Source: Brevibacillus agri
GTDB taxonomy: Bacteria > Bacillota > Bacilli > Brevibacillales > Brevibacillaceae
Direction: 5' to 3'
Length of the DNA: 64,000 nucleotides
NCBI RefSeq assembly: GCF_004117055.1
Contig: NZ_CP026363.1
Coordinates: forward strand, 850,001 to 914,000
Each line of letters begins with the position of its first letter. The first letter of the stretch is position 1. The translations under genes and the position numbers were made by a program. This document shows, in pieces, positions 1 through 64,000 of the stretch. The notes below the pieces were generated by a model. The model did not search any database. It was not told the origin of the DNA and was given only the letters and a program-made list of their open reading frames with translations.

Positions 1-1331
1 CCCGGTAGTACCGCTCGAAAATGAACGGGGCTTCTTCAGCGGGAATGCCTTTGCCGTTGTCGATGATGTCGAGGATGAGCTTGTCGGTTTGCCGGGCGAC
101 CACTTCGATGCGCGTCGCTGCTGCGGCCACGCTGTTGTTGAGCAAATTCAGCAAAATTTGTTTGAAATGCGCGCTGTCTCCGATTCAGACGATTTCCGGC
201 TGGGGCAGCGTGATTTCGATGGCGGTTTCGGCAAAGGCAGGCAAGGTGCCGACTTGCGCGACGACCTGCTCCAGCAAGCTGGCGAGCTTGATTTCCTGCT
301 TTTCCGCGTAGACAGCGCCTGCCTCCATCGAGGAAAAGTCGAGCAGGTCGTTAACCATCGTCTGCAGCCGCTTTGCTTCATCCATGCTGATCTGCATGAA
401 CTCGTCGGCATCGGGGCCTTTGACGACCCCGTCCTTTACAGCCTGTATCATCCCGCGAATCGACGTAACCGGGGTGCGCAACTCGTGGGAGACTCCGGCC
501 AGCAAGTCTGTGCGCATCCGCTCCAACTGCCCCAGCCGCTTGGCCATGTCAGCGAACGGGGAGACGAGCTGGCTGATCTCGGCTTCTTTGACCCGGGTGG
601 AGTCGGGCAGGGCTGGCTCGTAGTTGCCGGAAGAGATTTGCTCCGCTGCCAGCGCCAATTGGCGAAGCGGCTGCGTAAGCGAACGCGACAGGACGTAGAC
701 CAATCGCCCAGCCGCAAAGCGTAATGATCCCGATCGAAACCATGATTGTGATGTACGTATGCACCAGATCGTTGTTGAGGCGGGTGCTGACGTAATACGT
801 TCCCGCCACTGTGTTTTGCTCGTAGTACGGCACCCCGACCCGCAGCCATGTGGCGTCTTTCAGCGTGATGATCTCGCGCGTTTCTTGGCGGATGTCGGCG
901 GGCTGGACAGGGGCAGGCAAGGTGACCGCAGTGCTGGCGATAGCGAGATTTTCTTCCAGGCTGATCGCCGGCAACGCCGCGCTGTTTGCGGTAGCGTCCG
1001 CCAGCTTCACCATTTTTACGGCTACAGGCGCTTTGTCAGAGTCCGCCTCTGTCGCGGGAACTGCGAGTGTCAGCGCCGCTTTCATAAACTTGCCTTCTTT
1101 TTCAAGCTGCTTGAGCAGTTCGTCCACGGAGATGCCTTTTTCCTTTGCCATCTGCTCCAGATTAATGACCGGCTGCATTGGCACTTGCATGCCGTCGTTT
1201 TGGACGGTAACGGTTTTGGCAGGGAAAGTCGCGACAGCTTTTTGCACTGTGGATTCATCTGCGGCAAATGCAGAGCCTGCCATTGCGGATACGGCCAGAG
1301 CGATTACGGACATTGCGAGTTTCTTTTTCAT
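1..1331 (-). pseudogene. Broken sensor histidine kinase whose 5' end encodes an unrelated-looking secreted protein
   Basis: A GGAGGA ribosome site precedes the ATG at 1331. The product starts with a clear signal peptide (MKKKLAMSVIALAVSAMAG, then AFA-ADES) and a short helical region containing SVDELLKQLEKEGK. It then passes without a stop into what looks like the sensor domain and second membrane helix of a histidine kinase (about 960-700). Near 700 the frame must shift to continue into HAMP and the HisKA box (SHELRTPVTSIRG). At 185-187 the codon expected to be Trp is TGA. Beyond it the HATPase N-box (ILLNLLNNSV) and G1 box (DNGKGIP) continue in frame to the window edge. So one frameshift and one nonsense codon separate the sensor, HisKA and ATPase parts. 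The secreted-protein/kinase join looks like a deletion fusion. The full gene extends beyond the window, and homologue alignment is needed to fix the junction. Confidence 0.72.
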
Positions 1332-1467
1332 GAAAAATTCCTCCTTGGGGTTTCGGTTTGTTTTTTGTTTGTGCCAGCTTGCGGGCTTGCCCGTCCCGGC
1401 TACACAACCAAGATAGCCAGGCCGTGTGTCCGTCAAATGACCGGAATATGGAAAAGTCGTGGAATAC

Positions 1468-1505
1468 CGAAAACGCTTGCATTTTTTCTTGCCTTGTCAT
1501 ACATT
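1468..1505 (+). promoter_or_regulatory. Probable sigma-A promoter of the eut operon with overlapping cre (CcpA) site
   Basis: TTGCAT (1477-1482) and TACATT (1500-1505) are separated by 17 bases. The 14-mer CGAAAACGCTTGCA at 1468-1481 matches the catabolite-responsive element TGAAARCGYTTTCA at 12 of 14 positions and overlaps the -35 box, a position suited to repression. Transcription from here would enter the antiterminator leader at 1566. Predicted from pattern only. Confidence 0.5.
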
Positions 1506-1565
1506 AGAAGCAGGAATAAGATCGCAGAATTGGCGTGAATCTTATCCGAACAAGTGAATAGACAA

Positions 1566-1623
1566 AAGGCAAAGGTGCCCTTGAACACGAGTCTTGTTCT
1601 TTCGTGTTTAGGCACCTTTTTTT
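1566..1623 (+). promoter_or_regulatory. ANTAR-type antitermination leader: hexaloop hairpin overlapping a terminator
   Basis: A strong terminator is formed by AAAGGTGCC (1571-1579) and GGCACCTTT (1611-1619), with extra inner pairing (AACACGA/TCGTGTT) and a T run. Overlapping its 5' arm is a small hairpin, AAGGC / GCCCTT (1566-1582), with hexaloop AAAGGT. A at loop position 1 and G at position 4 are the known recognition bases for EutV-type ANTAR proteins. A possible upstream partner stem is ATAAGAT/ATCTTAT (about 1517-1545), but its loop does not match the A1/G4 rule. EutV encoded at 8870 would stabilise the small hairpin and allow read-through into eutL. Confidence 0.7.
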
Positions 1624-1665
1624 GCGTTTTGAAAAGGGAAGTTGTCTGAAAGGAGTGTGACACGC

Positions 1666-2316
1666 ATGGAAAAACCAATTCGAGCGACGCCGCTTGCGAT
1701 CCGAATGATTCCCAACGTCGATCCACAATTTGCGGAGAAGCTGAACCTGCCTTCCCATATCCGCAGTGTGGGGATGCTGACATCCACCATTGACGATGTG
1801 GGCTATACAGCCATTGATGAAGCGACGAAAAAGGCAGCAGTCGAAGTGATTTACGCCAAGTCGTTTTACGCAGGCTCTGGGCACGCTTCCGGTCCGTTGT
1901 CCGGCGAGTTCATCGGGATCATCGGGGGAGCGACGCCATCAGAGGTACAGAGCGGTATTGATGCAGCCGTTGCCTTCATGGAAAGCGGAGCATGCTTTTA
2001 CTCGTTGAATGAAGAGGGGACGCATGCGTATTACGCACATGTCGTGTCGCGGACGGGCAGCTACTTGTCTGGGCTTGCCGGCATCAGGGAAGGGGAGCCG
2101 CTCGCCTATCTGATCGCTCCGCCGCTTGAGGCCATGTACGGGATAGATGCCGCTCTCAAGGCAGCAGATGTACAGATGGTGCAGTTTTTTGGCCCGCCCA
2201 CGGAAACCAACTTCGGGGGAGCGCTGCTTACAGGAAGCCAATCGGCATGCACCGCAGCAGCCGCTGCCTTTGCCGACGCAGTAAGAAGCGTCGCCCGACA
2301 GCCAGTCAAACGATAA
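1666..2316 (+). CDS. eutL: EutL microcompartment shell protein (tandem BMC domain, trimer)
   Basis: Shell protein of the ethanolamine microcompartment. The 216-residue length matches the EutL family (about 219). The sequence carries family features such as IRSVGMLTSTIDDVGYTAID, YAKSFYAGSGHASGPLSGE and the C-terminal GGALLTGSQSACTAA segment. EutL trimers carry two permuted BMC folds per chain and form a gated pore in the facet. I chose the ATG at 1666 because AAAGGAG lies 10 bases upstream; an upstream in-frame start at 1642 lacks a site. It is the first gene after the antitermination leader, so it heads the eut transcript. EutK-like and EutE genes follow. Confidence 0.9.
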   Translation: MEKPIRATPLAIRMIPNVDPQFAEKLNLPSHIRSVGMLTSTIDDVGYTAIDEATKKAAVEVIYAKSFYAGSGHASGPLSGEFIGIIGGATPSEVQSGIDAAVAFMESGACFYSLNEEGTHAYYAHVVSRTGSYLSGLAGIREGEPLAYLIAPPLEAMYGIDAALKAADVQMVQFFGPPTETNFGGALLTGSQSACTAAAAAFADAVRSVARQPVKR

Positions 2317-2351
2317 AAGGGATTTTCCCTCTTGAAGGGGAGGAAATGTAA

Positions 2352-2843
2352 ATGCGCGCTCATGCATACTCACTGGGCATGATTGAGACGCTGGGCTTGC
2401 CCGCGCTCATCGCGGCCGCCGATGCTGCTGCCAAAGCGGCAGACGTCAAGGTCGTTACTTATGAAGGCGCGGATGCAGGGATTGTGACCGTGTACGTAAT
2501 CGGAGATGTTTCTTCGGTTCAGGCGGCTGTAGACGCTGGCGCTGACGCAGCAAGACGCGTCGGACGGTTGCTGCACTCCCACGTCATCCCGCGTCCTGAT
2601 GAGAATGTTCCCAAAATGATTAAAAATCTGATGCGTTCGGAAGCGAAGGAAGAAGCCAAGCCACAGCCTGCACAGGCAAAGGCAGAGCCGGCGCTGGCAG
2701 AGCAATCGATCAACGACTTGCGCAAGCTGGCCCGCTCGATTGCGGATTTCCCGCTTTCGACCAATGACATCAATACGGCGAAGAAAGAAGACCTGATTCG
2801 CCTGATTGAAGAAAAGCAGCAAGGCGGAGGTGACAAAGCCTAA
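2352..2843 (+). CDS. BMC-domain shell protein with C-terminal helical extension (EutK-like)
   Basis: Residues 1-90 form a single BMC domain (SLGMIETLGLPALIAAADAAAKAADV near the start, then GDVSSVQAAVDAG and HVIPRP), as in hexamer-forming shell proteins. A Lys/Ala/Pro-rich linker (about 95-118) leads to a helical tail of about 45 residues (SINDLRKLARSIADF, then KKEDLIRLIEEKQ). EutK of enterics has a BMC domain plus a C-terminal helical (HTH-like) domain, so the layout is EutK-like, but I do not see clear sequence kinship in the tail. The start has a GGGGAGG site. The stop overlaps the eutE start (TAATG at 2841-2845), implying translational coupling. Confidence 0.8.
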   Translation: MRAHAYSLGMIETLGLPALIAAADAAAKAADVKVVTYEGADAGIVTVYVIGDVSSVQAAVDAGADAARRVGRLLHSHVIPRPDENVPKMIKNLMRSEAKEEAKPQPAQAKAEPALAEQSINDLRKLARSIADFPLSTNDINTAKKEDLIRLIEEKQQGGGDKA

Positions 2844-4336
2844 TGACACTGGACGCTGATTTGTATTCCATTCAGGAAGTGCGCACGTACCTCGCCCAAG
2901 CGAAGGAAGCGCAGGCGAAGCTTGCTACCTACACCCAGGAGCAGATCGACCGGATCATCGCTGCCATGTCCAAGGCTGGCGTAGAGAATGCCGAGCGATT
3001 GGCCGCTCTGGCGGTTGAAGAGACTGGCTTCGGAAACGTTCCGGACAAACGGATGAAAAACTTGTTCGCTTCCCAGGATGTGTATGCTTCCATCAAAGAT
3101 GTGAAGACCGTAGGCATCATTCGCAAGGACGAAGAGAACAAGGTGTGGGAAGTGGCGCAGCCGGTCGGGATCGTGGCTGGTATCGTGCCGTCGACCAACC
3201 CGACATCGACCGTTATTTTCAAGTCGATGATCGCGCTCAAGGCGCGCAACGCGATTGTCTTCAGCCCGCACCCGTCGGCAGCCAAATGCACGCTGGAAGC
3301 AGCGCGGCTGATGGCACAGGCCGCTGTGCAGGCTGGAGCGCCGGAAGGCTTGATCCATTGCGTTAGCAAGCCGACGCTCCCGGCTACAAACGAGCTGATG
3401 AAGCACAAGCTGACCAACGTGATTCTCGCAACAGGTGGTACGCCAATGGTGCGGGCTGCGTACAGCTCCGGAAAGCCTGCTTACGGTGTCGGACCCGGAA
3501 ACGTTCCGGTCTACATCCACCACAGCGCTGACCTCGCTGCCGCTGCCAAGCGCATTGTGCAGAGCAAGACCTTTGACTACGGCACCATCTGCGCCTCGGA
3601 GCAGGCACTAGTGGTTGAGGAAGCGGTCAAGCATCAGATGATTGCCGCTTTGAAGCGCGAAGGAGCGTACTTCCTGGACGAGAACGAGAAGGCAAAAGTA
3701 GCCGCCATCATCATGGTGAACGGCTCGCTCAACGCCAAAATCGTCGGCCGCTCCCCGCACGTCATCGCGCAAATGGCAGGCATCTCGATTCCGGCCGAAA
3801 CGCGCGTGCTGGTGGCGGAAGAGACTGGCGTAGGCAAAGAGTATCCGCTGTCCGTGGAAAAGCTGGCGCCGATTCTCGCTCTCTACACCGTTCAAGGAGA
3901 CAACGAGGCGTTTGCCCGTTGCCGCGAGCTGCTCACGCACGGCGGCTTGGGCCACACCGCAGGGATTCACGCACAGGATGAAAACATCATCGCATCTTAC
4001 GGCCAGGCGATGCCGGCTTCCCGCATCCCGGTCAATACCGGAACCACCTTCGGGGGCATCGGGGCCACGACTGGCGTGCAGCCGTCCTTTACGCTCGGAT
4101 GCGGTTCTTTCGGGAACAACATCACATCCGACAACATCGGTCCCAAGCATCTTTTCAACATCAAGCGCGTCGCTTTCGGCGTAAGAGAAATGCCTGAGTC
4201 TGCGCCAGTGCAAGCTGCACAAGCGACAAAGGCAGAGGAAGCCGTGCTGCAAGCAGTCTCTTCGCTGAACGTCGGCTTGAGCCGCGAAGAGATCAAAAAC
4301 ATTATTAAATCGGTTTTAACAGAAATGACGTCGTAA
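2843..4336 (+). CDS. eutE: CoA-acylating acetaldehyde dehydrogenase EutE
   Basis: Converts acetaldehyde, CoA and NAD+ to acetyl-CoA inside the microcompartment. The 497-residue chain has the aldehyde dehydrogenase fold with the catalytic Cys in FDYGTICASEQ (about residue 251) and the cofactor region IVPSTNPTSTV. The C-terminus is of note: after a Gln/Ala-rich linker (about 450-470) there is an amphipathic helix, SREEIKNIIKSVLTEM, ending two residues later. This is the usual form of a C-terminal encapsulation peptide, so cargo targeting is probably at this end and not at the N-terminus as in enteric EutE. It overlaps the upstream stop by 1 base. Confidence 0.93.
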   Translation: MTLDADLYSIQEVRTYLAQAKEAQAKLATYTQEQIDRIIAAMSKAGVENAERLAALAVEETGFGNVPDKRMKNLFASQDVYASIKDVKTVGIIRKDEENKVWEVAQPVGIVAGIVPSTNPTSTVIFKSMIALKARNAIVFSPHPSAAKCTLEAARLMAQAAVQAGAPEGLIHCVSKPTLPATNELMKHKLTNVILATGGTPMVRAAYSSGKPAYGVGPGNVPVYIHHSADLAAAAKRIVQSKTFDYGTICASEQALVVEEAVKHQMIAALKREGAYFLDENEKAKVAAIIMVNGSLNAKIVGRSPHVIAQMAGISIPAETRVLVAEETGVGKEYPLSVEKLAPILALYTVQGDNEAFARCRELLTHGGLGHTAGIHAQDENIIASYGQAMPASRIPVNTGTTFGGIGATTGVQPSFTLGCGSFGNNITSDNIGPKHLFNIKRVAFGVREMPESAPVQAAQATKAEEAVLQAVSSLNVGLSREEIKNIIKSVLTEMTS

Positions 4337-4378
4337 ATTAGTGAAAATTTGTCCATATAATTAAGGAGGAATAAAAAA

Positions 4379-4666
4379 ATGGCTGGAGAAATGTCCGCAT
4401 TGGGAATGGTAGAAACAAAAGGTCTGGTAGGAGCAGTTGAAGCTGCTGATGCAATGGTAAAAGCAGCGAACGTAAAACTGATTGGTAAAGTACACGTAGG
4501 TGGCGGTCTCGTAACAGTCATGGTACGTGGTGACGTAGGTGCAGTAAAAGCTTCCACGGACGCAGGCGCCGCTGCTGCCGAAAAAGTAGGCGAGCTCGTA
4601 TCTGTACACGTCATCCCACGCCCGCACGGAGACATTGAACTGATCCTGCCTAAGCTCGAAGGGTAA
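4379..4666 (+). CDS. eutM: Major hexameric shell protein EutM (BMC-H)
   Basis: A canonical 95-residue single BMC domain ([42 protein letters not shown]) that forms the facets of the compartment. The start follows an AAGGAGGAATAAAAAA site, the strongest in the locus, which fits a highly expressed structural protein. The 42-base gap after eutE is AT-rich and holds no clear terminator. The gene uses A/T-ending codons more than its neighbours, again consistent with high expression. Paralogues in the locus are the EutK-like protein, EutL and EutS. Confidence 0.93.
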
Positions 4667-4672
4667 TCCCCT

Positions 4673-5452
4673 ATGGCAGTTATTACAGAAGCATCTTTGC
4701 GAGCCATGCATAAGACAGGCATCCCAAACCCCTTTCTCCTGGAGAAAGGGGATAAAATCACACCAGCAGCGGCAGATTTCTTGAAAGGAAGAGGGATTCA
4801 AGTGAAATCTTTTGAAGAACAACAGCAGCAACCTTCCACCAATCAAACTGCCGGGGCCGTACAGGAAATTCCCCTTGGCGTTTCCAATCGCCACGTTCAT
4901 TTGTCGCCAGCCGATGTAGAGAAGCTGTTTGGCGCAGGACACCAATTGACGCCGATGCGCGATCTGTCGCAGCCTGGCCAGTTCGCTTGCCAGGAGACGG
5001 TGACCATCGTCGGGCCAAAAGGCAGCATTCACGGCGTGCGCATTCTCGGACCGGCGCGCGGAGCGACGCAAGTGGAAATCTCCCGCACGGACGGATTTAC
5101 GCTGGGCGTGCATGCCCCTGTGCGGATGTCTGGAGATATTGAAGGAACACCGGGTCTGGTACTCGTAACAGCAAAAGGCACAGTCGTACTGGACAAAGGT
5201 GTGATTGTAGCCAAGCGGCACGTTCACATGTCGCCTGCGGATGCCGAGCAGTTCCAGGTGAAGGACGGCGACACGCTGATCCTTGCGACGCAGAGTGACC
5301 GCCCTGTCATCTATCCGGATGTGGTCGTTCGCGTACATCCACAATTCGCGCTCGATTTCCACGTCGATCTGGATGAAGGGAATGCCGCCAATTTGAAAAC
5401 GGGCGACCGGGTAAAAGTGATCGGCAAAAACGGCCAGTTTTACTCCGGCTAA
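4673..5452 (+). CDS. pduL: PduL-type phosphotransacylase with an N-terminal EutQ/EutT-like module
   Basis: Interconverts acetyl-CoA and acetyl phosphate, recycling CoA inside the compartment. The PduL core starts near residue 65 and has both zinc-binding His motifs, NRHVHLSPAD and KRHVHMSPAD, plus the DFHVDLDEGNA segment. Residues 3-45 (ITEASLRAM, then KGDKITPAAADFLKGRGI) form a separate module. It resembles the N-terminus of EutT and EutQ and is joined by a Gln-rich linker. The same module recurs at the C-terminus of the next protein. It starts 7 bases after eutM, with GAAGGG as a modest ribosome site. In Gram-positive eut loci this enzyme is often called EutD. Confidence 0.88.
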   Translation: MAVITEASLRAMHKTGIPNPFLLEKGDKITPAAADFLKGRGIQVKSFEEQQQQPSTNQTAGAVQEIPLGVSNRHVHLSPADVEKLFGAGHQLTPMRDLSQPGQFACQETVTIVGPKGSIHGVRILGPARGATQVEISRTDGFTLGVHAPVRMSGDIEGTPGLVLVTAKGTVVLDKGVIVAKRHVHMSPADAEQFQVKDGDTLILATQSDRPVIYPDVVVRVHPQFALDFHVDLDEGNAANLKTGDRVKVIGKNGQFYSG

Positions 5453-5468
5453 CGGAGGTAGAGCTTTG

Positions 5469-6287
5469 ATGGACATCAGAGAAATGGTGGCATCGATTAC
5501 GAAAGAAATTTTGCTTTCCATGAATGCAGAAAAGAAACCGGAAGCGCCTCGTGTCCTGTATGTCTTTTGCGACAGCCAGGCACATGAGGCATTCCAGGAT
5601 CATTTTATCCATCTGAAAAACCACGGGATTTGCCACGACATCCTTTTCCTGGACGGGGAAACTTCCTCCTGGCTGGGGATGCACAAGATCGAATGCGGGG
5701 GAGCAGGCAAAATTCTCACAGCGGATGAGTATGCTCCCGCCCCGTTGGAAGTGCCGAAAGATTACGCCGGGATCGTCATTCCGGAGATTGATCTGGACAA
5801 TGCGGCGCGAATCGCCTCCGGCCTGAAAGGCACGATCAAGGCAGAAATCGTCTTCTCCGCACTGGTGACAGGCAAGTTCGTCATCGCAGGTTCCGACGTG
5901 CCGGGCATCAAGCGCGCCGACCGCCGCACCCTGCAAACGTTGACGCTGACGCCAGCATACGAAAGGCTGTTCCTGCGCCATGTCGAGGCGATGAAGGAGC
6001 TTGGCGTGGAGTTCGTGGAGCAGAAACGCTTGGCTGACCGCGTCGTGTCCAAACTGAAGTCCCAACTGCAAAAAGCAGAGGCAAAGCCTGAGCAGCCGAC
6101 CTTGACGGCCTTGGACGAGGCAGAAGCGGTGTTCTCCGGCAAGCTGCTGACGGCTGACTGGATCAAATCCCAGCCGGAGTTGCGGGATACGACCTTGCAT
6201 GTGAAAAAAGGAGCGATTGTCTCTCCGCTGGCTTACGACAGCATGAGAGAGCGCGGCATTACGGTCAGCTATTTAGGAAAAGGGTGA
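5469..6287 (+). CDS. Probable microcompartment cargo protein of unknown function (flavoprotein-like middle)
   Basis: A protein of this type occupies eut loci of Listeria and clostridia, but its activity is not known to me. Residues 1-17 (DIREMVASITKEILLSM) form a short amphipathic helix followed by a Lys/Pro linker, the classic layout of an N-terminal encapsulation peptide. The middle (about 28-200) has alternating hydrophobic strands (RVLYVFCDS, AGIVIPEIDLDNAARIA, KFVIAGSDV) like a Rossmann or flavoprotein fold. Residues 225-272 repeat the EutQ/EutT-like module of the preceding PduL protein (LLTADWIKS, KKGAIVSPLAYDSMRERGI). GGAGG lies 13 bases before the ATG at 5469; a TTG at 5466 is an alternative start. 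Confidence 0.7.
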   Translation: MDIREMVASITKEILLSMNAEKKPEAPRVLYVFCDSQAHEAFQDHFIHLKNHGICHDILFLDGETSSWLGMHKIECGGAGKILTADEYAPAPLEVPKDYAGIVIPEIDLDNAARIASGLKGTIKAEIVFSALVTGKFVIAGSDVPGIKRADRRTLQTLTLTPAYERLFLRHVEAMKELGVEFVEQKRLADRVVSKLKSQLQKAEAKPEQPTLTALDEAEAVFSGKLLTADWIKSQPELRDTTLHVKKGAIVSPLAYDSMRERGITVSYLGKG

Positions 6288-6291
6288 TCGC

Positions 6292-6579
6292 ATGTTTTTG
6301 GGAAAAGTGATCGGCAGCGTTTGGGCAACCCAAAAGGAAACCGGCATGGAAAATCTCAAGCTGATGGTTGTCCAGCCCATTGACTGGCGCGGCGAAGAGA
6401 GCGGGCAAACCGTCATCGCAGCAGACCGGATCGGGGCAGGGATCGGCGAGCAGGTCATCGTCTCGCGCGGGACGCCTGCCCGTATCCTTTTTACTGGCAA
6501 CAGCGTGCCGATCGATGCGATCATCGTGGGCATCGTCGATTCGTTTGAGGTGCCGGGTGCCGCAGGAGGAGAGGGATAG
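6292..6579 (+). CDS. eutN: EutN/CcmL pentameric vertex protein
   Basis: The 95-residue chain matches the BMC-P family, which caps the vertices of the shell as pentamers. Typical features are [15 protein letters not shown] at the start, [32 protein letters not shown] and the final [10 protein letters not shown]. It is tightly packed in the operon, with 4 bases from the upstream stop and 2 bases to eutS. One EutN among several BMC shell genes (EutL, EutM, EutK-like, EutS) gives a complete set of shell types: pentamer, hexamers and trimer. Confidence 0.92.
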
Positions 6580-6581
6580 CG

Positions 6582-6923
6582 ATGGAACAGGAACGTTCAC
6601 GGGTCATACAGGAATTTGTCCCAGGGAAACAGGTCACGTTGGCTCATGTGATCGCAAACCCTGACCCTATGCTCTATACCAAGCTGGGGATCAAGGAGGC
6701 CGGAGCGATCGGCATTCTGACCCTGACGCCGACGGAAACGGCCATTATTGCTGCCGACATCGCAACGAAGGCAGCAGGTGTCGAGCTCGGGTTTCTCGAT
6801 CGTTTCACAGGTTCACTGATTGTCGTGGGGGATGTCTCTGCTGTAGAGATGGCAGTGGACGCGGTCAATCAGGTGCTGAGCGAAAAACTGCGGTTCACAC
6901 CGGCATTGGTGACGAAATCATGA
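6582..6923 (+). CDS. eutS: EutS shell protein (permuted BMC hexamer)
   Basis: The 113-residue length equals the family norm. It shows the EutS/PduU signature [19 protein letters not shown], whose N-terminal strands form a small barrel over the pore, followed by the permuted BMC core ([35 protein letters not shown]). In EutS the hexamer is bent and is thought to sit at facet edges. A GGAGG site precedes the ATG. The gene ends with a 4-base overlap (ATGA, 6920-6923) with eutP. Confidence 0.92.
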
Positions 6924-7363
6924 CAGGCCGTGTCATGATTATCGGGGCCATCGAAGCGGGCAAGTCTTCTCTGGTCAAAGCGCTGTTCAACGATGAACAG
7001 CCGGCCAGGAAGACGCAAGCGCTGGAATATCGGGACTGGGTGATCGACACGCCGGGCGAGTACAGCGAAAATCCGATGTTTTACCGCACCCTGATGGCAA
7101 CCGCGCTGGAGGCGACCATCGTGGTGATGGTCCAGGATGCCACACGCGAGCGCAACTACTTTCCCCCGGGCTTCGCGCACGGCTTTCCCCAGGCGTGCGT
7201 AGGAGTCATCACCAAGGTAGATCACCCCGCTGCCGATGTGCAACGAGCGGAAGGCTTTTTGCGCCAGTCGCTGGGCGACGCGCGAATTTTTCGGACGTCC
7301 TCCTACACCAGTGAGGGAGTGCCGGAATTGCGCGCGTATTTGCAAGAAATGGTAAGCGAATAA
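6920..7363 (+). CDS. eutP: EutP, P-loop GTPase-like protein
   Basis: A small (147 residues) P-loop protein with Walker [10 protein letters not shown] near residue 9, a DTPGEY Walker B/switch II-like motif and a TKVD base-recognition motif, as in Ras-like GTPases. EutP and PduV are conserved in microcompartment loci. Acetate-kinase-like activity has been reported for the Salmonella protein, and PduV has been linked to compartment positioning; which applies here is unknown. The overlap with eutS implies coupled translation. A 74-base gap without a terminator leads to the eutW kinase gene. Confidence 0.88.
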
Positions 7364-7437
7364 GCCTCTTTCCGCCGTAGCGAGTCTGTGAGAAAATGAA
7401 GGCAATATCAACTCCTAGCAGGTGAAAAGAGGTTCGC

Positions 7438-8898
7438 ATGCAATCCATACGGGAACTGTGCAAAGCGTCTACGATATTGAGTGAGGACGACATCCAGATC
7501 GTGGAGGACCTCGCTTCCAAATTGCAGATTTTTGCCGATCTGTCGCAGGCAGACATGTTCATCGACTGCCCGACAGTAGACCGAAGTGCTGCTTTGGTGG
7601 TCGCGCAGGCCAAGCCTAGCACCGCGCGATCCATGTACAGCGGCTCCGTCGTGGGGCATCTGGCGACCGCGATCAACGAGCCTGCTGTCATGTACTGCCT
7701 GACTACAGGAAAGCCGGTGATCGGGTCGAGAGGTGTCTCGCAGGAGCAGGTCGTCATGCGTCAAAGCGTCGTGCCGATTACAAACGCCGAGGGCAAAACG
7801 ATCGGGACGCTGATTACCGAGCAGGATATTTCCAAGCAGGTCGAACAAGAAAAAAATGTCGAGATGCTCAAGGAAACGACCGAACATCTGAGCGAGACGC
7901 TGATTCAGTTCGCAGTGCCTGATATGCCGATTTCTTCACTTTTGCATGAAGGCATGATTTTGTTTGACCAGAGTGGGATCATCACCTACGCCAACGGGCG
8001 CGCCCACAAGCTGCTCTCCTTGATCGGCTTTGAGAGACCGGACAAGGGCGTGAGCATCGAACGCATTTTTTCCTGGCGAGTTTCCCCGGAAAACTTCGTG
8101 CGTCACGGGGGCTACATTCAGGATGAGTTGTCAAAAGGAAAGCATTTTATCATGATGAAAGCGGTTTCGTCCGTGCGCAAGCTCGACATCATCGGAGGCA
8201 TCATCTTGCTCCGGGACATTTCGGACATCCGCGAAAAAGAAAAGCAGTTGATGATTAAGTCGGCTGTCATCAAAGAGATTCACCATCGCGTGAAAAACAA
8301 TTTGCAAACGATCGCAAGCCTGCTGCGCCTGCAAATGCGGCGTTCGCAGTCGAACGAGATCGAGAAAGTCTACCGGGAAAGCATCAACCGGATCAACAGC
8401 ATCGCCATTATTCACGAATATTTGGCGCAGGACGGTCTGGAGCAGATCGACTTCAAAGAGATTTTAACCAAAATATCGAAAATAATCGTCTCTTCCATGA
8501 GACGTTCAGAGCAAGCTATACACGTCGTCGTGACGGGAGAATCCGTGTACCTGCCGTCCAACAAGGCGACATCCTGTGCCCTAATCGTCACGGAGCTGAT
8601 TCAAAACTGCATGATCCACGGATTTCGCGAGCTTCATGAAGGGCGAATCTCCATTGCGCTCGTCTCGAAGGAGGATTTCGTCAGTCTGTCTGTCACGGAT
8701 GACGGGGTAGGTATCGAGGACATGGAGCACATTCTCAAAAAAGGTCACCTTGGCTTGAAAATCGTCGACACGCTCGTCAAGGAAGACCTGGAGGGAACGA
8801 TGCATTTCCGTAACACAGGCAACGGAACGGAAGTTACCATTCTCTATCCGATCCAGAAGGAGGATGAAGATGACACAGCCGAAGATTATGGTGGTTGA
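7438..8898 (+). CDS. eutW: Ethanolamine-sensing histidine kinase EutW
   Basis: A cytosolic sensor kinase of the HisKA_2 type. Residues 1-150 are the EutW-type sensory region (CPTVDRSAALVVAQAKP) expected to sense ethanolamine. A PAS domain follows (about 165-270), then the phospho-acceptor box EIHHRVKNNLQTIASLLRLQ (His near 282) and an HATPase domain (VTELIQNCMIHGF, DDGVGIE, GLKIVDTLV). It has no membrane helix. The partner is EutV, whose start lies 29 bases inside the end of this gene. In Enterococcus and Listeria the pair controls eut genes by phosphorylation-dependent antitermination, in line with the two leaders seen here. Confidence 0.92.
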   Translation: MQSIRELCKASTILSEDDIQIVEDLASKLQIFADLSQADMFIDCPTVDRSAALVVAQAKPSTARSMYSGSVVGHLATAINEPAVMYCLTTGKPVIGSRGVSQEQVVMRQSVVPITNAEGKTIGTLITEQDISKQVEQEKNVEMLKETTEHLSETLIQFAVPDMPISSLLHEGMILFDQSGIITYANGRAHKLLSLIGFERPDKGVSIERIFSWRVSPENFVRHGGYIQDELSKGKHFIMMKAVSSVRKLDIIGGIILLRDISDIREKEKQLMIKSAVIKEIHHRVKNNLQTIASLLRLQMRRSQSNEIEKVYRESINRINSIAIIHEYLAQDGLEQIDFKEILTKISKIIVSSMRRSEQAIHVVVTGESVYLPSNKATSCALIVTELIQNCMIHGFRELHEGRISIALVSKEDFVSLSVTDDGVGIEDMEHILKKGHLGLKIVDTLVKEDLEGTMHFRNTGNGTEVTILYPIQKEDEDDTAEDYGG

Positions 8899-9460
8899 CG
8901 ACGAGCCGATCATTCGCATGGATTTGCGCGAGATGCTGGAAAACGAAGGCTATCAGGTTGTGGCCGAGGCGAAAAACGGGGAAGAGGCGGTCGAACTCGC
9001 TCATCGTCACAAACCCGACCTCATTATCATGGATGTGAAAATGCCTGGCCTTAATGGCATCAAGGCAAGCGGGATTATCCGCTCCTTTTCGGACTGCTCC
9101 ATCCTTCTTTTGACCGCGTACAGCCAGAAGGAACTGGTGATCGATGCGCGGAAAGCCGGAGTGACGGCTTATCTGGTAAAGCCCGTATCCGAGGATGACC
9201 TGATTCCGGCTGTGGAGATCGCGCTCAGCCAAAAGGAAAAAGTCGTGTCGTTGAAGAAAGATATTAGCGATCTGAAACAGAAGATCGAGGATCGAAAATG
9301 CGTGGAAAAGGCCAAAGGCAAACTGATGAGCGCACTCTCCCTGGAGGAAGAGGCCGCTTACAAATGGATGCAGCAAGTAAGCATGCAACGGCGCATGCCG
9401 CTTGTGAAGCTCGCCGAGGAAATTCTCGCCGGCGAGGAGACGCTGTTTTCCCAAGGCTGA
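8870..9460 (+). CDS. eutV: Response regulator EutV with RNA-binding ANTAR domain
   Basis: The receiver domain (1-120) has the acidic pair VVDDEP, the phospho-acceptor Asp in IIMDVKMPG, LLTAYS and the KPVSEDDL Lys. A short coiled-coil linker (LKKDISDLKQKIEDRK) leads to a C-terminal ANTAR three-helix domain (KAKGKLMSALSLEEEAAYKWMQQVSMQRRMPLVKLAEEI). It should bind the hexaloop hairpins at 1566 and 9513 and prevent termination. AGGAGG sits at 8858-8863, so the ATG at 8870 (7 bases away) is preferred over the ATG at 8864. It overlaps the eutW end by 29 bases. Confidence 0.93.
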   Translation: MTQPKIMVVDDEPIIRMDLREMLENEGYQVVAEAKNGEEAVELAHRHKPDLIIMDVKMPGLNGIKASGIIRSFSDCSILLLTAYSQKELVIDARKAGVTAYLVKPVSEDDLIPAVEIALSQKEKVVSLKKDISDLKQKIEDRKCVEKAKGKLMSALSLEEEAAYKWMQQVSMQRRMPLVKLAEEILAGEETLFSQG

Positions 9461-9512
9461 TTTTCCTGACCGATAAACAAATGCGGGAAACGAAACAAGT
9501 AGATAGCAAGCA

Positions 9513-9550
9513 AAGCAAAGGCGCTTGAGTCAGACCGGAAGCGATTTTTT
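9513..9550 (+). promoter_or_regulatory. Second ANTAR antitermination site before eutA
   Basis: AAGC (9513-9516) and GCTT (9523-9526) close a hexaloop AAAGGC with A1 and G4, the same pattern as the 1566 site. It overlaps the 5' arm of a terminator-like stem CGCTT (9522-9526) / AAGCG (9539-9543) followed by six T (9545-9550). The terminator stem is short (5 bp), so leakage is likely. The site would let EutV separately gate eutA-eutB-eutC-mdh. No second, upstream hexaloop was recognised with confidence. Confidence 0.62.
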
Positions 9551-9615
9551 CGGCTGTTCAGGCGTTTTTCTTTTGCGGCCTTGTCTGGCACGCCAATGGT
9601 TCAAGGAGGTTCACG

Positions 9616-11076
9616 ATGGATGAACAATGGATCCAAAGCGTCGGCATCGATGTAGGAACGAGCACGACCAAAATGATCGTCAGTCGTCTGCGCCTGGGGC
9701 GCATGTCCAGCACCTTTTCGCTGCCGCGCTACCAGATCGTGGAGCGCCAGTTGCTGTATGCGAGTCAAGTGCATTCCACTCCGCTGATCGGGTTCGATGA
9801 GATTGACGCGGAAGGCATCGGGGCGATTTTGCAAGCGGAGTACGAAAAAGCACAAATCAGTCTGTCGTCCATCAAGTCGGGGGCCGTCATCATCACCGGG
9901 GAGACGGCCAGCAAGAAAAACGCGCAACACATCGTGCATTTGCTGGCAGAGCGATCCGGCGATTTTGTAGTGGCAACGGCGGGGGCAGACCTCGAAGGCG
10001 TGCTGGCAGGCAAAGGCGCGGGTGCGGAAAAACGCTCGCAAACGCTGCAAGGAACGATCGTCAACGTGGATATCGGCGGCGGTACGGCCAATGCGGCTTA
10101 TTTTCAGCGCGGCCGAGCGATTGCGACAGTGACCTTCCACGTCGGCGGCAGGCTGATTCGCCTGGATCGGGAGGACGTCGTCACCTACGTGTCGCCAAAC
10201 ATTCAGGAATGGCTGAAGGCAAAAGGCTTGCGCATCGCGGTCGGGCAAAAAGTCGGACTGCCAGAAATAACAGAAGTGGCCCAGCAGATGGCCCGCAGCA
10301 TGCTGGATTATTTGACGGGCAAAGAACGGCACGTATCGGGCTTGCTCGTCGTAGGGCCGCATTTGCGCGGGGAATTTCCGGTAGAAGAGCTGACCGTCTC
10401 CGGTGGGGTCGGACAGTTGATGACGGGACCGCCCGTGAAAAGCATGGCAGATGTCAGCCGCTACGGCGATTTTGGTCCGCTGCTGGGCTATGTGCTGCAG
10501 CAGGAGCGGGAAAAAGGAACGTACCCGGTGCGCTGGCTCGATCCGGAGCAAACCGTGCGGGCCACCGTGATCGGGGCTGGAATGCAAAGCACGGAAATCA
10601 GCGGCTCGACGGTGCATATCAAGCCGGAGCTTTTGCCGATTAAAAACATTCCGATTCTCAAGCTGGAGCTTACCCAGGAACAACTGTCGGACCCGGCGCG
10701 GATTCATCAGGAGGTAGCGGCGATCTACCAGCTCGGTGAACGGCTTTTTGATAAAACAACAGGCATCCCGTTCGCGCTCGCGATCTCAGGCATCGGCTAT
10801 TGCTCGTATGCGCTGCTGCAAACGATCGCTCAGGAGCTGTCGGACCAATATCGGCATTATTTTGCCGAGAGCCGGACGATGGTCGTCATCTGCGAGACAG
10901 ACATGGCCAAAGCATTGGGGCAGGGACTGGCACTGCGCTGCAAGGGAGAGCCAGAGATTATTTGCATCGATCAGGTGCGGGTGGAGTATGGCGATTATAT
11001 CGACCTGGGTGAGCCGATTTCGGGAACGATTATCCCGGTCGTGGTAAAAACCCTCGCTTTTGATGAGAAGGCGTAA
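9616..11076 (+). CDS. eutA: EutA, reactivating factor for ethanolamine ammonia-lyase
   Basis: EutA is an ATP-dependent chaperone of the actin/Hsp70-like class. It releases damaged cobalamin from EutBC so that fresh adenosylcobalamin can bind. The 486-residue chain begins with the phosphate-1 motif VGIDVGTSTTKMIVS and has NVDIGGGTANAAYF (phosphate-2) and GAGMQSTEISGS. An AAGGAGG site precedes the ATG. It is the first gene after the second antitermination leader and is followed by eutB after 20 bases. Its presence implies that a coenzyme-B12 route operates, although no adenosyltransferase (EutT) is in the window. Confidence 0.92.
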   Translation: MDEQWIQSVGIDVGTSTTKMIVSRLRLGRMSSTFSLPRYQIVERQLLYASQVHSTPLIGFDEIDAEGIGAILQAEYEKAQISLSSIKSGAVIITGETASKKNAQHIVHLLAERSGDFVVATAGADLEGVLAGKGAGAEKRSQTLQGTIVNVDIGGGTANAAYFQRGRAIATVTFHVGGRLIRLDREDVVTYVSPNIQEWLKAKGLRIAVGQKVGLPEITEVAQQMARSMLDYLTGKERHVSGLLVVGPHLRGEFPVEELTVSGGVGQLMTGPPVKSMADVSRYGDFGPLLGYVLQQEREKGTYPVRWLDPEQTVRATVIGAGMQSTEISGSTVHIKPELLPIKNIPILKLELTQEQLSDPARIHQEVAAIYQLGERLFDKTTGIPFALAISGIGYCSYALLQTIAQELSDQYRHYFAESRTMVVICETDMAKALGQGLALRCKGEPEIICIDQVRVEYGDYIDLGEPISGTIIPVVVKTLAFDEKA

Positions 11077-11096
11077 CGTACAAAGGGGTGGACGAA

Positions 11097-12458
11097 ATGA
11101 ACACGAAAACGACTGTGCTTGGACAGACCTATCAATTTCGCGATTTGAAAGAAATTTTCGCGAAGGCAAACGAAGACAAATCCGGCGACCAACTGGCTGG
11201 AATCGCCGCTTCCGATTCCCGGGAACGCGTTGCTGCCAAGCAAGTATTGGCTGATCTGACGTTGGCCGACATTCGCAACAACCCCATGCTTCCTCCGGAG
11301 GAAGACGAAGTATCCCGCGTCATTGAAGAAGGCATCAACGAAAAAATTTACAACGAAATCAAAAACTGGAGCGTCGCCGAGTTGCGCGAGTACATTTTGA
11401 GCCACGAGGCGGGCGACAACGAGATCAAGCGCATCAGCCGCGGCTTGTCCAGCGAAATGATCGCGGCTACCGCTAAGCTGATGAGCAACCTCGACCTGAT
11501 TACGGCTGCGGCCAAAATTCGCGTGGTGACTCACTGCAATACCGCGATTGGTCAGCAAGGCGTACTGGCATCGCGGGTTCAGCCCAATCACCCGTCCGAT
11601 AGCGTACAAGGCATCAAGGCATCGCTGTACGAAGGACTCAGCTACGGAATCGGCGACGCGGTAATCGGAATCAACCCGGTTATTGATACAGCGGACAGCG
11701 TCAAGGATATTCTCAACATGACCAAAGAGGTAATGGACAAATGGGCGATTCCGACGCAAAACTGTGTACTCGCTCACGTGACCACGCAGATGCGCGCCAT
11801 CCGTCAGGGGGCGCCTGCCGACCTGATTTTCCAAAGTCTTGCGGGCAGCGAAAAAGGCAACAACGCCTTCGGGATTGACGTCAAGCTGCTGGACGAAGCC
11901 GACGAGCTGATGCGCAAGGAAGGCACTTCCTACGGGCCGAACTTCTGGTACTTCGAGACGGGCCAAGGCTCCGAGCTGTCCTCCGAGGCGCACTTCGGCA
12001 TCGACCAGGTGACGATGGAGGCGCGCTGCTACGGTCTTGCTCGCAAGTACAACCCGTTTATCGTCAATACGGTAGTCGGCTTCATCGGACCGGAATATTT
12101 GTACGACAGCCGGCAAGTGATCCGCGCCGGGCTGGAAGACCACTACATGGGCAAAATGCACGGGCTGCCGATGGGCTGCGACGTCTGCTACACAAACCAT
12201 ATGAAGGTTGACCAGAACGATATGGACAATCTCGGAATTTTGCTATCGGCGGCAGGGGTGAACTTTGTCATCGGGGTGGCGATGGCGGACGACGTCATGC
12301 TCAACTATCAATCGACCAGCTTCCACGATATTGCCGCGTTCCGCGAGGTTCTCGGCCTCCGTCCGGCACCTGCTTTTGAAAAGTGGCTGGAAAAAATGGG
12401 GATCATGGAAAACGGCAAGCTGACGCCAATAGCAGGCGATCCGACAATCTTCATGTAA
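11097..12458 (+). CDS. eutB: Ethanolamine ammonia-lyase large subunit EutB
   Basis: The 453-residue catalytic TIM-barrel subunit has the same length as E. coli EutB. It cleaves ethanolamine to acetaldehyde and ammonia by an adenosylcobalamin radical mechanism. Conserved segments include VVTHCNTAIGQQGVLASRVQPNHP, INPVIDTADSV, GEGI-like FWYFETGQGSELSS and MGCDVCYTNHMKVDQNDMD. The ATG at 11097 has AAAGGGG 11 bases upstream; an upstream GTG at 11088 is too close to that site. It lies 20 bases before eutC. Confidence 0.96.
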   Translation: MNTKTTVLGQTYQFRDLKEIFAKANEDKSGDQLAGIAASDSRERVAAKQVLADLTLADIRNNPMLPPEEDEVSRVIEEGINEKIYNEIKNWSVAELREYILSHEAGDNEIKRISRGLSSEMIAATAKLMSNLDLITAAAKIRVVTHCNTAIGQQGVLASRVQPNHPSDSVQGIKASLYEGLSYGIGDAVIGINPVIDTADSVKDILNMTKEVMDKWAIPTQNCVLAHVTTQMRAIRQGAPADLIFQSLAGSEKGNNAFGIDVKLLDEADELMRKEGTSYGPNFWYFETGQGSELSSEAHFGIDQVTMEARCYGLARKYNPFIVNTVVGFIGPEYLYDSRQVIRAGLEDHYMGKMHGLPMGCDVCYTNHMKVDQNDMDNLGILLSAAGVNFVIGVAMADDVMLNYQSTSFHDIAAFREVLGLRPAPAFEKWLEKMGIMENGKLTPIAGDPTIFM

Positions 12459-12478
12459 GAAGCGGGGGTGTATGAGGG

Positions 12479-13402
12479 ATGGAACAACAATTGGATTTTT
12501 TGGTAGACAAAGTAGTGGCCGAGCTGCAAAAAAAGCTGGCCGAGCTGGGCGAAAAAGCGCCTGAGCCAAAAGCGGCAGCAGCGGCGGACGCGAAAGCCGG
12601 GGCACAGCAGGAAGCAGCTCCGGCACCAATGGCTTCCCGCCCGCAGGAGACACACGCCGCGCCAGCGGAGCCGGAGCGAACAGCGCAAATCCCGAATCCG
12701 AAATGGAAGGAAGGGCTGGATGAGTTGTTGGCCAGCACGCCTGCGCGGATCGGCGTATGGCGTACAGGGGTAAGACCGCTGACGAAAACGATGCTGCAAC
12801 TCCGCCGCGACCACGCAGCGGCAGTCGATGCCGTCTACGGGGAAGTCAGCCAGGAAGTGCTCGACCAGTTTTCCTTGTTCACGGTAGAAACCCAGTACGA
12901 CAACACCGAAAACTATTTGAAGCGCCCGGACATGGGACGCGTTCTCACCGAGGAAGGCGTGCGCTTGCTTCAGGAGCGTTGCCAAAAGAAGCCGCAGGTA
13001 CAAATCGTCGTCTCCGACGGCCTGAGTGCCAGCGCGGTCGACGCCAACCTGAAAGACGTGCTTCCCTCCTTGATGGACTCGTTGAAAAGCTACGGCCTGA
13101 GTTGCGGGACTCCGTTTTTTGTCAAAGGCGGACGCGTCGCGAGCATGGACCATATCGGCGAGATTTTGGAGCCGGAAGTGCTGGTGCTGTTGATCGGAGA
13201 GCGTCCGGGTCTGGTTACGGCCCACTCCATGAGCGCCTACATGTGCTACCGTCCGCGCAAAGGAATGGTAGAGTCCGAGCGCACGGTAATTTCCAATATT
13301 CATCGTCAAGGGACGTCGCCGATCGAGGCAGGCGCCCACATCGGTACGATTCTCTCCAAAATGCTGGAGCAAAAAGCAAGCGGTGTGAAGCTGGTCTTGT
13401 AA
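12479..13402 (+). CDS. eutC: Ethanolamine ammonia-lyase small subunit EutC with long N-terminal targeting segment
   Basis: The small subunit binds the cobalamin base and completes the EutBC enzyme. The C-terminal core (from about residue 80) shows ARIGVWRTGVRPLTKTMLQLRRDHAAA-type family sequence, the VVSDGLSA motif and LVLLIGERPGL. Residues 1-22 form an amphipathic helix (LDFLVDKVVAELQKKLAEL). A long Ala/Pro/Glu-rich linker (about 25-75) follows. This layout matches EutC-mediated targeting of EutBC to the shell lumen. Spacing and overlap with eutB indicate co-expression. Confidence 0.93.
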   Translation: MEQQLDFLVDKVVAELQKKLAELGEKAPEPKAAAAADAKAGAQQEAAPAPMASRPQETHAAPAEPERTAQIPNPKWKEGLDELLASTPARIGVWRTGVRPLTKTMLQLRRDHAAAVDAVYGEVSQEVLDQFSLFTVETQYDNTENYLKRPDMGRVLTEEGVRLLQERCQKKPQVQIVVSDGLSASAVDANLKDVLPSLMDSLKSYGLSCGTPFFVKGGRVASMDHIGEILEPEVLVLLIGERPGLVTAHSMSAYMCYRPRKGMVESERTVISNIHRQGTSPIEAGAHIGTILSKMLEQKASGVKLVL

Positions 13403-13438
13403 CATATGTGGGAAACGACACGACGAGGAGGAACTACC

Positions 13439-14380
13439 ATGACATTCCGCAGAAAAAAAGTAGCCGTCATCGGCAGCGGCTTTACCGGAGCGACAACGGC
13501 GTTCATCATGGCGCAAAAAGAACTGGCTGACATCGTTTTGGTCGATATTCCGCAGCTTGAGAACCCGACCAAAGGAAAAGCGCTGGACATGATGGAGTCT
13601 TCGCCGGTGCTCGGCTTTGATGCCAACATCACCGGAACGTCCGACTACAAGGATATTCAAGGCTCCGATATCGTCATCATTACAGCAGGGATCGCCCGCA
13701 AGCCAGGCATGTCCCGCGACGACCTGGTGGCGACGAACGCGGCTATCATGCGTTCGGTAGCGGAGCAAGTGAAAATTTACGCGCCAAACTCCATCGTACT
13801 CATCCTGTCCAACCCGGTAGATGCGATGACCTATACGTTCTTCAAAACATCCGGCTTCCCGAAACACCGCGTCATCGGTCAATCCGGTGTGCTCGATACG
13901 GCGCGCTTCCGCACGTTTGTCGCCATGGAGCTGAACGTCTCCGTGGAAGACGTGACAGGCTTCGTGCTTGGCGGACACGGTGACGAAATGGTGCCGCTGT
14001 TGCGCTACTCCTACGCAGGCGGCATCCCGCTCGACAAATTGATCCCGCAAAATCGCCTCGATGCCATCGTCGAGCGCACGCGCAAAGGCGGCGGCGAGAT
14101 CGTCGCCCTGCTCGGCAACGGCTCCGCCTACTACGCGCCTGCGGCCGCCCTGGTGGAAATGGCGGAAGCGATTCTGAAAGACAAGAAGCGCATCCTGCCG
14201 TCCATCGCTTATCTCGAAGGCGAGTACGGCTACCACGACCTGTACCTCGGCGTGCCTACCTTGTTGGGTGGCAACGGCATCGAGAAAGTCATCGAGCTGG
14301 ATCTGACTGCCTCCGAGAAGGCAGCGCTGGACAAATCGGCTGACTCTGTTCGTGCTGTATTGAAAGTAGCGATGCAATAA
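13439..14380 (+). CDS. mdh: Malate dehydrogenase (LDH-like MDH) at the end of the eut operon
   Basis: NAD-dependent oxidoreductase of the lactate/malate dehydrogenase family, 313 residues. It has the Rossmann glycine motif IGSGFTGA, an Asp after strand 2 (LVDI) for NAD, and the MDH-type substrate loop [10 protein letters not shown] with Arg where LDH has Gln. LSNPVDAMT and the catalytic GGHGDEM follow. A GAGGAGG site precedes the ATG at 13439; an upstream in-frame start (13406) lacks one. It is transcribed with eutABC and followed by a terminator. Bacilli usually keep mdh beside citZ and icd, so this placement is unusual. It may reoxidise NADH made by EutE, as no EutG alcohol dehydrogenase is present. 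No encapsulation helix is evident. Confidence 0.9.
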
Positions 14381-14397
14381 CAGCGTGTGATAGAGGG

Positions 14398-14432
14398 AAG
14401 CCCTGCCACCTGCACTTGGCGGGGCTTTTTCT
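14398..14432 (+). terminator. Terminator of the eut operon
   Basis: AAGCCCTGCC pairs with GGCGGGGCTT (one bulge) and is followed by TTTTTCTC, directly after mdh. Confidence 0.85.
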
Positions 14433-14483
14433 CATGGGCGTGGAATGGGCTTGGGCTAGGCAAAAAAATGGGCTGAACAGAAA

Positions 14484-14513
14484 AAAACGCCTGCTTGTAC
14501 GGGCGGTTTTTTC
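14484..14513 (-). terminator. Terminator for the converging phosphatase gene
   Basis: A stem of CGCC/GGGCGG type is flanked by A and T runs on both sides, so it can work in both directions. On the minus strand it lies just after the stop of the gene at 14529. Confidence 0.65.
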
Positions 14514-14528
14514 TCGTTTCTAGCTCGT

Positions 14529-15818
14529 TTATTTGGAGATCAACTGCGGCTCTTTTTCGCCCAGCCGAATGGTCGACTCGCTCGGAATCCACATGCCGGT
14601 GTTTTCGTCACGGCCTTGCAGGACAACCGTTGGGCTGGCTTTGCCGAGCTGCTCGGCGGCTTTGGCTGCCTGCTGGCCGATTTTGCCGCCTTTGACGCGG
14701 TTGACGACCAGGGCGAGCTGTACGCTGTCCAACTCGGTCATCATCTCAAAATCACCGTTGCTGTCGCCCGCGATAAAGATTGGCCCATAGCCGTATTTTT
14801 TGACCAGCACGCTCTCGATTACTTCTGTTTTGCCGTGCCCGACAGTGATCGGGTAATCTGGCTGGTACACGTTCGTAATCAGCCCGTTTTCCGTTTTCAG
14901 CCGCATGCCGATGATGTTTTCCGATGGCAGGTTGTAGCCGTATTTCGGCAGGGTGGCGAAAACGCGCACCACGTCCTCGAGCGAAGCGGACACGACGTAG
15001 ACGTCAATGCCGTTTGCGCGCAGCGTGTTCATCAGGTTCGCCACTTCCGAAGTCAGGCGCAGCCCGGTTGTGTGGGAAGCTTTTACTACGCCTGCTTTGC
15101 CTGCCAAAGCTTTCGGGCTCGTCCAGGTTACTTTTTCAATCGCCATGCCCAGGCTCGCATCGTTGGAAACCTCGGCAAGCTGATGAACCTCGTCGATCGT
15201 CATGTTGGTGAACAGATAGAGCACCCACGGATAGCCGATGGTGTTGCTGTGTGTGTCGTTGATCGCTTCGTAGAGAAAATACAGCTTCGCTCTGAAGTCG
15301 GCGAATTGCTCCGTTGCCTTCACTTCCTCCAGCGTTTTGCTGCCTTTGAGCCCTTCGTAATTTTGGTACAGGTAAGTGTAGTCGGCAACCAGGTCGCTTG
15401 CGATCGCGTCGAGAGTGACAGGTTTGCCGTCCACGTTTTTATACGCATCGGAAAAAGGCCCTTCCGGCACGTTGGTGCGAATCACCTTGCCGAACTCTTC
15501 CGGCGTGAGCTTGTAGGCGAGGTGGTTGATCTGGTAGACAAAGAGGGCTTCTTCCGTATCGTGCATGATGCTGGTGTTGTCCCAGTCAAAGACGACATAC
15601 GGCTTTTTGGCCGCGTTGTAGGCAGGATTTTTGCTGCCGTTTTTCTCGATCAATGCGTTGACAGCCTGATAGGTGGCAGGTGCCCATTTCCCCTTGTCGA
15701 ACACTTGTGGAGCTGGTGTTGCCGCGTGCGCCAAGACAGGCAGCGACGCTGCGAGCAGTGCAGCGGCCATCAGCAGCGTCAGCCACCAAAAGCTGCGCTT
15801 TGCCAGTGTGTGTGACAT
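14529..15818 (-). CDS. Secreted HAD phosphatase, probably phosphocholine/phosphoethanolamine-type
   Basis: A signal peptide (FWWLTLLMAAALLAASLPVLAHA) shows export. The mature part has the three HAD motifs: VVFDWDNTS (nucleophile Asp), VVSASLEDV and FIAGDSNGDFEMM. The order and large cap resemble PchP of Pseudomonas, a secreted phosphorylcholine phosphatase that also accepts phosphoethanolamine. Specificity here is inferred. AAGGGG lies 9 bases before the ATG at 15818; an ATG at 15827 is too close to it. A near-perfect cre site sits just upstream (15863). Its place next to the eut operon suggests it supplies ethanolamine from phosphorylated head groups. Confidence 0.72.
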   Translation of the reverse strand: MSHTLAKRSFWWLTLLMAAALLAASLPVLAHAATPAPQVFDKGKWAPATYQAVNALIEKNGSKNPAYNAAKKPYVVFDWDNTSIMHDTEEALFVYQINHLAYKLTPEEFGKVIRTNVPEGPFSDAYKNVDGKPVTLDAIASDLVADYTYLYQNYEGLKGSKTLEEVKATEQFADFRAKLYFLYEAINDTHSNTIGYPWVLYLFTNMTIDEVHQLAEVSNDASLGMAIEKVTWTSPKALAGKAGVVKASHTTGLRLTSEVANLMNTLRANGIDVYVVSASLEDVVRVFATLPKYGYNLPSENIIGMRLKTENGLITNVYQPDYPITVGHGKTEVIESVLVKKYGYGPIFIAGDSNGDFEMMTELDSVQLALVVNRVKGGKIGQQAAKAAEQLGKASPTVVLQGRDENTGMWIPSESTIRLGEKEPQLISK

Positions 15819-15862
15819 TGTTGTCATCCCCTTTTCTTTCTGAGATTGTCAGGAACCCCAAA

Positions 15863-15876
15863 TGAAAACGCTCTCA
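15863..15876. promoter_or_regulatory. cre-like CcpA operator upstream of the secreted phosphatase
   Basis: TGAAAACGCTCTCA matches TGAAARCGYTTTCA at 13 of 14 positions. It lies 45 bases upstream of the phosphatase start, where it would lie in or next to the promoter. The eut promoter has a similar site at 1468. Confidence 0.6.
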
Positions 15877-15936
15877 TTTTTCGGGAAGTTGGCCCCAGGC
15901 AAAAAAACAGGGCCCTTCCCGGCGCTCTATCACAAG

Positions 15937-15970
15937 CGCAGAAAAAGACCCCGTTGTCTTTTGCGTTTTT
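15937..15970 (+). terminator. Terminator-like hairpin in the divergent intergenic region
   Basis: CGCAGAAAAAGAC pairs with GTCTTTTGCG (small bulge) and is followed by TTTTTATTT. It is oriented towards the aminopeptidase gene at 16120, so it may attenuate that transcript or block upstream transcription. No ligand-binding RNA was recognised before it. Confidence 0.45.
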
Positions 15971-16119
15971 ATTTGTACATTCATCATACTAAATCCGAAG
16001 AAAAAATCAAGAAAATTTCGCCAGTTTCTTCGCGAGCAGGAGTGGCAGCAAAAGAAAGCGAAGACAACATGGTTTGCAGGATCGTGATGGACATAATGAT
16101 AGAGAGAAAGAGGCAGAGG

Positions 16120-17076
16120 ATGATGAATCGGATGAAGCTGATAGAGACGAGCAAGGCTATTTTGACAAACTGCATGGCACTTCAGGCGAACGAAGCTTTT
16201 TTGGTGGTCGCGGACGAGCCTAAGCGAGAGCTTGGCGAAGTGCTCTTCGAGGCTGGCAAGCAGCTCGGGGCAGAGGCGATGCTGATGGTGATGAAAGAGC
16301 GGGAAAAATCAGGCCAGGAGCCTCCGGCGGCTGTAGCTGCGGCGATGAAAAGCGCCGATGTGGTCGTGTGCGTGACCGAGCATTCCTTGACGCATACAAA
16401 AGCGCGAAAAGAAGCGGCGGCCAACGGCGCAAGACTCGCCACCATGCCGAGTATTACGGCCGACATGTTTTTGGAGGGCGCGATCTCTGCCGACTACGCG
16501 CAAGTAAAAGTGCTGACGGAGAAAGTGACCGAACTGCTGACCGCAGCCAGCACCGTTCGCATCGAAAAGGCGGGCAAGTCGCTCACTTTTTCCATCGCTG
16601 GACGCAATGGCGTGCCGAGCACAGGCATGTACGTCAATCCAGGCGAATCGGGCAACCTGCCGTCGGGGGAAGCTTACGTGGCGCCGCTGGAGGGCACGGC
16701 AGAAGGGCAAATCGTGGTGGACGGCTCGATTTCCGGGATCGGCAAAATCGACTCGCCGCTGCTGCTGACGATTGAAAAAGGGCGGATTACCCACGCCGAA
16801 GGCACGTCCGCCGAGCGGCTGTTGCAAATTTTGGGCGACCAGGACGGACGCATGCTCGGCGAATTTGGGATCGGGACGAATGACAAGGCGCGGATTACGG
16901 GAGTCGTGCTGGAGGACGAGAAGGTGTACGGAACGATTCACGTGGCCTTCGGCAGCAACAATACGTTCGGCGGAACGATTGTGGCAGGGGTGCACATTGA
17001 TCTGGTGGTCAAAGAGCCGGATGTTTACTTGGACGATACATGCATCATGAAAAACGGGAAGCTTTTGGGGCAGTAA
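16120..17076 (+). CDS. Aminopeptidase-like protein (M29/NicX-type family)
   Basis: A 318-residue protein of the family annotated as leucyl aminopeptidase in bacilli. It is related to the M29 metallopeptidase and NicX fold. Recognisable parts are the N-terminal region (ILTNCMALQANEAFLVVADEPKRE), GMYVNPGESGNLPSGEAYVAPLEG, the metal-binding-like GEFGIGTNDKA, and HVAFGSNNTFGGTIVAGVHIDLVVKEP near the end. No signal peptide is seen, so it is probably cytosolic. AAAGAGG lies 6 bases before the ATG at 16120; ATGs at 16123 and 16132 are alternatives. An open frame extends upstream to 15862 but has no ribosome site and looks non-coding. The physiological substrate is unknown. Confidence 0.72.
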   Translation: MMNRMKLIETSKAILTNCMALQANEAFLVVADEPKRELGEVLFEAGKQLGAEAMLMVMKEREKSGQEPPAAVAAAMKSADVVVCVTEHSLTHTKARKEAAANGARLATMPSITADMFLEGAISADYAQVKVLTEKVTELLTAASTVRIEKAGKSLTFSIAGRNGVPSTGMYVNPGESGNLPSGEAYVAPLEGTAEGQIVVDGSISGIGKIDSPLLLTIEKGRITHAEGTSAERLLQILGDQDGRMLGEFGIGTNDKARITGVVLEDEKVYGTIHVAFGSNNTFGGTIVAGVHIDLVVKEPDVYLDDTCIMKNGKLLGQ

Positions 17077-17159
17077 CCGACCCGGTCCGGGGCCCAGGAT
17101 GAATCCCGGGAGGAAATGGTGTAAAATGGGAGATATCTTGTGAGGGTGGATGTGGTGTG

Positions 17160-18608
17160 ATGTTGTTGCTGGAGCAAATTGTGGCGGTCATTACGATAGG
17201 GAATCTGATCTTGGCCGCTGTTCTCATCTTCATGGAGAGGCGCAACATTGCGGCTACCTGGGCCTGGCTGATGGTTCTTCTGTTTTTGCCGGGTATCGGG
17301 TTTCTCCTCTATCTGATTTTTGGGCAAAGACTGAGCAAGAAAAAGCTGTATCGGCTGCGCCAGGGAGAGTTTTCCCATTTCCGTGCGGCTGTCGACAAGC
17401 AGAAGAAGCTGTTGGAGCAGGGCGAGCTGCAGGTGAACGATCCGGAGATGAAGCGGCATCGCGACATGATTTTCATGAACGTGGTGAGCGACGGCGCCTA
17501 CTATACACAGGACAATGCCGTCCAGGTGTTCGCCGAAGGGCACAGCTTGTTCGACCTCATGTTCAGGCAGATTGAGGAGGCCAAGGAGCACGTTCATTTA
17601 CTCTACTATATTTTCAATGATGATGAACTTGGGACGCGGCTGTTGGAGCTGTTGACGAAAAAGGCGCGGGAAGGCGTAGAGGTCAGGCTGCTCTATGATG
17701 CGGTCGGATCGGCGGGCGTCTCTTCCCGGTTTTTCCGGCCATTGGTAGAGGCAGGCGGAGAAGTCGTCTCGTTTTTTCCTTCGTCGATTCCGTTCCTCAA
17801 TTTCCGGGTCAATTTTCGCAACCATCGCAAGCTGACGATCATTGACGGAAAAAGCGGCTATATTGGCGGCTTCAACATCGGCGACGAATATTTGGGCAAG
17901 GACAAGAAGCTGGGGTACTGGCGGGATACGCACCTGCAAATTGAGGGGAAAGCCGTTTACATGCTGCAGGCGCGCTTTTTCCTGGATTGGAATTTGTCCG
18001 CCCCGAAAAGAATGCAGGAGTCGTTCGACTACTTCCCGGAGATGCCGGAGCCAAAGGGCACAATCGGCTGCCAGATCGTGTCGAGCGGGCCAAATTCGGA
18101 AAAGCAGCAGATCAAGCACGCGTTTTTGAAAATGATCTACAAGGCGCGCCACAAGATTTATTTGCAGACCCCGTACTTCATACCGGACGACAGCATGCTG
18201 ACCGCGTTGAAAATGGCTGCGATGTCCGGGGTGGACGTGCGCGTGATGGTGCCGGGCAGGCCGGACCACCTGATGGTTTTCTGGGCGACGCACTCCTACC
18301 TGGGCGAGTTGTTGAAAAGCGGCGTGCGCTGCTATTTGTACGAAAAAGGCTTCATGCACGCCAAGACGATGGTGGTCGACACCCAGCTTTCCTCGGTAGG
18401 GACGGCGAACGTCGACATCCGCAGCTTCAAGCTCAATTTTGAAACCAATGTGTTCTTGTACGATTCGCAGATGGCGCGGCAGTTGGAGGAGCTGTTCGTG
18501 GCAGACCTCGCCGATTGCCGGGAAATGACGGTGGAAGAGTATTTCAACCGCCCGCTTCGCACGCGTATGCAAGAATCATTGACGCGATTGTTGTCTCCGA
18601 TTTTATAA
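17160..18608 (+). CDS. cls: Cardiolipin synthase
   Basis: Joins two phosphatidylglycerol molecules into cardiolipin and glycerol at the membrane. Two N-terminal membrane helices (about 6-27 and 35-56) are followed by two phospholipase D-type HKD motifs, NHRKLTIIDG-GGFN (about residue 222) and HAKTMVVD-GTANVD (about residue 400). The 482-residue length is normal for the family. GAGGGTGG lies upstream of the ATG at 17160; a GTG immediately before is an alternative. A strong terminator follows. Confidence 0.93.
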   Translation: MLLLEQIVAVITIGNLILAAVLIFMERRNIAATWAWLMVLLFLPGIGFLLYLIFGQRLSKKKLYRLRQGEFSHFRAAVDKQKKLLEQGELQVNDPEMKRHRDMIFMNVVSDGAYYTQDNAVQVFAEGHSLFDLMFRQIEEAKEHVHLLYYIFNDDELGTRLLELLTKKAREGVEVRLLYDAVGSAGVSSRFFRPLVEAGGEVVSFFPSSIPFLNFRVNFRNHRKLTIIDGKSGYIGGFNIGDEYLGKDKKLGYWRDTHLQIEGKAVYMLQARFFLDWNLSAPKRMQESFDYFPEMPEPKGTIGCQIVSSGPNSEKQQIKHAFLKMIYKARHKIYLQTPYFIPDDSMLTALKMAAMSGVDVRVMVPGRPDHLMVFWATHSYLGELLKSGVRCYLYEKGFMHAKTMVVDTQLSSVGTANVDIRSFKLNFETNVFLYDSQMARQLEELFVADLADCREMTVEEYFNRPLRTRMQESLTRLLSPIL

Positions 18609-18615
18609 ACAGAAT

Positions 18616-18662
18616 AAGGACCCTCTGGCCTTGTGGATTTTCGCGGGGCAGAGGGTCCTTTT
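18616..18662 (+). terminator. Terminator after cls
   Basis: AAGGACCCTCTG pairs perfectly with CAGAGGGTCCTT and a T run follows. Confidence 0.9.
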
Positions 18663-18725
18663 GCACGTGCATGGTTTAGGCAGGGGCACGGACTGCTGCT
18701 TGCGGCAGCCGCCAGCGGGACAGGG

Positions 18726-19331
18726 CTACGGTTTTTTCGATTCGCGCAGCAGCTTCTTCGCCTGGTCCATCCGGTAGCTGGTCACATATTCAATCGGGCA
18801 TTTGCCGATGTTCTTTTTGAAAACCTCGGTGTAGTAGCGCGGTGTCAGTCCGGCCTTGTTCGCCAGATCGGCCGGAAGAGAGCGGCGCTGCAAAATTCGC
18901 ATGGATGTAGGAAAGCGTCTGCTCGATTGCTTTTGCCGAATCGACTGAAGGTTGCGTGCTGGCGGCGCTCCAGATCGTGTGCAGCAGTTGCTGAAAACGG
19001 ATCTGATTTTGCAGGAGGTCCAGCGGATTTGTGCTCTGCTGGTCGGCCTGCAAGGCGAGGACAAGCTCTGTGCAGCGATGGAGCGAGTGAAGCTGATAGC
19101 TGTCTTCGTGCGGCTTCCAGGAGCGGCTGGGCGAGTAGCTGCCGGGCGCGGTTTCATCTGGTTCCAGGACATCGAAAAAGAACGCGAAAAAAGACAGGGA
19201 TGCTCCGCTGGCGGCTGCGACGGAAGCGACAGCCTCCTCGGCGGCAAAACGACGTGCTGCATGCTTTTCAGGAGGAACAAGGCCGCAGCCAAAAAGGGAG
19301 GAGAAGGATTTTTTGCGTGCTGGTCGCCCAT
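18726..19331 (-). pseudogene. Degenerate AraC-family regulator
   Basis: The start has a good site (AAAGGAG before the ATG at 19331). The first 25 residues (MGDQHAKNPSPPFLAAALF) and the last 50 (the DNA-binding part LANKAGLTPRYYTEVFKKNIGKCPIEYVTSYRMDQAKKLL) are in one frame. The sensible middle (SFFAFFFDVLEP, SYSPSRSWKPHEDSY, IEQTLSYIHANFAAPL) is in the next frame. Two compensating frameshifts, about 19265 and 18890, keep the frame open but scramble about 125 residues. The C-terminus also stops after the linker helix, so the second helix-turn-helix is missing. This is probably inactive, barring sequencing error. Homologous intact proteins are AraC regulators with a novel N-terminal domain. Confidence 0.72.
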
Positions 19332-19380
19332 GATGACCTCTCCTTTCCAAAAATGATGGCGCATAGGGAAAGCGAGCCGA

Positions 19381-19764
19381 TCAGGAAACCAGCTCAAAAG
19401 ACTCGGTCACGACGATGCTGCCTTTTACCGACTGGACCATCGGGCAGTTTTTGCTGGCGGCTTCTACAGCTTTTTGCACTCGTTCCTGCTTCAAGTTTTC
19501 CCCGGTAATGATGAAGTGCAGGTGAATTTTCTCGACGCGGTTTGCCTCTGCCTCGTTGCGTGTGACATCGGCTGTGATTTTCATATCGGTGCACGGCATT
19601 CTCATCTTGTCCAACACTTTGCGCAGCACGCCGCCGCTGCAAGCGGCAATCGAGGAGACCAGCAACTGGTACGGGCGAAAGCCGTATGCTTCATCGCCGG
19701 AGACGTGCAGGTCGCCGTACGATAAATGGGTGACGAATCCTTTTTCTTTTGCTTCAAAGTTCAT
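19381..19764 (-). CDS. OsmC/Ohr-family protein
   Basis: The 127-residue chain carries the two conserved Cys contexts of the family, SSIAACSGGVLRKVL (about residue 43) and ASKNCPMVQSV (about residue 107). OsmC-like proteins of this kind reduce hydroperoxides with these thiols, but the subfamily here (YhfA-like) has no firmly assigned substrate. A GGAGG site lies 8 bases before the ATG. It stands alone between the broken AraC gene and rocB, all on the minus strand. Confidence 0.85.
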   Translation of the reverse strand: MNFEAKEKGFVTHLSYGDLHVSGDEAYGFRPYQLLVSSIAACSGGVLRKVLDKMRMPCTDMKITADVTRNEAEANRVEKIHLHFIITGENLKQERVQKAVEAASKNCPMVQSVKGSIVVTESFELVS

Positions 19765-19845
19765 GACGAGTCCTCCTCAGCGATCACTTTTCTTCATTAT
19801 AAAGAAAAAGCGGGGGGCAAGGCAGAAAAAAAGCGCCGGAAAACA

Positions 19846-19905
19846 GCAAGGCTCTTACGCGTGAGACGGCAGCCAGCCGCGGCGACGTAAGAACCTTTCT
19901 GTTTG
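19846..19905 (-). terminator. Possible terminator after rocB
   Basis: AAGGTTCTTACG pairs with CGTAAGAGCCTT across a long GC-rich loop on the minus strand. The following T tract is weak. Confidence 0.4.
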
Positions 19906-19925
19906 GAAGCGGGGAAAAAGCTATC

Positions 19926-21563
19926 TCATTCCTTTGCCGCCTGCCCATTTTGCAGCAGAGACTGGATGCAGCGAGGCAGCATGTCTTTTAACGTGTCGAA
20001 TGCGTAGTCCACATCGAGCCGCTCCGTCCATTGATGCGCATCGCGGCCTACAGGGCCGAGGTTCATGACGGGCACGTCAAAAGCTTCCAGCTCCTGTAGC
20101 GGGATGGAGTAGCCGTTGTCCCACAGCGGCATGTTGGCGACCAGTGGCTGCATGGAGGCTGCCGGGTATTGCAGTCCGACGTAGCTCAGGTCGGAGATGC
20201 CGCCGAAGTAGTTTTGTTTGCGCAAAGTGACCTGGTGCTGTTCCCGCGCATACGCCTCCATCTCGGCCACTGTTTTCTGGATCAGCGGGTGATTGCGCGA
20301 GCTGACAGCCGGGTAAAACGGCGGAGCGAAGAACAGGATTATCATCGGAGACAACTCTTTGCAGAGAATCGCCAGTCGATCGACCAGCTCGATGGTCGTG
20401 TCGCGATCGTCTTTGTCGTGGCGGTTGGCGATGACGTCTGCCTCGAGCTGGCGCAGCTTGTCCTCGCCGTATGTTTTCAGGGCGTACGTGTACAACTCCT
20501 CGTAGGTCATTACGGAGATGGACAGGTCACGCGGGCTAAAAGGAGCAAAATTGGCGAACTGGCTGGCATGGCGAAGGTAGTTTTCCCGGATGCGCTCGGC
20601 TACATTTCGCGCTGCGTCCAGGAGCGGCTCCACGACTTCCTCCATCTTCTTTTCCAAAAGGAACAGGTTGAACAGCGTCACGGCGCGATGCGGAATTTGC
20701 ACCGAGTACTCTTTTTTCAAGTCTTTTTGAATCAGGTTGGTAGGAGGCGGGGAAGCTTCCCCCTCGACGACTTCGCAAAAAGAAGTGTTCAGCTCCAGCT
20801 CGCACGTAATCTGCGAGGCCATGTAGTTGCCGTTCAGCCCGGCAAACGGCTCGCCCACGTGCGTTTCTTTTCCGTAGCACAAAAAGCCCGGCAGCACCTT
20901 GCCGATGGAGCCAGTGTACAAATACTTGTTTTGGTCGCCCGGGAAACGGGTGAACATCGGCTCCGAATTGAGCACAGTCGTGTAGCGTAAATCAAATTCC
21001 GCGGCAATTTTCAACAGCTCAGGGACAGCCGCGCGCATGCCGACAGAGTTTACTTCCTCGTCGGGAACGGTCAGCAAGAGCAGGTTGCCGTCAAATTCCC
21101 CGGCGCACGCCCGCTCGATCATCGACATGTGCAGGGCGAGCCCGCATTTCATATCCATCGTCCCGCGGCCAAACAGCCAGTTGCCTGTGCGCAAATCTTG
21201 CTGAACTTCGGCAGGCATGTCAGCTTGGTTTTGCTGGAAGAGCGGAGTGAGCGTTTTCGGGTCAAAGGCGTGCTTCATCCAGCCGCCGTAATCCTCGACA
21301 TCGACCACATCGAAGTGGCTGACCAAAATCACGGTGTCGCGCACGCCCGGCTTTTTGACGAGAGCGGTGACAAAGTGCCGTCCATCCTCGGTCGGGTTGG
21401 CCCGGACATGGTCGGGATTGGCCTGGTAGTAAGGCAGTGAGCGGAGCTGATCGACGACGTAACCGGGCAAGTCTTTTTCGGCAGGCGATCCGGTCACGCT
21501 CGGGATGTTGACCAGGTTGCACAGGAGATCGACGAGTTGTTCTTTTGTCTGCCATTTTTGCAT
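19926..21563 (-). CDS. rocB: RocB-like M20-family peptidase, arginine degradation
   Basis: A 545-residue metallopeptidase-like protein close in length and sequence to B. subtilis RocB (about 566). Metal-binding motifs are VILVSHFDVVDVEDYGG (His-x-Asp), GNWLFGRGTMDMKCGLA (bridging Asp) and LTVPDEEVNSVG (Glu-Glu). RocB belongs to the arginine/ornithine catabolic regulon, though its exact reaction is still not established to my knowledge. A CGGAGG site precedes the ATG. It lies 57 bases downstream of the IclR gene on the same strand, with direct repeats in the gap. Confidence 0.85.
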   Translation of the reverse strand: MQKWQTKEQLVDLLCNLVNIPSVTGSPAEKDLPGYVVDQLRSLPYYQANPDHVRANPTEDGRHFVTALVKKPGVRDTVILVSHFDVVDVEDYGGWMKHAFDPKTLTPLFQQNQADMPAEVQQDLRTGNWLFGRGTMDMKCGLALHMSMIERACAGEFDGNLLLLTVPDEEVNSVGMRAAVPELLKIAAEFDLRYTTVLNSEPMFTRFPGDQNKYLYTGSIGKVLPGFLCYGKETHVGEPFAGLNGNYMASQITCELELNTSFCEVVEGEASPPPTNLIQKDLKKEYSVQIPHRAVTLFNLFLLEKKMEEVVEPLLDAARNVAERIRENYLRHASQFANFAPFSPRDLSISVMTYEELYTYALKTYGEDKLRQLEADVIANRHDKDDRDTTIELVDRLAILCKELSPMIILFFAPPFYPAVSSRNHPLIQKTVAEMEAYAREQHQVTLRKQNYFGGISDLSYVGLQYPAASMQPLVANMPLWDNGYSIPLQELEAFDVPVMNLGPVGRDAHQWTERLDVDYAFDTLKDMLPRCIQSLLQNGQAAKE

Positions 21564-21578
21564 GATAAATGCCTCCGT

Positions 21579-21605
21579 TTTCCGTATAGTGAAAACTATT
21601 TCCGT
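21579..21605 (-). promoter_or_regulatory. Direct repeat that could be a regulator site before rocB
   Basis: ACGGAAA (minus-strand reading) occurs at 21599-21605 and 21579-21585, exactly 20 bases apart (two helix turns). It sits in the 57-base gap between the IclR gene and rocB. It could be an IclR operator, but this is a guess from position. Confidence 0.3.
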
Positions 21606-21620
21606 TTGGTGGGTAAAAAA

Positions 21621-22361
21621 TTAAGGCAATGCGCCGATCTTATGGGAAATTTCCTTGGCGCTTTGTCTGGCCCGCTCAATCAGGGTGGACAAAAGCTCGT
21701 CGGTGATGCGATAGCTGGGGACGCCGATGCTCAATGCGCCGACTACCCGCTGATTGTAGCCGATGATGGGAGCCGCGATGGAAGCGGTACCTTCCGTTTT
21801 CTCCCCGTAGCTGACAGCGTATCCATTTTGCCTGATTTGCGGCAGCAGCAGAAGCAGTTCGCGGCGGCGCTCGGGTTCCGGGATCAGCGCGGCGACGATC
21901 CGTTCGGCTTCCTGTGGCTCCATGTTGGCCAGGATCGTTTTGTTGGCGGCTCCGATATGCAGCGGGATGCGCTCGCCCAAATTGTCGATGCTTCTCACCG
22001 TCATGGAGCTTTCCACCCGTTCGAGCACGATGGCGTCATGGCCGTGCGGAATATTCAGATAGACAGACTCGCGCACATCTGCCGCCAATTGCTCCATGAC
22101 GGTTCTGGCGACTGCCCGCACATCAATTTTGTCCAAAATGCGCAGCCCGATCTCCATCCAGGTCAGGCCGACCTTGTATTGCTTGGTTTCCGGAACCTGC
22201 TGGATCAAGCCGTACTTCATCAGGCTGCTAATCAAACGGTGTACCGTACTGAGCGGGAGAGACGTTTTCTCAGCGATTTCCGAGATGGACCAGAGCGTTT
22301 TGCTCTCGTCAGATATCAGGACAAAGATGATGCTCATTGCCCGGTCAATCGATTGTACCAA
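21621..22361 (-). CDS. IclR-family transcriptional regulator
   Basis: The N-terminal winged helix-turn-helix (ISEIAEKTSLPLSTVHRLISSLMKYGLI, about 25-55) is followed by the IclR ligand domain (VYLNIPHGHDAIVLERVES, LHIGAANKTILANM, IAAPIIGYNQRVVGALSIGVP). The start is a TTG at 22361, chosen because CAGGAGG lies 7 bases upstream; the frame is open further upstream but lacks a site. Its neighbours (rocB downstream, DDAH-type enzyme and permease divergent) suggest it controls arginine-derivative use. The ligand is unknown. Confidence 0.88.
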   Translation of the reverse strand: MVQSIDRAMSIIFVLISDESKTLWSISEIAEKTSLPLSTVHRLISSLMKYGLIQQVPETKQYKVGLTWMEIGLRILDKIDVRAVARTVMEQLAADVRESVYLNIPHGHDAIVLERVESSMTVRSIDNLGERIPLHIGAANKTILANMEPQEAERIVAALIPEPERRRELLLLLPQIRQNGYAVSYGEKTEGTASIAAPIIGYNQRVVGALSIGVPSYRITDELLSTLIERARQSAKEISHKIGALP

Positions 22362-22487
22362 CGTGTTTCCCTCCTGGCTTTCTAGTGACGTAGGACTGCT
22401 TGCCAGTTGTCTCGCCAGCATTTTATGAGATCAATCTATCAGAATTGTTCAGGCGAATCAACAAGATTTCGAGCAGGTAAAAATTCA

Positions 22488-22516
22488 TTGACAAAAAATT
22501 TAAAACTATTTTACAT
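22488..22516 (+). promoter_or_regulatory. Sigma-A promoter for the DDAH gene
   Basis: TTGACA (22488-22493), 17 bases, TTACAT (22511-22516), in an AT-rich stretch between the divergent IclR and DDAH genes. Confidence 0.65.
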
Positions 22517-22522
22517 TAAGGG

Positions 22523-22796
22523 TGTGATTTTGTATTGTAGAAGCGATTCCACGATACGGAATAAAAGGTGGCGGCGTAAGGCAGCAAACGCACTGGCCGA
22601 TCCAGGCAGAATGGCTTGCAGCCGAGCATGCCGCCGCCAAAGGCACGACGCTATCAGTGGCAGCGCACGGGCAGCAGGGCGCGGGCTTATGCGGAAGCGT
22701 TTCCAGGCAAAGCCGGTGCGCCTGAACGGAAGCGGGCACCTGAACGATTTGCAGATCTCAAGAATGATTTCAAAAAAAGAAGGGAGAACGACTATC
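22523..22796 (+). other. Long GC-rich untranslated leader of the DDAH gene
   Basis: About 275 bases lie between the predicted transcript start and the start codon. The frame is open but has atypical Arg/Ala-rich coding and no ribosome site, so it looks non-coding. No known riboswitch motif and no terminator was recognised. AAGGGAG sits just before the ATG. Confidence 0.4.
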
Positions 22797-23561
22797 ATGA
22801 GATTTTCTCGCGCGATTGTAAGAAAACCGGGGCAAAGCTATGTGAACGGCCTGACGACATCTGATCTCGGAAAGCCGGACTACGCTCTGGCGCTAAAGCA
22901 GCATGCTGCTTACATAGAGGCTTTGAAGCAAGCCGGTTTGGAAGTGACCGTGTTGGAAGCGGACGAGCGTTTCCCGGACTCCACATTCGTCGAAGATACG
23001 GCTGTCCTGACGGAAAAGTGCGCGGTTATCACCAACCCTGGCGCGGAAAGCCGCAACGGTGAGATCGAGGACATGAAGCAAGTGCTCCCGCGCTTTTTTG
23101 ACACGATTGAATATATTCAGGCTCCCGGCTTCCTCGATGGCGGCGACGTCATGCAGGTAGAAAACCATTTTTATGTGGGACTGTCCACGCGCACGAACGA
23201 GGAAGGCGCGAAGCAGTTCCGGGACATTCTCTCCAAGTACGGCTACGAAGTCACGATCGTTCCGCTGAAGGAGTTTTTCCATCTGAAAACCGGAATCGCC
23301 TACCTGGGCAACAACACCTTGGTACTGGCAGGCGAATTTATTGATTCCCCCGTGTTCAAAGACTACAAGCACCTGATCGTGGAAAAAGAAGCGGAGTATT
23401 CCGCGAACTGCATCCACATCAACGACTACGTCATCATTCCGAAAGGCTACGACAGCACGAAAAAGCAAATTACGGATGCTGGCTACCAGGTGATCGAGCT
23501 GGAGATGTCCGAATTTCAGAAGCAAGACGGAGGATTGAGCTGCCTGTCCCTGCGCTTCTAA
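22797..23561 (+). CDS. Dimethylarginine dimethylaminohydrolase-like enzyme (DDAH)
   Basis: The 254-residue amidinotransferase-fold enzyme has all DDAH landmarks: DSTFVEDTAVLT, LDGGDVMQV, the catalytic His in FHLKTGIAYL and the catalytic Cys near the end (GGLSCLSLRF). Family members hydrolyse methylated arginines, arginine or related guanidino compounds to citrulline-like products, so the exact substrate is open. The closest B. subtilis relative I recall is YkgA. It is followed by an amino-acid permease 63 bases downstream with no terminator between, which suggests uptake and breakdown of the same compound. Confidence 0.85.
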   Translation: MRFSRAIVRKPGQSYVNGLTTSDLGKPDYALALKQHAAYIEALKQAGLEVTVLEADERFPDSTFVEDTAVLTEKCAVITNPGAESRNGEIEDMKQVLPRFFDTIEYIQAPGFLDGGDVMQVENHFYVGLSTRTNEEGAKQFRDILSKYGYEVTIVPLKEFFHLKTGIAYLGNNTLVLAGEFIDSPVFKDYKHLIVEKEAEYSANCIHINDYVIIPKGYDSTKKQITDAGYQVIELEMSEFQKQDGGLSCLSLRF

Positions 23562-23624
23562 CGCAGGCAGTTCCTTCCCGGCATCTTATTTTGCCATTCC
23601 CGAGCGGGGAAAGAGAGGGATCAT

Positions 23625-25034
23625 ATGAACGGTGGGATTCACAAGGACAAAGAGCTGCAGCGCTCGATGAAAAGCCGCCACCTGTTTATGCTGTCTTTGG
23701 GTGGGGTCATCGGAACGGGGCTTTTTCTGAACGCAGGCTATACGATCAACCAGGCGGGGCCGGGCGGTGCGCTCGTCGCGTTTCTCGTCGGAGGCATTTT
23801 GCTCTACCTGGTCATGACCTGCCTGGGTGAGCTGTCTGTGAAAATGCCTGTAACCGGCTCTTTTCAAACGTATGCGACGAAGTACATTGGCCCGGCCAGC
23901 GGCTTTACGCTCGGCTGGATGTACTGGCTCGGCTCTGCGACGACGGCTGGCGTGGAGTTTACCGCCGCCGGGATGGTCATGCAGAGATGGTTCCCGGATA
24001 CGCCAATCTGGATTTGGTGCGCCCTGTTTATTCTTTTGCTGTTTACCTTCAACGCTTTGACAACGAAAGGATTCGCGGAAACCGAATACTGGTTTGCGGG
24101 GATCAAGGTGCTGGCTGTCCTCATCTTCATTATTGTCGGGCTAGGTGCTATTTTCGGTATTATCAGTATGGAAGGCCGGGAAGCCCCGTTCTTCACCAAC
24201 TTTTCAGCGGAGGGCGGTCTGTTTCCGTTCGGGTTTACCATTGTCTTTGTCACGATGATGAACGTCGTGTTTTCCTACCAAGGCTCTGAGCTGATCGGGA
24301 TTGCTGCGGGTGAAGCCGAGAACCCGCAAAAAAACATCCCGCGAGCGATCCGCAACGTCGTTTTCCGCATCCTCGTGTTCTACGTGGCTTCTGTGACGAT
24401 CTTGTCCGCTCTGTTCCCGGCAAGCGAGCTGGGGCTGTTGGAGAGTCCGTTCGTGACGGTGTTTGATTCTGTAGGGATTCCGTTTGCGGCAGATATCATG
24501 AACTTCGTCATCCTGACGGCGCTGTTGTCTGTCGGCAACTCGTGCCTGTACGCGGCCACGCGCTTGTTGTGGGCCTTGTCGCACAGCGGCATGGCGCATC
24601 CTGTATTCGGCAGGCTGACGAAAAGAAGCGTGCCGCTCAACAGCCTGCTGGCGACATTGGCTTTCTCGCTCTTGTCGCTGCTGACCAGCGTGATTGCTGC
24701 CGATACCGTTTATGTCCTGCTGATGTCTGTCTCCGGGATCGCGGTCACCTTCACCTGGATGGGCATTGCCCTGTCCCAATTCAACTTCCGCCGGACATAT
24801 TTGCGGGAGGGCGGCAAGCTGGAGGATTTGCAGTTCGTGGCGCCGTTTTACCCGGTGATGCCGCTGCTGTGCCTGGCGTTGTGCACGTTCATCCTGATTT
24901 TCCCGGCGTTCGATCCGACGCAGCGAGTGGGGCTGTTCTACGGACTTGGCGCACTGGCGCTGTTTTATCTCTACTATTATGTGCGCTATGGCCGCGGCAA
25001 GAAAAGCAACCCGGACATCCCGACTCAAGGCTAA
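23625..25034 (+). CDS. AAT-family amino acid permease (RocE/RocC-like)
   Basis: A 469-residue integral membrane protein with about 12 helices. It has the amino-acid transporter signature SLGGVIGTGLFLNAGYTINQAGPGG in helix 1 and GEAENPQKNIPRAI after helix 6. Length and sequence style match arginine/ornithine permeases RocC and RocE and the S-methylmethionine permease. Its place after a DDAH-type enzyme and near rocB favours an arginine-type substrate, which is inference. AGAGAGG lies upstream of the ATG. A strong terminator follows. Confidence 0.85.
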   Translation: MNGGIHKDKELQRSMKSRHLFMLSLGGVIGTGLFLNAGYTINQAGPGGALVAFLVGGILLYLVMTCLGELSVKMPVTGSFQTYATKYIGPASGFTLGWMYWLGSATTAGVEFTAAGMVMQRWFPDTPIWIWCALFILLLFTFNALTTKGFAETEYWFAGIKVLAVLIFIIVGLGAIFGIISMEGREAPFFTNFSAEGGLFPFGFTIVFVTMMNVVFSYQGSELIGIAAGEAENPQKNIPRAIRNVVFRILVFYVASVTILSALFPASELGLLESPFVTVFDSVGIPFAADIMNFVILTALLSVGNSCLYAATRLLWALSHSGMAHPVFGRLTKRSVPLNSLLATLAFSLLSLLTSVIAADTVYVLLMSVSGIAVTFTWMGIALSQFNFRRTYLREGGKLEDLQFVAPFYPVMPLLCLALCTFILIFPAFDPTQRVGLFYGLGALALFYLYYYVRYGRGKKSNPDIPTQG

Positions 25035-25048
25035 GCGCCCGACCAGAC

Positions 25049-25086
25049 AAAATGCCCCTGCCACGGCAAATGGCAGGGGCATTTTT
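25049..25086 (+). terminator. Terminator after the permease
   Basis: AAATGCCCCTGCCA pairs with TGGCAGGGGCATTT around a 7-base loop, followed by a T run. Confidence 0.92.
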
Positions 25087-25117
25087 GCGTGCGCGGACAT
25101 GCGAATGGCTCCAGGCG

Positions 25118-26011
25118 TCAGGAAAGCCCGAACAGCTCGGACAAGTACGGATTGACGAACATGCCTTCGGGATCGAGCCGCGAGCGGATGGCGAGGAAAT
25201 CAGGCAGGCGCGGGTAGACTTGATGCAGCTCGTCGGCGGTCATGTTGTGCATTTTTCCCCAGTGCGGGCGGCCGCCATAGCGCCGGAAAATTTGCTCCAT
25301 GCGGGCGAAATACGCTTCATAGGGCATTCCTTTGTACATGTGCACGGCGATAAAGGCACTGTCGCGCTCGTAGGCGGGGCTGAGCCAGATGTCGTCTTTT
25401 TTCACGTAGCGGCATTCCAGGGGGAAGTGAACGTTGAAGCGCTCCTGTTCGATGGCCTGGCGCATTTCCCGGATGGCCTCGCCCATATGCTCGGCGGGCA
25501 GGTAATATTCCATCTCGTAAAAGCGGACGAGGCGCGGGGTGGCGAACAGCTCGTGGCTGTAGCCGCTTTCGTTGACCGCCGGCACGCTTTGGGCGGACAG
25601 CCTGCTCACGGAGCGGGCGAGCGCGGGGCGCAGGCGGCAGCTTTCGGACAGCAGCCAAAACAGCCCGTTTTCCACGACCATTTTTTTCAGGTAGCTCCAT
25701 TGCTGATTCGCGCTGGAAGGCTCCGAGGTTTCGTTCATGAATTTCACTTGCACGGTGTCGGAGTAAGGGAAGGAGAAAAACTCGAAATGGCGGTGTGATT
25801 GCTTGAAAGTATCCAGGGAGGACAAGCATTCGTCCAGCGGCATGCGCAGGCTCTGGTAGCGAAGACGGTAGGCGGGAAGAACACGGAGCTTGACGCGGAC
25901 GATGGAGACGACCTCGTCCAGCGATTGCGGCAGCGCGATTTGCCGCGGCTGGCTTTGCACATTTCCTGTCCAGTTGCGAAAGCGGTTTGCCTTTTTGCTT
26001 ATAGAAAGCAT
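25118..26011 (-). pseudogene. Sugar-lactone-oxidase-type protein lacking its FAD-binding domain
   Basis: Residues 1-35 (RFRNWTGNVQSQPRQIALPQSLDEVVSIVR) are the usual first strand of an FAD_binding_4 oxidase of the D-arabinono-1,4-lactone oxidase/L-gulonolactone oxidase family. They join directly to VKLRVLPAYRLRYQS, the beginning of the C-terminal ALO domain, which then runs to the end with the typical HWGKMH and RLDPEGMFVNPYL motifs. About 150-180 residues carrying the FAD site are absent, yet the frame is intact. The 297-residue product cannot bind FAD in the normal way. It overlaps the upstream aldolase-like gene by 13 bases, and its ATG (26011) follows GGGGGG. It may be an internal-deletion relic or a neofunctionalised ALO domain. 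Confidence 0.65.
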
Positions 26012-27186
26012 TGTCCATCCCCCCGATAGGTCGTCATTTCCTCGACAACTTTTCCGCCTGAAACACAGTAGAGCCGTGAAAAGCGTTCGCATAGTTCTCC
26101 CGCTTTGGCGTGGCGAAAAAAGACGGGATCGCCCAACTGCAACGTCTCCATGCCGCGATACTGGATGGGCGTCTGCACTTCGCCGGCGCCCTCGTTGGGC
26201 ATAAGCCGAACGCCCGTTGGCAAATACGGCTTAGGCAAGCGATCCGCCCCTGCGGAACCGGAGGCGATATAGCCGCCGCCCGCGCATGTGTAAATATGCT
26301 CGGCAGGCTTGCGAATGATTTCCAGCGCAAATCCGGCAGCCGGCTGAAAATGAAAGTCCTGGTAGTAATCGAACAGGCCGGGCGAAAAAAAGCCGGAGCC
26401 GGCTGTCAGCTCGGTAACCGCGTCCTCTCTTCCCGTATGATGCAGGCTGCCCGTTCCGCCGCCGTTGACGAAGCGCAGCGAAATGCCCAGCTCGCCGATC
26501 GCCTTCACCAGCTCCGCTCTGCGATGAGCCACCTCCTTGACCGATTGCTGCTTCAGCAGGCGAATCAGGCTGTTTTTGAAAAATTGCCGGGGGTAGCGAT
26601 CGCCGACGCCTGCGATTTGCGCTTCGTAGCCCATGATGCCGTCCAGTTTGAGGTGTTTGGAGGAAGCGACGCGGGAAGCAAGCGCGACGGCTTGTTCCAG
26701 CGAGCGCAGAGGGGAGCGCCACACGCCGAAATGCAGGCCCAATATATCGGACGACATGTCGATGTCCAGGCAGACGGGGAAAATGACGCCTTGCTCGCGG
26801 GCGATTTGCTCCAGATGCTCCACGTGCGAGACAGAGTCGATCATGAGGGTGAGGGAGCGCCCTTGCTGGATTTGCTCGCCAAGCGCGATCAGCCAGCTTT
26901 TTTCCCAGACAGGATATCCCAGCAGCAAATCGTCAAAGCCCGCCGCGCACAAATGGAGCGCTTCGGGCGCGGAGAAGCACATCAGCCCGGAAAGGCAGTC
27001 GTCCAGTTGCAAAAGGTGTTTGAGAATACCGACGCTGCGGATGGATTTGCTGGCAATCCGAATCGGCTTTCCATTGCTTTGCAACCCGATTTGCTCTGCA
27101 TTTTGCTCCAAAAGATCCAGGTCGACGAAGGCGAACGGCTTTGGAATACCGGCAAAGGCAGACTGGTAATAGCGATAATCCCGCAT
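25999..27186 (-). CDS. PLP-dependent D-threonine aldolase/alanine racemase-like protein
   Basis: A fold-type III PLP protein of about 395 residues. The N-terminal barrel starts with PFAFVDLDLLEQNAEQI and contains the PLP-Lys context IRIASKSIRS. FVNGGGTGSL is the phosphate-binding loop and LTAGSGFFSPGLFD follows. The C-terminal D-serine dehydratase-like domain has RLMPNEGAGEVQTP and LGDPVFFRHAKAGELCERF. Enzymes of this group act on D-threonine, D-serine or 3-hydroxy-D-aspartate; the substrate is not fixed by sequence. The ATG at 27186 is preferred over the TTG at 27192, with AAGGATGAGG upstream. It is coupled to the ALO-type gene downstream. Confidence 0.78.
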   Translation of the reverse strand: MRDYRYYQSAFAGIPKPFAFVDLDLLEQNAEQIGLQSNGKPIRIASKSIRSVGILKHLLQLDDCLSGLMCFSAPEALHLCAAGFDDLLLGYPVWEKSWLIALGEQIQQGRSLTLMIDSVSHVEHLEQIAREQGVIFPVCLDIDMSSDILGLHFGVWRSPLRSLEQAVALASRVASSKHLKLDGIMGYEAQIAGVGDRYPRQFFKNSLIRLLKQQSVKEVAHRRAELVKAIGELGISLRFVNGGGTGSLHHTGREDAVTELTAGSGFFSPGLFDYYQDFHFQPAAGFALEIIRKPAEHIYTCAGGGYIASGSAGADRLPKPYLPTGVRLMPNEGAGEVQTPIQYRGMETLQLGDPVFFRHAKAGELCERFSRLYCVSGGKVVEEMTTYRGDGQCFL

Positions 27187-27308
27187 GGGCAAGCCTCATC
27201 CTTTTTGTATGAGAGTAGTAATACGAAAATAATTTCTTAAAATTCTATATATTCTATCTTTTTGTGTCGATTCCTCCCGGGTTTTTCGGAGAGACTCACC
27301 GGAAATGA

Positions 27309-27336
27309 CGAACGTTCGGATGTAATGTTCGGATTT
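27309..27336. promoter_or_regulatory. PurR-box-like sites
   Basis: On the minus strand AAATCCGAACATT (27336-27324) fits the Bacillus PurBox AWWWCCGAACWWT at every position. A second partial copy, ATCCGAACGTT, is adjacent and forms the palindrome CGAACGTTCG. The spacing is not the classic inverted pair. The site lies about 80 bases upstream of the riboswitch promoter. Confidence 0.35.
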
Positions 27337-27412
27337 TGCTTTGTGAAACCGTTTTTCAATCGTATTTTTTATATTAAAAAAATGTAAACGCGAATAAATG
27401 GGCTGAAGAATA

Positions 27413-27441
27413 TTGACTTGATTCAGCTTATACGCTACTAT
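27413..27441 (+). promoter_or_regulatory. Promoter of the riboswitch-controlled flavoprotein gene
   Basis: TTGACT (27413-27418), 17 bases, TACTAT (27436-27441). Transcription would begin about 40 bases before the aptamer. Confidence 0.6.
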
Positions 27442-27487
27442 ACATATTGTTGTTGGCTACAAGACTGGCTTGATGAATACATGACAA

Positions 27488-27599
27488 ATTCGTATATCCT
27501 CAAAGATATGGTTTGAGGGTCTCTACAGGGAACCGTAAATTCCCGGCTACGAATGAGGGTGTTTTTTGACATACCTTATTCGTCGGCCGGGAATTTTTT
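27488..27599 (+). promoter_or_regulatory. Guanine-type purine riboswitch with terminator
   Basis: P1 is ATTCGTA (27488-27494) / TACGAAT (27548-27554). The core contains GATATGG, GTCTCTAC, CCGTAAA and GGCTACG, matching the purine riboswitch consensus. The specificity base aligned with C74 is C, predicting guanine or hypoxanthine binding. AAATTCCCGGC (3' side of P3 into J3/1) pairs with GCCGGGAATTT (27586-27596) followed by six T, so the terminator and the aptamer are mutually exclusive in P3/P1. Hence ligand binding should favour the terminator-free aptamer or compete with the terminator by folding kinetics; whether the switch is ON or OFF cannot be decided by eye. Confidence 0.9.
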
Positions 27600-27700
27600 G
27601 CGTTGTCGTCTGTTGCCGCGGGCAGGGATAGACAGCGCAAGAGCCATCTATGCTTGGTGAAAGCCTAGTATTCCAACATGCTTACGGGGAGGAACTGGAA

Positions 27701-29134
27701 GTGAAGAAATACGATGCGATTGTGGTAGGAGCAGGACCAGCCGGAATTTTTACATGTTATGAGCTGACGCGAAAAGCGCCGAATGCCAAGGTGCTTCTCA
27801 TTGATAAAGGGCACGACATTTACAGCAGACGCTGTCCGATCCTGGAAGAAAAAATCAAGCTTTGTCCGCCGCCTGCCGGGAAAAAGGACTATGCGGGCTG
27901 TCTGCCGGCCTGTTCGATTACCAGCGGTTTTGGTGGAGCAGGCGCTTACAGTGACGGCAAATTCAACATCACGACGGAGTTCGGCGGCTGGATGACGGAT
28001 TACCTCAGTCCTTCCACTGTGCTTGGTCTAATCAAATACGTCGACGAAATCAACCTGGAGCACGGCGCGACCCGCACGATTACCGATCCGACGACAGAGA
28101 CGATCAAAAGCATCGAGCAGCGCGGGTACGCGGCAGGGCTCAAGCTGCTGCGCGCACAGGTGCGCCATTTGGGCACAGAGCAAAACCTGGAGATTTTGCA
28201 GTCGATTTTTGAATATTTGAAGGAACGGATCGACATGATGTTCAAGACCGAGGTCGAGGACATTTTGACGGTCAAGGAAGACGGCGGCCATCGCGTGAGA
28301 GGCGTCGTCCTGAAAAACGGGGGAGAGTACGAGAGCGACTTTGTCGTGATCGGACCTGGCCGGGACGGCTCGGCTTGGCTGACCAACATCCTGAAAAAGC
28401 GCCGCCTGAAAATGTACAACAACCAGGTGGACGTCGGGGTGCGCGTAGAGACGTCCGATGTCGTTATGCGCGAAATCAACGAGCATTTGTACGAGGGCAA
28501 GTTTATTTTCAACACATCCGTCGGCACGCGGGTCCGCACGTTTTGCAGCAATCCGTCCGGGCACGTCGTCGTGGAAAACCACAGCGGGGTCATGGCGGCA
28601 AACGGGCATTCCTACAAAGACCCGGCGCTCGGCTCGACCAATACGAACTTCGCGCTGCTCGTTTCGCATACGTTCACGGAACCTTTTGACAAGCCGAACG
28701 AGTACGCGCGAGAGATATGCAAACGCGCCAACGATTTGTCCAACGGCGGCGTGATCGTGCAAAAGTACGGCGATATTTTGCGGGCGCGCCGCTCTACGGA
28801 AGCGCGGATCAAGGAAGGCTTCCTCGAGCCGACCTTGAAGGAAGCCGTGCCGGGCGATCTCGGACTGGTGCTGCCTTACAATACGATGAAAAGCCTCATT
28901 GAAATGGTGGAAGCGCTGGACAAGGTCACGCCGGGAATTGCCTCGGAGCACACGCTGTTTTACGGCGTCGAAGCGAAATTTTACTCGGCGCGTCCCAAGC
29001 TGACAGAGGAGTTTGAGACGGAAATCAAAGGACTGTTCTGCGGGGGCGACGGGGCAGGGATCACGCGCGGACTGGCGCAGGCGGGTGCGGCAGGCGTCTG
29101 GATGGCGCGCAGCATGGTCAAACGGATGATGTAA
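27701..29134 (+). CDS. Uncharacterised FAD-dependent dehydrogenase (COG2509-like), under purine riboswitch
   Basis: A 477-residue flavoprotein. It opens with the dinucleotide-binding motif AIVVGAGPAGIFTCYELT and ends with the FAD-closing motif GLFCGGDGAGITRGLAQAGAAGVWMARS. Between lie RCPILEEKIKLCPPP with several Cys, SGFGGAGAYSDGKF and RVRTFCSNPSGHVVVE. The family is known in many bacteria and archaea without an assigned reaction. The start is GTG at 27701, behind GGGGAGG; an upstream frame to 27650 lacks a site. Purine riboswitch control hints at a role in purine metabolism or oxidation of a purine-linked compound. Confidence 0.82.
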   Translation: MKKYDAIVVGAGPAGIFTCYELTRKAPNAKVLLIDKGHDIYSRRCPILEEKIKLCPPPAGKKDYAGCLPACSITSGFGGAGAYSDGKFNITTEFGGWMTDYLSPSTVLGLIKYVDEINLEHGATRTITDPTTETIKSIEQRGYAAGLKLLRAQVRHLGTEQNLEILQSIFEYLKERIDMMFKTEVEDILTVKEDGGHRVRGVVLKNGGEYESDFVVIGPGRDGSAWLTNILKKRRLKMYNNQVDVGVRVETSDVVMREINEHLYEGKFIFNTSVGTRVRTFCSNPSGHVVVENHSGVMAANGHSYKDPALGSTNTNFALLVSHTFTEPFDKPNEYAREICKRANDLSNGGVIVQKYGDILRARRSTEARIKEGFLEPTLKEAVPGDLGLVLPYNTMKSLIEMVEALDKVTPGIASEHTLFYGVEAKFYSARPKLTEEFETEIKGLFCGGDGAGITRGLAQAGAAGVWMARSMVKRMM

Positions 29135-29153
29135 ACAGCAACCCGCAACAGGG

Positions 29154-29209
29154 AAAAGGGCTTCTGCTTGAACACGGCTGCTTAGCCGCTCAGGAGTAGA
29201 AGCCCTTTT
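29154..29209 (+). terminator. Terminator after the flavoprotein gene
   Basis: AAAAGGGCTTCTGCT pairs with AGTAGAAGCCCTTTT, with a secondary stem GGCTGCTTAGCC in the loop. Confidence 0.88.
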
Positions 29210-29235
29210 GTCGTGTCGTCGTATCAAAAACAAGC

Positions 29236-29652
29236 CTACGCTTGCGTATTCAAATTTTCTGTCATCTTTTTCAGCACCCGGTTGAAGACGGCAAGCTCGT
29301 TCTCGTCCAGATCGCGCAAGGCAACCGCTTCCAAATCGCGCGCCGCTTGCAGCCACTGGGGAAAACGCTCGATTGCCGCAGGCGAGAGCGACACGTACCG
29401 TTCCCGCTTGTCGTCGCCTTCGGAGCGGATGATCCAGCCCATCTCTTCCAGCCGGGTCAATGTCCGGGTAATCGTCGGGGCTTCGACATTCAGGTAGTTG
29501 CTCAGTTGCACCTGCGTCAAAGAGTTGCGGTAGTGCAGGCAAAGAATAATGCTCCATTGCGAGCTATATAATCCCATCGGGGACATGATTCCATTCAATG
29601 TTTTACTGAAGACTCTGGCAGCTTGGCCGATCTTGTGACCGTAATGTTGCAT
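29236..29652 (-). CDS. MarR-family transcriptional regulator
   Basis: The 138-residue winged-helix protein has the MarR layout: dimerisation helices at both ends, the recognition helix in QLSNYLNVEAPTITRTLTRLEEMGWI and the wing with GDDKRERYVSLSPAA. A GGAGG site is 9 bases before the ATG. It converges with the flavoprotein gene and has no obvious target beside it. Regulation of itself or a distant gene is likely. Confidence 0.88.
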   Translation of the reverse strand: MQHYGHKIGQAARVFSKTLNGIMSPMGLYSSQWSIILCLHYRNSLTQVQLSNYLNVEAPTITRTLTRLEEMGWIIRSEGDDKRERYVSLSPAAIERFPQWLQAARDLEAVALRDLDENELAVFNRVLKKMTENLNTQA

Positions 29653-29791
29653 GATATCAGACCTCCAGGAAAAGCTGGTTCGAAAGACGAAGCGCTTGAT
29701 TGCTTAAGTAAATATGTACAAATAACATAGTAGCAGTTCAGGACATATAAGTAAATGTTTATTCGAGTGGAAAAGAAGGCGTTTTTCTGAC

Positions 29792-29826
29792 AAAAATAAA
29801 GCCGATGCCGTTTCAAGGGCATCAGC
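29792..29826 (-). terminator. Terminator after the DUF3298-type gene
   Basis: GCTGATGCCC pairs with GGCATCGGC on the minus strand and TTTATTTTTG follows. Confidence 0.75.
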
Positions 29827-29853
29827 TCGGGGAAGAAGGTAAAAGGAGGGCTG

Positions 29854-30477
29854 TTAATCGGCAGCCAAAATGCCAAGCGGCCCGTTTTCGTCAATGATGG
29901 GCTCCAACTCGTAGATGGAGATGGGAAACATCGGGAAGCCGACATAGTACGGGGTGATTTCGTACAGTTGGAAGTAAATGACCAATGATTTGTCGGCAAC
30001 GTAAAAATCTTGATCGGGCTTGATCGTGGTAAAACCGTTCAGCGTCGGGATTTGCCGCGCCTCGATCTGGCGTTTGATGTTCGCGGACAGGACGTTGACG
30101 TAGTCGCTGCCCGGCTTGAACAGCTCGCGCAGCGTATAGAGCTTGCCTGTATGGATGTTTGCCGTCACCGACCCGAGGAAGGTCATGCCGTGGGCCATTT
30201 GCGGAGTGTACGCGTAATTGCTCATGGTGACGCTGAAAATGCCGCGCTCGTTCGTTTTGATTTCGTAGCTTCCTTGCATTTGGGTATTTCCCGGTACTTG
30301 TACCCGTTGCTGTTCGTGAATCAATCCTTGGACCGTTTGCAAAATGGCGCGGTTGATGTCTTTTTCTGCTTGCTGATTGGCTAGCCCCGCCAGTTGCGGG
30401 TAATAAATCGTGGTATTCGGACGTTGGATCGTCCGCGTCAGCACGGTGGCTGGCAAAAGATTGCGTTGTTCTTCCAC
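29854..30477 (-). CDS. DUF4163/DUF3298 domain protein
   Basis: A 207-residue protein with the paired domains found in RsiV-like anti-sigma factors and many secreted bacillus proteins. The N-terminal part (about 15-95: YYPQLAGLANQQAEKDINRAI, GSYEIKTNERGIFSVTMSNY) is DUF4163-like. The C-terminal part (about 100-205: NIHTGKLYTLRELFKPG, LVIYFQLYEITPYYVGFPMFPI) is DUF3298-like. No signal peptide or membrane helix is seen, so it appears cytosolic or its secretion is non-classical. The start is GTG at 30477 with AAGGA 10 bases upstream. Function unknown. Confidence 0.7.
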   Translation of the reverse strand: MEEQRNLLPATVLTRTIQRPNTTIYYPQLAGLANQQAEKDINRAILQTVQGLIHEQQRVQVPGNTQMQGSYEIKTNERGIFSVTMSNYAYTPQMAHGMTFLGSVTANIHTGKLYTLRELFKPGSDYVNVLSANIKRQIEARQIPTLNGFTTIKPDQDFYVADKSLVIYFQLYEITPYYVGFPMFPISIYELEPIIDENGPLGILAAD

Positions 30478-30640
30478 GGTTCTTAGTTCCTTTCCAGATG
30501 TCTTAAAATAAGGGGTATGATAGTAGCCTATTCGTCACTGGTTTTGGCTGTTCTCACTTTTTTCACAAATTAGTCAATCTGAGCGCGATATAATGGAAAA
30601 AGAATCCGATACATAAGTAGCAGGGAAAAGGGGGGCAACT

Positions 30641-32116
30641 ATGATTCAATTGGTTCGCAACACATTAACGGACAAAGAAGGCTTTATGATTTTTATCCTA
30701 TGGAACCATCTGTGGATGGCGGGACTCATTGCCTATCAAGTCGACGCTAATTTCTGGAAAGTGACGTCCCTCGGATTGCTGGTCACCCTTATTGTTTCGC
30801 CTTTTTACTTCATCAAAAGAGACAGCCATGTCATTCGTTATCTGGTAGCGATCGGACTTATGTTTTACGCGATTTCGTTCGATCATTTCACGACGTATCC
30901 AGAAGTTACGTTTCTCGCTTTTGTGGTCATGGGTTTTCTCGCGGCTTACCTGGATTGGAAGCTCGTAGTGACAGCCGGAATTGCGCAAATCATCGTGACG
31001 CTGGTCGGATTTTACACAGGATCGTACGAGATTTTCAGCGGCGATTTCACCGAGCTGAATCTGGTGCTACGCATCATGGCGATTCTGATGATGATGGGAG
31101 CGGTGACGTACCTCTGTCTGGCGGGACAAGCGTCCTTGCAGAAGGCAAACATCGCCCGCCAGGAAGCGGAAGAAAAAGAGCGTCGCCTGGGAGAGATGCT
31201 CGTCCATATCCAACAGATGACCGAGCAGATCGACCGTACGACAGAGCACGTACACGAGCATGCCGAAGGAACGAAACGCAATACGGATGAAATGATGATC
31301 GCCTTCAAGGAAGTGGCGACGGGCATGGAGTCGCAGGCGAACTCGACAGTGAAGATCGAGGAAGAGGTGCAGTCGATCGACCAGGAGATCGTGGCGGTCA
31401 CCACGCAGACGAACGCGATGAAGAGCGAGTCCGACCAGAACAACCGCCGCCTGAAAGAAAGCGTCGACATGATGAAAGAGCTGTCGCAGCAAATGGAACA
31501 GATCGTTTCTGCCGTCAACGTGGCAGCGTCGACGATTCACCAGCTCAACCGCCAGGCCAATCGGGTCGAGGAAATCGTAGGAGCCATCAACCAGATTGCG
31601 ACGCAAACGAACCTGCTTGCGCTAAACGCCGCCATCGAGTCGGCGCGTGCAGGCGAGCACGGCCGCGGCTTCGCCGTGGTGGCAGACGAGGTGCGCAAGC
31701 TGGCGGAGCAGAGCGCAACCGCTACACAGGAAATTACCGAGATTCTCAAATCGCTCCATCAGGAAAGCGAGAACGCTGTACAGCAGATCAGCAATGGGGA
31801 AGCTTCGGTGGCAAAAGGCCAGGAGCTGGCTGTGAAAACAGTGGCGTCGATCGAGGCGGTGCGCTCCGGCATGATGGCCTTCCTGCAGGCAGCGGAGCAG
31901 GTCGGCTCCAGCATGAACCGGGTAAAAATGCGCTCGGGCGAAGTGGCGATGGAAATGTCGACCATTACCGCTGTCACCGAGCAGTCGGTCGCCAATCTGG
32001 AGGAGCTTTTCGCCACAGCGGAAAACCAGCATCAAAAGGTGCGGGAAATTACCGAAGAGCTGGGGGAACTGAACAATCTGTCGCATCGGCTGCAGGAAAC
32101 GTTTCACAGACAATAG
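30641..32116 (+). CDS. Methyl-accepting chemotaxis protein with a polytopic membrane domain and no extracellular sensor
   Basis: The first 180 residues contain about six hydrophobic helices joined by very short loops. There is no periplasmic ligand domain and no clear HAMP. The rest is a long coiled coil with the conserved MCP hairpin tip ([42 protein letters not shown], about 310-350). Such receptors may sense membrane state, energy or ligands within the bilayer. A GGGGGG site precedes the ATG. It is transcribed alone and ends at a hairpin just before the SAM riboswitch promoter. Confidence 0.85.
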
Positions 32117-32146
32117 GCGCCAAAGTGTAAAATTGGCGAGAACAGT

Positions 32147-32177
32147 CTGAAAAAACAATTGCTTTTTCAGTTTGTTC
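32147..32177 (+). terminator. Terminator after the chemoreceptor gene
   Basis: CTGAAAAA pairs with TTTTTCAG followed by TTTGTT. It overlaps the -35 region of the next promoter. Confidence 0.55.
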
Positions 32178-32186
32178 TGCTAGAAT
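32159..32186 (+). promoter_or_regulatory. Promoter of the SAM riboswitch transcript
   Basis: TTGCTT (32159-32164), 16 bases, TAGAAT (32181-32186), about 20 bases before the aptamer. Confidence 0.5.
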
Positions 32187-32213
32187 GAATGCATTGTAAC
32201 TTGATAGTTTTTA

Positions 32214-32384
32214 TCTCCTTATCGAGAGCGGCGGAGGGACTGGCCCGATGAAGCCCGGCAACCACTGGACATGCGTGACATGGACAGAAAGGTGCCAATT
32301 CCTGCAAAACCTGTACCGGGGTTTTGACAGATGAGGAAGAGGACGGCTTCGGACGCAAACTCTTCCTTCGGGAAGAGTTTTTTT
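32214..32384 (+). promoter_or_regulatory. SAM-I (S-box) riboswitch with terminator
   Basis: The S-box core is textbook: ATCGAGAG, GGAGGGACTGGCCCGATGAA, GCCCGGCAACC, AAGGTGCCAATTCC and GACAGATGAGG. The terminator is AAACTCTTCC (32357-32366), TTCG loop, GGAAGAGTTT, seven T. GGAAGAG at the 3' side of P1 (about 32334-32340) can pair with CTCTTCC of the terminator, giving the usual antiterminator. High SAM should therefore switch off transcription into the downstream nucleoside transporter genes. No gene lies between the riboswitch and the start at 32532. Confidence 0.95.
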
Positions 32385-32448
32385 GTTGTCAGGAGGGGTA
32401 ATACACGAACGATAAAATATTTTTATTGCAAAATATTCGTGTTTAGTA

Positions 32449-32516
32449 TTGATTTTTTCGGAAAAAAGCCGTACATTACGTAGTAGGATACAGAAAAAAC
32501 GTAGAACGTTCGGATG
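32449..32516 (+). promoter_or_regulatory. Possible second promoter and PurR-like operator between riboswitch and transporter
   Basis: TTGATT (32449-32454), 17 bases, TACATT (32472-32477) resembles a sigma-A promoter. GAACGTTCGGATG (32504-32516) is identical to 13 bases at 27312-27324 in the PurBox-like region. An AT-rich inverted repeat (ATATTTT/AAAATAT) lies at about 32417-32436. If active, this promoter would bypass the SAM switch. Confidence 0.35.
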
Positions 32517-32531
32517 GGAGCGGAAGACACC

Positions 32532-33560
32532 ATGAAGAAGTTGTTGTTAGCATTCACCACTTTTGCTGTTTTGGCTGCGGGCTGTTCGGCTGGCGGAAAT
32601 GCGCCTGCTGACAAGCCAAAGGAAGAAGCGGCAGGGCAAGAAGGCGCGGCGAAGAAGCGCATTGCGCTGATTTTGCCGGAAAAAATCGGGGTAAACCCGT
32701 TCTTCCAGCAAATGGACGAAGGCGCGAAAAAAGCAGGACAGGAATTTGGCGCAGAAGTAAAAAGCATCGAGTCTACTGACCACGGCGCCATCGAAGAAAA
32801 TTTGCGCGTTGCGGTAGCGGAAAACTACGATCTGATTATCACTTCTTCTTTTGAAGCGGAAGACGCGCTGAAAAAAGTGGCAGCCGAAAATCCTGACCGC
32901 AACTTCGCGATTATTGATACCGTAGTAGATTTGCCAAACGTGCGCAGCGTTACCTTCCGCGAGCAGGAAGCGGCTTACCTGATGGGCGCTGCGGCAGGTC
33001 TTGCCACGAAGACAAACAAGGTCGGCATGGTTGTCGCCATGGATATTCCGCTGTTGAAAAAATGGACAGGCGGCTTCCAGGAAGGCTTGAAAGCAACCAA
33101 TCCAAACGCGGAGTTCCTGGTGAACTACGTAGGAAGCTTCTCTGACCCGGCAAAAGCGAAGGAGCTGGCGCTGCTGCAAGCATCCAAAGGCGCCGACTTC
33201 ATCAACGGAGCGGCAGCAGTAGGCGACCTCGGCGTGTTCGAGGCCGCGAAGGAAAAAGGCTTCTATACATCGGGACAGGACGTTGACCGCACCACGATCG
33301 ACCCTGAGCACATCGTGTTGTCCCAGCTCAAAGGGACAGATGCCGCTGCGTATGAAACCGTGAAGTCGTTCGTAGAAGGCTCGTTCAAGCCGGGCGTCGT
33401 CACTTACGGCTTGAAAGAAAAAGGCGTAGGCGTAACGTATGTGACGCACGAGAGCCAGACGCCTCTGAACGCTTTTATTGGCCAGGAAGTCGTGGACAAA
33501 GTAAAAGCGATCAGCGAGGAGATCATCGCTGGTACCCGCAAAGTGCCAGACTCGTTTTAA
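32532..33560 (+). CDS. BMP-family (BmpA/Med) nucleoside-binding lipoprotein
   Basis: Substrate-binding lipoprotein of an ABC importer. The signal peptide ends in the lipobox LAAGC (Cys about residue 18). The mature part has the BMP-family fold features ALILPEKIGVNPFFQQMDEGAKKAG, SSFEAEDALKKVAAENPD, EQEAAYLMGAAAGLAT and QDVDRTTIDPEHIVLSQLK. Characterised relatives (PnrA/TmpC, BmpA, NupN) bind purine or other nucleosides. The start at 32532 follows GGGAGCGGAAG. It is the first gene after the SAM riboswitch and sits before the ATPase and two permeases. Confidence 0.88.
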   Translation: MKKLLLAFTTFAVLAAGCSAGGNAPADKPKEEAAGQEGAAKKRIALILPEKIGVNPFFQQMDEGAKKAGQEFGAEVKSIESTDHGAIEENLRVAVAENYDLIITSSFEAEDALKKVAAENPDRNFAIIDTVVDLPNVRSVTFREQEAAYLMGAAAGLATKTNKVGMVVAMDIPLLKKWTGGFQEGLKATNPNAEFLVNYVGSFSDPAKAKELALLQASKGADFINGAAAVGDLGVFEAAKEKGFYTSGQDVDRTTIDPEHIVLSQLKGTDAAAYETVKSFVEGSFKPGVVTYGLKEKGVGVTYVTHESQTPLNAFIGQEVVDKVKAISEEIIAGTRKVPDSF

Positions 33561-33585
33561 CAGCTAGCGCACAGTGCATGATTGT

Positions 33586-33611
33586 GACCGACTACAACTG
33601 TGTAGTCGGTC
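33586..33611 (+). other. Intercistronic hairpin after the binding-protein gene
   Basis: GACCGACTACA and TGTAGTCGGTC form an 11-bp perfect stem with a 4-base loop, followed by TTCCTT and not a full T run. Such stems commonly stabilise the binding-protein mRNA or cause partial termination, so that binding protein exceeds the transporter. Confidence 0.6.
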
Positions 33612-33681
33612 TTCCTTATATGCAAGGCAAGGAGCAGAGGCAAGGAAGAGAAAGGCTAGGCGCAAAGAAGGAGGAGCAAGG

Positions 33682-35211
33682 ATGACCGATCGTTTGGAAA
33701 TGCGGGCCATGACCAAGAAATACGGAGATTTTATTGCAAACGACAAGGTCTCGTTTTCGCTTGCTGCGGGAGAAGTCCACGCCATCGTCGGGGAAAACGG
33801 CGCGGGCAAGACGACGCTGATGAGGATGCTGTACGGCATGGAGCAGCCTACGTCCGGCGAGATCGTGCTAGGCGGCAAGCCTGTCGCTTTTCGCGGGCCG
33901 CAGGACGCCATTCGCAGCGGGATCGGGATGGTGCACCAGCACTTCATGCTGTTTGGCGAGTTTAGCGTGGCGGAAAATATCGTGATCGGCTACGAGCCGC
34001 AGCAGGCCGGATTTTTCCGCCGGAAGGACGCCGTGGAAAAGGTCCGCGCACTAAGCGAGCAGTACCGGATTCCGATAGATGCACAGGCTAGAGTGTCCAA
34101 CTGCTCCATCGGCGAGCAGCAGCGTGTGGAAATTCTCAAGGTGCTGTACCAGGGAGCGGACATCATCGTGCTGGACGAGCCGACTGCCGTGCTGACGCCG
34201 CTTGAAGTTCGCGAGCTGTTGCAGACGATCCGCAATCTGGCGGAGAGCGGGAAGAGCGTCATTTTGATTACGCACAAGCTGCAGGAAGTGATGGAGGTCG
34301 CAGATCGGATCACGGTGTTGCGCGGCGGCAAGGTGACGGGCACGGTAGCGCGCGACGAGACGAATGTGGACGATCTGGCCCGGCTGATGGTCGGACGCGA
34401 GCTGCGGGAGCTGAGCGAGCGCGTCGATCTGGAGCGGGGGCCGCTTTTGCAGGTGGAGAACTTGACGGTTCGGGAAAAACAGACGCTGCTCGACCGGGTC
34501 AGCTTTACCGTGCATCACGGGGAAATCGTCGGCATCGCGGGCGTATCGGGCAACGGCCAATCCGAGCTGCTGCAAGCGATCAGCGGCTTGCGGACGGTAC
34601 AGGAGGGAACGATTCGGCTGGGCGGCAAGGACGTTACCAACCAGACTGTCGCGACGATTCGCGAGGCGGGCTTGGCGCACATCCCGGAAGATCGCTACTT
34701 GTGGGGGACGGCCAAGCTGGAGAGCGTCGAGGAAAACGCGCTGATGGGCTACCAGCGAAAGCCTGCGTTCAATCGGCGCGGCGTCGTGTTGCGCGAAGCT
34801 TTTCGCCAGGTCGTCAGAGGCTGGGTAGAAAAGTTCGCGATCAAGACAGGCTCCAGACAGCTTCAGGAGCTGGCCGGGAATTTGTCGGGCGGAAATCTGC
34901 AAAAGCTGATCGTGGCGCGCGAGCTGGGACATGAGACTCCGTTTTTGATCGCGGCAGAGCCGACCCGGGGTGTTGATATTGGCGCGATGGAGTACATCCA
35001 TCAGGCGCTGATCGACAAGCGCAACGCAGGCGACGGGATTTTGCTGGTCTCGTCCGAGCTGTCGGAAATTTTGGCGCTGTCAGACCGGATTTTGGTGATG
35101 TACAAAGGGCGGATCGCCGGAGAGCTTTCGCGCAAAGAGGCAACCGAGGAAAAAATCAGCGTGTTAATGGCGGGAGGAAGCGTTCATGGCAGCAATCAAA
35201 GAGCTGGGTAA
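33682..35211 (+). CDS. Nucleoside ABC transporter ATP-binding protein (double ATPase)
   Basis: The 509-residue protein has two ATPase domains in tandem, as in RbsA and NupO. Domain 1 has Walker A GENGAGKTT, Q-loop VHQHF, signature NCSIGEQQR, Walker B IIVLDEP and H-loop ITHK. Domain 2 has a degenerate Walker A GVSGNGQSE without the Lys, the signature NLSGGNLQK and IAAEPTRGVD, as is normal for the second half. The ATG at 33682 follows AAGGAGGAGC; an open frame further upstream to 33574 has no site. The end overlaps the first permease by 26 bases. Confidence 0.92.
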   Translation: MTDRLEMRAMTKKYGDFIANDKVSFSLAAGEVHAIVGENGAGKTTLMRMLYGMEQPTSGEIVLGGKPVAFRGPQDAIRSGIGMVHQHFMLFGEFSVAENIVIGYEPQQAGFFRRKDAVEKVRALSEQYRIPIDAQARVSNCSIGEQQRVEILKVLYQGADIIVLDEPTAVLTPLEVRELLQTIRNLAESGKSVILITHKLQEVMEVADRITVLRGGKVTGTVARDETNVDDLARLMVGRELRELSERVDLERGPLLQVENLTVREKQTLLDRVSFTVHHGEIVGIAGVSGNGQSELLQAISGLRTVQEGTIRLGGKDVTNQTVATIREAGLAHIPEDRYLWGTAKLESVEENALMGYQRKPAFNRRGVVLREAFRQVVRGWVEKFAIKTGSRQLQELAGNLSGGNLQKLIVARELGHETPFLIAAEPTRGVDIGAMEYIHQALIDKRNAGDGILLVSSELSEILALSDRILVMYKGRIAGELSRKEATEEKISVLMAGGSVHGSNQRAG

Positions 35212-36256
35212 ATCACTGGTTCAGCCGCTTTTGGCGGTTGTCATCGGGCTGTTGATCGGGGCGCTCGTCATCGCTTCGGTAGGGGAATCTATCCTGGGCA
35301 CGTATCAGGAAATGTGGAAAGGGGCCTTCGGCAGCTTCTACTTCTTCACCTCTACCTTGGCGAGAGCGACGCCGATCATGCTGATCGCCTTGGGGCTGTC
35401 GCTTGCTTTTCGGGCGGGAGTGTTCAACCTGGGGGCAGAAGGACAGATGGTGCTCGGGGCGATCAGTGCTACGCTCGTGGCGATCTATTTGCCCGCACCG
35501 GGAGTCGTGAAGCTGGTGGCGGCGATTTTCACGGGGATGGCGGCAGGCGGTTTGTGGGCGCTGCTGCCGGGCTTTATGGAGGCGAGATTCCGCATACCGC
35601 TGCTCATCTCCACCTTGCTGTTCAACTATATCGCCGTTCTGTTCGCAAGCTACCTCGTAACCGAGCCGTTTCGCGACCGCAGCGGTTCGGCGGCGCTGGC
35701 GCAGACGGTCATGCTCGATAAAAGCGTCTGGTTGCCCAAGTTGTTTGCGGGGATGAGTGTGCACGCGGGCTTTTTGTTTGCCATCGTCGGTGCCGCGATC
35801 CTGTTTTGGGTGATTCGCTTTACGCCGTTTGGCTATGAAGTGAAAATGCTCGGACAAAACCCGCTGTTTGCCCAGTACGGGGGGATCAACGGCATTCGCG
35901 TCATGCTGACGGGCATGTTTGCGAGCGGCGGATTGGCCGGCCTGGCAGGAACGGTCGAGGTGCTGGGGGCGCACTATCGTTTTGTCGACGGCGCTTTGAC
36001 GGTGCCGAACTTCGCCTGGACAGGGCTGATGGCAACGCTTTTGGCGAACTCCCATCCGGTGGGTGTCGTGTTTACCTCGATTCTGCTGGCTGCGTTCCAG
36101 ACGGGAGCGATGGGCGTGGAGCGCAACACAGAGGTACCGCTGGAGCTGGCCAGTGTGATTTCAGCCGTGCTGATCCTGTTTATCTCGGCTAAATTCAGCT
36201 ACGACTGGTGGAAAAAGCGGAAAGCAAAAGGGGGAGAATCTCATGGAACTGCTTGA
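35186..36256 (+). CDS. Nucleoside ABC transporter permease 1
   Basis: A 356-residue membrane protein with about 8-10 helices of the BPD_transp_2 family (RbsC/NupP type). Family marks are LGLSLAFRAGVFNLGAEGQMVLGAI, near the front, and FTPFGYEVKMLGQNPLFAQYGGI followed by GLAGTVEVLG. It overlaps the ATPase gene upstream by 26 bases and the second permease downstream by 14 bases, so all three are translationally coupled. It forms the heterodimeric channel with the next protein. Confidence 0.9.
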   Translation: MAAIKELGKSLVQPLLAVVIGLLIGALVIASVGESILGTYQEMWKGAFGSFYFFTSTLARATPIMLIALGLSLAFRAGVFNLGAEGQMVLGAISATLVAIYLPAPGVVKLVAAIFTGMAAGGLWALLPGFMEARFRIPLLISTLLFNYIAVLFASYLVTEPFRDRSGSAALAQTVMLDKSVWLPKLFAGMSVHAGFLFAIVGAAILFWVIRFTPFGYEVKMLGQNPLFAQYGGINGIRVMLTGMFASGGLAGLAGTVEVLGAHYRFVDGALTVPNFAWTGLMATLLANSHPVGVVFTSILLAAFQTGAMGVERNTEVPLELASVISAVLILFISAKFSYDWWKKRKAKGGESHGTA

Positions 36257-37157
36257 TTGGTCCCTCGTCAGTTCTACCATTCGGATGGTGACGCCGATTT
36301 TGCTCGCGGCATTGGGGGGAGCGCTGTGCGCGCGGGTTGGCATTTTTAATGTAGGGCTGGAAGGCATGGTGCTCGTTGGCGCCTTTTCCGCCATCGTCGG
36401 CAATCACTTTACCGGGAATCTGTTCCTCGCGATCTTGATCGCGGCGCTGACGAGCGTTCTTTTTTCCCTGCTGTTTGCCTATATGACGATCAAGCTGAAA
36501 GCAAACGAGATCGTCGTCGGGGTGGCGATCAATTTCCTCGCGCTCGGTTTGACGACGTTTGCGTTGCGGGCGATTTTTGGCGTCAAGGGAGCTTTTTACG
36601 ATAAAGACATGGCAGGCTTGCCGAAGTGGGACATTCCGGGGCTACAGCACATTCCCGTCGTGGGCGAGGTCGTATCGGGGCATTCGCCGCTCGTCTACCT
36701 CGCGTTTGTGGCCGCGATTGCGCTCTATTTGTTCTTTTACAAGACGGTTACCGGCTTCCGGGTTCTCGCCGTCGGTTCCAATCCGGTGGCTGCCCGCAGC
36801 CTTGGGTTGAAGGTAGCAGGCTTGCAGGTGCTCGCGATCGTCATGTGCGGCGCTTTGTGCGGGATTGCCGGAGCGCAGCTTTCTTTGGGGCAAGTGACGA
36901 TGTTTTCGGAAGGGATGACCGCGGGTCGCGGCTTTATCGCCCTGGTCGCGATGATGATGGGGCAGTCTCACCCGCTGGGAATTTTGGCGTCGAGCTTCCT
37001 GTTCGGCTTGATGGATGCGCTGAGCATTCGTCTGCAAGGCTTCTCGCTTCCGACGCAGTTTACTTCGATGCTGCCGTATTTGCTCACGGTGGTGGCGATG
37101 TTCTTCCTGAAGGATCGGATGAAAGGCGCCAGCCATAATCAGCAGAGCACCCGGTAA
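36243..37157 (+). CDS. Nucleoside ABC transporter permease 2
   Basis: A 304-residue partner permease of the same family (NupQ type). It has TPILLAALGGALCARVGIFNVGLEGMVLVGAF at the N-terminus and VTGFRVLAVGSNPVAARSLGLKVAGLQ in the cytoplasmic loop, followed by GMTAGRGFIALVAMMMGQSHPLGI. GGGGGAG precedes the ATG inside the end of permease 1. A 42-base gap without a terminator leads to the molybdopterin enzyme gene, so the latter is in the same SAM-controlled unit. Confidence 0.9.
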   Translation: MELLDWSLVSSTIRMVTPILLAALGGALCARVGIFNVGLEGMVLVGAFSAIVGNHFTGNLFLAILIAALTSVLFSLLFAYMTIKLKANEIVVGVAINFLALGLTTFALRAIFGVKGAFYDKDMAGLPKWDIPGLQHIPVVGEVVSGHSPLVYLAFVAAIALYLFFYKTVTGFRVLAVGSNPVAARSLGLKVAGLQVLAIVMCGALCGIAGAQLSLGQVTMFSEGMTAGRGFIALVAMMMGQSHPLGILASSFLFGLMDALSIRLQGFSLPTQFTSMLPYLLTVVAMFFLKDRMKGASHNQQSTR

Positions 37158-37199
37158 CAAAAGAGGGTGCAGTCAGCAAAGACCAAGGGGGTACGCAAC

Positions 37200-37862
37200 A
37201 TGAACAAGGCAGATCGGATCAAACGGATGAAGGTGCCGGCGGTCGACCCGGCATTGGCCAAACGGCTTCCGCCAGGACAAGTATTGACAGAGCGCTTTCC
37301 TATTTTGCACGAGGGCGAAGTGCCCACCTACGACATGAAGGACTGGACGCTGCGCGTGTTTGGCGAGGTCGACCGGGAAGTTACGCTCAACTACGAACAG
37401 CTCATGGCGCTGCCGCAGGTGACGGTGAAAAGCGACATTCACTGCGTGACGCGCTGGTCGCGGTTTGACAATGCATTTACAGGCGTGCGCTTCCGTGATT
37501 TTTTGCAGGCAATCGGTGTCGTGCCCGCCGCGTCCTACGTCATGCTGCACGGCGATCACGATTACACGGCGAATGTGCCGCTGGCCGACCTGATGCGCGA
37601 CGATGTGCTGTTGGCCCATTCCTTTGACGGGGAGCCGCTGACGGACAAGCACGGCTGGCCGCTGCGCCTGGTCGTCCCGCACCTGTATTTCTGGAAAAGC
37701 GTGAAGTGGCTGCGCGGCATTGAGTTTATGCGCGAAAACAAGCCCGGCTTCTGGGAGCAAAACGGCTTTCACCTGATCGCAGACCCGTTCCGCGAAGAGC
37801 GGTTTTCCGGTGAGGCGTTGCCGATCCCGGAAGACGAATGGGAGAAAAAGGAGTTTGATTGA
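37200..37862 (+). CDS. Cytosolic molybdopterin sulfite-oxidase-family oxidoreductase
   Basis: The 220-residue protein has the sulfite-oxidase fold domain (COG2041, YuiH-like). The molybdenum-ligating Cys lies in DIHCVTRWSRFDN (about residue 81), with FRDFLQAIGV, HGDHDYTANVPL, LLAHSFDGEPLTDKHGWPLRLVVPHLYFWKS and KWLRGIEF. No Tat signal or haem domain is present, so it is a cytosolic enzyme. Relatives such as MsrP reduce S-oxides, others oxidise sulfite; the substrate here is unknown. Its place in a SAM-riboswitch nucleoside operon suggests a sulfur compound. The next gene starts 1 base after its stop. Confidence 0.85.
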   Translation: MNKADRIKRMKVPAVDPALAKRLPPGQVLTERFPILHEGEVPTYDMKDWTLRVFGEVDREVTLNYEQLMALPQVTVKSDIHCVTRWSRFDNAFTGVRFRDFLQAIGVVPAASYVMLHGDHDYTANVPLADLMRDDVLLAHSFDGEPLTDKHGWPLRLVVPHLYFWKSVKWLRGIEFMRENKPGFWEQNGFHLIADPFREERFSGEALPIPEDEWEKKEFD

Positions 37863-37863
37863 G

Positions 37864-38589
37864 ATGCTGACCAATCTGAAAGTAGACCCGGAACAACTGC
37901 CAAAACGCGCTATCGTCTGCGGCGATCCGAAACGCGCTGCCTTGATCGCCTCCAAGCTGGAAAACACGCGGCAAATTGGGGAAAATCGCGAGTACCACAG
38001 CTATGCCGGAAGCTGGAGGGGCACGGAGGTAGCGGTAGTCAGCCACGGCGTCGGTTCGCCTGGAGCGGCTGTATGCTTTGAAGAACTGGCGAAGGGTGGC
38101 GTACAGGTCATCATCCGCGTCGGGACGGCCGGATCGTATCAGCAAGAAATCGAGCCGGGCAGCCTCGTCATCAGCTCGGCTGTTGTGCGCCAGGACGGGC
38201 TTACAAGCCAGTTGGTTCCGCCCGGTTTCCCGGCTGTCGCCAATCGCCGCGTGGCAGATGCGCTCGTGCAAGCAGCAAAAGCGCACGAATCGGGGCTGCA
38301 CGTAGCGGAAGGCATCACGCTGACGCTCGATGTTTTTTACAGCGGCGTCCTCGAATTTCCGCACAAGCTGTACCAAAAAGCAGGGGTGTTGGCTGTCGAG
38401 ATGGAAAACTCCGCGCTGTTCGTCATTGCCGCGCTGCGCGGCATGAAGGCCGGGTCGATCCTCGCGATTGACGGCTACGCCGATGCCGATTTGCTTGCCT
38501 CGTACAACCCGCACACAGAGACGATGGCCAAAGCGATTGAAGCCGAGGCGCTGATTGCGCTGGATGCGCTAGTGTCCGTTTCCGCATAA
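37864..38589 (+). CDS. Nucleoside phosphorylase (PNP/UDP family 1)
   Basis: A 241-residue member of the trimeric/hexameric PNP-UDP family. It has the phosphate-binding CGDPKRA near the start, SHGVGSPGAAVCFEEL, the family signature IIRVGTAGSYQQEIEPGSLVI and the ribose-binding MEMEN-like motif (LAVEMENSALFVIA). The sequence is nearest to uridine phosphorylase-like proteins, but substrate preference cannot be read by eye. It would split imported nucleosides into base and (deoxy/methylthio)ribose-1-phosphate. AAGGAG lies 10 bases before the ATG. It is the last gene of the unit and is followed by a strong terminator. Confidence 0.88.
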   Translation: MLTNLKVDPEQLPKRAIVCGDPKRAALIASKLENTRQIGENREYHSYAGSWRGTEVAVVSHGVGSPGAAVCFEELAKGGVQVIIRVGTAGSYQQEIEPGSLVISSAVVRQDGLTSQLVPPGFPAVANRRVADALVQAAKAHESGLHVAEGITLTLDVFYSGVLEFPHKLYQKAGVLAVEMENSALFVIAALRGMKAGSILAIDGYADADLLASYNPHTETMAKAIEAEALIALDALVSVSA

Positions 38590-38598
38590 AAATGAAGC

Positions 38599-38636
38599 AA
38601 GCCCGGGACGATGAGAAGTCCCGGGCTTTTTCTTTT
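38599..38636 (+). terminator. Bidirectional terminator between the nucleoside operon and the ArsR gene
   Basis: AAGCCCGGGAC pairs with GTCCCGGGCTT and is followed by TTTTCTTTT. Confidence 0.92.
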
Positions 38637-38651
38637 GCCATACGACAGCCG

Positions 38652-38978
38652 CTATTCTTCATTGAAGCGATCCAGCATCGAGATCGTGTCGATCAGGTGG
38701 TTGTTGAAAATTTGCCGGGCAACGCTGAGCAGCTCGATAATCATCGGGTCGCGCAAGGAATACGTCACCTTGTTTCCGTCCTTTGTTCCGTACACGATGT
38801 TGTTGTTGCGCAAAATAGCGAGTTGCTGGGAAACGGCCGAGCCTTCGCTGCCGATGAGCGTTTGCAGCTCGTTCACGTTTTTGTCTCCCTCCGCCAAGAG
38901 CTCCAGAATCCGAATCCGCAGGGGATGCCCCAGTGCTTTGAAGAAATTCGCTTTAAATTGCTGTAGCTCCAAATTCAA
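38652..38978 (-). CDS. ArsR-family winged-helix repressor
   Basis: A 108-residue ArsR/SmtB fold protein. The helix-turn-helix is GDKNVNELQTLIGSEGSAVSQQLAILRNNNIVYGTKDGNKVTYSLRD. The typical metal site ELCVCD is not present, so it is probably not an arsenite-type sensor. It starts with TTG at 38978 behind GGAGG and lies 24 bases downstream of sulP on the same strand. It may therefore repress the shared operon through the inverted repeat at 40779. Confidence 0.85.
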   Translation of the reverse strand: MNLELQQFKANFFKALGHPLRIRILELLAEGDKNVNELQTLIGSEGSAVSQQLAILRNNNIVYGTKDGNKVTYSLRDPMIIELLSVARQIFNNHLIDTISMLDRFNEE

Positions 38979-39002
38979 TAGCAGGTTCCTCCGATCTTTT
39001 CG

Positions 39003-40757
39003 TCATACCGACGTTTGGGATGTTTGCTGCACGCAAGCCGTTTGCGAGTGAGGATCAGCCAGGCTCGCGCATTCCCGGAAAGCAAAGTGCTGGCAGCCCA
39101 GACATTTGCCGACGTCCAGCCGGCGCAGGGCGTACTCGATTGCCTCTCCGGTGTGGTCGAAAAAGTGTGCTTCGCCGATGAGCGCATAAAGGCCCGTGCG
39201 CTCTAAAATTTGTTTCGGGGCGTTTTGGATTCCGGAGACGAGTACCGTTGTTCCCTGACTCATGCATTGTTTCACGATCCGCGACAAATTGGCTTCGCCC
39301 GTCATGTCCAGAAACGGTACTTTGCCCATTCGCAGCAGCAACACTTTTGGCTGATGCTGCAACGTGTTCGCAAGCGAGCTTTCGAACAGATCGGCATCCC
39401 CGAAAAAGAGCGGTCCCTCGATCGTGTAGATGCTGATTTGCGGGCAATCGTGCTGGGACGTCACCATGTGAGGCGTGACCTTCTCATGCTTCAAGGAAGG
39501 GTCGGGCAATACTTTGGCTACTCGCAGGCTTTCGCGCATTCGTTTGATAAACAGCAGCACGGCCAGCACCAGCCCGACCTCGACGGCGGTAGTCAGATTC
39601 GTAAAGACAGTCAACAAAAAAGTAATCAGCAGCACGAGAGAGTCGCTCGTCCTTGCTTTCAGGATGTGCGCAAATTCCTTGCGCTCGCTCATGTTCCAGG
39701 CGACCAGCATCAGAATCGGCGCCATGCTCGCCAAAGGAATGTGCGAGGCGTAAGGAGCGAGCAGGACGAGAATGAGCAGGACGACGATGCCGTGGACGAT
39801 TCCGGACACAGGGGAGGTCGCTCCGCTGCGGATATTCGTCGCGGTTCTGGCAATCGCGCCTGTAGCGGGTATTCCCCCGAAAAGCGGCGTCACCATGTTG
39901 GCGATGCCTTGCCCGATCAGCTCCTGGTTGCTGTTGTGGCGACTGCGTGTCATGCCATCCGCGACTACCGCAGACAGCAAAGACTCTATCGCTCCTAGTA
40001 TAGCAATGATTAGAGCGGGACTCAGCAGTTTTTGGACGCGCTCCAGCGTAATTTCAGGAAAATGGAAGCCGGGCAGCGCGTTGGGAATCTCTCCGAAGGT
40101 CGAACCGATCGTCGCGACTTTTCCTTCGAAAAAGAGGAAGGCAACGACGCTGGAAATGACCAGGCCGACGAGCGAGCCTGGAATATTTCGCACGAAGCGC
40201 GGCGTGATTAAAATAATGGCGAGACTCAAGACTGCCGTCGCTACGCTGTACAAGCTGGTTGTATCGAGGTGAACGGCGACTTCCTTCATGTTGGACAAAA
40301 AGTCCTCGTGCCGCTGCACTTGCGACAGACCGAGGAAATTGGCGATCTGCCCCGTAAAAATAATGACGGCAATCCCGGCAGTAAATCCGATGGTGACGGG
40401 GCGGGGGATGAATTTGATAAGTCCGCCAAGCTTGAGCAGCCCCATCAGGACGAGAAGAATCCCGGCCATGAAGCCCGCGAGCAGCAAATCCTCATAGCCG
40501 TACTGCATGACGATGGCAAACAAAATCGGGATAAAGGCCCCGGTCGGCCCGCCGATCTGGTAGCGGGAGCCGCCAAAAAGCGAGATGAGCGTACCCGCGA
40601 TGATGGTGGTGTAAATCCCGTACTCCGGTTTGACGCCTGAGGCGATCGCGAACGCCATGCCAAGCGGAATTGCGATAATCCCTACGATTAGTCCTGACAC
40701 GCAGTCTTTTCTGAATGCTTGCGTATTGTAGCCCTCAAATCTAGCGGCCCACTTCAT
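39003..40757 (-). CDS. SulP-family anion transporter with STAS domain and Cys-rich tail
   Basis: A 584-residue transporter with about 12 membrane helices (GLIVGIIAIPLGMAFAIASGVKPEYGIYT is the family signature), then a STAS domain (about 435-545, SIYTIEGPLFFGDADLFESSL). SulP proteins move sulfate, bicarbonate or other anions. The last 35 residues contain five Cys (KCLGCQHFAFREC, and TAC further on), which is unusual for the family. The ATG at 40757 has AAGAAGGG upstream; an earlier in-frame start lies in the operator and is unlikely. It is co-transcribed with the ArsR gene. Confidence 0.88.
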   Translation of the reverse strand: MKWAARFEGYNTQAFRKDCVSGLIVGIIAIPLGMAFAIASGVKPEYGIYTTIIAGTLISLFGGSRYQIGGPTGAFIPILFAIVMQYGYEDLLLAGFMAGILLVLMGLLKLGGLIKFIPRPVTIGFTAGIAVIIFTGQIANFLGLSQVQRHEDFLSNMKEVAVHLDTTSLYSVATAVLSLAIILITPRFVRNIPGSLVGLVISSVVAFLFFEGKVATIGSTFGEIPNALPGFHFPEITLERVQKLLSPALIIAILGAIESLLSAVVADGMTRSRHNSNQELIGQGIANMVTPLFGGIPATGAIARTATNIRSGATSPVSGIVHGIVVLLILVLLAPYASHIPLASMAPILMLVAWNMSERKEFAHILKARTSDSLVLLITFLLTVFTNLTTAVEVGLVLAVLLFIKRMRESLRVAKVLPDPSLKHEKVTPHMVTSQHDCPQISIYTIEGPLFFGDADLFESSLANTLQHQPKVLLLRMGKVPFLDMTGEANLSRIVKQCMSQGTTVLVSGIQNAPKQILERTGLYALIGEAHFFDHTGEAIEYALRRLDVGKCLGCQHFAFRECASLADPHSQTACVQQTSQTSV

Positions 40758-40778
40758 GGTAGCAACCCTTCTTTTCGT

Positions 40779-40806
40779 ATATTCGAATATTTGATTATTT
40801 GAATAT
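40779..40806. promoter_or_regulatory. Inverted repeat, likely ArsR operator of sulP-arsR
   Basis: ATATTCGAATA (40779-40789) and TATTTGAATAT (40796-40806) form an 11-bp inverted repeat with one mismatch and a 6-base spacer. This resembles ArsR/CzrA-type operators. It lies about 20 bases upstream of the sulP start. Confidence 0.6.
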
Positions 40807-40813
40807 AGATGGA

Positions 40814-41014
40814 TCATACTCCTGCTCGGCGATTTTCGTCAATCGCATCCTTACAGGAACTTTGCCCTTTTTTTACAAACGCTTCAAGTTCTCTTAATGC
40901 TGGTGCATTACCATTCAAAGTAACAAGTGAATACATCCCTTCGGTTGGAGCCATGGAGAAACCCCCGACAGCCTTTCCAAGCACTTTCATCGAGAGTTCT
41001 TTGGCAATTGTCAT
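40814..41014 (-). CDS. Small hypothetical ORF upstream of sulP
   Basis: A 66-codon frame (MTIAKELSMKVLGKAVGGF at the start, then LRELEAFVKKGQ) in a stretch more AT-rich than the surroundings. No good ribosome site is seen at the first ATG. I cannot assign a family. It may be a gene remnant or chance. The same interval (40758-41056) otherwise holds the promoter region for glpP. Confidence 0.25.
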   Translation of the reverse strand: MTIAKELSMKVLGKAVGGFSMAPTEGMYSLVTLNGNAPALRELEAFVKKGQSSCKDAIDENRRAGV

Positions 41015-41056
41015 GTCGCTGTGGGTTTTTTTGTTGAGGGCAAAGGAGGCTTACGA

Positions 41057-41656
41057 ATGAATCAGGAGCAGTTTCATGCCAGGCTGGCCGCGTACAAGCT
41101 GATCGCTTCCGTGAAGGAGGCGAAGTACCTGGAAAAAGCGGCCGAGGCGCAGGTGAGTGCCGCGGTGCTCTCGATCGGCAATATCGGTGTGATAAAAGGC
41201 TACGTGGACTTTTTCAAAAGCAGGAATATCCCGGTGTTTCTTCACCTGGAAAGAATCGGCGGCATCAGCTACGACCGGGAAGGCATCGCCTTTTTGGCGC
41301 ATTACGTGAAGCCGGACGGGATTGTGACCACGCGCAATACGCTGGTCAAGCTGGCGAAAAAGCAAGGCTTGTTGACGATCCAGCGGCTGTTTCTCGTCGA
41401 TAGCGACTCGCTCAAGTCCGGGCTGTCGTCTCTGCAGGAAACGCAGCCTGACGCGGTCGAGCTGATGCCTGCCCTCTTGCCGGAGTACATCGCGGAGTAC
41501 AAGCGGGTGATTGATATTCCGATTATTGCTGGAGGATTAATCCGCAAGCGGGAACAAATGGAGGAAGTATGGCAGCATGGAGCGACTGCGGTGTCAGTCG
41601 GCAGCCCCCTATTGTGGAAGGAGAGTTTTTTGCATGATTCAAGCGTTGCTGTTTGA
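41057..41656 (+). CDS. glpP: GlpP-family glycerol-3-phosphate-responsive antiterminator
   Basis: The 199-residue chain matches the GlpP family (about 190): VSAAVLSIGNIGVIKGYVDFFKS, PVFLHLERIGGISYDREGIAFLAHYVKPDGIVTTRN, LFLVDSDSL, and the TIM-like end IPIIAGGLIRKREQM-ATAVSVGSPLLW. GlpP binds leader RNA of glp genes in the presence of glycerol-3-phosphate. Here it heads the unit that imports and splits glycerophosphodiesters, a source of that very signal. AAAGGAGG lies upstream of the ATG. The end overlaps the next gene by 23 bases. Confidence 0.9.
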   Translation: MNQEQFHARLAAYKLIASVKEAKYLEKAAEAQVSAAVLSIGNIGVIKGYVDFFKSRNIPVFLHLERIGGISYDREGIAFLAHYVKPDGIVTTRNTLVKLAKKQGLLTIQRLFLVDSDSLKSGLSSLQETQPDAVELMPALLPEYIAEYKRVIDIPIIAGGLIRKREQMEEVWQHGATAVSVGSPLLWKESFLHDSSVAV

Positions 41657-42296
41657 TCTGGATGGCACCCTGCTGGACAGCCGGGATGCGGTCATCGACG
41701 CGGTCGCCTATACAGCAGAAGAGTATGCGCCGGGGCACTTCAGCCGGGAAGAGCTGCTCGCGCGCTTTGGCGAGTCGTTTGACGATTTTTTGGCGGCTGT
41801 AGCTGCGGCAGCAGGCGTGCCTGACAAGCGCGAGGTGCTGGACAAGTACTTTGCCTACGTGCGCGAAAACCATGCCCGGCACGTCCGCCTGTTTCCTTAC
41901 GTGCGAGAAGGGCTGGAAAAATTGAAGCAGGCGGGCTACCAACTGGCGGTTGTCACCAACAAGCAGCGGGAATTTGCGCTGGCCGGGCTGGAGCAGGCGG
42001 GGATTGACAGGCTGTTCGACGTGATCGTCACCGTCGACGACGTGACGAGAGGCAAGCCTGCTGCCGAGCCTGTGCACAAAGCGCTGGCAAGTCTGGGCAG
42101 ATACCCGGAGCAGGCGATGATGATTGGAGATAGCCGCTACGACGTGCTGGCGGCTGTTGCCGGCGGGGTGTCGGCCGCAGTGCTGGAGTGGTACGGGCAA
42201 GAGGAATGGCTCTACGCGGTGCCTGATTTCCGCTATGCCGATTTTGAGTCATTTGTCACTGATATGCTGGCCGCCAAGGCGCAAGGAGGGAGATGA
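41634..42296 (+). CDS. HAD-superfamily phosphatase (phosphoglycolate phosphatase-like)
   Basis: The 220-residue HAD hydrolase has FDLDGTLLDS (motif I), VVTNK (motif II), a Lys in GKPAAEPV and MIGDSRYDVLAA (motif IV), with a helical cap at about 15-80. This class includes PpaX, Gph and glycerol-phosphate phosphatases. Its position between glpP and ugp genes suggests glycerol-3-phosphate or a related phosphate ester as substrate, which is inference. GGAAGGAG precedes the ATG at 41634, inside the end of glpP. Confidence 0.85.
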   Translation: MIQALLFDLDGTLLDSRDAVIDAVAYTAEEYAPGHFSREELLARFGESFDDFLAAVAAAAGVPDKREVLDKYFAYVRENHARHVRLFPYVREGLEKLKQAGYQLAVVTNKQREFALAGLEQAGIDRLFDVIVTVDDVTRGKPAAEPVHKALASLGRYPEQAMMIGDSRYDVLAAVAGGVSAAVLEWYGQEEWLYAVPDFRYADFESFVTDMLAAKAQGGR

Positions 42297-42300
42297 AGAA

Positions 42301-43368
42301 ATGGCGCGAGTGGTATTGCAAGGGGTAACGAAAACCTTTCAGAACCAAAAGGTGGTCAAAGGACTGGATCTGGTGATTCCGGACGGCTCCTTTACCGTTC
42401 TGGTAGGGCCATCGGGGTGCGGAAAATCGACGACTTTGCGGATGATCGCAGGTCTGGAGACGGTGTCAGGCGGGGACATTCTCATTGGCGATCAGGCGGT
42501 GAACGCGTTGCCGCCCGGAAAGCGCGATGTCGCCATGGTGTTTCAAAACTACGCGCTCTACCCGACGATGAACGTGTTCGACAATATCGCCTACGGCTTG
42601 CGAAACCGGGGAACTTCCAAAAAAGAATGCAAGGTGCTCGTAGAGGAAATCGCGGAAATCGTCGGGTTGTCCGACTATCTCAAGCGCAAGCCGTCCCAGC
42701 TCTCCGGGGGTCAGCGGCAGCGCGTCGCTCTCGCCCGGGCGATGGTGAAAAAGCCAAAAGTATTTTTGATGGACGAGCCGCTGTCCAACCTGGACGCGAA
42801 GCTGCGCAACCAGATGCGCGTAGAGCTGACCAGCCTGCACAAACAACTCGGAAGCACCTTCATCTACGTGACGCACGACCAGGTGGAGGCGATGACGATG
42901 GGCGACCAGATCGTCGTCATGAGCGACGGACACATCATGCAGGTGGCGGCCCCGATGGATTTGTACCAGGAGCCGGAAAACTTGTTTGTCGCCCAGTTTA
43001 TCGGCTCGCCCGCGATGAACGTCGTGCCGGCGGAAGGCAGAAGCGAGCAGTTGTGGGGATTTCGCCCGGAAAAAGCGCTGCTTTTGCCTGCAGCGGTCTC
43101 CCCGGTTCCGGCCGACGACAGATGGGTGGCAAAAGGCCAGATCGTCTCCCGGGAAATACTCGGCTCGGACACGCTGTTCCATGTGGAGACGGAAAAAGGC
43201 AGGGTAATCGTCAAGGCCGACACCGAGGAAGCGGGGCAGCTTGGCGCAGCCGTTACCGTCACAGTCGCAAAGCCGCACATGTACGTGTTTGATCGGGCAA
43301 GCGGAAAAAGAGTGGGCCGACTGGGCGGACGCGAGCAAGTATCGACGCTTGCAGGAGGGGTGAGCTGA
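42301..43368 (+). CDS. ugpC: ABC importer ATP-binding protein, UgpC/MsmX type
   Basis: A 355-residue CUT1-type ATPase with Walker A GPSGCGKSTT, Q-loop FQNYALYPTMNVFDNIAYGL, signature QLSGGQRQRVALARA, Walker B FLMDEPLSNLD, H-loop THDQ and a C-terminal TOBE domain (from about 250). It energises the two permeases that follow. The start follows AAGGAGGG. The stop overlaps the next ATG (TGATG). The gene set with a GDPD enzyme supports glycerol-3-phosphate or glycerophosphodiester as substrate. Confidence 0.88.
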   Translation: MARVVLQGVTKTFQNQKVVKGLDLVIPDGSFTVLVGPSGCGKSTTLRMIAGLETVSGGDILIGDQAVNALPPGKRDVAMVFQNYALYPTMNVFDNIAYGLRNRGTSKKECKVLVEEIAEIVGLSDYLKRKPSQLSGGQRQRVALARAMVKKPKVFLMDEPLSNLDAKLRNQMRVELTSLHKQLGSTFIYVTHDQVEAMTMGDQIVVMSDGHIMQVAAPMDLYQEPENLFVAQFIGSPAMNVVPAEGRSEQLWGFRPEKALLLPAAVSPVPADDRWVAKGQIVSREILGSDTLFHVETEKGRVIVKADTEEAGQLGAAVTVTVAKPHMYVFDRASGKRVGRLGGREQVSTLAGGVS

Positions 43369-44324
43369 TGCGAAAGGCGGCAACTGCCCACGAGCTGCCG
43401 GGTACCGGACAGGTGCAGGCAAAAGCGGCTGTGAAGCCTGCGGCATGGCTGGAGCTCGCGACGCGTCTTCGCCCGTACCTCTATCTGGCGCCTGCGATGA
43501 TCTGCTTTTTGCTGTTCTTTTTTTACCCGATCGGGTCGATCATCTATTTGAGCTTTTTGGACTGGTCGCTGATTAACCTCGAAGAAATGGATTGGGTCGG
43601 GCTGCAAAACTACCGCGATTTGCTCGGCGACCAAGATTTTCGGCAAGTGCTGGGCAATACGGCGGTCTTCACCGTCGCGACAGTGGGAATCGGCTTGACG
43701 CTCTCCTTTTTGCTCGCGCTGTGGCTGAACAAGAAGGCAAAAGTGTACGGAATCATCCAGGCAACAGTGTTCAGCCCGCACATCATCTCGCTCGTTTCTG
43801 TCTCTATGCTCTGGATGTGGCTGATGGACCCGCAGTTCGGGCTGCTGAACGCGGCGCTCGAAGCTGTCGGGCTGCCGGGATACACCTGGCTGACCGATCC
43901 GAAAAGCTCGTTGTTGTCTCTCATCATCGTCAGCATCTGGAAAGGCGTCGGGTACAACACGCTCATTTTCATTGCCGGGCTGCAAAGCATTCCGGGAGAC
44001 ATTTACGAGGCGGCCGCGCTCGATCAATCGCCTTGGTGGCGGACGCTTGTGCGGATTACGGTACCGATGCTGTCACCGACGATCTTCTTTTTGCTCATCA
44101 TCAATACGATCTCGTCGTTTCAGGCATTCGATACGATTGCGATCATGACCCAAGGTGGGCCGATCAACAGCACGAACATGCTCGTCTACTACATTTACGA
44201 GCAAGGGATGGATTTTTACAACGGCGGGCTGGCTGCGGCTGCATCCGTCATCCTGTTGATTCTGGTAGGGATTTTAACGGCACTGCACTTCGTGTTCATG
44301 TCCAAGCGTGTGCACTATCGTTGA
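43368..44324 (+). CDS. ugpA: ABC permease, UgpA/MalF type
   Basis: A 318-residue inner-membrane permease with six helices (first at about 37-58, LAPAMICFLLFFFYPIG). The EAA loop is EAAALDQSPWWRTLVRITVPMLSPT, which docks onto the ATPase. A hydrophilic, Ala-rich N-terminal tail of about 35 residues precedes helix 1. It is translationally coupled to ugpC and followed by ugpE after 27 bases. Confidence 0.88.
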   Translation: MRKAATAHELPGTGQVQAKAAVKPAAWLELATRLRPYLYLAPAMICFLLFFFYPIGSIIYLSFLDWSLINLEEMDWVGLQNYRDLLGDQDFRQVLGNTAVFTVATVGIGLTLSFLLALWLNKKAKVYGIIQATVFSPHIISLVSVSMLWMWLMDPQFGLLNAALEAVGLPGYTWLTDPKSSLLSLIIVSIWKGVGYNTLIFIAGLQSIPGDIYEAAALDQSPWWRTLVRITVPMLSPTIFFLLIINTISSFQAFDTIAIMTQGGPINSTNMLVYYIYEQGMDFYNGGLAAAASVILLILVGILTALHFVFMSKRVHYR

Positions 44325-44351
44325 CGACATGCGAGAGAAAGGAGGAACAGC

Positions 44352-45179
44352 ATGAAACGAGTGGGTGCAATCTCTTTGAAAACAGCAGAGTGGGTCGGGC
44401 TTTTGGTTGTCGCTTTGTTGTTTGTGTTTCCGTTTTTATGGATGGCCTCTACCGCCTTCAAGACGATGCCGGAGGTCAGGCAGTTTCCGCCGACCATGCT
44501 GCCTGAATCGTGGGAGTGGAGCAATTTTGCCCACGCCTGGGAGTCTGGGCCGTTTCTCATGTACACGGTGAACAGCATTTTGGTGGCCGTCGGAATTTTG
44601 GTGCTGCAGTTTTTGACCGCAGTTCCTGCTGCCTATGCGTTTGCCCGCTATCAGTTTCCCGGCCGCAACTTGTTGTTTGGCCTCGTGCTGATCGTCCTGA
44701 TGATTCCCGGACAGGTGATCTTTTTGCCGATCTACGTGCAACTGAGCGGCTGGGGGCTGGTCAATACGCTCTGGTCGCTGATTATTCCATACGCGGCGAG
44801 CGCATTCGGAATTTTCCTGCTTCGCCAGGCGTTCATGCAGGTGCCGGACGAGGTGATCGAGGCGGCGCGGCTGGACAATGCCTCGGAGTGGAAAATCATG
44901 TGGACGATCATGGTGCCGATGGCGAAGCCGGTGCTGGTCACATTCGGGCTGTTCAGCTTCATTTATCACTGGAACGACTACTTCTGGCCGCTGATTATGA
45001 CCAACAGCGACGAGGTGCGCACACTGCCGATCGGGATTTCGAGTCTGCACATGTCAGACGGCGGCACGCTGTGGAACGTCATGATGGCGGGGAACATGAT
45101 CCTCATCCTGCCGATTCTCGTCATTTTCTTCGTGGCCCAGCGCCATATCATCAAAGCGTTTGTCTACCAATCCAAATAA
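44352..45179 (+). CDS. ugpE: ABC permease, UgpE/MalG type
   Basis: A 275-residue partner permease with six helices. The EAA loop is EAARLDNASEWKIMWTIMVPMAKP and the C-terminal FFVAQRHIIKAF is typical of the MalG group. A GGAGG site lies 6 bases before the ATG. The binding-protein gene follows after 29 bases. Confidence 0.88.
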   Translation: MKRVGAISLKTAEWVGLLVVALLFVFPFLWMASTAFKTMPEVRQFPPTMLPESWEWSNFAHAWESGPFLMYTVNSILVAVGILVLQFLTAVPAAYAFARYQFPGRNLLFGLVLIVLMIPGQVIFLPIYVQLSGWGLVNTLWSLIIPYAASAFGIFLLRQAFMQVPDEVIEAARLDNASEWKIMWTIMVPMAKPVLVTFGLFSFIYHWNDYFWPLIMTNSDEVRTLPIGISSLHMSDGGTLWNVMMAGNMILILPILVIFFVAQRHIIKAFVYQSK

Positions 45180-45208
45180 TCGAAAACGATGTGGGAGGAA
45201 ACCAAATC

Positions 45209-46543
45209 ATGAAGGCGATGAAAAAGACAGGAACGATTCTATGTGCACTTGCTCTCGGCTTGTCAGGCGTACTGGCTGGCTGCGGCTCGACTGGCAAGGA
45301 GCAGGCTGCCGGCACGGGCAACGCGACTACCCAGCCGGCAGCGGAAACAGCGGCAGAAAACGGCCCGGTGGAGATCGACTTCTGGTATGCGCTCGGCGGC
45401 GTGCGCGGGAAAACGATTGAAGATATGGTCAAAAAGTTCAACGAGACACATAAGGATATTAAAGTAAAAGCGGCATACCAGGGCGCTTATCAGGAGAACC
45501 ACTCCAAGGTGCTCGCCTCTGTCGCGGCGGGCAACAATCCCGATGTGACGATGGTAGAGATCGCGTCGATCGCCGCCTTTGCCGATGCGAAAGTACTGGA
45601 AGATTTGACGCCGTACTCGCAAGGCGAGGAGAAAAAATACATTCCCGGCCTGATGAAAAACTCCTACTGGAAAGACAAACTGTACGCCGTGCCTTTCAAC
45701 CGTTCCACACCGCTTCTGTACATCAACCGCGACATGCTCAAGGAAGCGGGGCTCGATCCGAACGGCCCGAAAACATGGGATGAGCTTATCAGCTTTTCGC
45801 AAAAGCTGACCAAGAAGGAAGGCGACAAAGTTACCCGCTACGGCTTCTCCACACCTGTTGACATCTGGTTCTACGAGGCGCTTGTATTCCAGGGCGGCGG
45901 CAGCATTTTGAGCGAGGACGGCAAGGAGCTGACGCTGAACAACGAGGCGGGCAAGGCACCGCTTGAGCTGTGGTCCAAAATGGTCAAGGAAGGGCTGATG
46001 AAAAACCCTCCAGGCGAAAACTACAACGCGTGGGATGTAGCGGAACAGGACTTTTTGAACCAAAAGGTCGGCATGATTTTCACCACGACAGGCTCCTTGA
46101 CGGAGTTGAAGAAAAATGCCAAATTTGACATGGGGGCAGCTTTCCTGCCAGCGAATAAAAACTACGGTACGCCTACAGGCGGCGCCAACCTGGTGATGCT
46201 GGCGAAGTCGTCTGACGCCGAGAAAAAAGCGGCGTGGGAGTTCATGAAGTGGATGACCGACACCGAGCAAACAGTGCCGTGGTCGATCGCTTCCGGATAC
46301 ATGCCTGTGACGACTGACGCTGTAGATTCGCCGGAGATGAAGGCATTCTATGAAAAAGATCCGAACTTCAAGGTCGCGGTCGATCAGTTGCAATACGGCT
46401 ATCCACGTCCGATGGCCCCTGGCTACAAAGAACTGCAGGATGTCATCCAGAAAGAACTGCAACGCGCCATGCTCGGACAGGCAACGATTGACGAAGCACT
46501 GCAAAATGCGACGGACAAAGGCAGCAAGCTGCTGAAAAAATAA
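45209..46543 (+). CDS. ugpB: Extracellular solute-binding lipoprotein, UgpB-like
   Basis: The 444-residue family-1 binding protein has a lipoprotein signal (LSGVLAGC lipobox, Cys about residue 25) and a Thr/Ala-rich linker. The core has FWYALGGVRGKTIEDMVKKFNETHKDIKV, YWKDKLYAVPFNRSTPLLYINRDMLKEAGLDP and FMKWMTDTEQTVPWS. FNRSTP and the FWYAL start are shared with UgpB proteins that bind glycerol-3-phosphate and its diesters. GGGAGGAA lies 9 bases before the ATG. Confidence 0.87.
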   Translation: MKAMKKTGTILCALALGLSGVLAGCGSTGKEQAAGTGNATTQPAAETAAENGPVEIDFWYALGGVRGKTIEDMVKKFNETHKDIKVKAAYQGAYQENHSKVLASVAAGNNPDVTMVEIASIAAFADAKVLEDLTPYSQGEEKKYIPGLMKNSYWKDKLYAVPFNRSTPLLYINRDMLKEAGLDPNGPKTWDELISFSQKLTKKEGDKVTRYGFSTPVDIWFYEALVFQGGGSILSEDGKELTLNNEAGKAPLELWSKMVKEGLMKNPPGENYNAWDVAEQDFLNQKVGMIFTTTGSLTELKKNAKFDMGAAFLPANKNYGTPTGGANLVMLAKSSDAEKKAAWEFMKWMTDTEQTVPWSIASGYMPVTTDAVDSPEMKAFYEKDPNFKVAVDQLQYGYPRPMAPGYKELQDVIQKELQRAMLGQATIDEALQNATDKGSKLLKK

Positions 46544-46574
46544 GAGCGGCACGATACAGAGAGGAGCTCGCGAC

Positions 46575-47294
46575 ATGAACATATGTATGGCCCATCGCGG
46601 CTGGTCGGGCAAAGCACCGGAAAATACGATGGCTGCGATTCAACTGGCGCTGGCCGAGCCTGCGATCCAGGCGATGGAGATTGACGTGCAGTTGACGCGT
46701 GACGGTGTTCCGGTCCTGATTCACGATTTTACGCTGGAGCGCACGACGAACGGAAGCGGGCTAGTCAAAGACCACACGCTTGAGGAACTGCGCCAGCTCG
46801 ATGCGGGCAAATGGTTCGACGAGAAGTTTGCAGGCGAAAAAATTCCGACTCTGGCGGAAGCGCTGGCTGCGATCAAGGGCCACTGCACGCTGAACATCGA
46901 GCTGAAGGCGACGAGCGACATGTACCCGGGAATTGCGGAAAAGGTGCTGGCGCTGGTGGAGCAGTACGGAATGAAGCAGGAAGTGTATGTGACGTCGTTT
47001 GACCACGAACTGATTCGCCACGTGCGCACGCTCGATCAGGAGGTGCAGACGGGGCTGATCGTCTACGGCCGTCCCGTGCTCATGCTGGAGCAGATCGAGG
47101 CGGCAGGCGCCAGCATCTTGTCCATGGGCTATCCGTATCTGACGCGGGAGCTGACAGCCGCCGCGATTGAAAAAGGGTTCAAGGTCATAGCCTGGACGCT
47201 AGATGAGCCTGCGTACATCCGGGAAGTCATGTCCTGGCATCCCGAGGTGCAAATTTGCACCAACCATCCTGACCGGATGCTGACACTGGGCTAA
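46575..47294 (+). CDS. ugpQ: Glycerophosphodiester phosphodiesterase (cytosolic, UgpQ/GlpQ2-type)
   Basis: Hydrolyses glycerophosphodiesters to glycerol-3-phosphate and the free alcohol (ethanolamine, choline and others). The 239-residue chain has the catalytic HRGWSGKAPENTM (His-Arg and Glu-Asn), EIDVQLTRDGVPVLIHDFTLERTTNG (metal Glu/Asp and second His) and NIELKAT. It lacks a signal peptide, so it acts after uptake by UgpABCE. Release of ethanolamine from glycerophosphoethanolamine would link this unit to the eut locus. A strong terminator follows. Confidence 0.92.
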   Translation: MNICMAHRGWSGKAPENTMAAIQLALAEPAIQAMEIDVQLTRDGVPVLIHDFTLERTTNGSGLVKDHTLEELRQLDAGKWFDEKFAGEKIPTLAEALAAIKGHCTLNIELKATSDMYPGIAEKVLALVEQYGMKQEVYVTSFDHELIRHVRTLDQEVQTGLIVYGRPVLMLEQIEAAGASILSMGYPYLTRELTAAAIEKGFKVIAWTLDEPAYIREVMSWHPEVQICTNHPDRMLTLG

Positions 47295-47306
47295 GCGAGC
47301 ATGAAC

Positions 47307-47343
47307 AAAAAGCCGTCGGGGAGAATCGGTCCCGACGGCTTTT
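47307..47343 (+). terminator. Bidirectional terminator after the GDPD gene
   Basis: AAAAGCCGTCGGG pairs with CCCGACGGCTTTT. It also serves the converging chemoreceptor gene. Confidence 0.92.
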
Positions 47344-47356
47344 AAGCATGTTCCCG

Positions 47357-49345
47357 CTATATTTTGAACCGGCTCACATGAGATTGCAGCTCTTCTGCGA
47401 TTCTCGCCAGGGAAGCAGCAGAGGAGTTCACTTCCTCCATGGCGGCCAGTTGTTCCTCAGTGGCGGCTGACACGCTCTGGGTTCCGTCTGCCGAGCTTTC
47501 AGCGACCTGTTCAATGACGCTGACCAATTCGACGACCTTCTCGGTTCCGGCAGACATTTGTTCGGAATATAGCTTCACTTCCTGGATTTGGCTCGCTACT
47601 TGTGCGACTGCATCCTGAATCTGCTCAAACGATTTTCCGGCGTTGTTTACGACCGTCAAGCCGAGCGCGACTTCCTTGGTGCCTTGCTCCATCGACAGCA
47701 CAGCCTGATTGGATTCCAGTTGAATGGCGGTAATCAGCTCTTTAATCTGCTGCGCCGATTGGGCGGACTGCTCGGCCAATTTGCGTACTTCGTCTGCCAC
47801 CACCGCGAAACCGCGGCCTTGCTCGCCCGCTCTGGCGGCTTCGATGGCGGCGTTTAGCGCGAGCAGGTTCGTTTGCTCCGCGATCGCCGTGATGACCTGC
47901 ACGATTTGCCCGATTTCCTGCGAGCTGTTTCCCAGCCGTTTGACGATATCCGCAATGTTGCTGACCGTATTTTCAATGGACTGCATCTGGCTGATGACGA
48001 CCTGCAGCGTCTCGTTGCCTTCCACGGCGATCCGGGAAGCGCTCATGGCCGATTCGTCCGCGTACTGGGCATTCGCCGCTACTTGCTGCGCCCCTTGTGA
48101 CACCCCTTGCATGGCGTGCACGCTGTCTTCTACGCTCCTCACCTGTTTTTCCGCGCCGTAGGCCACTTCCTGAATCGTAATCGCAATTTGTTCCGTCGCC
48201 TTGCTGGTATGTTCCGCATTCACCGACAGCTCTTCTGCGGAAGAGGCGAGATCGGTAGCTGTGTCGTTGACCTGTTGAATGATCGTGCGCAAGTTGTGCA
48301 CCATTGTGTTTACCGACTGGGATAGCTGTCCGACCTCATCCTGCGAGCGGATTCGCAGAGGCTGCACGGTGAGTTCGCCTTCGGAAATGCGGTTCGCCAC
48401 AGAGGCCACATCCACAATCGGACGGGTGATCTGGCGCGAGATCGCATACGCGATGGCGATGACTACAGCAACTACGCCAAAAACGATCAGCATGACGTTG
48501 TTGCTGACGGAAGAAACGGCGGCCGTGATAGATTCGACCGGAATGTGCAAGTACAGGCCAAAGTTCGTTTTCGAAATCGGCGAGTATGTGACGACGTATT
48601 CCTTGCCTTGGTCGGAGTAGCTGTAGGAGCCTTTCTCGGCTTTGTCCGCTTGCAAAATGTCGACCAAAGGCTGGGGCAGAGCCGATTCCGCAAGCGGCTT
48701 TCCGATCAGCTCCTGGTTGGGGTGGTATTGAATCTGGTGCTTGTTGTCCACCAGAATCGGGTAACCGTCGCTGCCGACGTTCAGATTGGCCAGAAACGTC
48801 GCGGCGAACTCGTCCACGTTGACAAGCCCGGTCAGGACGCCGAGCGCCTCCTTGTTTTTGCCGGTGACGGGAGCAGCGACGATGATCGAACGGTTGCCCG
48901 TTGTTTTGGCGACCAGGACATCGGAGTAGCTCGGTTTGCCCTGCATGCCGTCCTTGAAAAATTGCCGCTCGCCAAGGTCGATCCCGACGCTTTTCGGGAA
49001 CGTATCGGCGGATACTTTTCCGTCGCTGCCGATAAACGTATTGCCGTCGTACAGCTTCATTTCTTCGGTAAACTTGCGGATGAACTCGTTTTTCGCCGCC
49101 GCGTCAGCCGATTGAATATCAGAGGTGCGGGCCAACACCTGAATTTCGGTCATGCGCCGGTCCAAATATTGATCCATCGCCATCGCGGTACTGGAGGTCA
49201 GGTCGACATACGACGCTTTTTGCTTGTCGATCAGGATGGATGAAAAGCTGTTCGTAATAAACAGCGAAACGACGGCCAGAGGAATGACTGCAACGGTGAG
49301 AAACCAGAGAATCATTTTGTTCCTCAGCTTTTTGAACAAAAACAT
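47357..49345 (-). CDS. Methyl-accepting chemotaxis protein with dCache sensor
   Basis: A 662-residue receptor. Helix 1 is at about 12-32 ([19 protein letters not shown]) and an extracellular double-Cache domain at about 35-280 has [40 protein letters not shown] and [16 protein letters not shown]. Helix 2 ([19 protein letters not shown]) leads to a HAMP domain ([24 protein letters not shown]) and a signalling domain with the conserved tip [33 protein letters not shown]. Such domains sense amino acids, organic acids or amines. TAGGAG precedes the ATG at 49345. Confidence 0.92.
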
Positions 49346-49464
49346 AGGCTTTTCCACTCCTAAATTCGTGCTTGGCAATTTCTTTCTGTCTTGCGTAGAA
49401 CGCTGCCTGCCCGAAAGAAATGCACAGTCAGACTGCCGAGAAGACTCAGCAGCCTGACGAGCGA

Positions 49465-51183
49465 TTAATATCCCATTGCCGCGCCTTCCCCGCGAGGGTC
49501 AGCGCCGCCAAACTTCACATTCGTTTGCGGATCAATCAAGATCGCGCCGGACTGGCCCATCGCATCGGTGTAGGCTGCTTCCAGCTTTTCGACCGGATGG
49601 CCGCGCTTCACCAGCTCGTCCAGAACGTCCTGCGGAATCCGGCTTTCGACTTTCAGGTTGTTGGAGGCAGAGCCCCAGTTGCGGCCGTGCAGCCATCTTG
49701 GCGCTTCAATCGCGTCCTGCACGCTGAAGCCGAAGTCGACGATGCGCGTGACGAGCGCCGCCTGCGTTTGCGGCTGGCCTTCGCCGCCTTGTGTTCCGTA
49801 GAGCAGGTAAGGCTTGTCTCCTTTAAAGAGCATCGCCGGGTTGATCGTGTGGAAGGTGCGTTTGCCCGGTTCCAGGTGATTGATGTGTTTCGGGTCCAGA
49901 GAGAAGTAGCTGCCGCGGTTTTGCAACAGGACGCCCGTGTCTTTCGCGACGATGCCGGAGCCCCAGTCAAAGTAGTGGCTCTGGATGATCGACACGGCAT
50001 TGCCGTCCTTGTCCACGACGCCAAACCACGTAGTATCGCCTTTTGGATCGAGCGGCTCGACCGCTTTTGCCGCTTGCTTCATGTCAATGCGCGCTGCCAG
50101 TTCTTTTCCGTGCTGCTTGGACAACAGCTCGTCCACAGGAATATCCACGAATGCCGGGTCAGTCAGCCATTTGTCACGGTCGGCAAAAGCTTGTTTGGTC
50201 GCTTCGACGATCGTGTGGTAGTAATCCGGCGTACCTTCGCCCATGCTCTTGAGGTCAAAGTTGTTCAGCACGTTCAAAATCGAGAGCGAGGCCATGCCCT
50301 GGGAGTTGGGCGGCACGTTGTACGCCTTGTAGCCGCGATAGTCTACCGTAATCGGCTCCGCCCAGGTGGAGGTATGCTTCTCGAAGTCTTTCAGCGTGAG
50401 CAGCCCGCCGTTTTTTTGCAGGTCGGCGACGATTTTTTGCGCGACTTCGCCTTTGTAAAATCCGTCGGCGCCTTTTTGGGCAATGATTCGCAACGTTTTG
50501 GCAAGGTCCTTTTGCTTGAGAATTTCGCCTGCGGCATACGGCTCTCCGTTCGGCTTCAGGAACGTTTTGCGGAAGCCCTCGAAGCGCTGGAGATTTTTCA
50601 GCTCGTTGTCAGTCGGGTCTGTTGCGTACTTGGTCCAGTAAACCTGGTTGGGCGAGACGGGATAGCCGTTTTCGGCGTACCCGATCGCAGGCTCCAGCAG
50701 CTTGTGCCAAGGCAGCTTGCTGTTGCCCATGCTTTTGTGCGCGTAGTTGTAGGCTTCCCACCAGCCGGAAACAACGCCGGGAACCGTGTTGGCAGACTCA
50801 TAGCCGCGGGAAGGAATTTTGTCGTAGCCTTTGCTTTTGTAGTATTCGATGGTTGCCTTTTCGCCAGCTCGTCCGCTGCCGTTCAATGCTTTCAGCTCTT
50901 TTGTTTTGGCGTTGTAAATGAGCCAGAAGTTATCCCCGCCAATGGTCGTGTAGTGCGGATAGACGACGGCGAGGGTAGAGGCGGCGGTAATCGCGGCGTC
51001 TACTGCGTTTCCGCCGTCTTCCAACGTTTTCAGGGCTGCGGCTGTAGCCAGATAGTGAGGTGTTGTGACCATGGCATTTGGCGACATTGATGTTGGACGA
51101 TTGGCAGCTTGGACCGGAGCGAATGTTGTCAGGCCGATAGCGGCGGTCAATGCGACGGCAGAAAGTTTTTTCCAAAGTGACAT
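49465..51183 (-). CDS. Secreted gamma-glutamyltransferase (YwrD-like)
   Basis: The 572-residue Ntn-hydrolase has a signal peptide ([20 protein letters not shown]). The autoprocessing site is the Thr pair in [21 protein letters not shown], with a large and a small chain expected. [13 protein letters not shown] and [16 protein letters not shown] are family segments. GGT enzymes cleave gamma-glutamyl bonds in glutathione or poly-gamma-glutamate. The usual TTHYSV becomes TTWFGV here, as in the YwrD branch, so substrate preference may differ. AAGGAGG precedes the ATG at 51183. A c-di-GMP-type riboswitch and terminator precede it. Confidence 0.88.
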
Positions 51184-51318
51184 CTCATGAAGCCTCCTTG
51201 TATTTTGGTGAAAAGGTTCAACAATCCGACAGCTTTTCGCAGCCTCACCTCCTTGACCGGGACAGACAGAAAATTCCTTATACCTACAAAAATGGACAAA
51301 AACAGACAATGAGTGCGC

Positions 51319-51460
51319 AAAAAAAGACCAATGATATAGGATCATTGGTCTTGTCCTACATCAATATTTCGGTAGCTGGCTGGCATGCCCGCTCGTGCGG
51401 AGGTAGCCCCTCTAGCTTTGCGTCGCCGGATTTCCCCGGGTTTGCCGTTTCGATATCAAT
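51319..51460 (-). promoter_or_regulatory. c-di-GMP-I (GEMM-I) riboswitch and terminator before the GGT gene
   Basis: Read on the minus strand, the aptamer (51460-51365) has the hallmark segments CGGCAAAC, a P2 stem CCGG-GGAAAT-CCGG with a GAAA tetraloop, GACGCAAAGCTA, GGGGCTACC and ATGCCAGCCAGCTACCGA. About 15 bases later AAGACCAATGAT/ATCATTGGTCTT (51352-51324) forms a terminator with a run of seven T. The GGT start is about 135 bases further. The arrangement implies control of GGT by cyclic di-GMP; ON or OFF is not decided. Confidence 0.82.
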
Positions 51461-51482
51461 GAAAAATTAATGCAAATGTTGC

Positions 51483-51511
51483 AGGTAAAATTTCCTAAAC
51501 CTGTTTGTCAA
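51483..51511 (-). promoter_or_regulatory. Promoter of the GEMM-GGT transcript
   Basis: On the minus strand TTGACA (51511-51506), 17 bases, TTACCT (51488-51483), about 25 bases before the aptamer. The rest of 51184-51678 is AT-rich, with no gene seen. Confidence 0.5.
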
Positions 51512-51678
51512 TAATATAGACGATTTGTCGATTGGGGTAAATAAGGAAATTTCTTTTTATCTAGAAAAAAGGAAGCATCAGGGAAATACGCGTTTTTCAC
51601 CGACATTCACACACCTCTGTTGGCCGAACTGCTTATGATGATAAAAAGGCACATTTGCCAAGGAGTGAAACAACGACC

Positions 51679-52296
51679 ATGATGCATCCCGATACAGAGC
51701 TTCGCTATATCAACGACGAGATCGGGTACGGTGTGTTTGCGACAAAGCTCATTCCCAAAGGCACGATTGTCTGGGTCCAGGATGATCTCGATCAGGTATT
51801 AGACCCGGCATTTGTGGAAAAACTGGATCCATTAAGAAAACAGGACGTGCAAAAATATTCGTTCAAAAATCAGTTCGGCAAATACATCTTGTGCTGGGAT
51901 AAGGCCCGGTTTGTCAACCACAGCTTCCATGCGACCTGTGTGGCGACGATGTACGATCTGGAACTGGCGGCGCGGGACATTTTGCCGGGCGAGGAACTGA
52001 CCGATGATTACGGAACGCTGAACCTGGATGAACCGTTTGACTGTTTGCCGGAGCCGGGCACGAGCCGTTCAAGGGTGATGCCTGACGACTTGCTGCGCTA
52101 CTATCGCCAATGGGATGAGATCGCAGCCGCCGCCTTCGAGCGGTTCAATCAGGTTGAACAGCCGCTGCTCCACCTCGTAAGACCTAAGCATTTGCAAACC
52201 ATTCGCGGCATTACCGAACAGCAGCGGTCGCTCGACTCGATCATTTCGCTGTACTGCCAGCCGCAATCGCGATGGCCAAAAGAGCAGGAGTGGTAG
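51679..52296 (+). CDS. SET-domain protein (putative protein-lysine methyltransferase)
   Basis: A 205-residue protein whose first 125 residues form a SET domain: YGVFATKLIPKGTIVWVQDD at the start, the pseudoknot motif RFVNHSFHATCVATM (NHS plus Cys) and GEELTDDYGTL (catalytic Tyr). It would use S-adenosylmethionine to methylate a lysine. The last 80 residues are helical and unassigned. AAGGAGTG lies 12 bases before the ATG at 51679, with a second ATG directly after. Short bacterial SET proteins of this kind are uncharacterised, and the neighbouring genes give no hint of the target. Confidence 0.8.
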   Translation: MMHPDTELRYINDEIGYGVFATKLIPKGTIVWVQDDLDQVLDPAFVEKLDPLRKQDVQKYSFKNQFGKYILCWDKARFVNHSFHATCVATMYDLELAARDILPGEELTDDYGTLNLDEPFDCLPEPGTSRSRVMPDDLLRYYRQWDEIAAAAFERFNQVEQPLLHLVRPKHLQTIRGITEQQRSLDSIISLYCQPQSRWPKEQEW

Positions 52297-52302
52297 ACGC
52301 AG

Positions 52303-52327
52303 CGGGCCGGACAACGGCCCGATTTTG
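52303..52327 (+). terminator. Terminator after the SET gene
   Basis: CGGGCCG pairs with CGGCCCG, followed by ATTTTG. Confidence 0.75.
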
Positions 52328-52389
52328 TTGAACTCTGGGAAGAGAATCAGTATTATGGAATGTAAAGGTGAAGTGAAAGGTTGATTTCA

Positions 52390-54048
52390 TTGGAAAACAA
52401 GGTAGCGTCATCCAATTTTATCCGCAATATCGTGATTGACGACCTGCAAGCAGGCAAGGTCAAGGAAGTCATTACCCGCTTTCCGCCGGAGCCGAACGGG
52501 TATCTTCATATTGGACATGCAAAAGCCATCTGCCTGAATTTTGAACTGGCAAGCGAATTTAATGGCAAGGCTCACCTCCGTTTTGACGATACCAATCCGG
52601 TGAAAGAAGACACTGAGTACGTGGAAGCGATCAAAACAGACGTCAAATGGCTTGGCTTTGAATGGGACGGGCTGTTTTTTGCATCGGATTACTTTGAAGA
52701 GATGTACAAGCGTGCGGTGCTGTTGATTCAAAAAGGCAAAGCCTACGTGGACGATCTGTCTGCCGAAGAGATGCGCAAGCTGCGCGGAACGTTGACGGAG
52801 CCGGGCGTAGACAGTCCGTACCGCAACCGTTCTGTGGAGGAAAACCTCGACCTGTTCGAGCGCATGCGCAACGGAGAGTTCAAGGACGGGGAAAAAGTGC
52901 TGCGTGCCAAAATCGACATGTCCTCCCCGAACATCAACATGCGCGATCCGGTTTTGTACCGCATTTCCCATACGACCCACCACAACACGGGAGACAAATG
53001 GTGCATTTACCCGATGTACGACTACGCGCACCCGCTGGAGGATGCGATTGAAGGCGTGACCCACTCGCTCTGCTCGCTCGAATTTGAAGACCATCGTCCG
53101 CTGTACGACTGGGTCATCAGCGAGTGCGAGATGGAGCACGTTCCGCGCCAGTACGAGTTTGCCCGCCTGAACCTGACCAACACGGTCATGAGCAAGCGCA
53201 AGCTGAAACAGCTCGTAGACGAAAACGTCGTCGATGGCTGGGACGATCCGCGCATGCCGACCATTGCAGGCTTCCGCCGTCGCGGCTTTACGCCGGAAGC
53301 GATTCGCACGTTTGCCCGTGAAGTCGGGGTAGCGCGCAGCAATAGTACAGTCGACGCGAAAATGCTGGAGCATTTCATCCGCGAGGACTTGAAGCTGAAA
53401 GCACCGCGCACGATGGCTGTTTTGAATCCGCTGAAAGTCGTCATCACGAACTATCCGGAAGGCCAGGTCGAGATGCTCGAAGCGGAAATCAACCCGGAAA
53501 ATCCGGAGATGGGCAATCGTCAAATTCCGTTCTCCCGCGAAATCTACATCGAGCAGGACGACTTCATGGAAAACCCGCCAAGCAAGTATTTCCGCCTGTT
53601 CCCGGGAAATGAAGTCCGTCTCAAGCACGCCTACTTCATCAAATGCAACGACGTGGTGAAGGACGCGGATGGCAATGTCATCGAGCTGCACTGCACCTAC
53701 GACCCGGAGACGAAGAGCGGAAGCGGGTTTACAGGACGCAAGGTAAAAGGGACCATCCACTGGGTAGATGCGAGCCAGGCAGTACCTGCCGAGTTCCGTT
53801 TGTACGAGCCGCTGATTCTCGACGATGAGGACACGGAAGGAAGCTTCCTGGACAACATCAACCCGAACTCGCTGGAAGTGTTGAACGGATTCGTCGAGCC
53901 GAACATGAAAGACACGAAGGCGCAGGACAAATACCAGTTTTTCCGCCACGGATACTTCAACGTCGATCCGAAGCATACGACGCCGGACAAGCTGGTCTTT
54001 AACCGGATCGTTTCGCTGAAAAGCTCGTTCGAACTGCCAAAAGCGTAG
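52390..54048 (+). CDS. glnS: Glutaminyl-tRNA synthetase
   Basis: Charges tRNA-Gln with glutamine. The 552-residue chain is of the bacterial/eukaryotic GlnRS type. It has the HIGH motif in [39 protein letters not shown] and the KMSKS equivalent VMSKRKL, and the C-terminal anticodon-binding beta barrels. The length agrees with E. coli GlnRS (554). I chose TTG at 52390, with AAAGG 9 bases upstream; TTG at 52381 is too close to it. Many Firmicutes lack GlnRS and use GatCAB, so the gene was probably acquired by an ancestor. Confidence 0.93.
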
Positions 54049-54074
54049 TACAGGCGCAGGCTGTGACAAACACA

Positions 54075-54120
54075 AAAACGCTGTTGCGGCATGGGAAAAC
54101 CGTGTGCAACAGCGTTTTTT
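54075..54120 (+). terminator. Terminator after glnS
   Basis: AAAACGCTGTTGC pairs with GCAACAGCGTTTT and a T run follows. Confidence 0.92.
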
Positions 54121-54195
54121 CATCAGGCAAGGCGTGGAACTTTTCTCATTCGCGTGTATAATTATTCGTGTTGCACCAGAGAAGGAGGACAGGCA

Positions 54196-55530
54196 GTGAA
54201 TGGGGGAGCAGAGCTTACACGCAGCTTGAAGCTGTGGCATATCGTCGTAATTGGCCTGGGGTACATGGCTCCGATGGCCGTCTTTGACACTTTTGGCATT
54301 GTAGCCGAGGAAACCGGTGGACACGTTCCTGCTGCCTACGCAGTGACGCTGCTCGCCATCCTGTTTACCGCCGCGAGCTACGGGAAAATGGTCCGCGCGT
54401 TCCCGTCGGCAGGGACCGCGTACACGTACACGCAGCAAACGATCCATCCGTATGCGGGATTTTTGGTCGGATGGGCGTCGCTGCTCGATTATTTGTTTTT
54501 GCCCATGATTAACGCCCTGCTGACAGGGGTGTATTTATCGTCCGTCTTCCCCGAGGTGCCGACCAGGTGGTGGATTATCGGATTTATCGCACTGATTACA
54601 TTATTGAATGTGTTCCGGGTCACCGTGACGGCTTCTGTCAACTCGTTTCTCGTGCTGTTTCAAATCGCCTTTGTCATTTTGTTCGCGGGGTTGTCCATTC
54701 GCAGTCTGGTTCAGGGAGAGGGGCTTGGGCACGTATTCAACATCCAGCCGTTCTTCTCGCCCGATCTGTCCGTAGTCGCGTTACTGTCGGGCGCCTCGAT
54801 TCTTTGCTTTTCCTTTTTGGGCTTCGATGCCGTGACCACGCTGACCGAGGAAACGGTCGAGGCCAAAAAGACGATTCCCCGGGGGATTTTGCTGGTCGCG
54901 CTGGCAGGGGGAGCGCTGTTCATTACCGCTTCGTACTTTATGCAATCGTTGTTTCCTGATGTTTCTGTATTGTCTGACCCCGAAGCGGCCTCCGCGGAAA
55001 TCGCGCTGTTTATCGGCGGCTCCGTGTTTCAGCTACTGTTTTTGGCGGCAGCGCTGTCTTCTACGCTCGCCTCCGGGCTTGTGTCGGTGACCAGCGTCAC
55101 GCGGCTTTTGTACGCGATGGGGCGGGACGGCTATTTGCCGCGAAAATGGTTTGGCTATGTGCATCCGAAGCTGAAAACGCCTTTGCTCAACGTCCTTTTG
55201 GTCGGGACGCTGATGCTGTCCGCGCTCTACCTGGACCTGTTGACCGCGACGTCGTTCATCAACTTCGGGGCGCTGATCGCCTTCAGCTTTGTCAACCTGA
55301 GTGTCATCGCCTACTATCTCAGGCTCAAGCAGGAAAGGCGCATGGCCGATTGGTGGGGCTATCTGCTGGCGCCGCTGATCGGGACCGCTTTTATCGCGTT
55401 TTTATGGATCAGTCTTGATATCAAGTCGATGATGCTCGGACTGTTGTGGACGTTTGTCGGCCTTGTTTATTTGTTTTATTTGGTCAAAATCAAGGGAGCC
55501 AGGCTGGAGCTGGTGAAATTCGATGAGTAG
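54196..55530 (+). CDS. APC-family amino acid/polyamine permease
   Basis: A 444-residue, about 12-helix transporter. The N-terminus (LKLWHIVVIGLGYMAPMAVFDTFGIVAEETGGHVPAAYAVT) and FPSAGTAYTYTQQTIHPYAGFLVGWASLLDYLF are typical of the PuuP/YfnA side of the APC superfamily, which includes putrescine importers. FLGFDAVTTLTEETVEAKKTIPRGI follows helix 6. The start is GTG at 54196, with GGAGG 7 bases upstream; the frame runs back to 54091 but crosses the glnS terminator. TATAAT at 54157-54162 is a probable -10 box. Confidence 0.85.
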   Translation: MNGGAELTRSLKLWHIVVIGLGYMAPMAVFDTFGIVAEETGGHVPAAYAVTLLAILFTAASYGKMVRAFPSAGTAYTYTQQTIHPYAGFLVGWASLLDYLFLPMINALLTGVYLSSVFPEVPTRWWIIGFIALITLLNVFRVTVTASVNSFLVLFQIAFVILFAGLSIRSLVQGEGLGHVFNIQPFFSPDLSVVALLSGASILCFSFLGFDAVTTLTEETVEAKKTIPRGILLVALAGGALFITASYFMQSLFPDVSVLSDPEAASAEIALFIGGSVFQLLFLAAALSSTLASGLVSVTSVTRLLYAMGRDGYLPRKWFGYVHPKLKTPLLNVLLVGTLMLSALYLDLLTATSFINFGALIAFSFVNLSVIAYYLRLKQERRMADWWGYLLAPLIGTAFIAFLWISLDIKSMMLGLLWTFVGLVYLFYLVKIKGARLELVKFDE

Positions 55531-55573
55531 CAGCTTCACAGACGAAAGCGGGGATGAAAGGAGCGCGGGCAAA

Positions 55574-55867
55574 ATGAAGAGGGGAACCGGAGCGAGTGTA
55601 GTGCGGACAAGCCGCATCCCGATCGCGGGAGGGGAGCTGGAATACAGCGTAACAGGCAGAGCGGATGCCCCTGTGCTGTTGCTGCTCGCCGATGAAACGA
55701 AGCTGCCTGATGAAGCGCAGCGGACCTTTTGCCGGGAAGCCGCTGTCCGTTATCAGCATGCCGTACCGCAGGCAAAAGTGAGGACGATACCGGATTCGCT
55801 TCATTTGCTGATGGTGACTCATCCACAGGAGACGGTGAAGGCCATCGATGAATTTTTGCATAGCTAA
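55574..55867 (+). pseudogene. Alpha/beta-hydrolase with its catalytic core deleted
   Basis: The 97-residue frame starts like an alpha/beta hydrolase (SRIPIAGGELEYSVTGRADAPVLLLL). It then jumps straight to a C-terminal segment (ADETKLPDEAQRTF, then PQAKVRTIPDSLHLLMVTHPQETVKAIDEFLHS) with the usual final His. The oxyanion HG, the nucleophile elbow GxSxG and the cap are missing, about 150 residues. The join falls at VLLLL, which could be a repeat shared by the two strands. The ATG at 55574 has AAAGGAG upstream; an alternative start at 55523 overlaps the permease stop. It is probably a relic, followed by a good terminator. Confidence 0.6.
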
Positions 55868-55871
55868 AGGG

Positions 55872-55904
55872 AAAGGGACAAGCGCGCGCTGCTTGTCCCT
55901 TTTT
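55872..55904 (+). terminator. Terminator after the hydrolase relic
   Basis: AAAGGGACAAGC pairs with GCTTGTCCCTTT, followed by TTG. Confidence 0.9.
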
Positions 55905-55972
55905 GTCTTGACCAATGGCTTGACGCAGCCATGTTTTCTCATGAACTGGCCGGTCAGCGCTTGCCGGTCTGT

Positions 55973-56668
55973 CTATCGCTTCGCCTCGCGGAAGAGCCTG
56001 TCCAGCTCGTCCGCCATTTTTTTGTCCCGGTTGTTGTCTCGCAAATGTTTTTTCACTTTTTCCAGCGAGTCGATCCCTTTTTTCGAGTTGACCGTCCAGA
56101 CTTTCGCATCGGTGCCGTACAGGCGCTCTACGACGGTGCGCGCTTGCGTAAACAAAGCGTTCCGATCGCTGGTGCCCAGCACGCCTGTCGTGTTGGTTCT
56201 CGCCTTCGCCCCTGCGATGCCGTTCGCCGTATCGTTGCCTCTGCTGCTGCTGCCCGCATAGCTGCTCAGCAGGTGGGACTGCATCGGGTCCATCGAATTG
56301 ATCGAAGCCTGGTTGGCGGTCGTCGGCGCAAGAAAAATAGCATCGCCGACGATCAATGCCTGGATGCCGTGAACTCCGGCTGCGCCGAGCTGTGCTTCCA
56401 GCTTGGTCGAGGGGCCGCCGCTGTGCAGATGCGAGCTGCCGATGGAGCTGTACACGCCGTTGCCCATTCCGCTGAAAGTCGTGCCGTGAGAGTTGGTTGT
56501 CAGCTTTTTGTCGCGGTCTACGCTGGGAATGACCGTCTCGCCCGCTCTGTCCGGATGTACGGTATGTGTCCGGGCCGGTTCTTGCGGCGCAGCCTGGTTG
56601 TTGCAGGCCGAAAGCAGAAGCGCGATGCCCAATCCGGTGCTGCCCACCCATGTTCCTAAGCGTTTCAT
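55973..56668 (-). CDS. YhcN/YlaJ-like sporulation lipoprotein
   Basis: A 231-residue protein with a lipoprotein signal (LGIALLLSAC, Cys about residue 22). The C-terminal half has the YhcN/YlaJ-type domain (VHGIQALIVGDAIFLAP, GTDAKVWTVNSKKGIDSLEKVKKHL). A low-complexity Ser/Thr/Gly/Asn linker with SSYAGSSSRGNDT lies between. Family members are found in spore membranes of bacilli and expressed in the forespore, supporting a spore-forming host. GGAGGG lies upstream of the ATG at 56668. Precise role unknown. Confidence 0.75.
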   Translation of the reverse strand: MKRLGTWVGSTGLGIALLLSACNNQAAPQEPARTHTVHPDRAGETVIPSVDRDKKLTTNSHGTTFSGMGNGVYSSIGSSHLHSGGPSTKLEAQLGAAGVHGIQALIVGDAIFLAPTTANQASINSMDPMQSHLLSSYAGSSSRGNDTANGIAGAKARTNTTGVLGTSDRNALFTQARTVVERLYGTDAKVWTVNSKKGIDSLEKVKKHLRDNNRDKKMADELDRLFREAKR

Positions 56669-56823
56669 CGTAATCCCTCCAACTGTTGCTATATAGGTAA
56701 CCATATCCTTTGTTTGCCTCTGGAAACTATGTGTGGAGCATGTTGGGAAAATTTCCGGGAAATGCGTTTAGCCTGTCGAAAAAATGCGCAAACCAAGGGA
56801 AGAGAGAACTGGAGGTGGTAGAT

Positions 56824-57567
56824 TTGGCAGAATCAAACAACAGGCATGAGCAGCCAGTGTCGCGTCGGCACTTTTTGAAAAACACTGGTCTGGTGCTCGG
56901 TGGTCTGGTTGTCGGGGGAGTGGCAGGAAGCCTGCTCCGCAAGCCGGAAGCACCACCGCAACCGGGAGCGACACCGGCTCCTGCTGCCGATTATAATCAG
57001 GCGCTGATGTATTTCAGTCCGGAGCAGTTCAAGGTAGTGGACGCCGCATGCGAGCGAATTTTCCCCGAAGACGAGCTAGGCCCGGGGGCAAAAGCGTTGG
57101 GCGCGGCTTACTTCATCGACCACCAGTTGGCGGGCGATTGGGGGTTCAACTCGCGCGAATACATGCAAGGTCCGTTTTATCCGGGGGAAGTGACCCAGGG
57201 CTATCAGGGCAGGCTGAAGCGGCGGGAAATATTCGACATCGGAATTCAGGAGCTGAACAACTACAGCCAGTCTACACATGGCAAACGCTTTTACGAGATC
57301 ACGCCTGAGCAGCAGGACGCCGTGCTGAAGGCGTTTGAGACAGACGAGGTGAAGCTGACCACGATCTCGGCCAGCGCTTTCTTCAAAATGCTGCGCGCCA
57401 GCACAATCGAAGGGATCTACGCTGACCCGCTGTACGGCGGCAATAAAAATATGGATGGCTGGAGATTAAAAAATTACCCAGGTAATCAGATGACCTATAC
57501 ACAGGTGATCGAGCAAGACAAATTCGTGAAGATGGAGCCCTTGAGTTTGCGGGATCATCAACACTGA
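56824..57567 (+). CDS. Gluconate 2-dehydrogenase subunit 3-family protein with Tat signal
   Basis: The 247-residue protein begins with a twin-arginine signal (SRRHFLKNTGLVLGGLVVGG), so the complex is exported folded. The mature part (YFSPEQFKVVDAACERIFPEDELGPGAKALGAAYFIDHQLAG, RREIFDIGIQELNNYSQ) matches the small subunit of FAD-dependent gluconate and related membrane dehydrogenases. The start is TTG at 56824, 8 bases after GGAGG; an open frame further upstream lacks a site. The GMC subunit gene follows 19 bases later and, having no signal of its own, probably travels with this protein. Confidence 0.82.
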   Translation: MAESNNRHEQPVSRRHFLKNTGLVLGGLVVGGVAGSLLRKPEAPPQPGATPAPAADYNQALMYFSPEQFKVVDAACERIFPEDELGPGAKALGAAYFIDHQLAGDWGFNSREYMQGPFYPGEVTQGYQGRLKRREIFDIGIQELNNYSQSTHGKRFYEITPEQQDAVLKAFETDEVKLTTISASAFFKMLRASTIEGIYADPLYGGNKNMDGWRLKNYPGNQMTYTQVIEQDKFVKMEPLSLRDHQH

Positions 57568-57586
57568 CAACACGGGGTGAAACAAC

Positions 57587-59302
57587 ATGGCCAAAAAATT
57601 GCCCAAAGTGGATGTCGTCATCGTGGGTGTAGGCTGGGGCGGAGGGATTATCGCCTCGGAGCTGACGAGGCAGGGGCTGACAGTCGTTGGACTGGAGCGA
57701 GGCAAAGAGCGGAAAACAGAAGATTACTTCATGGTACACGACGAACTGCGCTACGCGCTCCGCTATGAAATGATGCAGGACTTGTCCAAGGAAACGATCA
57801 CCTTCCGCAGCAACACCAACGTTCGCGCGCTCCCCATGCGCTCGTACGGCTCTTTTTTGCTGGGAACGGGGCTGGGCGGATCGGGCGTTCACTGGAATGG
57901 CCACACGTTCCGGTTTTTGCCGTACGATTTTGAGATACGCAGCAAGACGGTCGAACGCTATGGCGAAAAGAAAATTCCCGAGGGCATGACGATTCAGGAC
58001 TGGGGCATCACGTACGATCAACTGGAACCTTACTTTGACAAATTCGAGCGAATGGCGGGCATTTCGGGAGCAGAAAATCCGCTCGGGGGCAAACGTTCCC
58101 AGCCGTACCCGACGCCGCCGATGAAAACGACGCCGAGCATGAAGCTGTTTGAGGAAGCGGCGAAAAAGCTGAATTTGCATCCGTATCCGCTCCCGTCCGC
58201 GAACCTGTCGGAAGCGTACACCAATCCAGACGGTATTTCCCGGGCCGCCTGTCAATATTGCGGCTTTTGCGAGCGGTTTGGTTGTGAATACGGCGCGAAG
58301 GCAGACCCGGTTGTCACGGTCATTCCCGTGGCGAAGAAGACCGGGAAGTTCGAAATCCGCACGCATTCCCACGTGCGCCGCATTTTACATACGGGCAACA
58401 AAGCGACAGGCGTGCTGTACACGGATGTGACGACGGGCGAGGAAATCGAGCAGCCAGCCGATATCGTGGTGCTGACCAGCTACGTATTCAACAATGCCCG
58501 CTTGCTGCTGATGTCCAAGCTGGGCAGACCGTACGACCCGAATACAGGCAAGGGCGTCATCGGGAAAAACTACTGCTATCAGGTCATGCGCGGCGGAGCG
58601 ACAGGCTTTTTCGAGGACAAAGAGTTCAACAACTACGCTGGCGCCGGCTCGCTCGGTATGGTGCTCGACGATTACAACGGCGACAATTTTGACCATTCCA
58701 GCCTGAACTTCATTCACGGTGCCAACATCAGCGTCTCCCAGTACGGCCAGCGCCCGATCGCCAACAACACGGTTCCGGAAGGCACGCCGAGCTGGGGCAA
58801 GGAGTTCAAGGCCGCTTCAATCAAATACGCGAACCGCACGGTCAACGTCGGGGCGCAGGGAGCTTCCATGCCGTTCCGCCATCATTTCCTCGATCTCGAC
58901 CCGACGTACAAAGACGCCTTTGGCGATCCGCTGATGCGGATTACGTTTGACTTCGAGGAACAGGACAGGCAGTTGGCCGCCTTTTTGTCCGAGAAATGCG
59001 GGGAAATTGCCAGGGAAATGGGCGCCAGCAAAGTGGAGGTGCGCGGCAAACTGGGGCCTTACGATATTACCCCGTACCAATCGACGCACAATACAGGCGG
59101 GGTCATCATGGGGGCATCGCCGGAAACTTCTGCGGTCAACAACTACTTGCAAATGTGGGACGCGGAAAACGTGTTCGTCGTCGGCGCTTCCGCCTTTGCG
59201 CACAACAGCGGCTACAACCCGACAGGCACGATGGGGGCGCTCTCGTACCGCGCTGCAGAAGGAATTTTGAAGTACCACAAGAGCGGCGGCATCCTCGTCT
59301 AA
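57587..59302 (+). CDS. GMC-type FAD dehydrogenase large subunit (gluconate 2-dehydrogenase-like)
   Basis: A 571-residue flavoprotein oxidising a sugar or sugar acid at the outer face of the membrane. It has VDVVIVGVGWGGGIIASELTRQG (FAD-binding), GTGLGGSGVHWNGHTFR (GMC motif) and a C-terminal STHNTGGVIMG-NPTGTMGALSYRAAEGIL with the catalytic His/Asn region. CQYCGFCERFGC (about residues 223-234) resembles the Cys cluster that binds a 3Fe-4S centre in related FAD-dependent glucose and fructose dehydrogenases. No cytochrome c subunit is adjacent, so electrons may pass directly to quinone or to a remote partner. Confidence 0.87.
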   Translation: MAKKLPKVDVVIVGVGWGGGIIASELTRQGLTVVGLERGKERKTEDYFMVHDELRYALRYEMMQDLSKETITFRSNTNVRALPMRSYGSFLLGTGLGGSGVHWNGHTFRFLPYDFEIRSKTVERYGEKKIPEGMTIQDWGITYDQLEPYFDKFERMAGISGAENPLGGKRSQPYPTPPMKTTPSMKLFEEAAKKLNLHPYPLPSANLSEAYTNPDGISRAACQYCGFCERFGCEYGAKADPVVTVIPVAKKTGKFEIRTHSHVRRILHTGNKATGVLYTDVTTGEEIEQPADIVVLTSYVFNNARLLLMSKLGRPYDPNTGKGVIGKNYCYQVMRGGATGFFEDKEFNNYAGAGSLGMVLDDYNGDNFDHSSLNFIHGANISVSQYGQRPIANNTVPEGTPSWGKEFKAASIKYANRTVNVGAQGASMPFRHHFLDLDPTYKDAFGDPLMRITFDFEEQDRQLAAFLSEKCGEIAREMGASKVEVRGKLGPYDITPYQSTHNTGGVIMGASPETSAVNNYLQMWDAENVFVVGASAFAHNSGYNPTGTMGALSYRAAEGILKYHKSGGILV

Positions 59303-59343
59303 GCCGTTTTTTTGCCCGTGCAAAACTTCATTGTCAGCTTTGC

Positions 59344-59374
59344 AAAAAGCCGTTAGTGTATCTGACGGCTTTTT
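59344..59374 (+). terminator. Terminator after the GMC gene
   Basis: AAAAGCCGT pairs with ACGGCTTTT and a T run follows. Confidence 0.85.
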
Positions 59375-59461
59375 CTCGTTCGAGGCCAAACTTTTTTTGC
59401 GAAAATGCGAAAACACCCCGCCGTGAGCAGCGGAAAAGGGCGGTTTGATGCGCTTTTTTCG

Positions 59462-59478
59462 TTGGCACGCTCCTTGCT
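59462..59478 (+). promoter_or_regulatory. Sigma-54 (SigL) -24/-12 promoter
   Basis: TTGGCACGCTCCTTGCT matches YTGGCACGNNNNTTGCW exactly, with GG at -24 and GC at -12 in the correct spacing. It lies 54 bases before the PLP-enzyme start. An enhancer-binding protein is encoded two genes on (60772). No clear upstream activator repeat was identified in 59375-59461. Confidence 0.85.
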
Positions 59479-59531
59479 ACTACCATTCGCCAAAGGATGA
59501 TGGAGAGGATCGCGAAAAAGGAGAGACGATG

Positions 59532-60743
59532 ATGAAGACAAACGACTGGAAGCTGGACACCGCGATTATTCACACTGCTCAGGAGCCTTGCCGAAAGACT
59601 GGGGCGGTCGCGGCTGCTGTCGTGCCTGCGGTAGCCTACGCGTTTCCGGACGCGGATTCCGCTGCTGCCTGCGTGGCCGGAGAGCGGGCAGGGACGTACT
59701 ACGGTCGGTACGGCAACCCGACGATTGAGACGCTGGAGCAAAAAATCGCCGCGTTGGAAAACGGCGAGGCCGCTTTGGGCGTATCGAGCGGCATGGCGGC
59801 CATTTCCGGGGCGCTGCTCGCTTTTTTGCAGCAGGGCGACCATGTGGTGTGTACACGGGACGTTTACGGCGGGAGCTACAAATTTCTGACGACGATGGCC
59901 CCGCGCTACGGGATCGCCGCCGATTTCGTCGATTGCACCGATTTGCAGGCGGTAGAGCGTTCGCTGCGCCTGAATACCCGCGTGCTCTACATCGAAACGC
60001 CATCCAATCCGTGCCTGACCGTGCTGGATATCGCCGCGCTGTCCCGTCTGGCCCACGCGCGGGGGATTGTCGTGATCGTGGACAATACGTTCATGACCCC
60101 GTACTTGCAGCGGCCGCTGGAATTGGGCGCTGACGTCGTCGTGCACAGCGCGACCAAATATTTGAACGGACACGGGGACGTCATTGCCGGGTTTATCGTC
60201 GGGAAACAAGAGCAGATTCAGTTCATGCGCAAACACATTATGGGCGACCTGGGACAAAACTTGAACGCCTGGGATGCTTTTCTTATTTTGCGCGGCTTGA
60301 AGACGCTCGGCTTGCGCGTTCGCCAGCATTGCCACAACGCCCAGGTTGTCGCGGAATATTTGGCGCAGCACCCGGCGATTTCCCGCGTCTACTACCCCGG
60401 CCTTGCGTCTCATCCGCAACACGAGCTGGCGCAACGCCAGATGGCGGGAATGGGCGGAATCGTCTCGTTTGAGGTCAAGGGAGGGTACGACGCGGCCAAA
60501 TCTTTCATTAACGCGCTGCGTCTGGGTATGATATCGTTTAGCTTAGGAGATCCCGAAACGCTTGTCCAGCATCCCGCCTCGATGACGCATGCTTCTGTTC
60601 CCGTTGCGGACCGTCTTGCCTTCAACATCACGGACGGTTTGATTCGCCTGTCTACCGGGTTGGAGGATGCGCGCGACATTATTGCTGATCTAAAGCAGGC
60701 GCTTTCCCGCGTGCCTGCGGCGGATGCTGCGGGCAGAGGGTAA
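59532..60743 (+). CDS. PLP-dependent Cys/Met-metabolism enzyme (cystathionine synthase/lyase or methionine gamma-lyase type)
   Basis: A 403-residue fold-type I enzyme of the Cys/Met family. It has YYGRYGNPTIETLEQKIAALE (phosphate contact from the neighbouring subunit), SSGMAAISGALLAFLQQGDHVV, the Asp in VIVDNTF and the PLP Lys in VVVHSATKYLNGHGDVIAG (about residue 205). The GLRVRQHCHNAQ and SFSLGDPETLVQHPASMTH segments are closer to methionine gamma-lyase and related C-S lyases than to biosynthetic CGS. This is a soft call. AAGGAGAG precedes ATGs at 59529 and 59532. Sigma-54 control suggests a catabolic, nitrogen- or sulfur-linked role. Confidence 0.85.
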   Translation: MKTNDWKLDTAIIHTAQEPCRKTGAVAAAVVPAVAYAFPDADSAAACVAGERAGTYYGRYGNPTIETLEQKIAALENGEAALGVSSGMAAISGALLAFLQQGDHVVCTRDVYGGSYKFLTTMAPRYGIAADFVDCTDLQAVERSLRLNTRVLYIETPSNPCLTVLDIAALSRLAHARGIVVIVDNTFMTPYLQRPLELGADVVVHSATKYLNGHGDVIAGFIVGKQEQIQFMRKHIMGDLGQNLNAWDAFLILRGLKTLGLRVRQHCHNAQVVAEYLAQHPAISRVYYPGLASHPQHELAQRQMAGMGGIVSFEVKGGYDAAKSFINALRLGMISFSLGDPETLVQHPASMTHASVPVADRLAFNITDGLIRLSTGLEDARDIIADLKQALSRVPAADAAGRG

Positions 60744-60771
60744 GGAACGCAACTTGGCAGGAGGGCCGCTC

Positions 60772-62226
60772 ATGACCGAATTTTCCCGGATAGAGGAGTT
60801 CATTCAATCATACGCAGACAATATCGCCAAAGTGCTCGGGCTGGATGTCACGATCCTCGACGAGCAGGGGATACGGGTGAGCGGCACGGGCTACTATTCG
60901 GATCTGATTGGCTTGCCTGCGCCGGAAGGATCGTTTTTCCGGATGATTTTGCAGACCGGACAGCCGGGCATGATTTTTGACATGAAAAAGAACGACTCGC
61001 AGTGTATGAACTGCAAGTTTTTGCCGCAATGCCGGGAGCTGGCGACAATCGGTTTTCCGGTACACAAGCGGGAAAAGACGGTCGGCGTGATCGGCATTAT
61101 CGGGTTTTCCCCCGAGCAAAAGGAAAAGATGCTGCACCATTCGGAAAAATGGATGCCTTTTTTGCAGCATACGAGCGCACTGATCGAGCACAAGCTGCTG
61201 GAACTGGACGCGGAGCGGGAAAAGGGCTGCAACATTCAGGAGGAAATGCCCCAGGCAGCGGTCAGCCCGGTGTACTTCGCCCAGCTCATCGGCGCTGATA
61301 CGGGGTTGCGCGATGTGATCGCCAAGGCGAAAAAAGTGGCAAACAGCATCTCTACGGTGTTGCTCAGAGGGGAGAGCGGAACGGGGAAAGAGTTGCTGGC
61401 AAAGGCGATCCACAGCGAGAGCCAGCGAGCCAGACAGCCGTTTGTCGCCATCAACTGCGCGGCGATTCCCGAGACGTTGCTGGAAAGCGAGCTGTTCGGC
61501 TACGAAGGCGGGGCGTTCACAGGCTCGCGGCGCGAAGGCAAGCCGGGCAAATTCGAGTTGGCGCACAAAGGCACGATTTTTCTCGATGAAGTAGGCGATA
61601 TCCCGTTGTCGTTGCAGCCGAAGCTGCTGCGCGTCCTCCAGGAAAAAACGGTCGACCGGGTCGGCGGCGTCAAGACGCTGGAGGTGGACGTCCGGGTCAT
61701 TGCGGCTACGCACAAAGATTTGGAGAGCATGGTCAGAGAGGGGACGTTCCGCGAAGATTTGTACTACCGGCTGAACGTCATTCCGCTTCGCCTGAAGCCG
61801 CTGCGCGAACGGCGCGAGGACATCCCGCTTTACTTGCAGCATTTTTTGTATCGGTACGGGACGATTTTGCAAAAAGGCAGGCTGGAACTGGACGCCGGAC
61901 TTGCCAGGCGGCTTGTCGCGTACGATTGGCCGGGAAACATCCGCCAGTTGGAAAATGCCGTGGAATACATGGTCAACATGGCAGAGGGGCCGACGATTGG
62001 CGATGCGGAGTTGCCGGAGTACTTGCTCACAGGCGAGGAGACGGTGGACGCTGAAAAGGCGGGAGCGGGGCTGGAGCAGTTGCTGGCTGATTACGAGCGC
62101 GCCATTTTGCAAAAGCATCTGGCGGACGAAAGGCATAGCAAGGACAAGGCGGCAATCGCCAGCGAGCTGCAAATCAGCCTCTCTACGTTGTATCGGAAAA
62201 TGGAAAAGTACGGCCTTGAATTGTAA
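60772..62226 (+). CDS. Sigma-54-dependent enhancer-binding regulator
   Basis: The 484-residue activator has an N-terminal sensory domain (about 1-150), an AAA+ domain (about 175-400) and a C-terminal Fis-type HTH (DKAAIASELQISLSTLYRKMEKYGL). The AAA+ domain has Walker A GESGTGKE, Walker B GTIFLDEVGDI and the sigma-54 contact loop ESELFGYEGGAFTGS, with Ser in place of the usual Ala. The sensor contains CMNCKFLPQCREL, three Cys that could bind a metal or sense redox. AGGAGGG lies upstream of the ATG at 60772. It is 28 bases after the PLP gene and very likely activates the -24/-12 promoter of its own operon. Confidence 0.92.
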   Translation: MTEFSRIEEFIQSYADNIAKVLGLDVTILDEQGIRVSGTGYYSDLIGLPAPEGSFFRMILQTGQPGMIFDMKKNDSQCMNCKFLPQCRELATIGFPVHKREKTVGVIGIIGFSPEQKEKMLHHSEKWMPFLQHTSALIEHKLLELDAEREKGCNIQEEMPQAAVSPVYFAQLIGADTGLRDVIAKAKKVANSISTVLLRGESGTGKELLAKAIHSESQRARQPFVAINCAAIPETLLESELFGYEGGAFTGSRREGKPGKFELAHKGTIFLDEVGDIPLSLQPKLLRVLQEKTVDRVGGVKTLEVDVRVIAATHKDLESMVREGTFREDLYYRLNVIPLRLKPLRERREDIPLYLQHFLYRYGTILQKGRLELDAGLARRLVAYDWPGNIRQLENAVEYMVNMAEGPTIGDAELPEYLLTGEETVDAEKAGAGLEQLLADYERAILQKHLADERHSKDKAAIASELQISLSTLYRKMEKYGLEL

Positions 62227-62284
62227 AAAACCAGCCGCTGTTTCGAACGGGCTTGAACTGCGCCGCGAAACAGGGCTGGTTTTG
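62226..62284 (+). terminator. Terminator after the sigma-54 regulator
   Basis: AAACCAGCC and CTGTTTCG pair with CGAAACAG and GGCTGGTTT, followed by TTG. The stop codon lies at its 5' edge. Confidence 0.85.
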
Positions 62285-62300
62285 TGCGATCAGGCAAAAG

Positions 62301-62630
62301 CTAGACTTGCGGTTGGCGAGGGTGTTTGCTTGCTTTCAGCTCATAATGACCGCTTTTGGAGCTGATGATGTACTCTGGCCGTTTTTGTTCCCGCGCTTTG
62401 CGGTGGCCTTCGAGATGAGGCTCGCTCAGCTCCCACTGCTTCCACGCTTCTTTCGATTCCCAGCGGATCATGACGACCACTTCTTCTTCGCCTTTGCGCG
62501 GCTTTTGCACGAAAATGCTCAAATCTACAAAGCCCGGAGCTTCTTCCACCACGCCTGGCTCTCCGAAGCCTTTTACGATTGCATCGGCGTACCCTTCCTG
62601 AACAACGATCGTCTTGATTTCGACCATCAT
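62301..62630 (-). CDS. Antibiotic biosynthesis monooxygenase-domain protein (possible IsdG/HmoB-like haem oxygenase)
   Basis: The 109-residue single ABM domain has the ferredoxin-like pattern: VEIKTIVVQEGYADAIVKGF, PGFVDLSIFVQKPRKGEEEVVVMIRWESKEAWKQW, and a helix with His (SEPHLEGHRKA). IsdG/HmoB haem-degrading enzymes share this fold with a conserved Asn/Trp/His set; Trp and His are present but the Asn is unclear. So haem oxygenase activity is only possible. ATG at 62630 (or 62627) is preferred; a GTG at 62642 is an alternative. Confidence 0.72.
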   Translation of the reverse strand: MMVEIKTIVVQEGYADAIVKGFGEPGVVEEAPGFVDLSIFVQKPRKGEEEVVVMIRWESKEAWKQWELSEPHLEGHRKAREQKRPEYIISSKSGHYELKASKHPRQPQV

Positions 62631-62723
62631 GAGCAAAAACACCCTTCCCCTATTGAATGTTGTCTTTTCTCATCGTAGGGAGATGGATTCTCGAAGTCAA
62701 TCGGAAGTTGTCCAGTTACTGGA

Positions 62724-62766
62724 AGTAAAAGAGGACAGCGGCTCCCCTAAATGCCGCTGTCCTCTT
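62724..62766 (-). terminator. Terminator after the stalk-domain gene
   Basis: AAGAGGACAGCGGC pairs with GCCGCTGTCCTCTT. On the minus strand it is followed by TTACTT. Confidence 0.8.
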
Positions 62767-62789
62767 GGGTATATAGGAATAAGTGCTGC

Positions 62790-63305
62790 TTACAGCAAAG
62801 ACTTCACTTCTCCTGTGTTCGGGTTGACCACGAACCAGCCGTATGTGCTGGTGTAGCTGTCTCCGGACTGGAAGTTGTTCACGACCGTTTGGTACACCTG
62901 AATGACGTAGTGTCCTTTTTCGTCATCGTGGTCATATTCGACTACGTGTGTAGGAGTGAGGCTGGCGGCGTATTTCTTTTTGACCAGCTCGACTGCTTCC
63001 ATTTTCGAATACATTTTCGCAACCGGCAGCTTGCCGATGAAAATCGACTTGGTTTTGGCATCGTAAATGACTGGCTTGTTCAGGTTTTCTGCTACGAAGC
63101 GGATTGGCACGTACACGGAGTTTTTGTACATGATGCCCTGGACATCGCTGTTTGGCGATTTTGGCACGCCTTCAAAGTAGTAGGTAAACGGCGTTTTTGT
63201 GTCTCCTGCCACATCCGGATAGTTCGGAGCCGCAATGGCGATTCCCGAAAAGAGTGCTGAACCGACAATAATTCCCCCAAAAAATGATTTCAAGTCCCAT
63301 TTCAT
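62790..63305 (-). CDS. Secreted protein with copper-amine-oxidase-N-like stalk domain and PepSY-like C-terminus
   Basis: A 171-residue exported protein. Its signal peptide is FFGGIIVGSALFSGIAIAA. A stalk domain (about 45-95) has IMYKNSVYVPIRFVAENLNKPVIYDAKTKSIFIG, the typical repeat of copper_amine_oxidN-like domains. The C-terminal 70 residues (MEAVELVKKKYAASLTPTHVVEYDHDDEKGHYVIQVYQ, YGWFVVNPNTGEVKSLL) resemble PepSY-type inhibitor domains. GGGAGAGG lies 9 bases before the ATG. It stands alone with its own terminator. Function unknown; a cell-wall or protease-control role is only a guess. Confidence 0.72.
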   Translation of the reverse strand: MKWDLKSFFGGIIVGSALFSGIAIAAPNYPDVAGDTKTPFTYYFEGVPKSPNSDVQGIMYKNSVYVPIRFVAENLNKPVIYDAKTKSIFIGKLPVAKMYSKMEAVELVKKKYAASLTPTHVVEYDHDDEKGHYVIQVYQTVVNNFQSGDSYTSTYGWFVVNPNTGEVKSLL

Positions 63306-63530
63306 GTCGAAAAACCTCTCCCTTTGTCTAAATCTTCCCAGAAAACATTATGTCAAAGATCATGGGAGAAAAGCTATCAAACGAGGGTAATAGGAAACAT
63401 AGACTAAGAACGGGGGGAAAGATAGGACTGGCAGAGCCAGGTCCCGGGTGGGGGCAGGACGAAACGATGGTTCAGAGATTCGCCAGTCTGTGGTAAGGTA
63501 ATAGAAAGAATAGCGGACAAGGTGAGGAAA

Positions 63531-64000
63531 ATGGCAATATTGCAAAACGACTGGGCGCCGATATTGGCGGGGGAATTTGAGAAGCCGTACTATTTGAAGC
63601 TCCGCCAGATTTTGAAGGAAGAGTACCAGACGCGAACGATTTACCCGGACATGTATCATATTTTTACCGCGCTCCACCTGACGAGCTACGAGCAGGCCAA
63701 AGTAGTCATTTTGGGACAGGACCCGTACCACGGTCCGGGACAGGCACATGGTCTGAGCTTTTCCGTCAGGCCGGGCATCAAGCCGCCGCCGTCGCTCGTC
63801 AACATTTACAAGGAGCTGCAAAGCGATCTGAATTGCACCATTCCCGAGCACGGTTACTTGAGCCACTGGGCAAAGCAGGGCGTCATGATGCTGAATGCCG
63901 TGCTTACCGTGCGGGCAGGCAATCCTAATTCGCACAAGGGCATCGGCTGGGAGCAGTTTACCGATCAGATTATCCATCTGTTGAACGAGCGCGAGAAGCC
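63531..64000 (+). CDS. ung: Uracil-DNA glycosylase, 5' part
   Basis: Removes uracil from DNA to start base-excision repair. The first 156 residues are in the window, and the frame is open at the right edge. Present are the catalytic-water loop [38 protein letters not shown], and the uracil-binding [29 protein letters not shown]. The later HPSPLS loop lies beyond the window. AAGGTGAGG precedes the ATG at 63531. Nothing clear is seen in the 225 bases before it. Confidence 0.95.

Follow-up and report, generated by a model that had tools for sequence, protein, structure and literature searches.

S-box RNAs switch genes off when S-adenosylmethionine (SAM) is plentiful, their usual targets being methionine/SAM genes, and 5'-methylthioadenosine (MTA) is left over as waste when polyamines are made and in other reactions that use SAM. 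Where the substrate of a BMP transporter is known, it is an ordinary nucleoside (PMC7093131, PMC13325309). Importers of the PnrA/BmpD type are made of a BMP lipoprotein, a double ATPase and two permeases, and the same components open a six-gene operon in the window, i.e. the whole stretch of 64,000 nucleotides of Brevibacillus agri DNA analysed in this work (Table 1). The operon differs from those importers in adding an Oxidored_molyb enzyme, an NP-I phosphorylase and S-box control, with a SAM-I riboswitch and its terminator at the head. These elements had been recognized in the initial annotation, and the analysis bore them out: no gene lies between the S-box with its terminator and the lipoprotein, the permease frames overlap the ones before them (35186 within the frame ending at 35211, 36243 within that ending at 36256), Pfam matches identify the transporter, sulfite-oxidase-family and PNP/UDP-family proteins, and the strong terminator at the end can be read on both strands. 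We propose, with moderate confidence, that the operon serves the uptake and phosphorolysis of MTA, and maybe also of MTA sulfoxide or related 5'-deoxy purine nucleosides.

Table 1. Features of the operon and its leader (positions in the window).
Feature	Position	Strand	Details
P1, promoter-like site upstream of S-box	32159..32186	+	TTGCTT, 16 nt, TAGAAT preceded by TG
SAM-I riboswitch aptamer (S-box)	32216..32337	+	RF00162 covariance model, 90.7 bits
Intrinsic terminator of riboswitch	32357..32387	+	10-pair stem (hairpin 32357-32380) and T run
PurBox 1 (predicted)	32401..32414	+	core CGAA 32406-32409; identity of core columns 92-96% across 24 genus leaders
PurBox 2 (predicted), inverted	32431..32444	-	core TTCG 32436-32439; spaced 16 bp from PurBox 1
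P2, promoter-like site downstream of S-box terminator	32449..32477	+	TTGATT, 17 nt, TACATT
BMP-family (PnrA-like) substrate-binding lipoprotein	32532..33560	+	PF02608, 205 bits vs 24.1
Stem-loop between lipoprotein and ATPase genes	33586..33611	+	weak T tail
Double ABC ATPase	33682..35211	+	PF00005 (ABC_tran), two stretches
Permease 1	35186..36256	+	PF02653 (BPD_transp_2)
Permease 2	36243..37157	+	PF02653 (BPD_transp_2)
Small Oxidored_molyb (sulfite-oxidase-fold) enzyme	37200..37862	+	PF00174, 160.5 bits; single Cys82
NP-I nucleoside phosphorylase, proposed MTA phosphorylase	37864..38589	+	PF01048 (PNP_UDP_1), 146 bits
Bidirectional terminator, shared with convergent arsR-like gene	38599..38628	both

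The order of the six genes is retained in 25 of 26 Brevibacillus genomes (the window counted in), a conservation beyond chance. Of 80 named loci in Brevibacillus, Bacillaceae and Paenibacillaceae, 68 have the set complete and in order. This unit, common to many soil bacilli, looks like an import-and-split kit for a sulfur-bearing purine nucleoside, and in many of these bacteria it bears an S-box together with a predicted operator of the purine-responsive type. ATG 32532 is the most likely start of the lipoprotein; an alternative ATG in the same frame, 18 bases earlier at 32514, is peculiar to the window among the 24 leaders compared.

The RF00162 match covers all 108 model positions, with a score well above the gathering score of 44.4 bits, and the riboswitch leader folds better than 200/200 shuffles (z -3.23). 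Forty invariant columns are common to this S-box and those of metK, mtnK, metH and others in the same genome, where the S-boxes checked otherwise head methionine and salvage genes. A relative of the phosphorylase adjoins nspC, and the spermidine-sensing variant of the riboswitch, altered in J1/2 and the P3 loop (PMC10853860, in the part available), was also considered; it was rejected on the basis of its published description, the core columns being of the methionine-gene type. P1 is kept in most genus leaders and absent from the deletion genome G013, its score lying under the threshold of the consensus promoter scanner. When presence was scored by covariance model, the S-box preceded the operon in all 24 readable complete genus leaders, in 24 of the 68 complete named loci and in three further loci of the same family. 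It was found in none of the 36 Paenibacillus-group named loci, the 18 Paenibacillus-like loci of the class sample or seven Bacillaceae loci; 11 Paenibacillus-like genomes searched have 2-3 S-boxes each, elsewhere than at the operon. The SAM link is therefore lineage-dependent, given its lack at 36/36 Paenibacillus-group and seven Bacillaceae loci.

Between the S-box terminator and the first gene lies what appears to be a new element, overlooked in the initial annotation: a conserved P2 behind a predicted PurR-type PurBox pair. P2 was found in 21 of 24 genus leaders, with a score again under the scanner's threshold, and the pair in 23 of 24 (18 exact, five with TACG). PurR operators are inverted CGAA-core PurBoxes of 14 bp, placed 16-17 bp apart just upstream of the -35 (PMC8789054, accessible part), and the pair agrees with this rule in spacing and position. 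A similar pair precedes purE of the same genome (CGAA-N27-TTCG), which also encodes PurR (TIGR01743, 384 bits, cut-off 258.7). Unlike the members of the PurR regulon described there, this leader combines its predicted PurBox pair with a SAM-I riboswitch. A genome-wide search for ACGAA-N26/27-TTCGT gave 15 places and 19 in the reversed control, so that the bare motif is uninformative genome-wide and the argument draws on conservation, spacing, position and the shuffle control, in which the exact pair was present in 15/68 named loci versus 0.68 expected, and a loose form, defined after viewing Bacillaceae leaders and applied identically to the shuffles, in 30/68 versus 4.8. Either control can stand alone in related bacilli: the seven Bacillaceae loci without S-box all have the pair in its loose form, and the five loci without the pair all have the S-box. 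On a tree of the loci built by a quick method, S-box and PurBox-pair states changed five times each, with states set by hand (the S-box of L187, at a contig edge, was not counted; L186 was counted as having the pair; three chance matches in Paenibacillus, L239, L246 and L247, were left out).

Because P2 and the PurBox pair are conserved downstream of its terminator, it is not evident that the S-box gates the unit in its entirety, and probably it does not gate all transcription of the operon. The initial annotation had the S-box gating the unit, with expression indifferent to methionine/SAM status, for instance under a dominant internal promoter, as the case that would speak against it; the riboswitch at the head is genuine, and a conserved second promoter-like site does exist, its presence not telling which of the two dominates.

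Control from both the methionine and the purine side suggests a sulfur purine nucleoside as substrate. From what the computation shows directly (the S-box and PurBox pair, the conservation of the gene set, the residues kept and the remaining Mtn pathway of the genome), we infer the substrate, reaction and regulatory logic as follows. The BMP lipoprotein would bind the nucleoside outside the cell and the ABC proteins would import it, after which the phosphorylase, with phosphate, would convert MTA into adenine, which would enter purine salvage, and methylthioribose-1-phosphate, on which MtnA acts on the way back to methionine. With plentiful SAM the S-box would terminate transcription started at P1, and with sufficient purines PurR would repress P2; such double control could be expected because the substrate feeds both pools. 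Into the MtnN-MtnK-MtnA salvage known from Bacillus subtilis (PMC2885750), the end product of the operon would feed at MtnA, and in this genome later pathway genes (mtnK-mtnA and mtnW) are S-box led. The operon would differ from that route in that its substrate is external and in that the phosphorylase would replace nucleosidase and kinase.

The lipoprotein, aligned to BmpA, keeps the Phe pair around the base and three ribose contacts (BmpA Phe27, Phe176, Asp98, Asp225 and Lys242), while its base-side loop differs, with Pro55 in place of BmpA Asp19 and Phe64 in place of BmpD Asn28. Read from its residues, the site gives no distinction between MTA and adenosine. The retained aromatic pair and ribose contacts, together with the PurBox pairs in the leaders, the known cargo of BMP transporters and the missing S-box in the Paenibacillus group, would suit an ordinary importer and phosphorylase for purine nucleosides (adenosine, inosine, guanosine) within the PurR regulon, with the S-box as an addition, either since adenosine arises from SAM use or since low SAM raises purine and one-carbon demand. 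We regard this as unlikely: two DeoD proteins and an inosine/guanosine PNP are already encoded in the genome, the other S-boxes checked in it head methionine and salvage genes, and the phosphorylase itself has lost the His that binds the 5'-hydroxyl in 130/130 readable rows and has valines of the Plasmodium falciparum type.

The predicted model of the phosphorylase (pLDDT 90.5) has PNPs as its nearest structures, the best Foldseek match being P. falciparum PNP (PfPNP; E 8.6e-26, 36% identity), an NP-I phosphorylase with 5'-methylthioinosine among its substrates (PMC3885546). The phosphate-site residues Gly20, Arg24, Arg42 and Arg85 and the purine acid Asp203 are retained; in PfPNP numbering, Asp206 and Met183 are among the residues kept. 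Val63 (131/131 rows) and Val70 (130/131) match Val66 and Val73 of the PfPNP methylthio pocket. In the alignment, PfPNP differs in its Trp212, lacking here in a shorter loop, in Tyr160, which is Phe158 in 131/131 rows, and in His7, replaced by Asn (Asn4 in the window) or Ile in 130 of 131 rows, with a gap in one; His stands there in the two DeoD proteins of the genome and in five distant relatives. The 5' pocket looks small and apolar, which makes S-adenosylhomocysteine less likely than MTA as substrate. S-box control would also fit S-adenosylhomocysteine or another bulky SAM derivative, a reading that we consider highly improbable given hydrophobic pocket positions, where nothing hints at room for the amino-acid end, and MtnN, which handles both MTA and S-adenosylhomocysteine, already present.

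The gene for a distant relative of the phosphorylase, about 49% identical, is grouped with genes for MtnA (465 bits, cut-off 279), a GntR regulator and a nucleoside transporter of the NupC type. Salvage of 5'-deoxyadenosine makes use of MtnA-like enzymes, and the MtnA neighbour, along with an apolar 5' pocket that would fit just as well, could speak for uptake of 5'-deoxyadenosine, which radical-SAM enzymes leave as waste, and its phosphorolysis to adenine and 5-deoxyribose-1-phosphate, usable by MtnA-like isomerases. This seems quite improbable, as such a substrate returns no sulfur and methionine control by an S-box would be less natural. Taken with the dual control and the 5' pocket, the mtnA/nucleoside-transporter neighbourhood points to a SAM-derived sulfur nucleoside, so that the import and splitting of such a compound put forward in the initial annotation is partly supported, with S-adenosylhomocysteine made less likely and the S-box link confined to some lineages.

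Several observations weigh against MTA. In PfPNP, Tyr160Phe lowers methylthioinosine use about tenfold, and His7Ala does not shift the preference (inosine/methylthioinosine ratio 2.2), in contrast to His7Ser, a point for MTA, which takes it from 1.6 to 0.1 (PMC3885546); Phe158 is the residue seen in inosine-preferring PNPs, a point in favour of ordinary nucleosides. The S-box is missing at Paenibacillus-group operons, and homologues of mtnK, mtnA, mtnW, CNT and nspC were found near none of the 80 named loci (within about 9 kb for mtn genes), such neighbours occurring at locus L113 only. Since MtnN is already encoded in the genome, another enzyme that splits MTA would in part duplicate it. Among the family models, that of uridine phosphorylase (TIGR01718) gives the phosphorylase its highest score, 158 bits, which falls under the cut-off of 280.3; the MtnN model (TIGR01704) gave 39.9 bits, under its cut-off of 73.8, and the NP-II model of MTAP (TIGR01694) gave no match at E <= 0.001, so an MTA phosphorylase here would be of the NP-I kind.

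The molybdoenzyme belongs to the same fold family as MsrP and the sulfite dehydrogenases and has, like them, a single metal-ligand-type cysteine, Cys82, near-invariant across 73 rows. It differs from them in being short, in that no signal peptide, Tat signal included, was seen, and in scoring far below the curated cut-offs (60.1 of 207, 70.3 of 420 and 47.2 of 600 bits for the MsrP, SoxC and SorA models). Its role could most simply be the reduction of an oxidised sulfur nucleoside. A pathway in which MTA oxidised outside the cell is imported as sulfoxide, reduced to MTA by this enzyme, then a cytosolic molybdoenzyme of an as yet unassigned kind, and split by a new NP-I phosphorylase, under a SAM riboswitch and PurR, is doubtful in our opinion. 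The earlier suggestion that the enzyme acts on nucleoside sulfur found no support, near relatives standing alone in 116 of 398 cases at E <= 1e-40. Six loci of other genomes with near relatives outside the operon (L170-L175) and that of the own paralogue (L176) were looked at; the neighbours at L170 (a molybdate-type binding protein, an ABC ATPase, ThiF, MoCF_biosynth and MoeA) are silent on substrate.

A literature search, with most subscription journals and a 2004 comparative study of Gram-positive methionine regulation outside its coverage, found no description of an S-box before a BMP operon or of a bacterial MTA importer; that 2004 study may contain a prior mention. The search likewise gave no answer as to how bacteria take up MTA, and the operon supplies a concrete candidate for such an importer, conserved widely, together with what may be a new type of MTA phosphorylase and a clue to the substrate of the unassigned molybdoenzyme. 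In its leader, nature has joined a methionine-side riboswitch and a predicted purine-side repressor on a single transcription unit, and with relatives that lost one control or the other, the regulatory logic could be used for predicting transporter substrates.

Other BMP operons exist in the same genome, and a plasmid search returned short matches only. Within the operon, the stem-loop between the lipoprotein and ATPase genes may reduce expression of the genes downstream of it.

The S-box followed by six genes that the initial annotation had described is confirmed by a complete SAM-I aptamer, two terminators and profile matches in the window (see table): the S-box terminator is followed by genes for a BMP lipoprotein, a double ATPase, two permeases, an Oxidored_molyb enzyme and a PNP_UDP_1 phosphorylase. 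In the single-contig source genome of 5.37 Mb, 14 S-boxes were detected, and profile checks of genes behind them identified metK, metH, homoserine dehydrogenase, homocysteine synthase, a MetQ-family lipoprotein, mtnW and mtnK with mtnA after it, along with a PLP protein of methionine synthesis scoring slightly below its cut-off. Another of the S-boxes leads a sugar-type ABC importer made up of binding protein, ATPase and permease; no NCBIfam model named the binding protein at E <= 1e-20, and a methylthioribose importer would be our guess. Within the genus, the phosphorylase gene was present in 26 of 26 genomes (80-93% identity, leaving out the source genome), the six genes keep their order in 25, the window included, and an S-box lies upstream in all 24 with a readable leader, the contig of G015 starting at the first operon gene. 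Genome G013 carries a natural deletion in which the transporter and molybdoenzyme genes are absent, as is P1, the promoter-like site upstream of the S-box; S-box and terminator are found 92 bases ahead of the phosphorylase gene, so that this genome retains S-box and phosphorylase as a pair, perhaps an untranscribed one. No orthologous BMP was found elsewhere in G013, only a 37% relative.

Coordinates of the features in the window and in the loci compared
Feature	Location	Strand	Remarks
SAM-I aptamer, complete	window 32216-32337		90.7 bits; gathering score 44.4
S-box terminator	window 32357-32380
Operon-closing terminator	window 38599-38628
arsR-like regulator gene downstream of SulP/STAS sulfate-permease-type gene	window 38652-40817	-	convergent with operon
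Purine riboswitch	window 27470-27650		76.8 bits
FAD-dependent oxidoreductase-like ORF	window 27650-29134		494 aa; PF21688
c-di-GMP-I riboswitch	window 51368-51456	-	66.6 bits
S-box-led ABC importer	L071 (source genome), C1:1207088 onward
S-box and phosphorylase gene of G013	L046 1156-2092
Purine riboswitch of G013	L046 6675-6774		~4.6 kb from its S-box
Other S-box near the operon, leading an ECF-type transporter	L091 (G215) 2463-5832		S component PF07155, double ATPase, CbiQ
carboxynorspermidine-synthase-like gene, nspC, phosphorylase relative, GntR, mtnA, NupC-type transporter	L113 (G186) 5774-12232		one strand, in a row

Phosphorylase matches (E <= 1e-35) were obtained in 55 of 398 Bacilli genomes, 30 of them outside the genus, where the full operon was found in 21 and not in nine. 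The S-box model matched three of 25 upstream regions (21 operons, four lone phosphorylases), all in genera of the same family, and Rfam, run on 18 of the 25, returned the same three and nothing else at E <= 0.05. Named genomes were also scanned, and the best 80 loci among the matches listed include 68 complete operons, from Brevibacillus, Metabacillus, Mesobacillus, Neobacillus, Robertmurraya, Peribacillus, Paenibacillus, Cohnella and others. Among these, the S-box ahead of the BMP operon holds for 24 of the 32 loci L178-L209 and for none of the remaining 36, nearly all Paenibacillus. Since 11 Paenibacillus-like genomes searched had only 2-3 S-boxes each versus 10-15 in four same-family genomes, the lack of an S-box before Paenibacillus operons is as compatible with S-boxes having become fewer overall as with a changed role.

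A probable second control lies between the S-box terminator and the lipoprotein gene. There, 23 of the 24 genus leaders (all except L069) carry a PurBox pair, CGAAC and, 25 or 26 nt further, TTCG or TACG (18 exact, five TACG), immediately followed in 21 of the 24 by a promoter-like site, P2 (TTG-N3-N17/18-TA(A/C)ATT). Column identity is 79-100% in the PurBox core and mostly 46-79% between the boxes. An excerpt of PMC8789054 describes B. subtilis PurBoxes as 14 bp with central CGAA or TTCG, 16 or 17 bp apart, just upstream of the -35. PurR is encoded in the source genome, and CGAA-N27-TTCG is present upstream of its purE. The motif alone is no proof, since its bare form occurs 15 times in this genome versus 19 in a reversed control, i.e. 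without excess. The exact pair was found in 15 of the 68 named operons from the best 80 loci versus 0.68 expected from dinucleotide shuffles, and a looser form, set after viewing Bacillaceae leaders, in 30 versus 4.8. Among L178-L209, 19 loci have both controls, five only the S-box, eight only the pair (including L187, cut at a contig edge) and none neither; three of the other 36 have the loose pair. Each control changes at least five times on a quick phosphorylase tree with hand-set states. The proposed gating of the unit by the S-box is weakened by P2, which lies downstream of the S-box terminator. Paenibacillus-like loci, L098, L101 and L112 among them, have a promoter-like TTGACAAGGATCGACA...TAGGAT conserved directly upstream of the BMP gene, with neither S-box nor PurBox pair.

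5'-Methylthioadenosine (MTA) yields adenine and a sulfur sugar that returns to methionine. Because S-box and PurBox control point to SAM and purine supply together, the regulation of the importer suggests a substrate supplying both, as MTA would. The phosphorylase is the sixth such protein of a genome that also encodes an inosine/guanosine PNP, MtnN, two DeoD proteins and a futalosine hydrolase, all above cut-offs; it exceeds no family-model cut-off itself. Its AlphaFold model (pLDDT 90.5) comes closest to solved folds of PNPs, those of Plasmodium and Thermus among them (Z 33-35), and of Sulfolobus MTA phosphorylase (Z 33.1), all tied. In a family alignment of 131 rows, of which 116 are distinct (a genome may enter twice, by G handle and named locus), Arg24, Arg42, Arg85, Glu181 and Asp203 are retained in every readable row. 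The family shares both valines of PfPNP, Val66 and Val73 (Val63 in 131, Val70 in 130 rows; Met or Ile in the DeoD proteins and distant relatives), and differs from it at His7 (Ile 69, Asn 61, gap 1) and at position 160, which is Phe in all 131; His at the former is found in the two DeoD proteins and in five distant relatives (L115-L119). An excerpt of PMC3885546 places PfPNP His7 at 3 A from the 5'-hydroxyl and gives an inosine/methylthioinosine ratio that changes from 1.6 to 0.1 with His7Ser and 0.3 with His7Phe, is left at 2.2 with His7Ala and goes up to 12 with Tyr160Phe. Read against these mutants, four of five pocket positions are compatible with a methylthio group or favour it, and one speaks against it.

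The lipoprotein, aligned to BmpA, retains the two stacking phenylalanines, Asp98, Asp225 and Lys242, and differs at BmpA Phe151 (Trp), BmpA Asp19 (Pro) and BmpD Asn28 (Phe), with residue roles taken from excerpts of PMC13325309 and PMC7093131. The residues kept and changed make it very likely a nucleoside binder with altered base or rim; MTA specificity cannot be read from them. The molybdoenzyme gene immediately precedes the phosphorylase gene in all 69 loci measured, 68 of which show a gap between -8 and 9 bases, and this adjacency speaks for joint action. However, relatives of the enzyme (E <= 1e-40) occur in 116 of the 398 Bacilli genomes, with a second copy in every genus genome of that sample except G013; in two genomes, relatives 74-75% identical stand apart from any such operon, one adjoining molybdenum-cofactor genes. 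Family scores favoured no known function, and a sulfoxide-reducing role would be a guess from the fold family.

Genome G186 holds a distant phosphorylase member (~49% identity, Asn at the PfPNP-His7 position, long branch in the quick tree), with nspC and a carboxynorspermidine-synthase-like gene upstream; downstream come genes for a GntR regulator, for MtnA (465 bits against a cut-off of 279) and for a nucleoside transporter of NupC type. Importer, phosphorylase and the next MTA-route enzyme are here joined in another lineage with another transporter; this is a single case, such a neighbourhood being found in none of the best 80 named loci listed. Together with the probable dual SAM/purine control and the phosphorylase pocket, this neighbourhood strengthens the salvage of a sulfur nucleoside proposed in the initial annotation and narrows it to MTA.

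Besides the operon, the window contains a c-di-GMP-I riboswitch and a purine riboswitch directly ahead of the FAD-dependent oxidoreductase-like ORF, an unusual target for such an element. An arsR gene is found near the operon in several other Brevibacillus genomes too.
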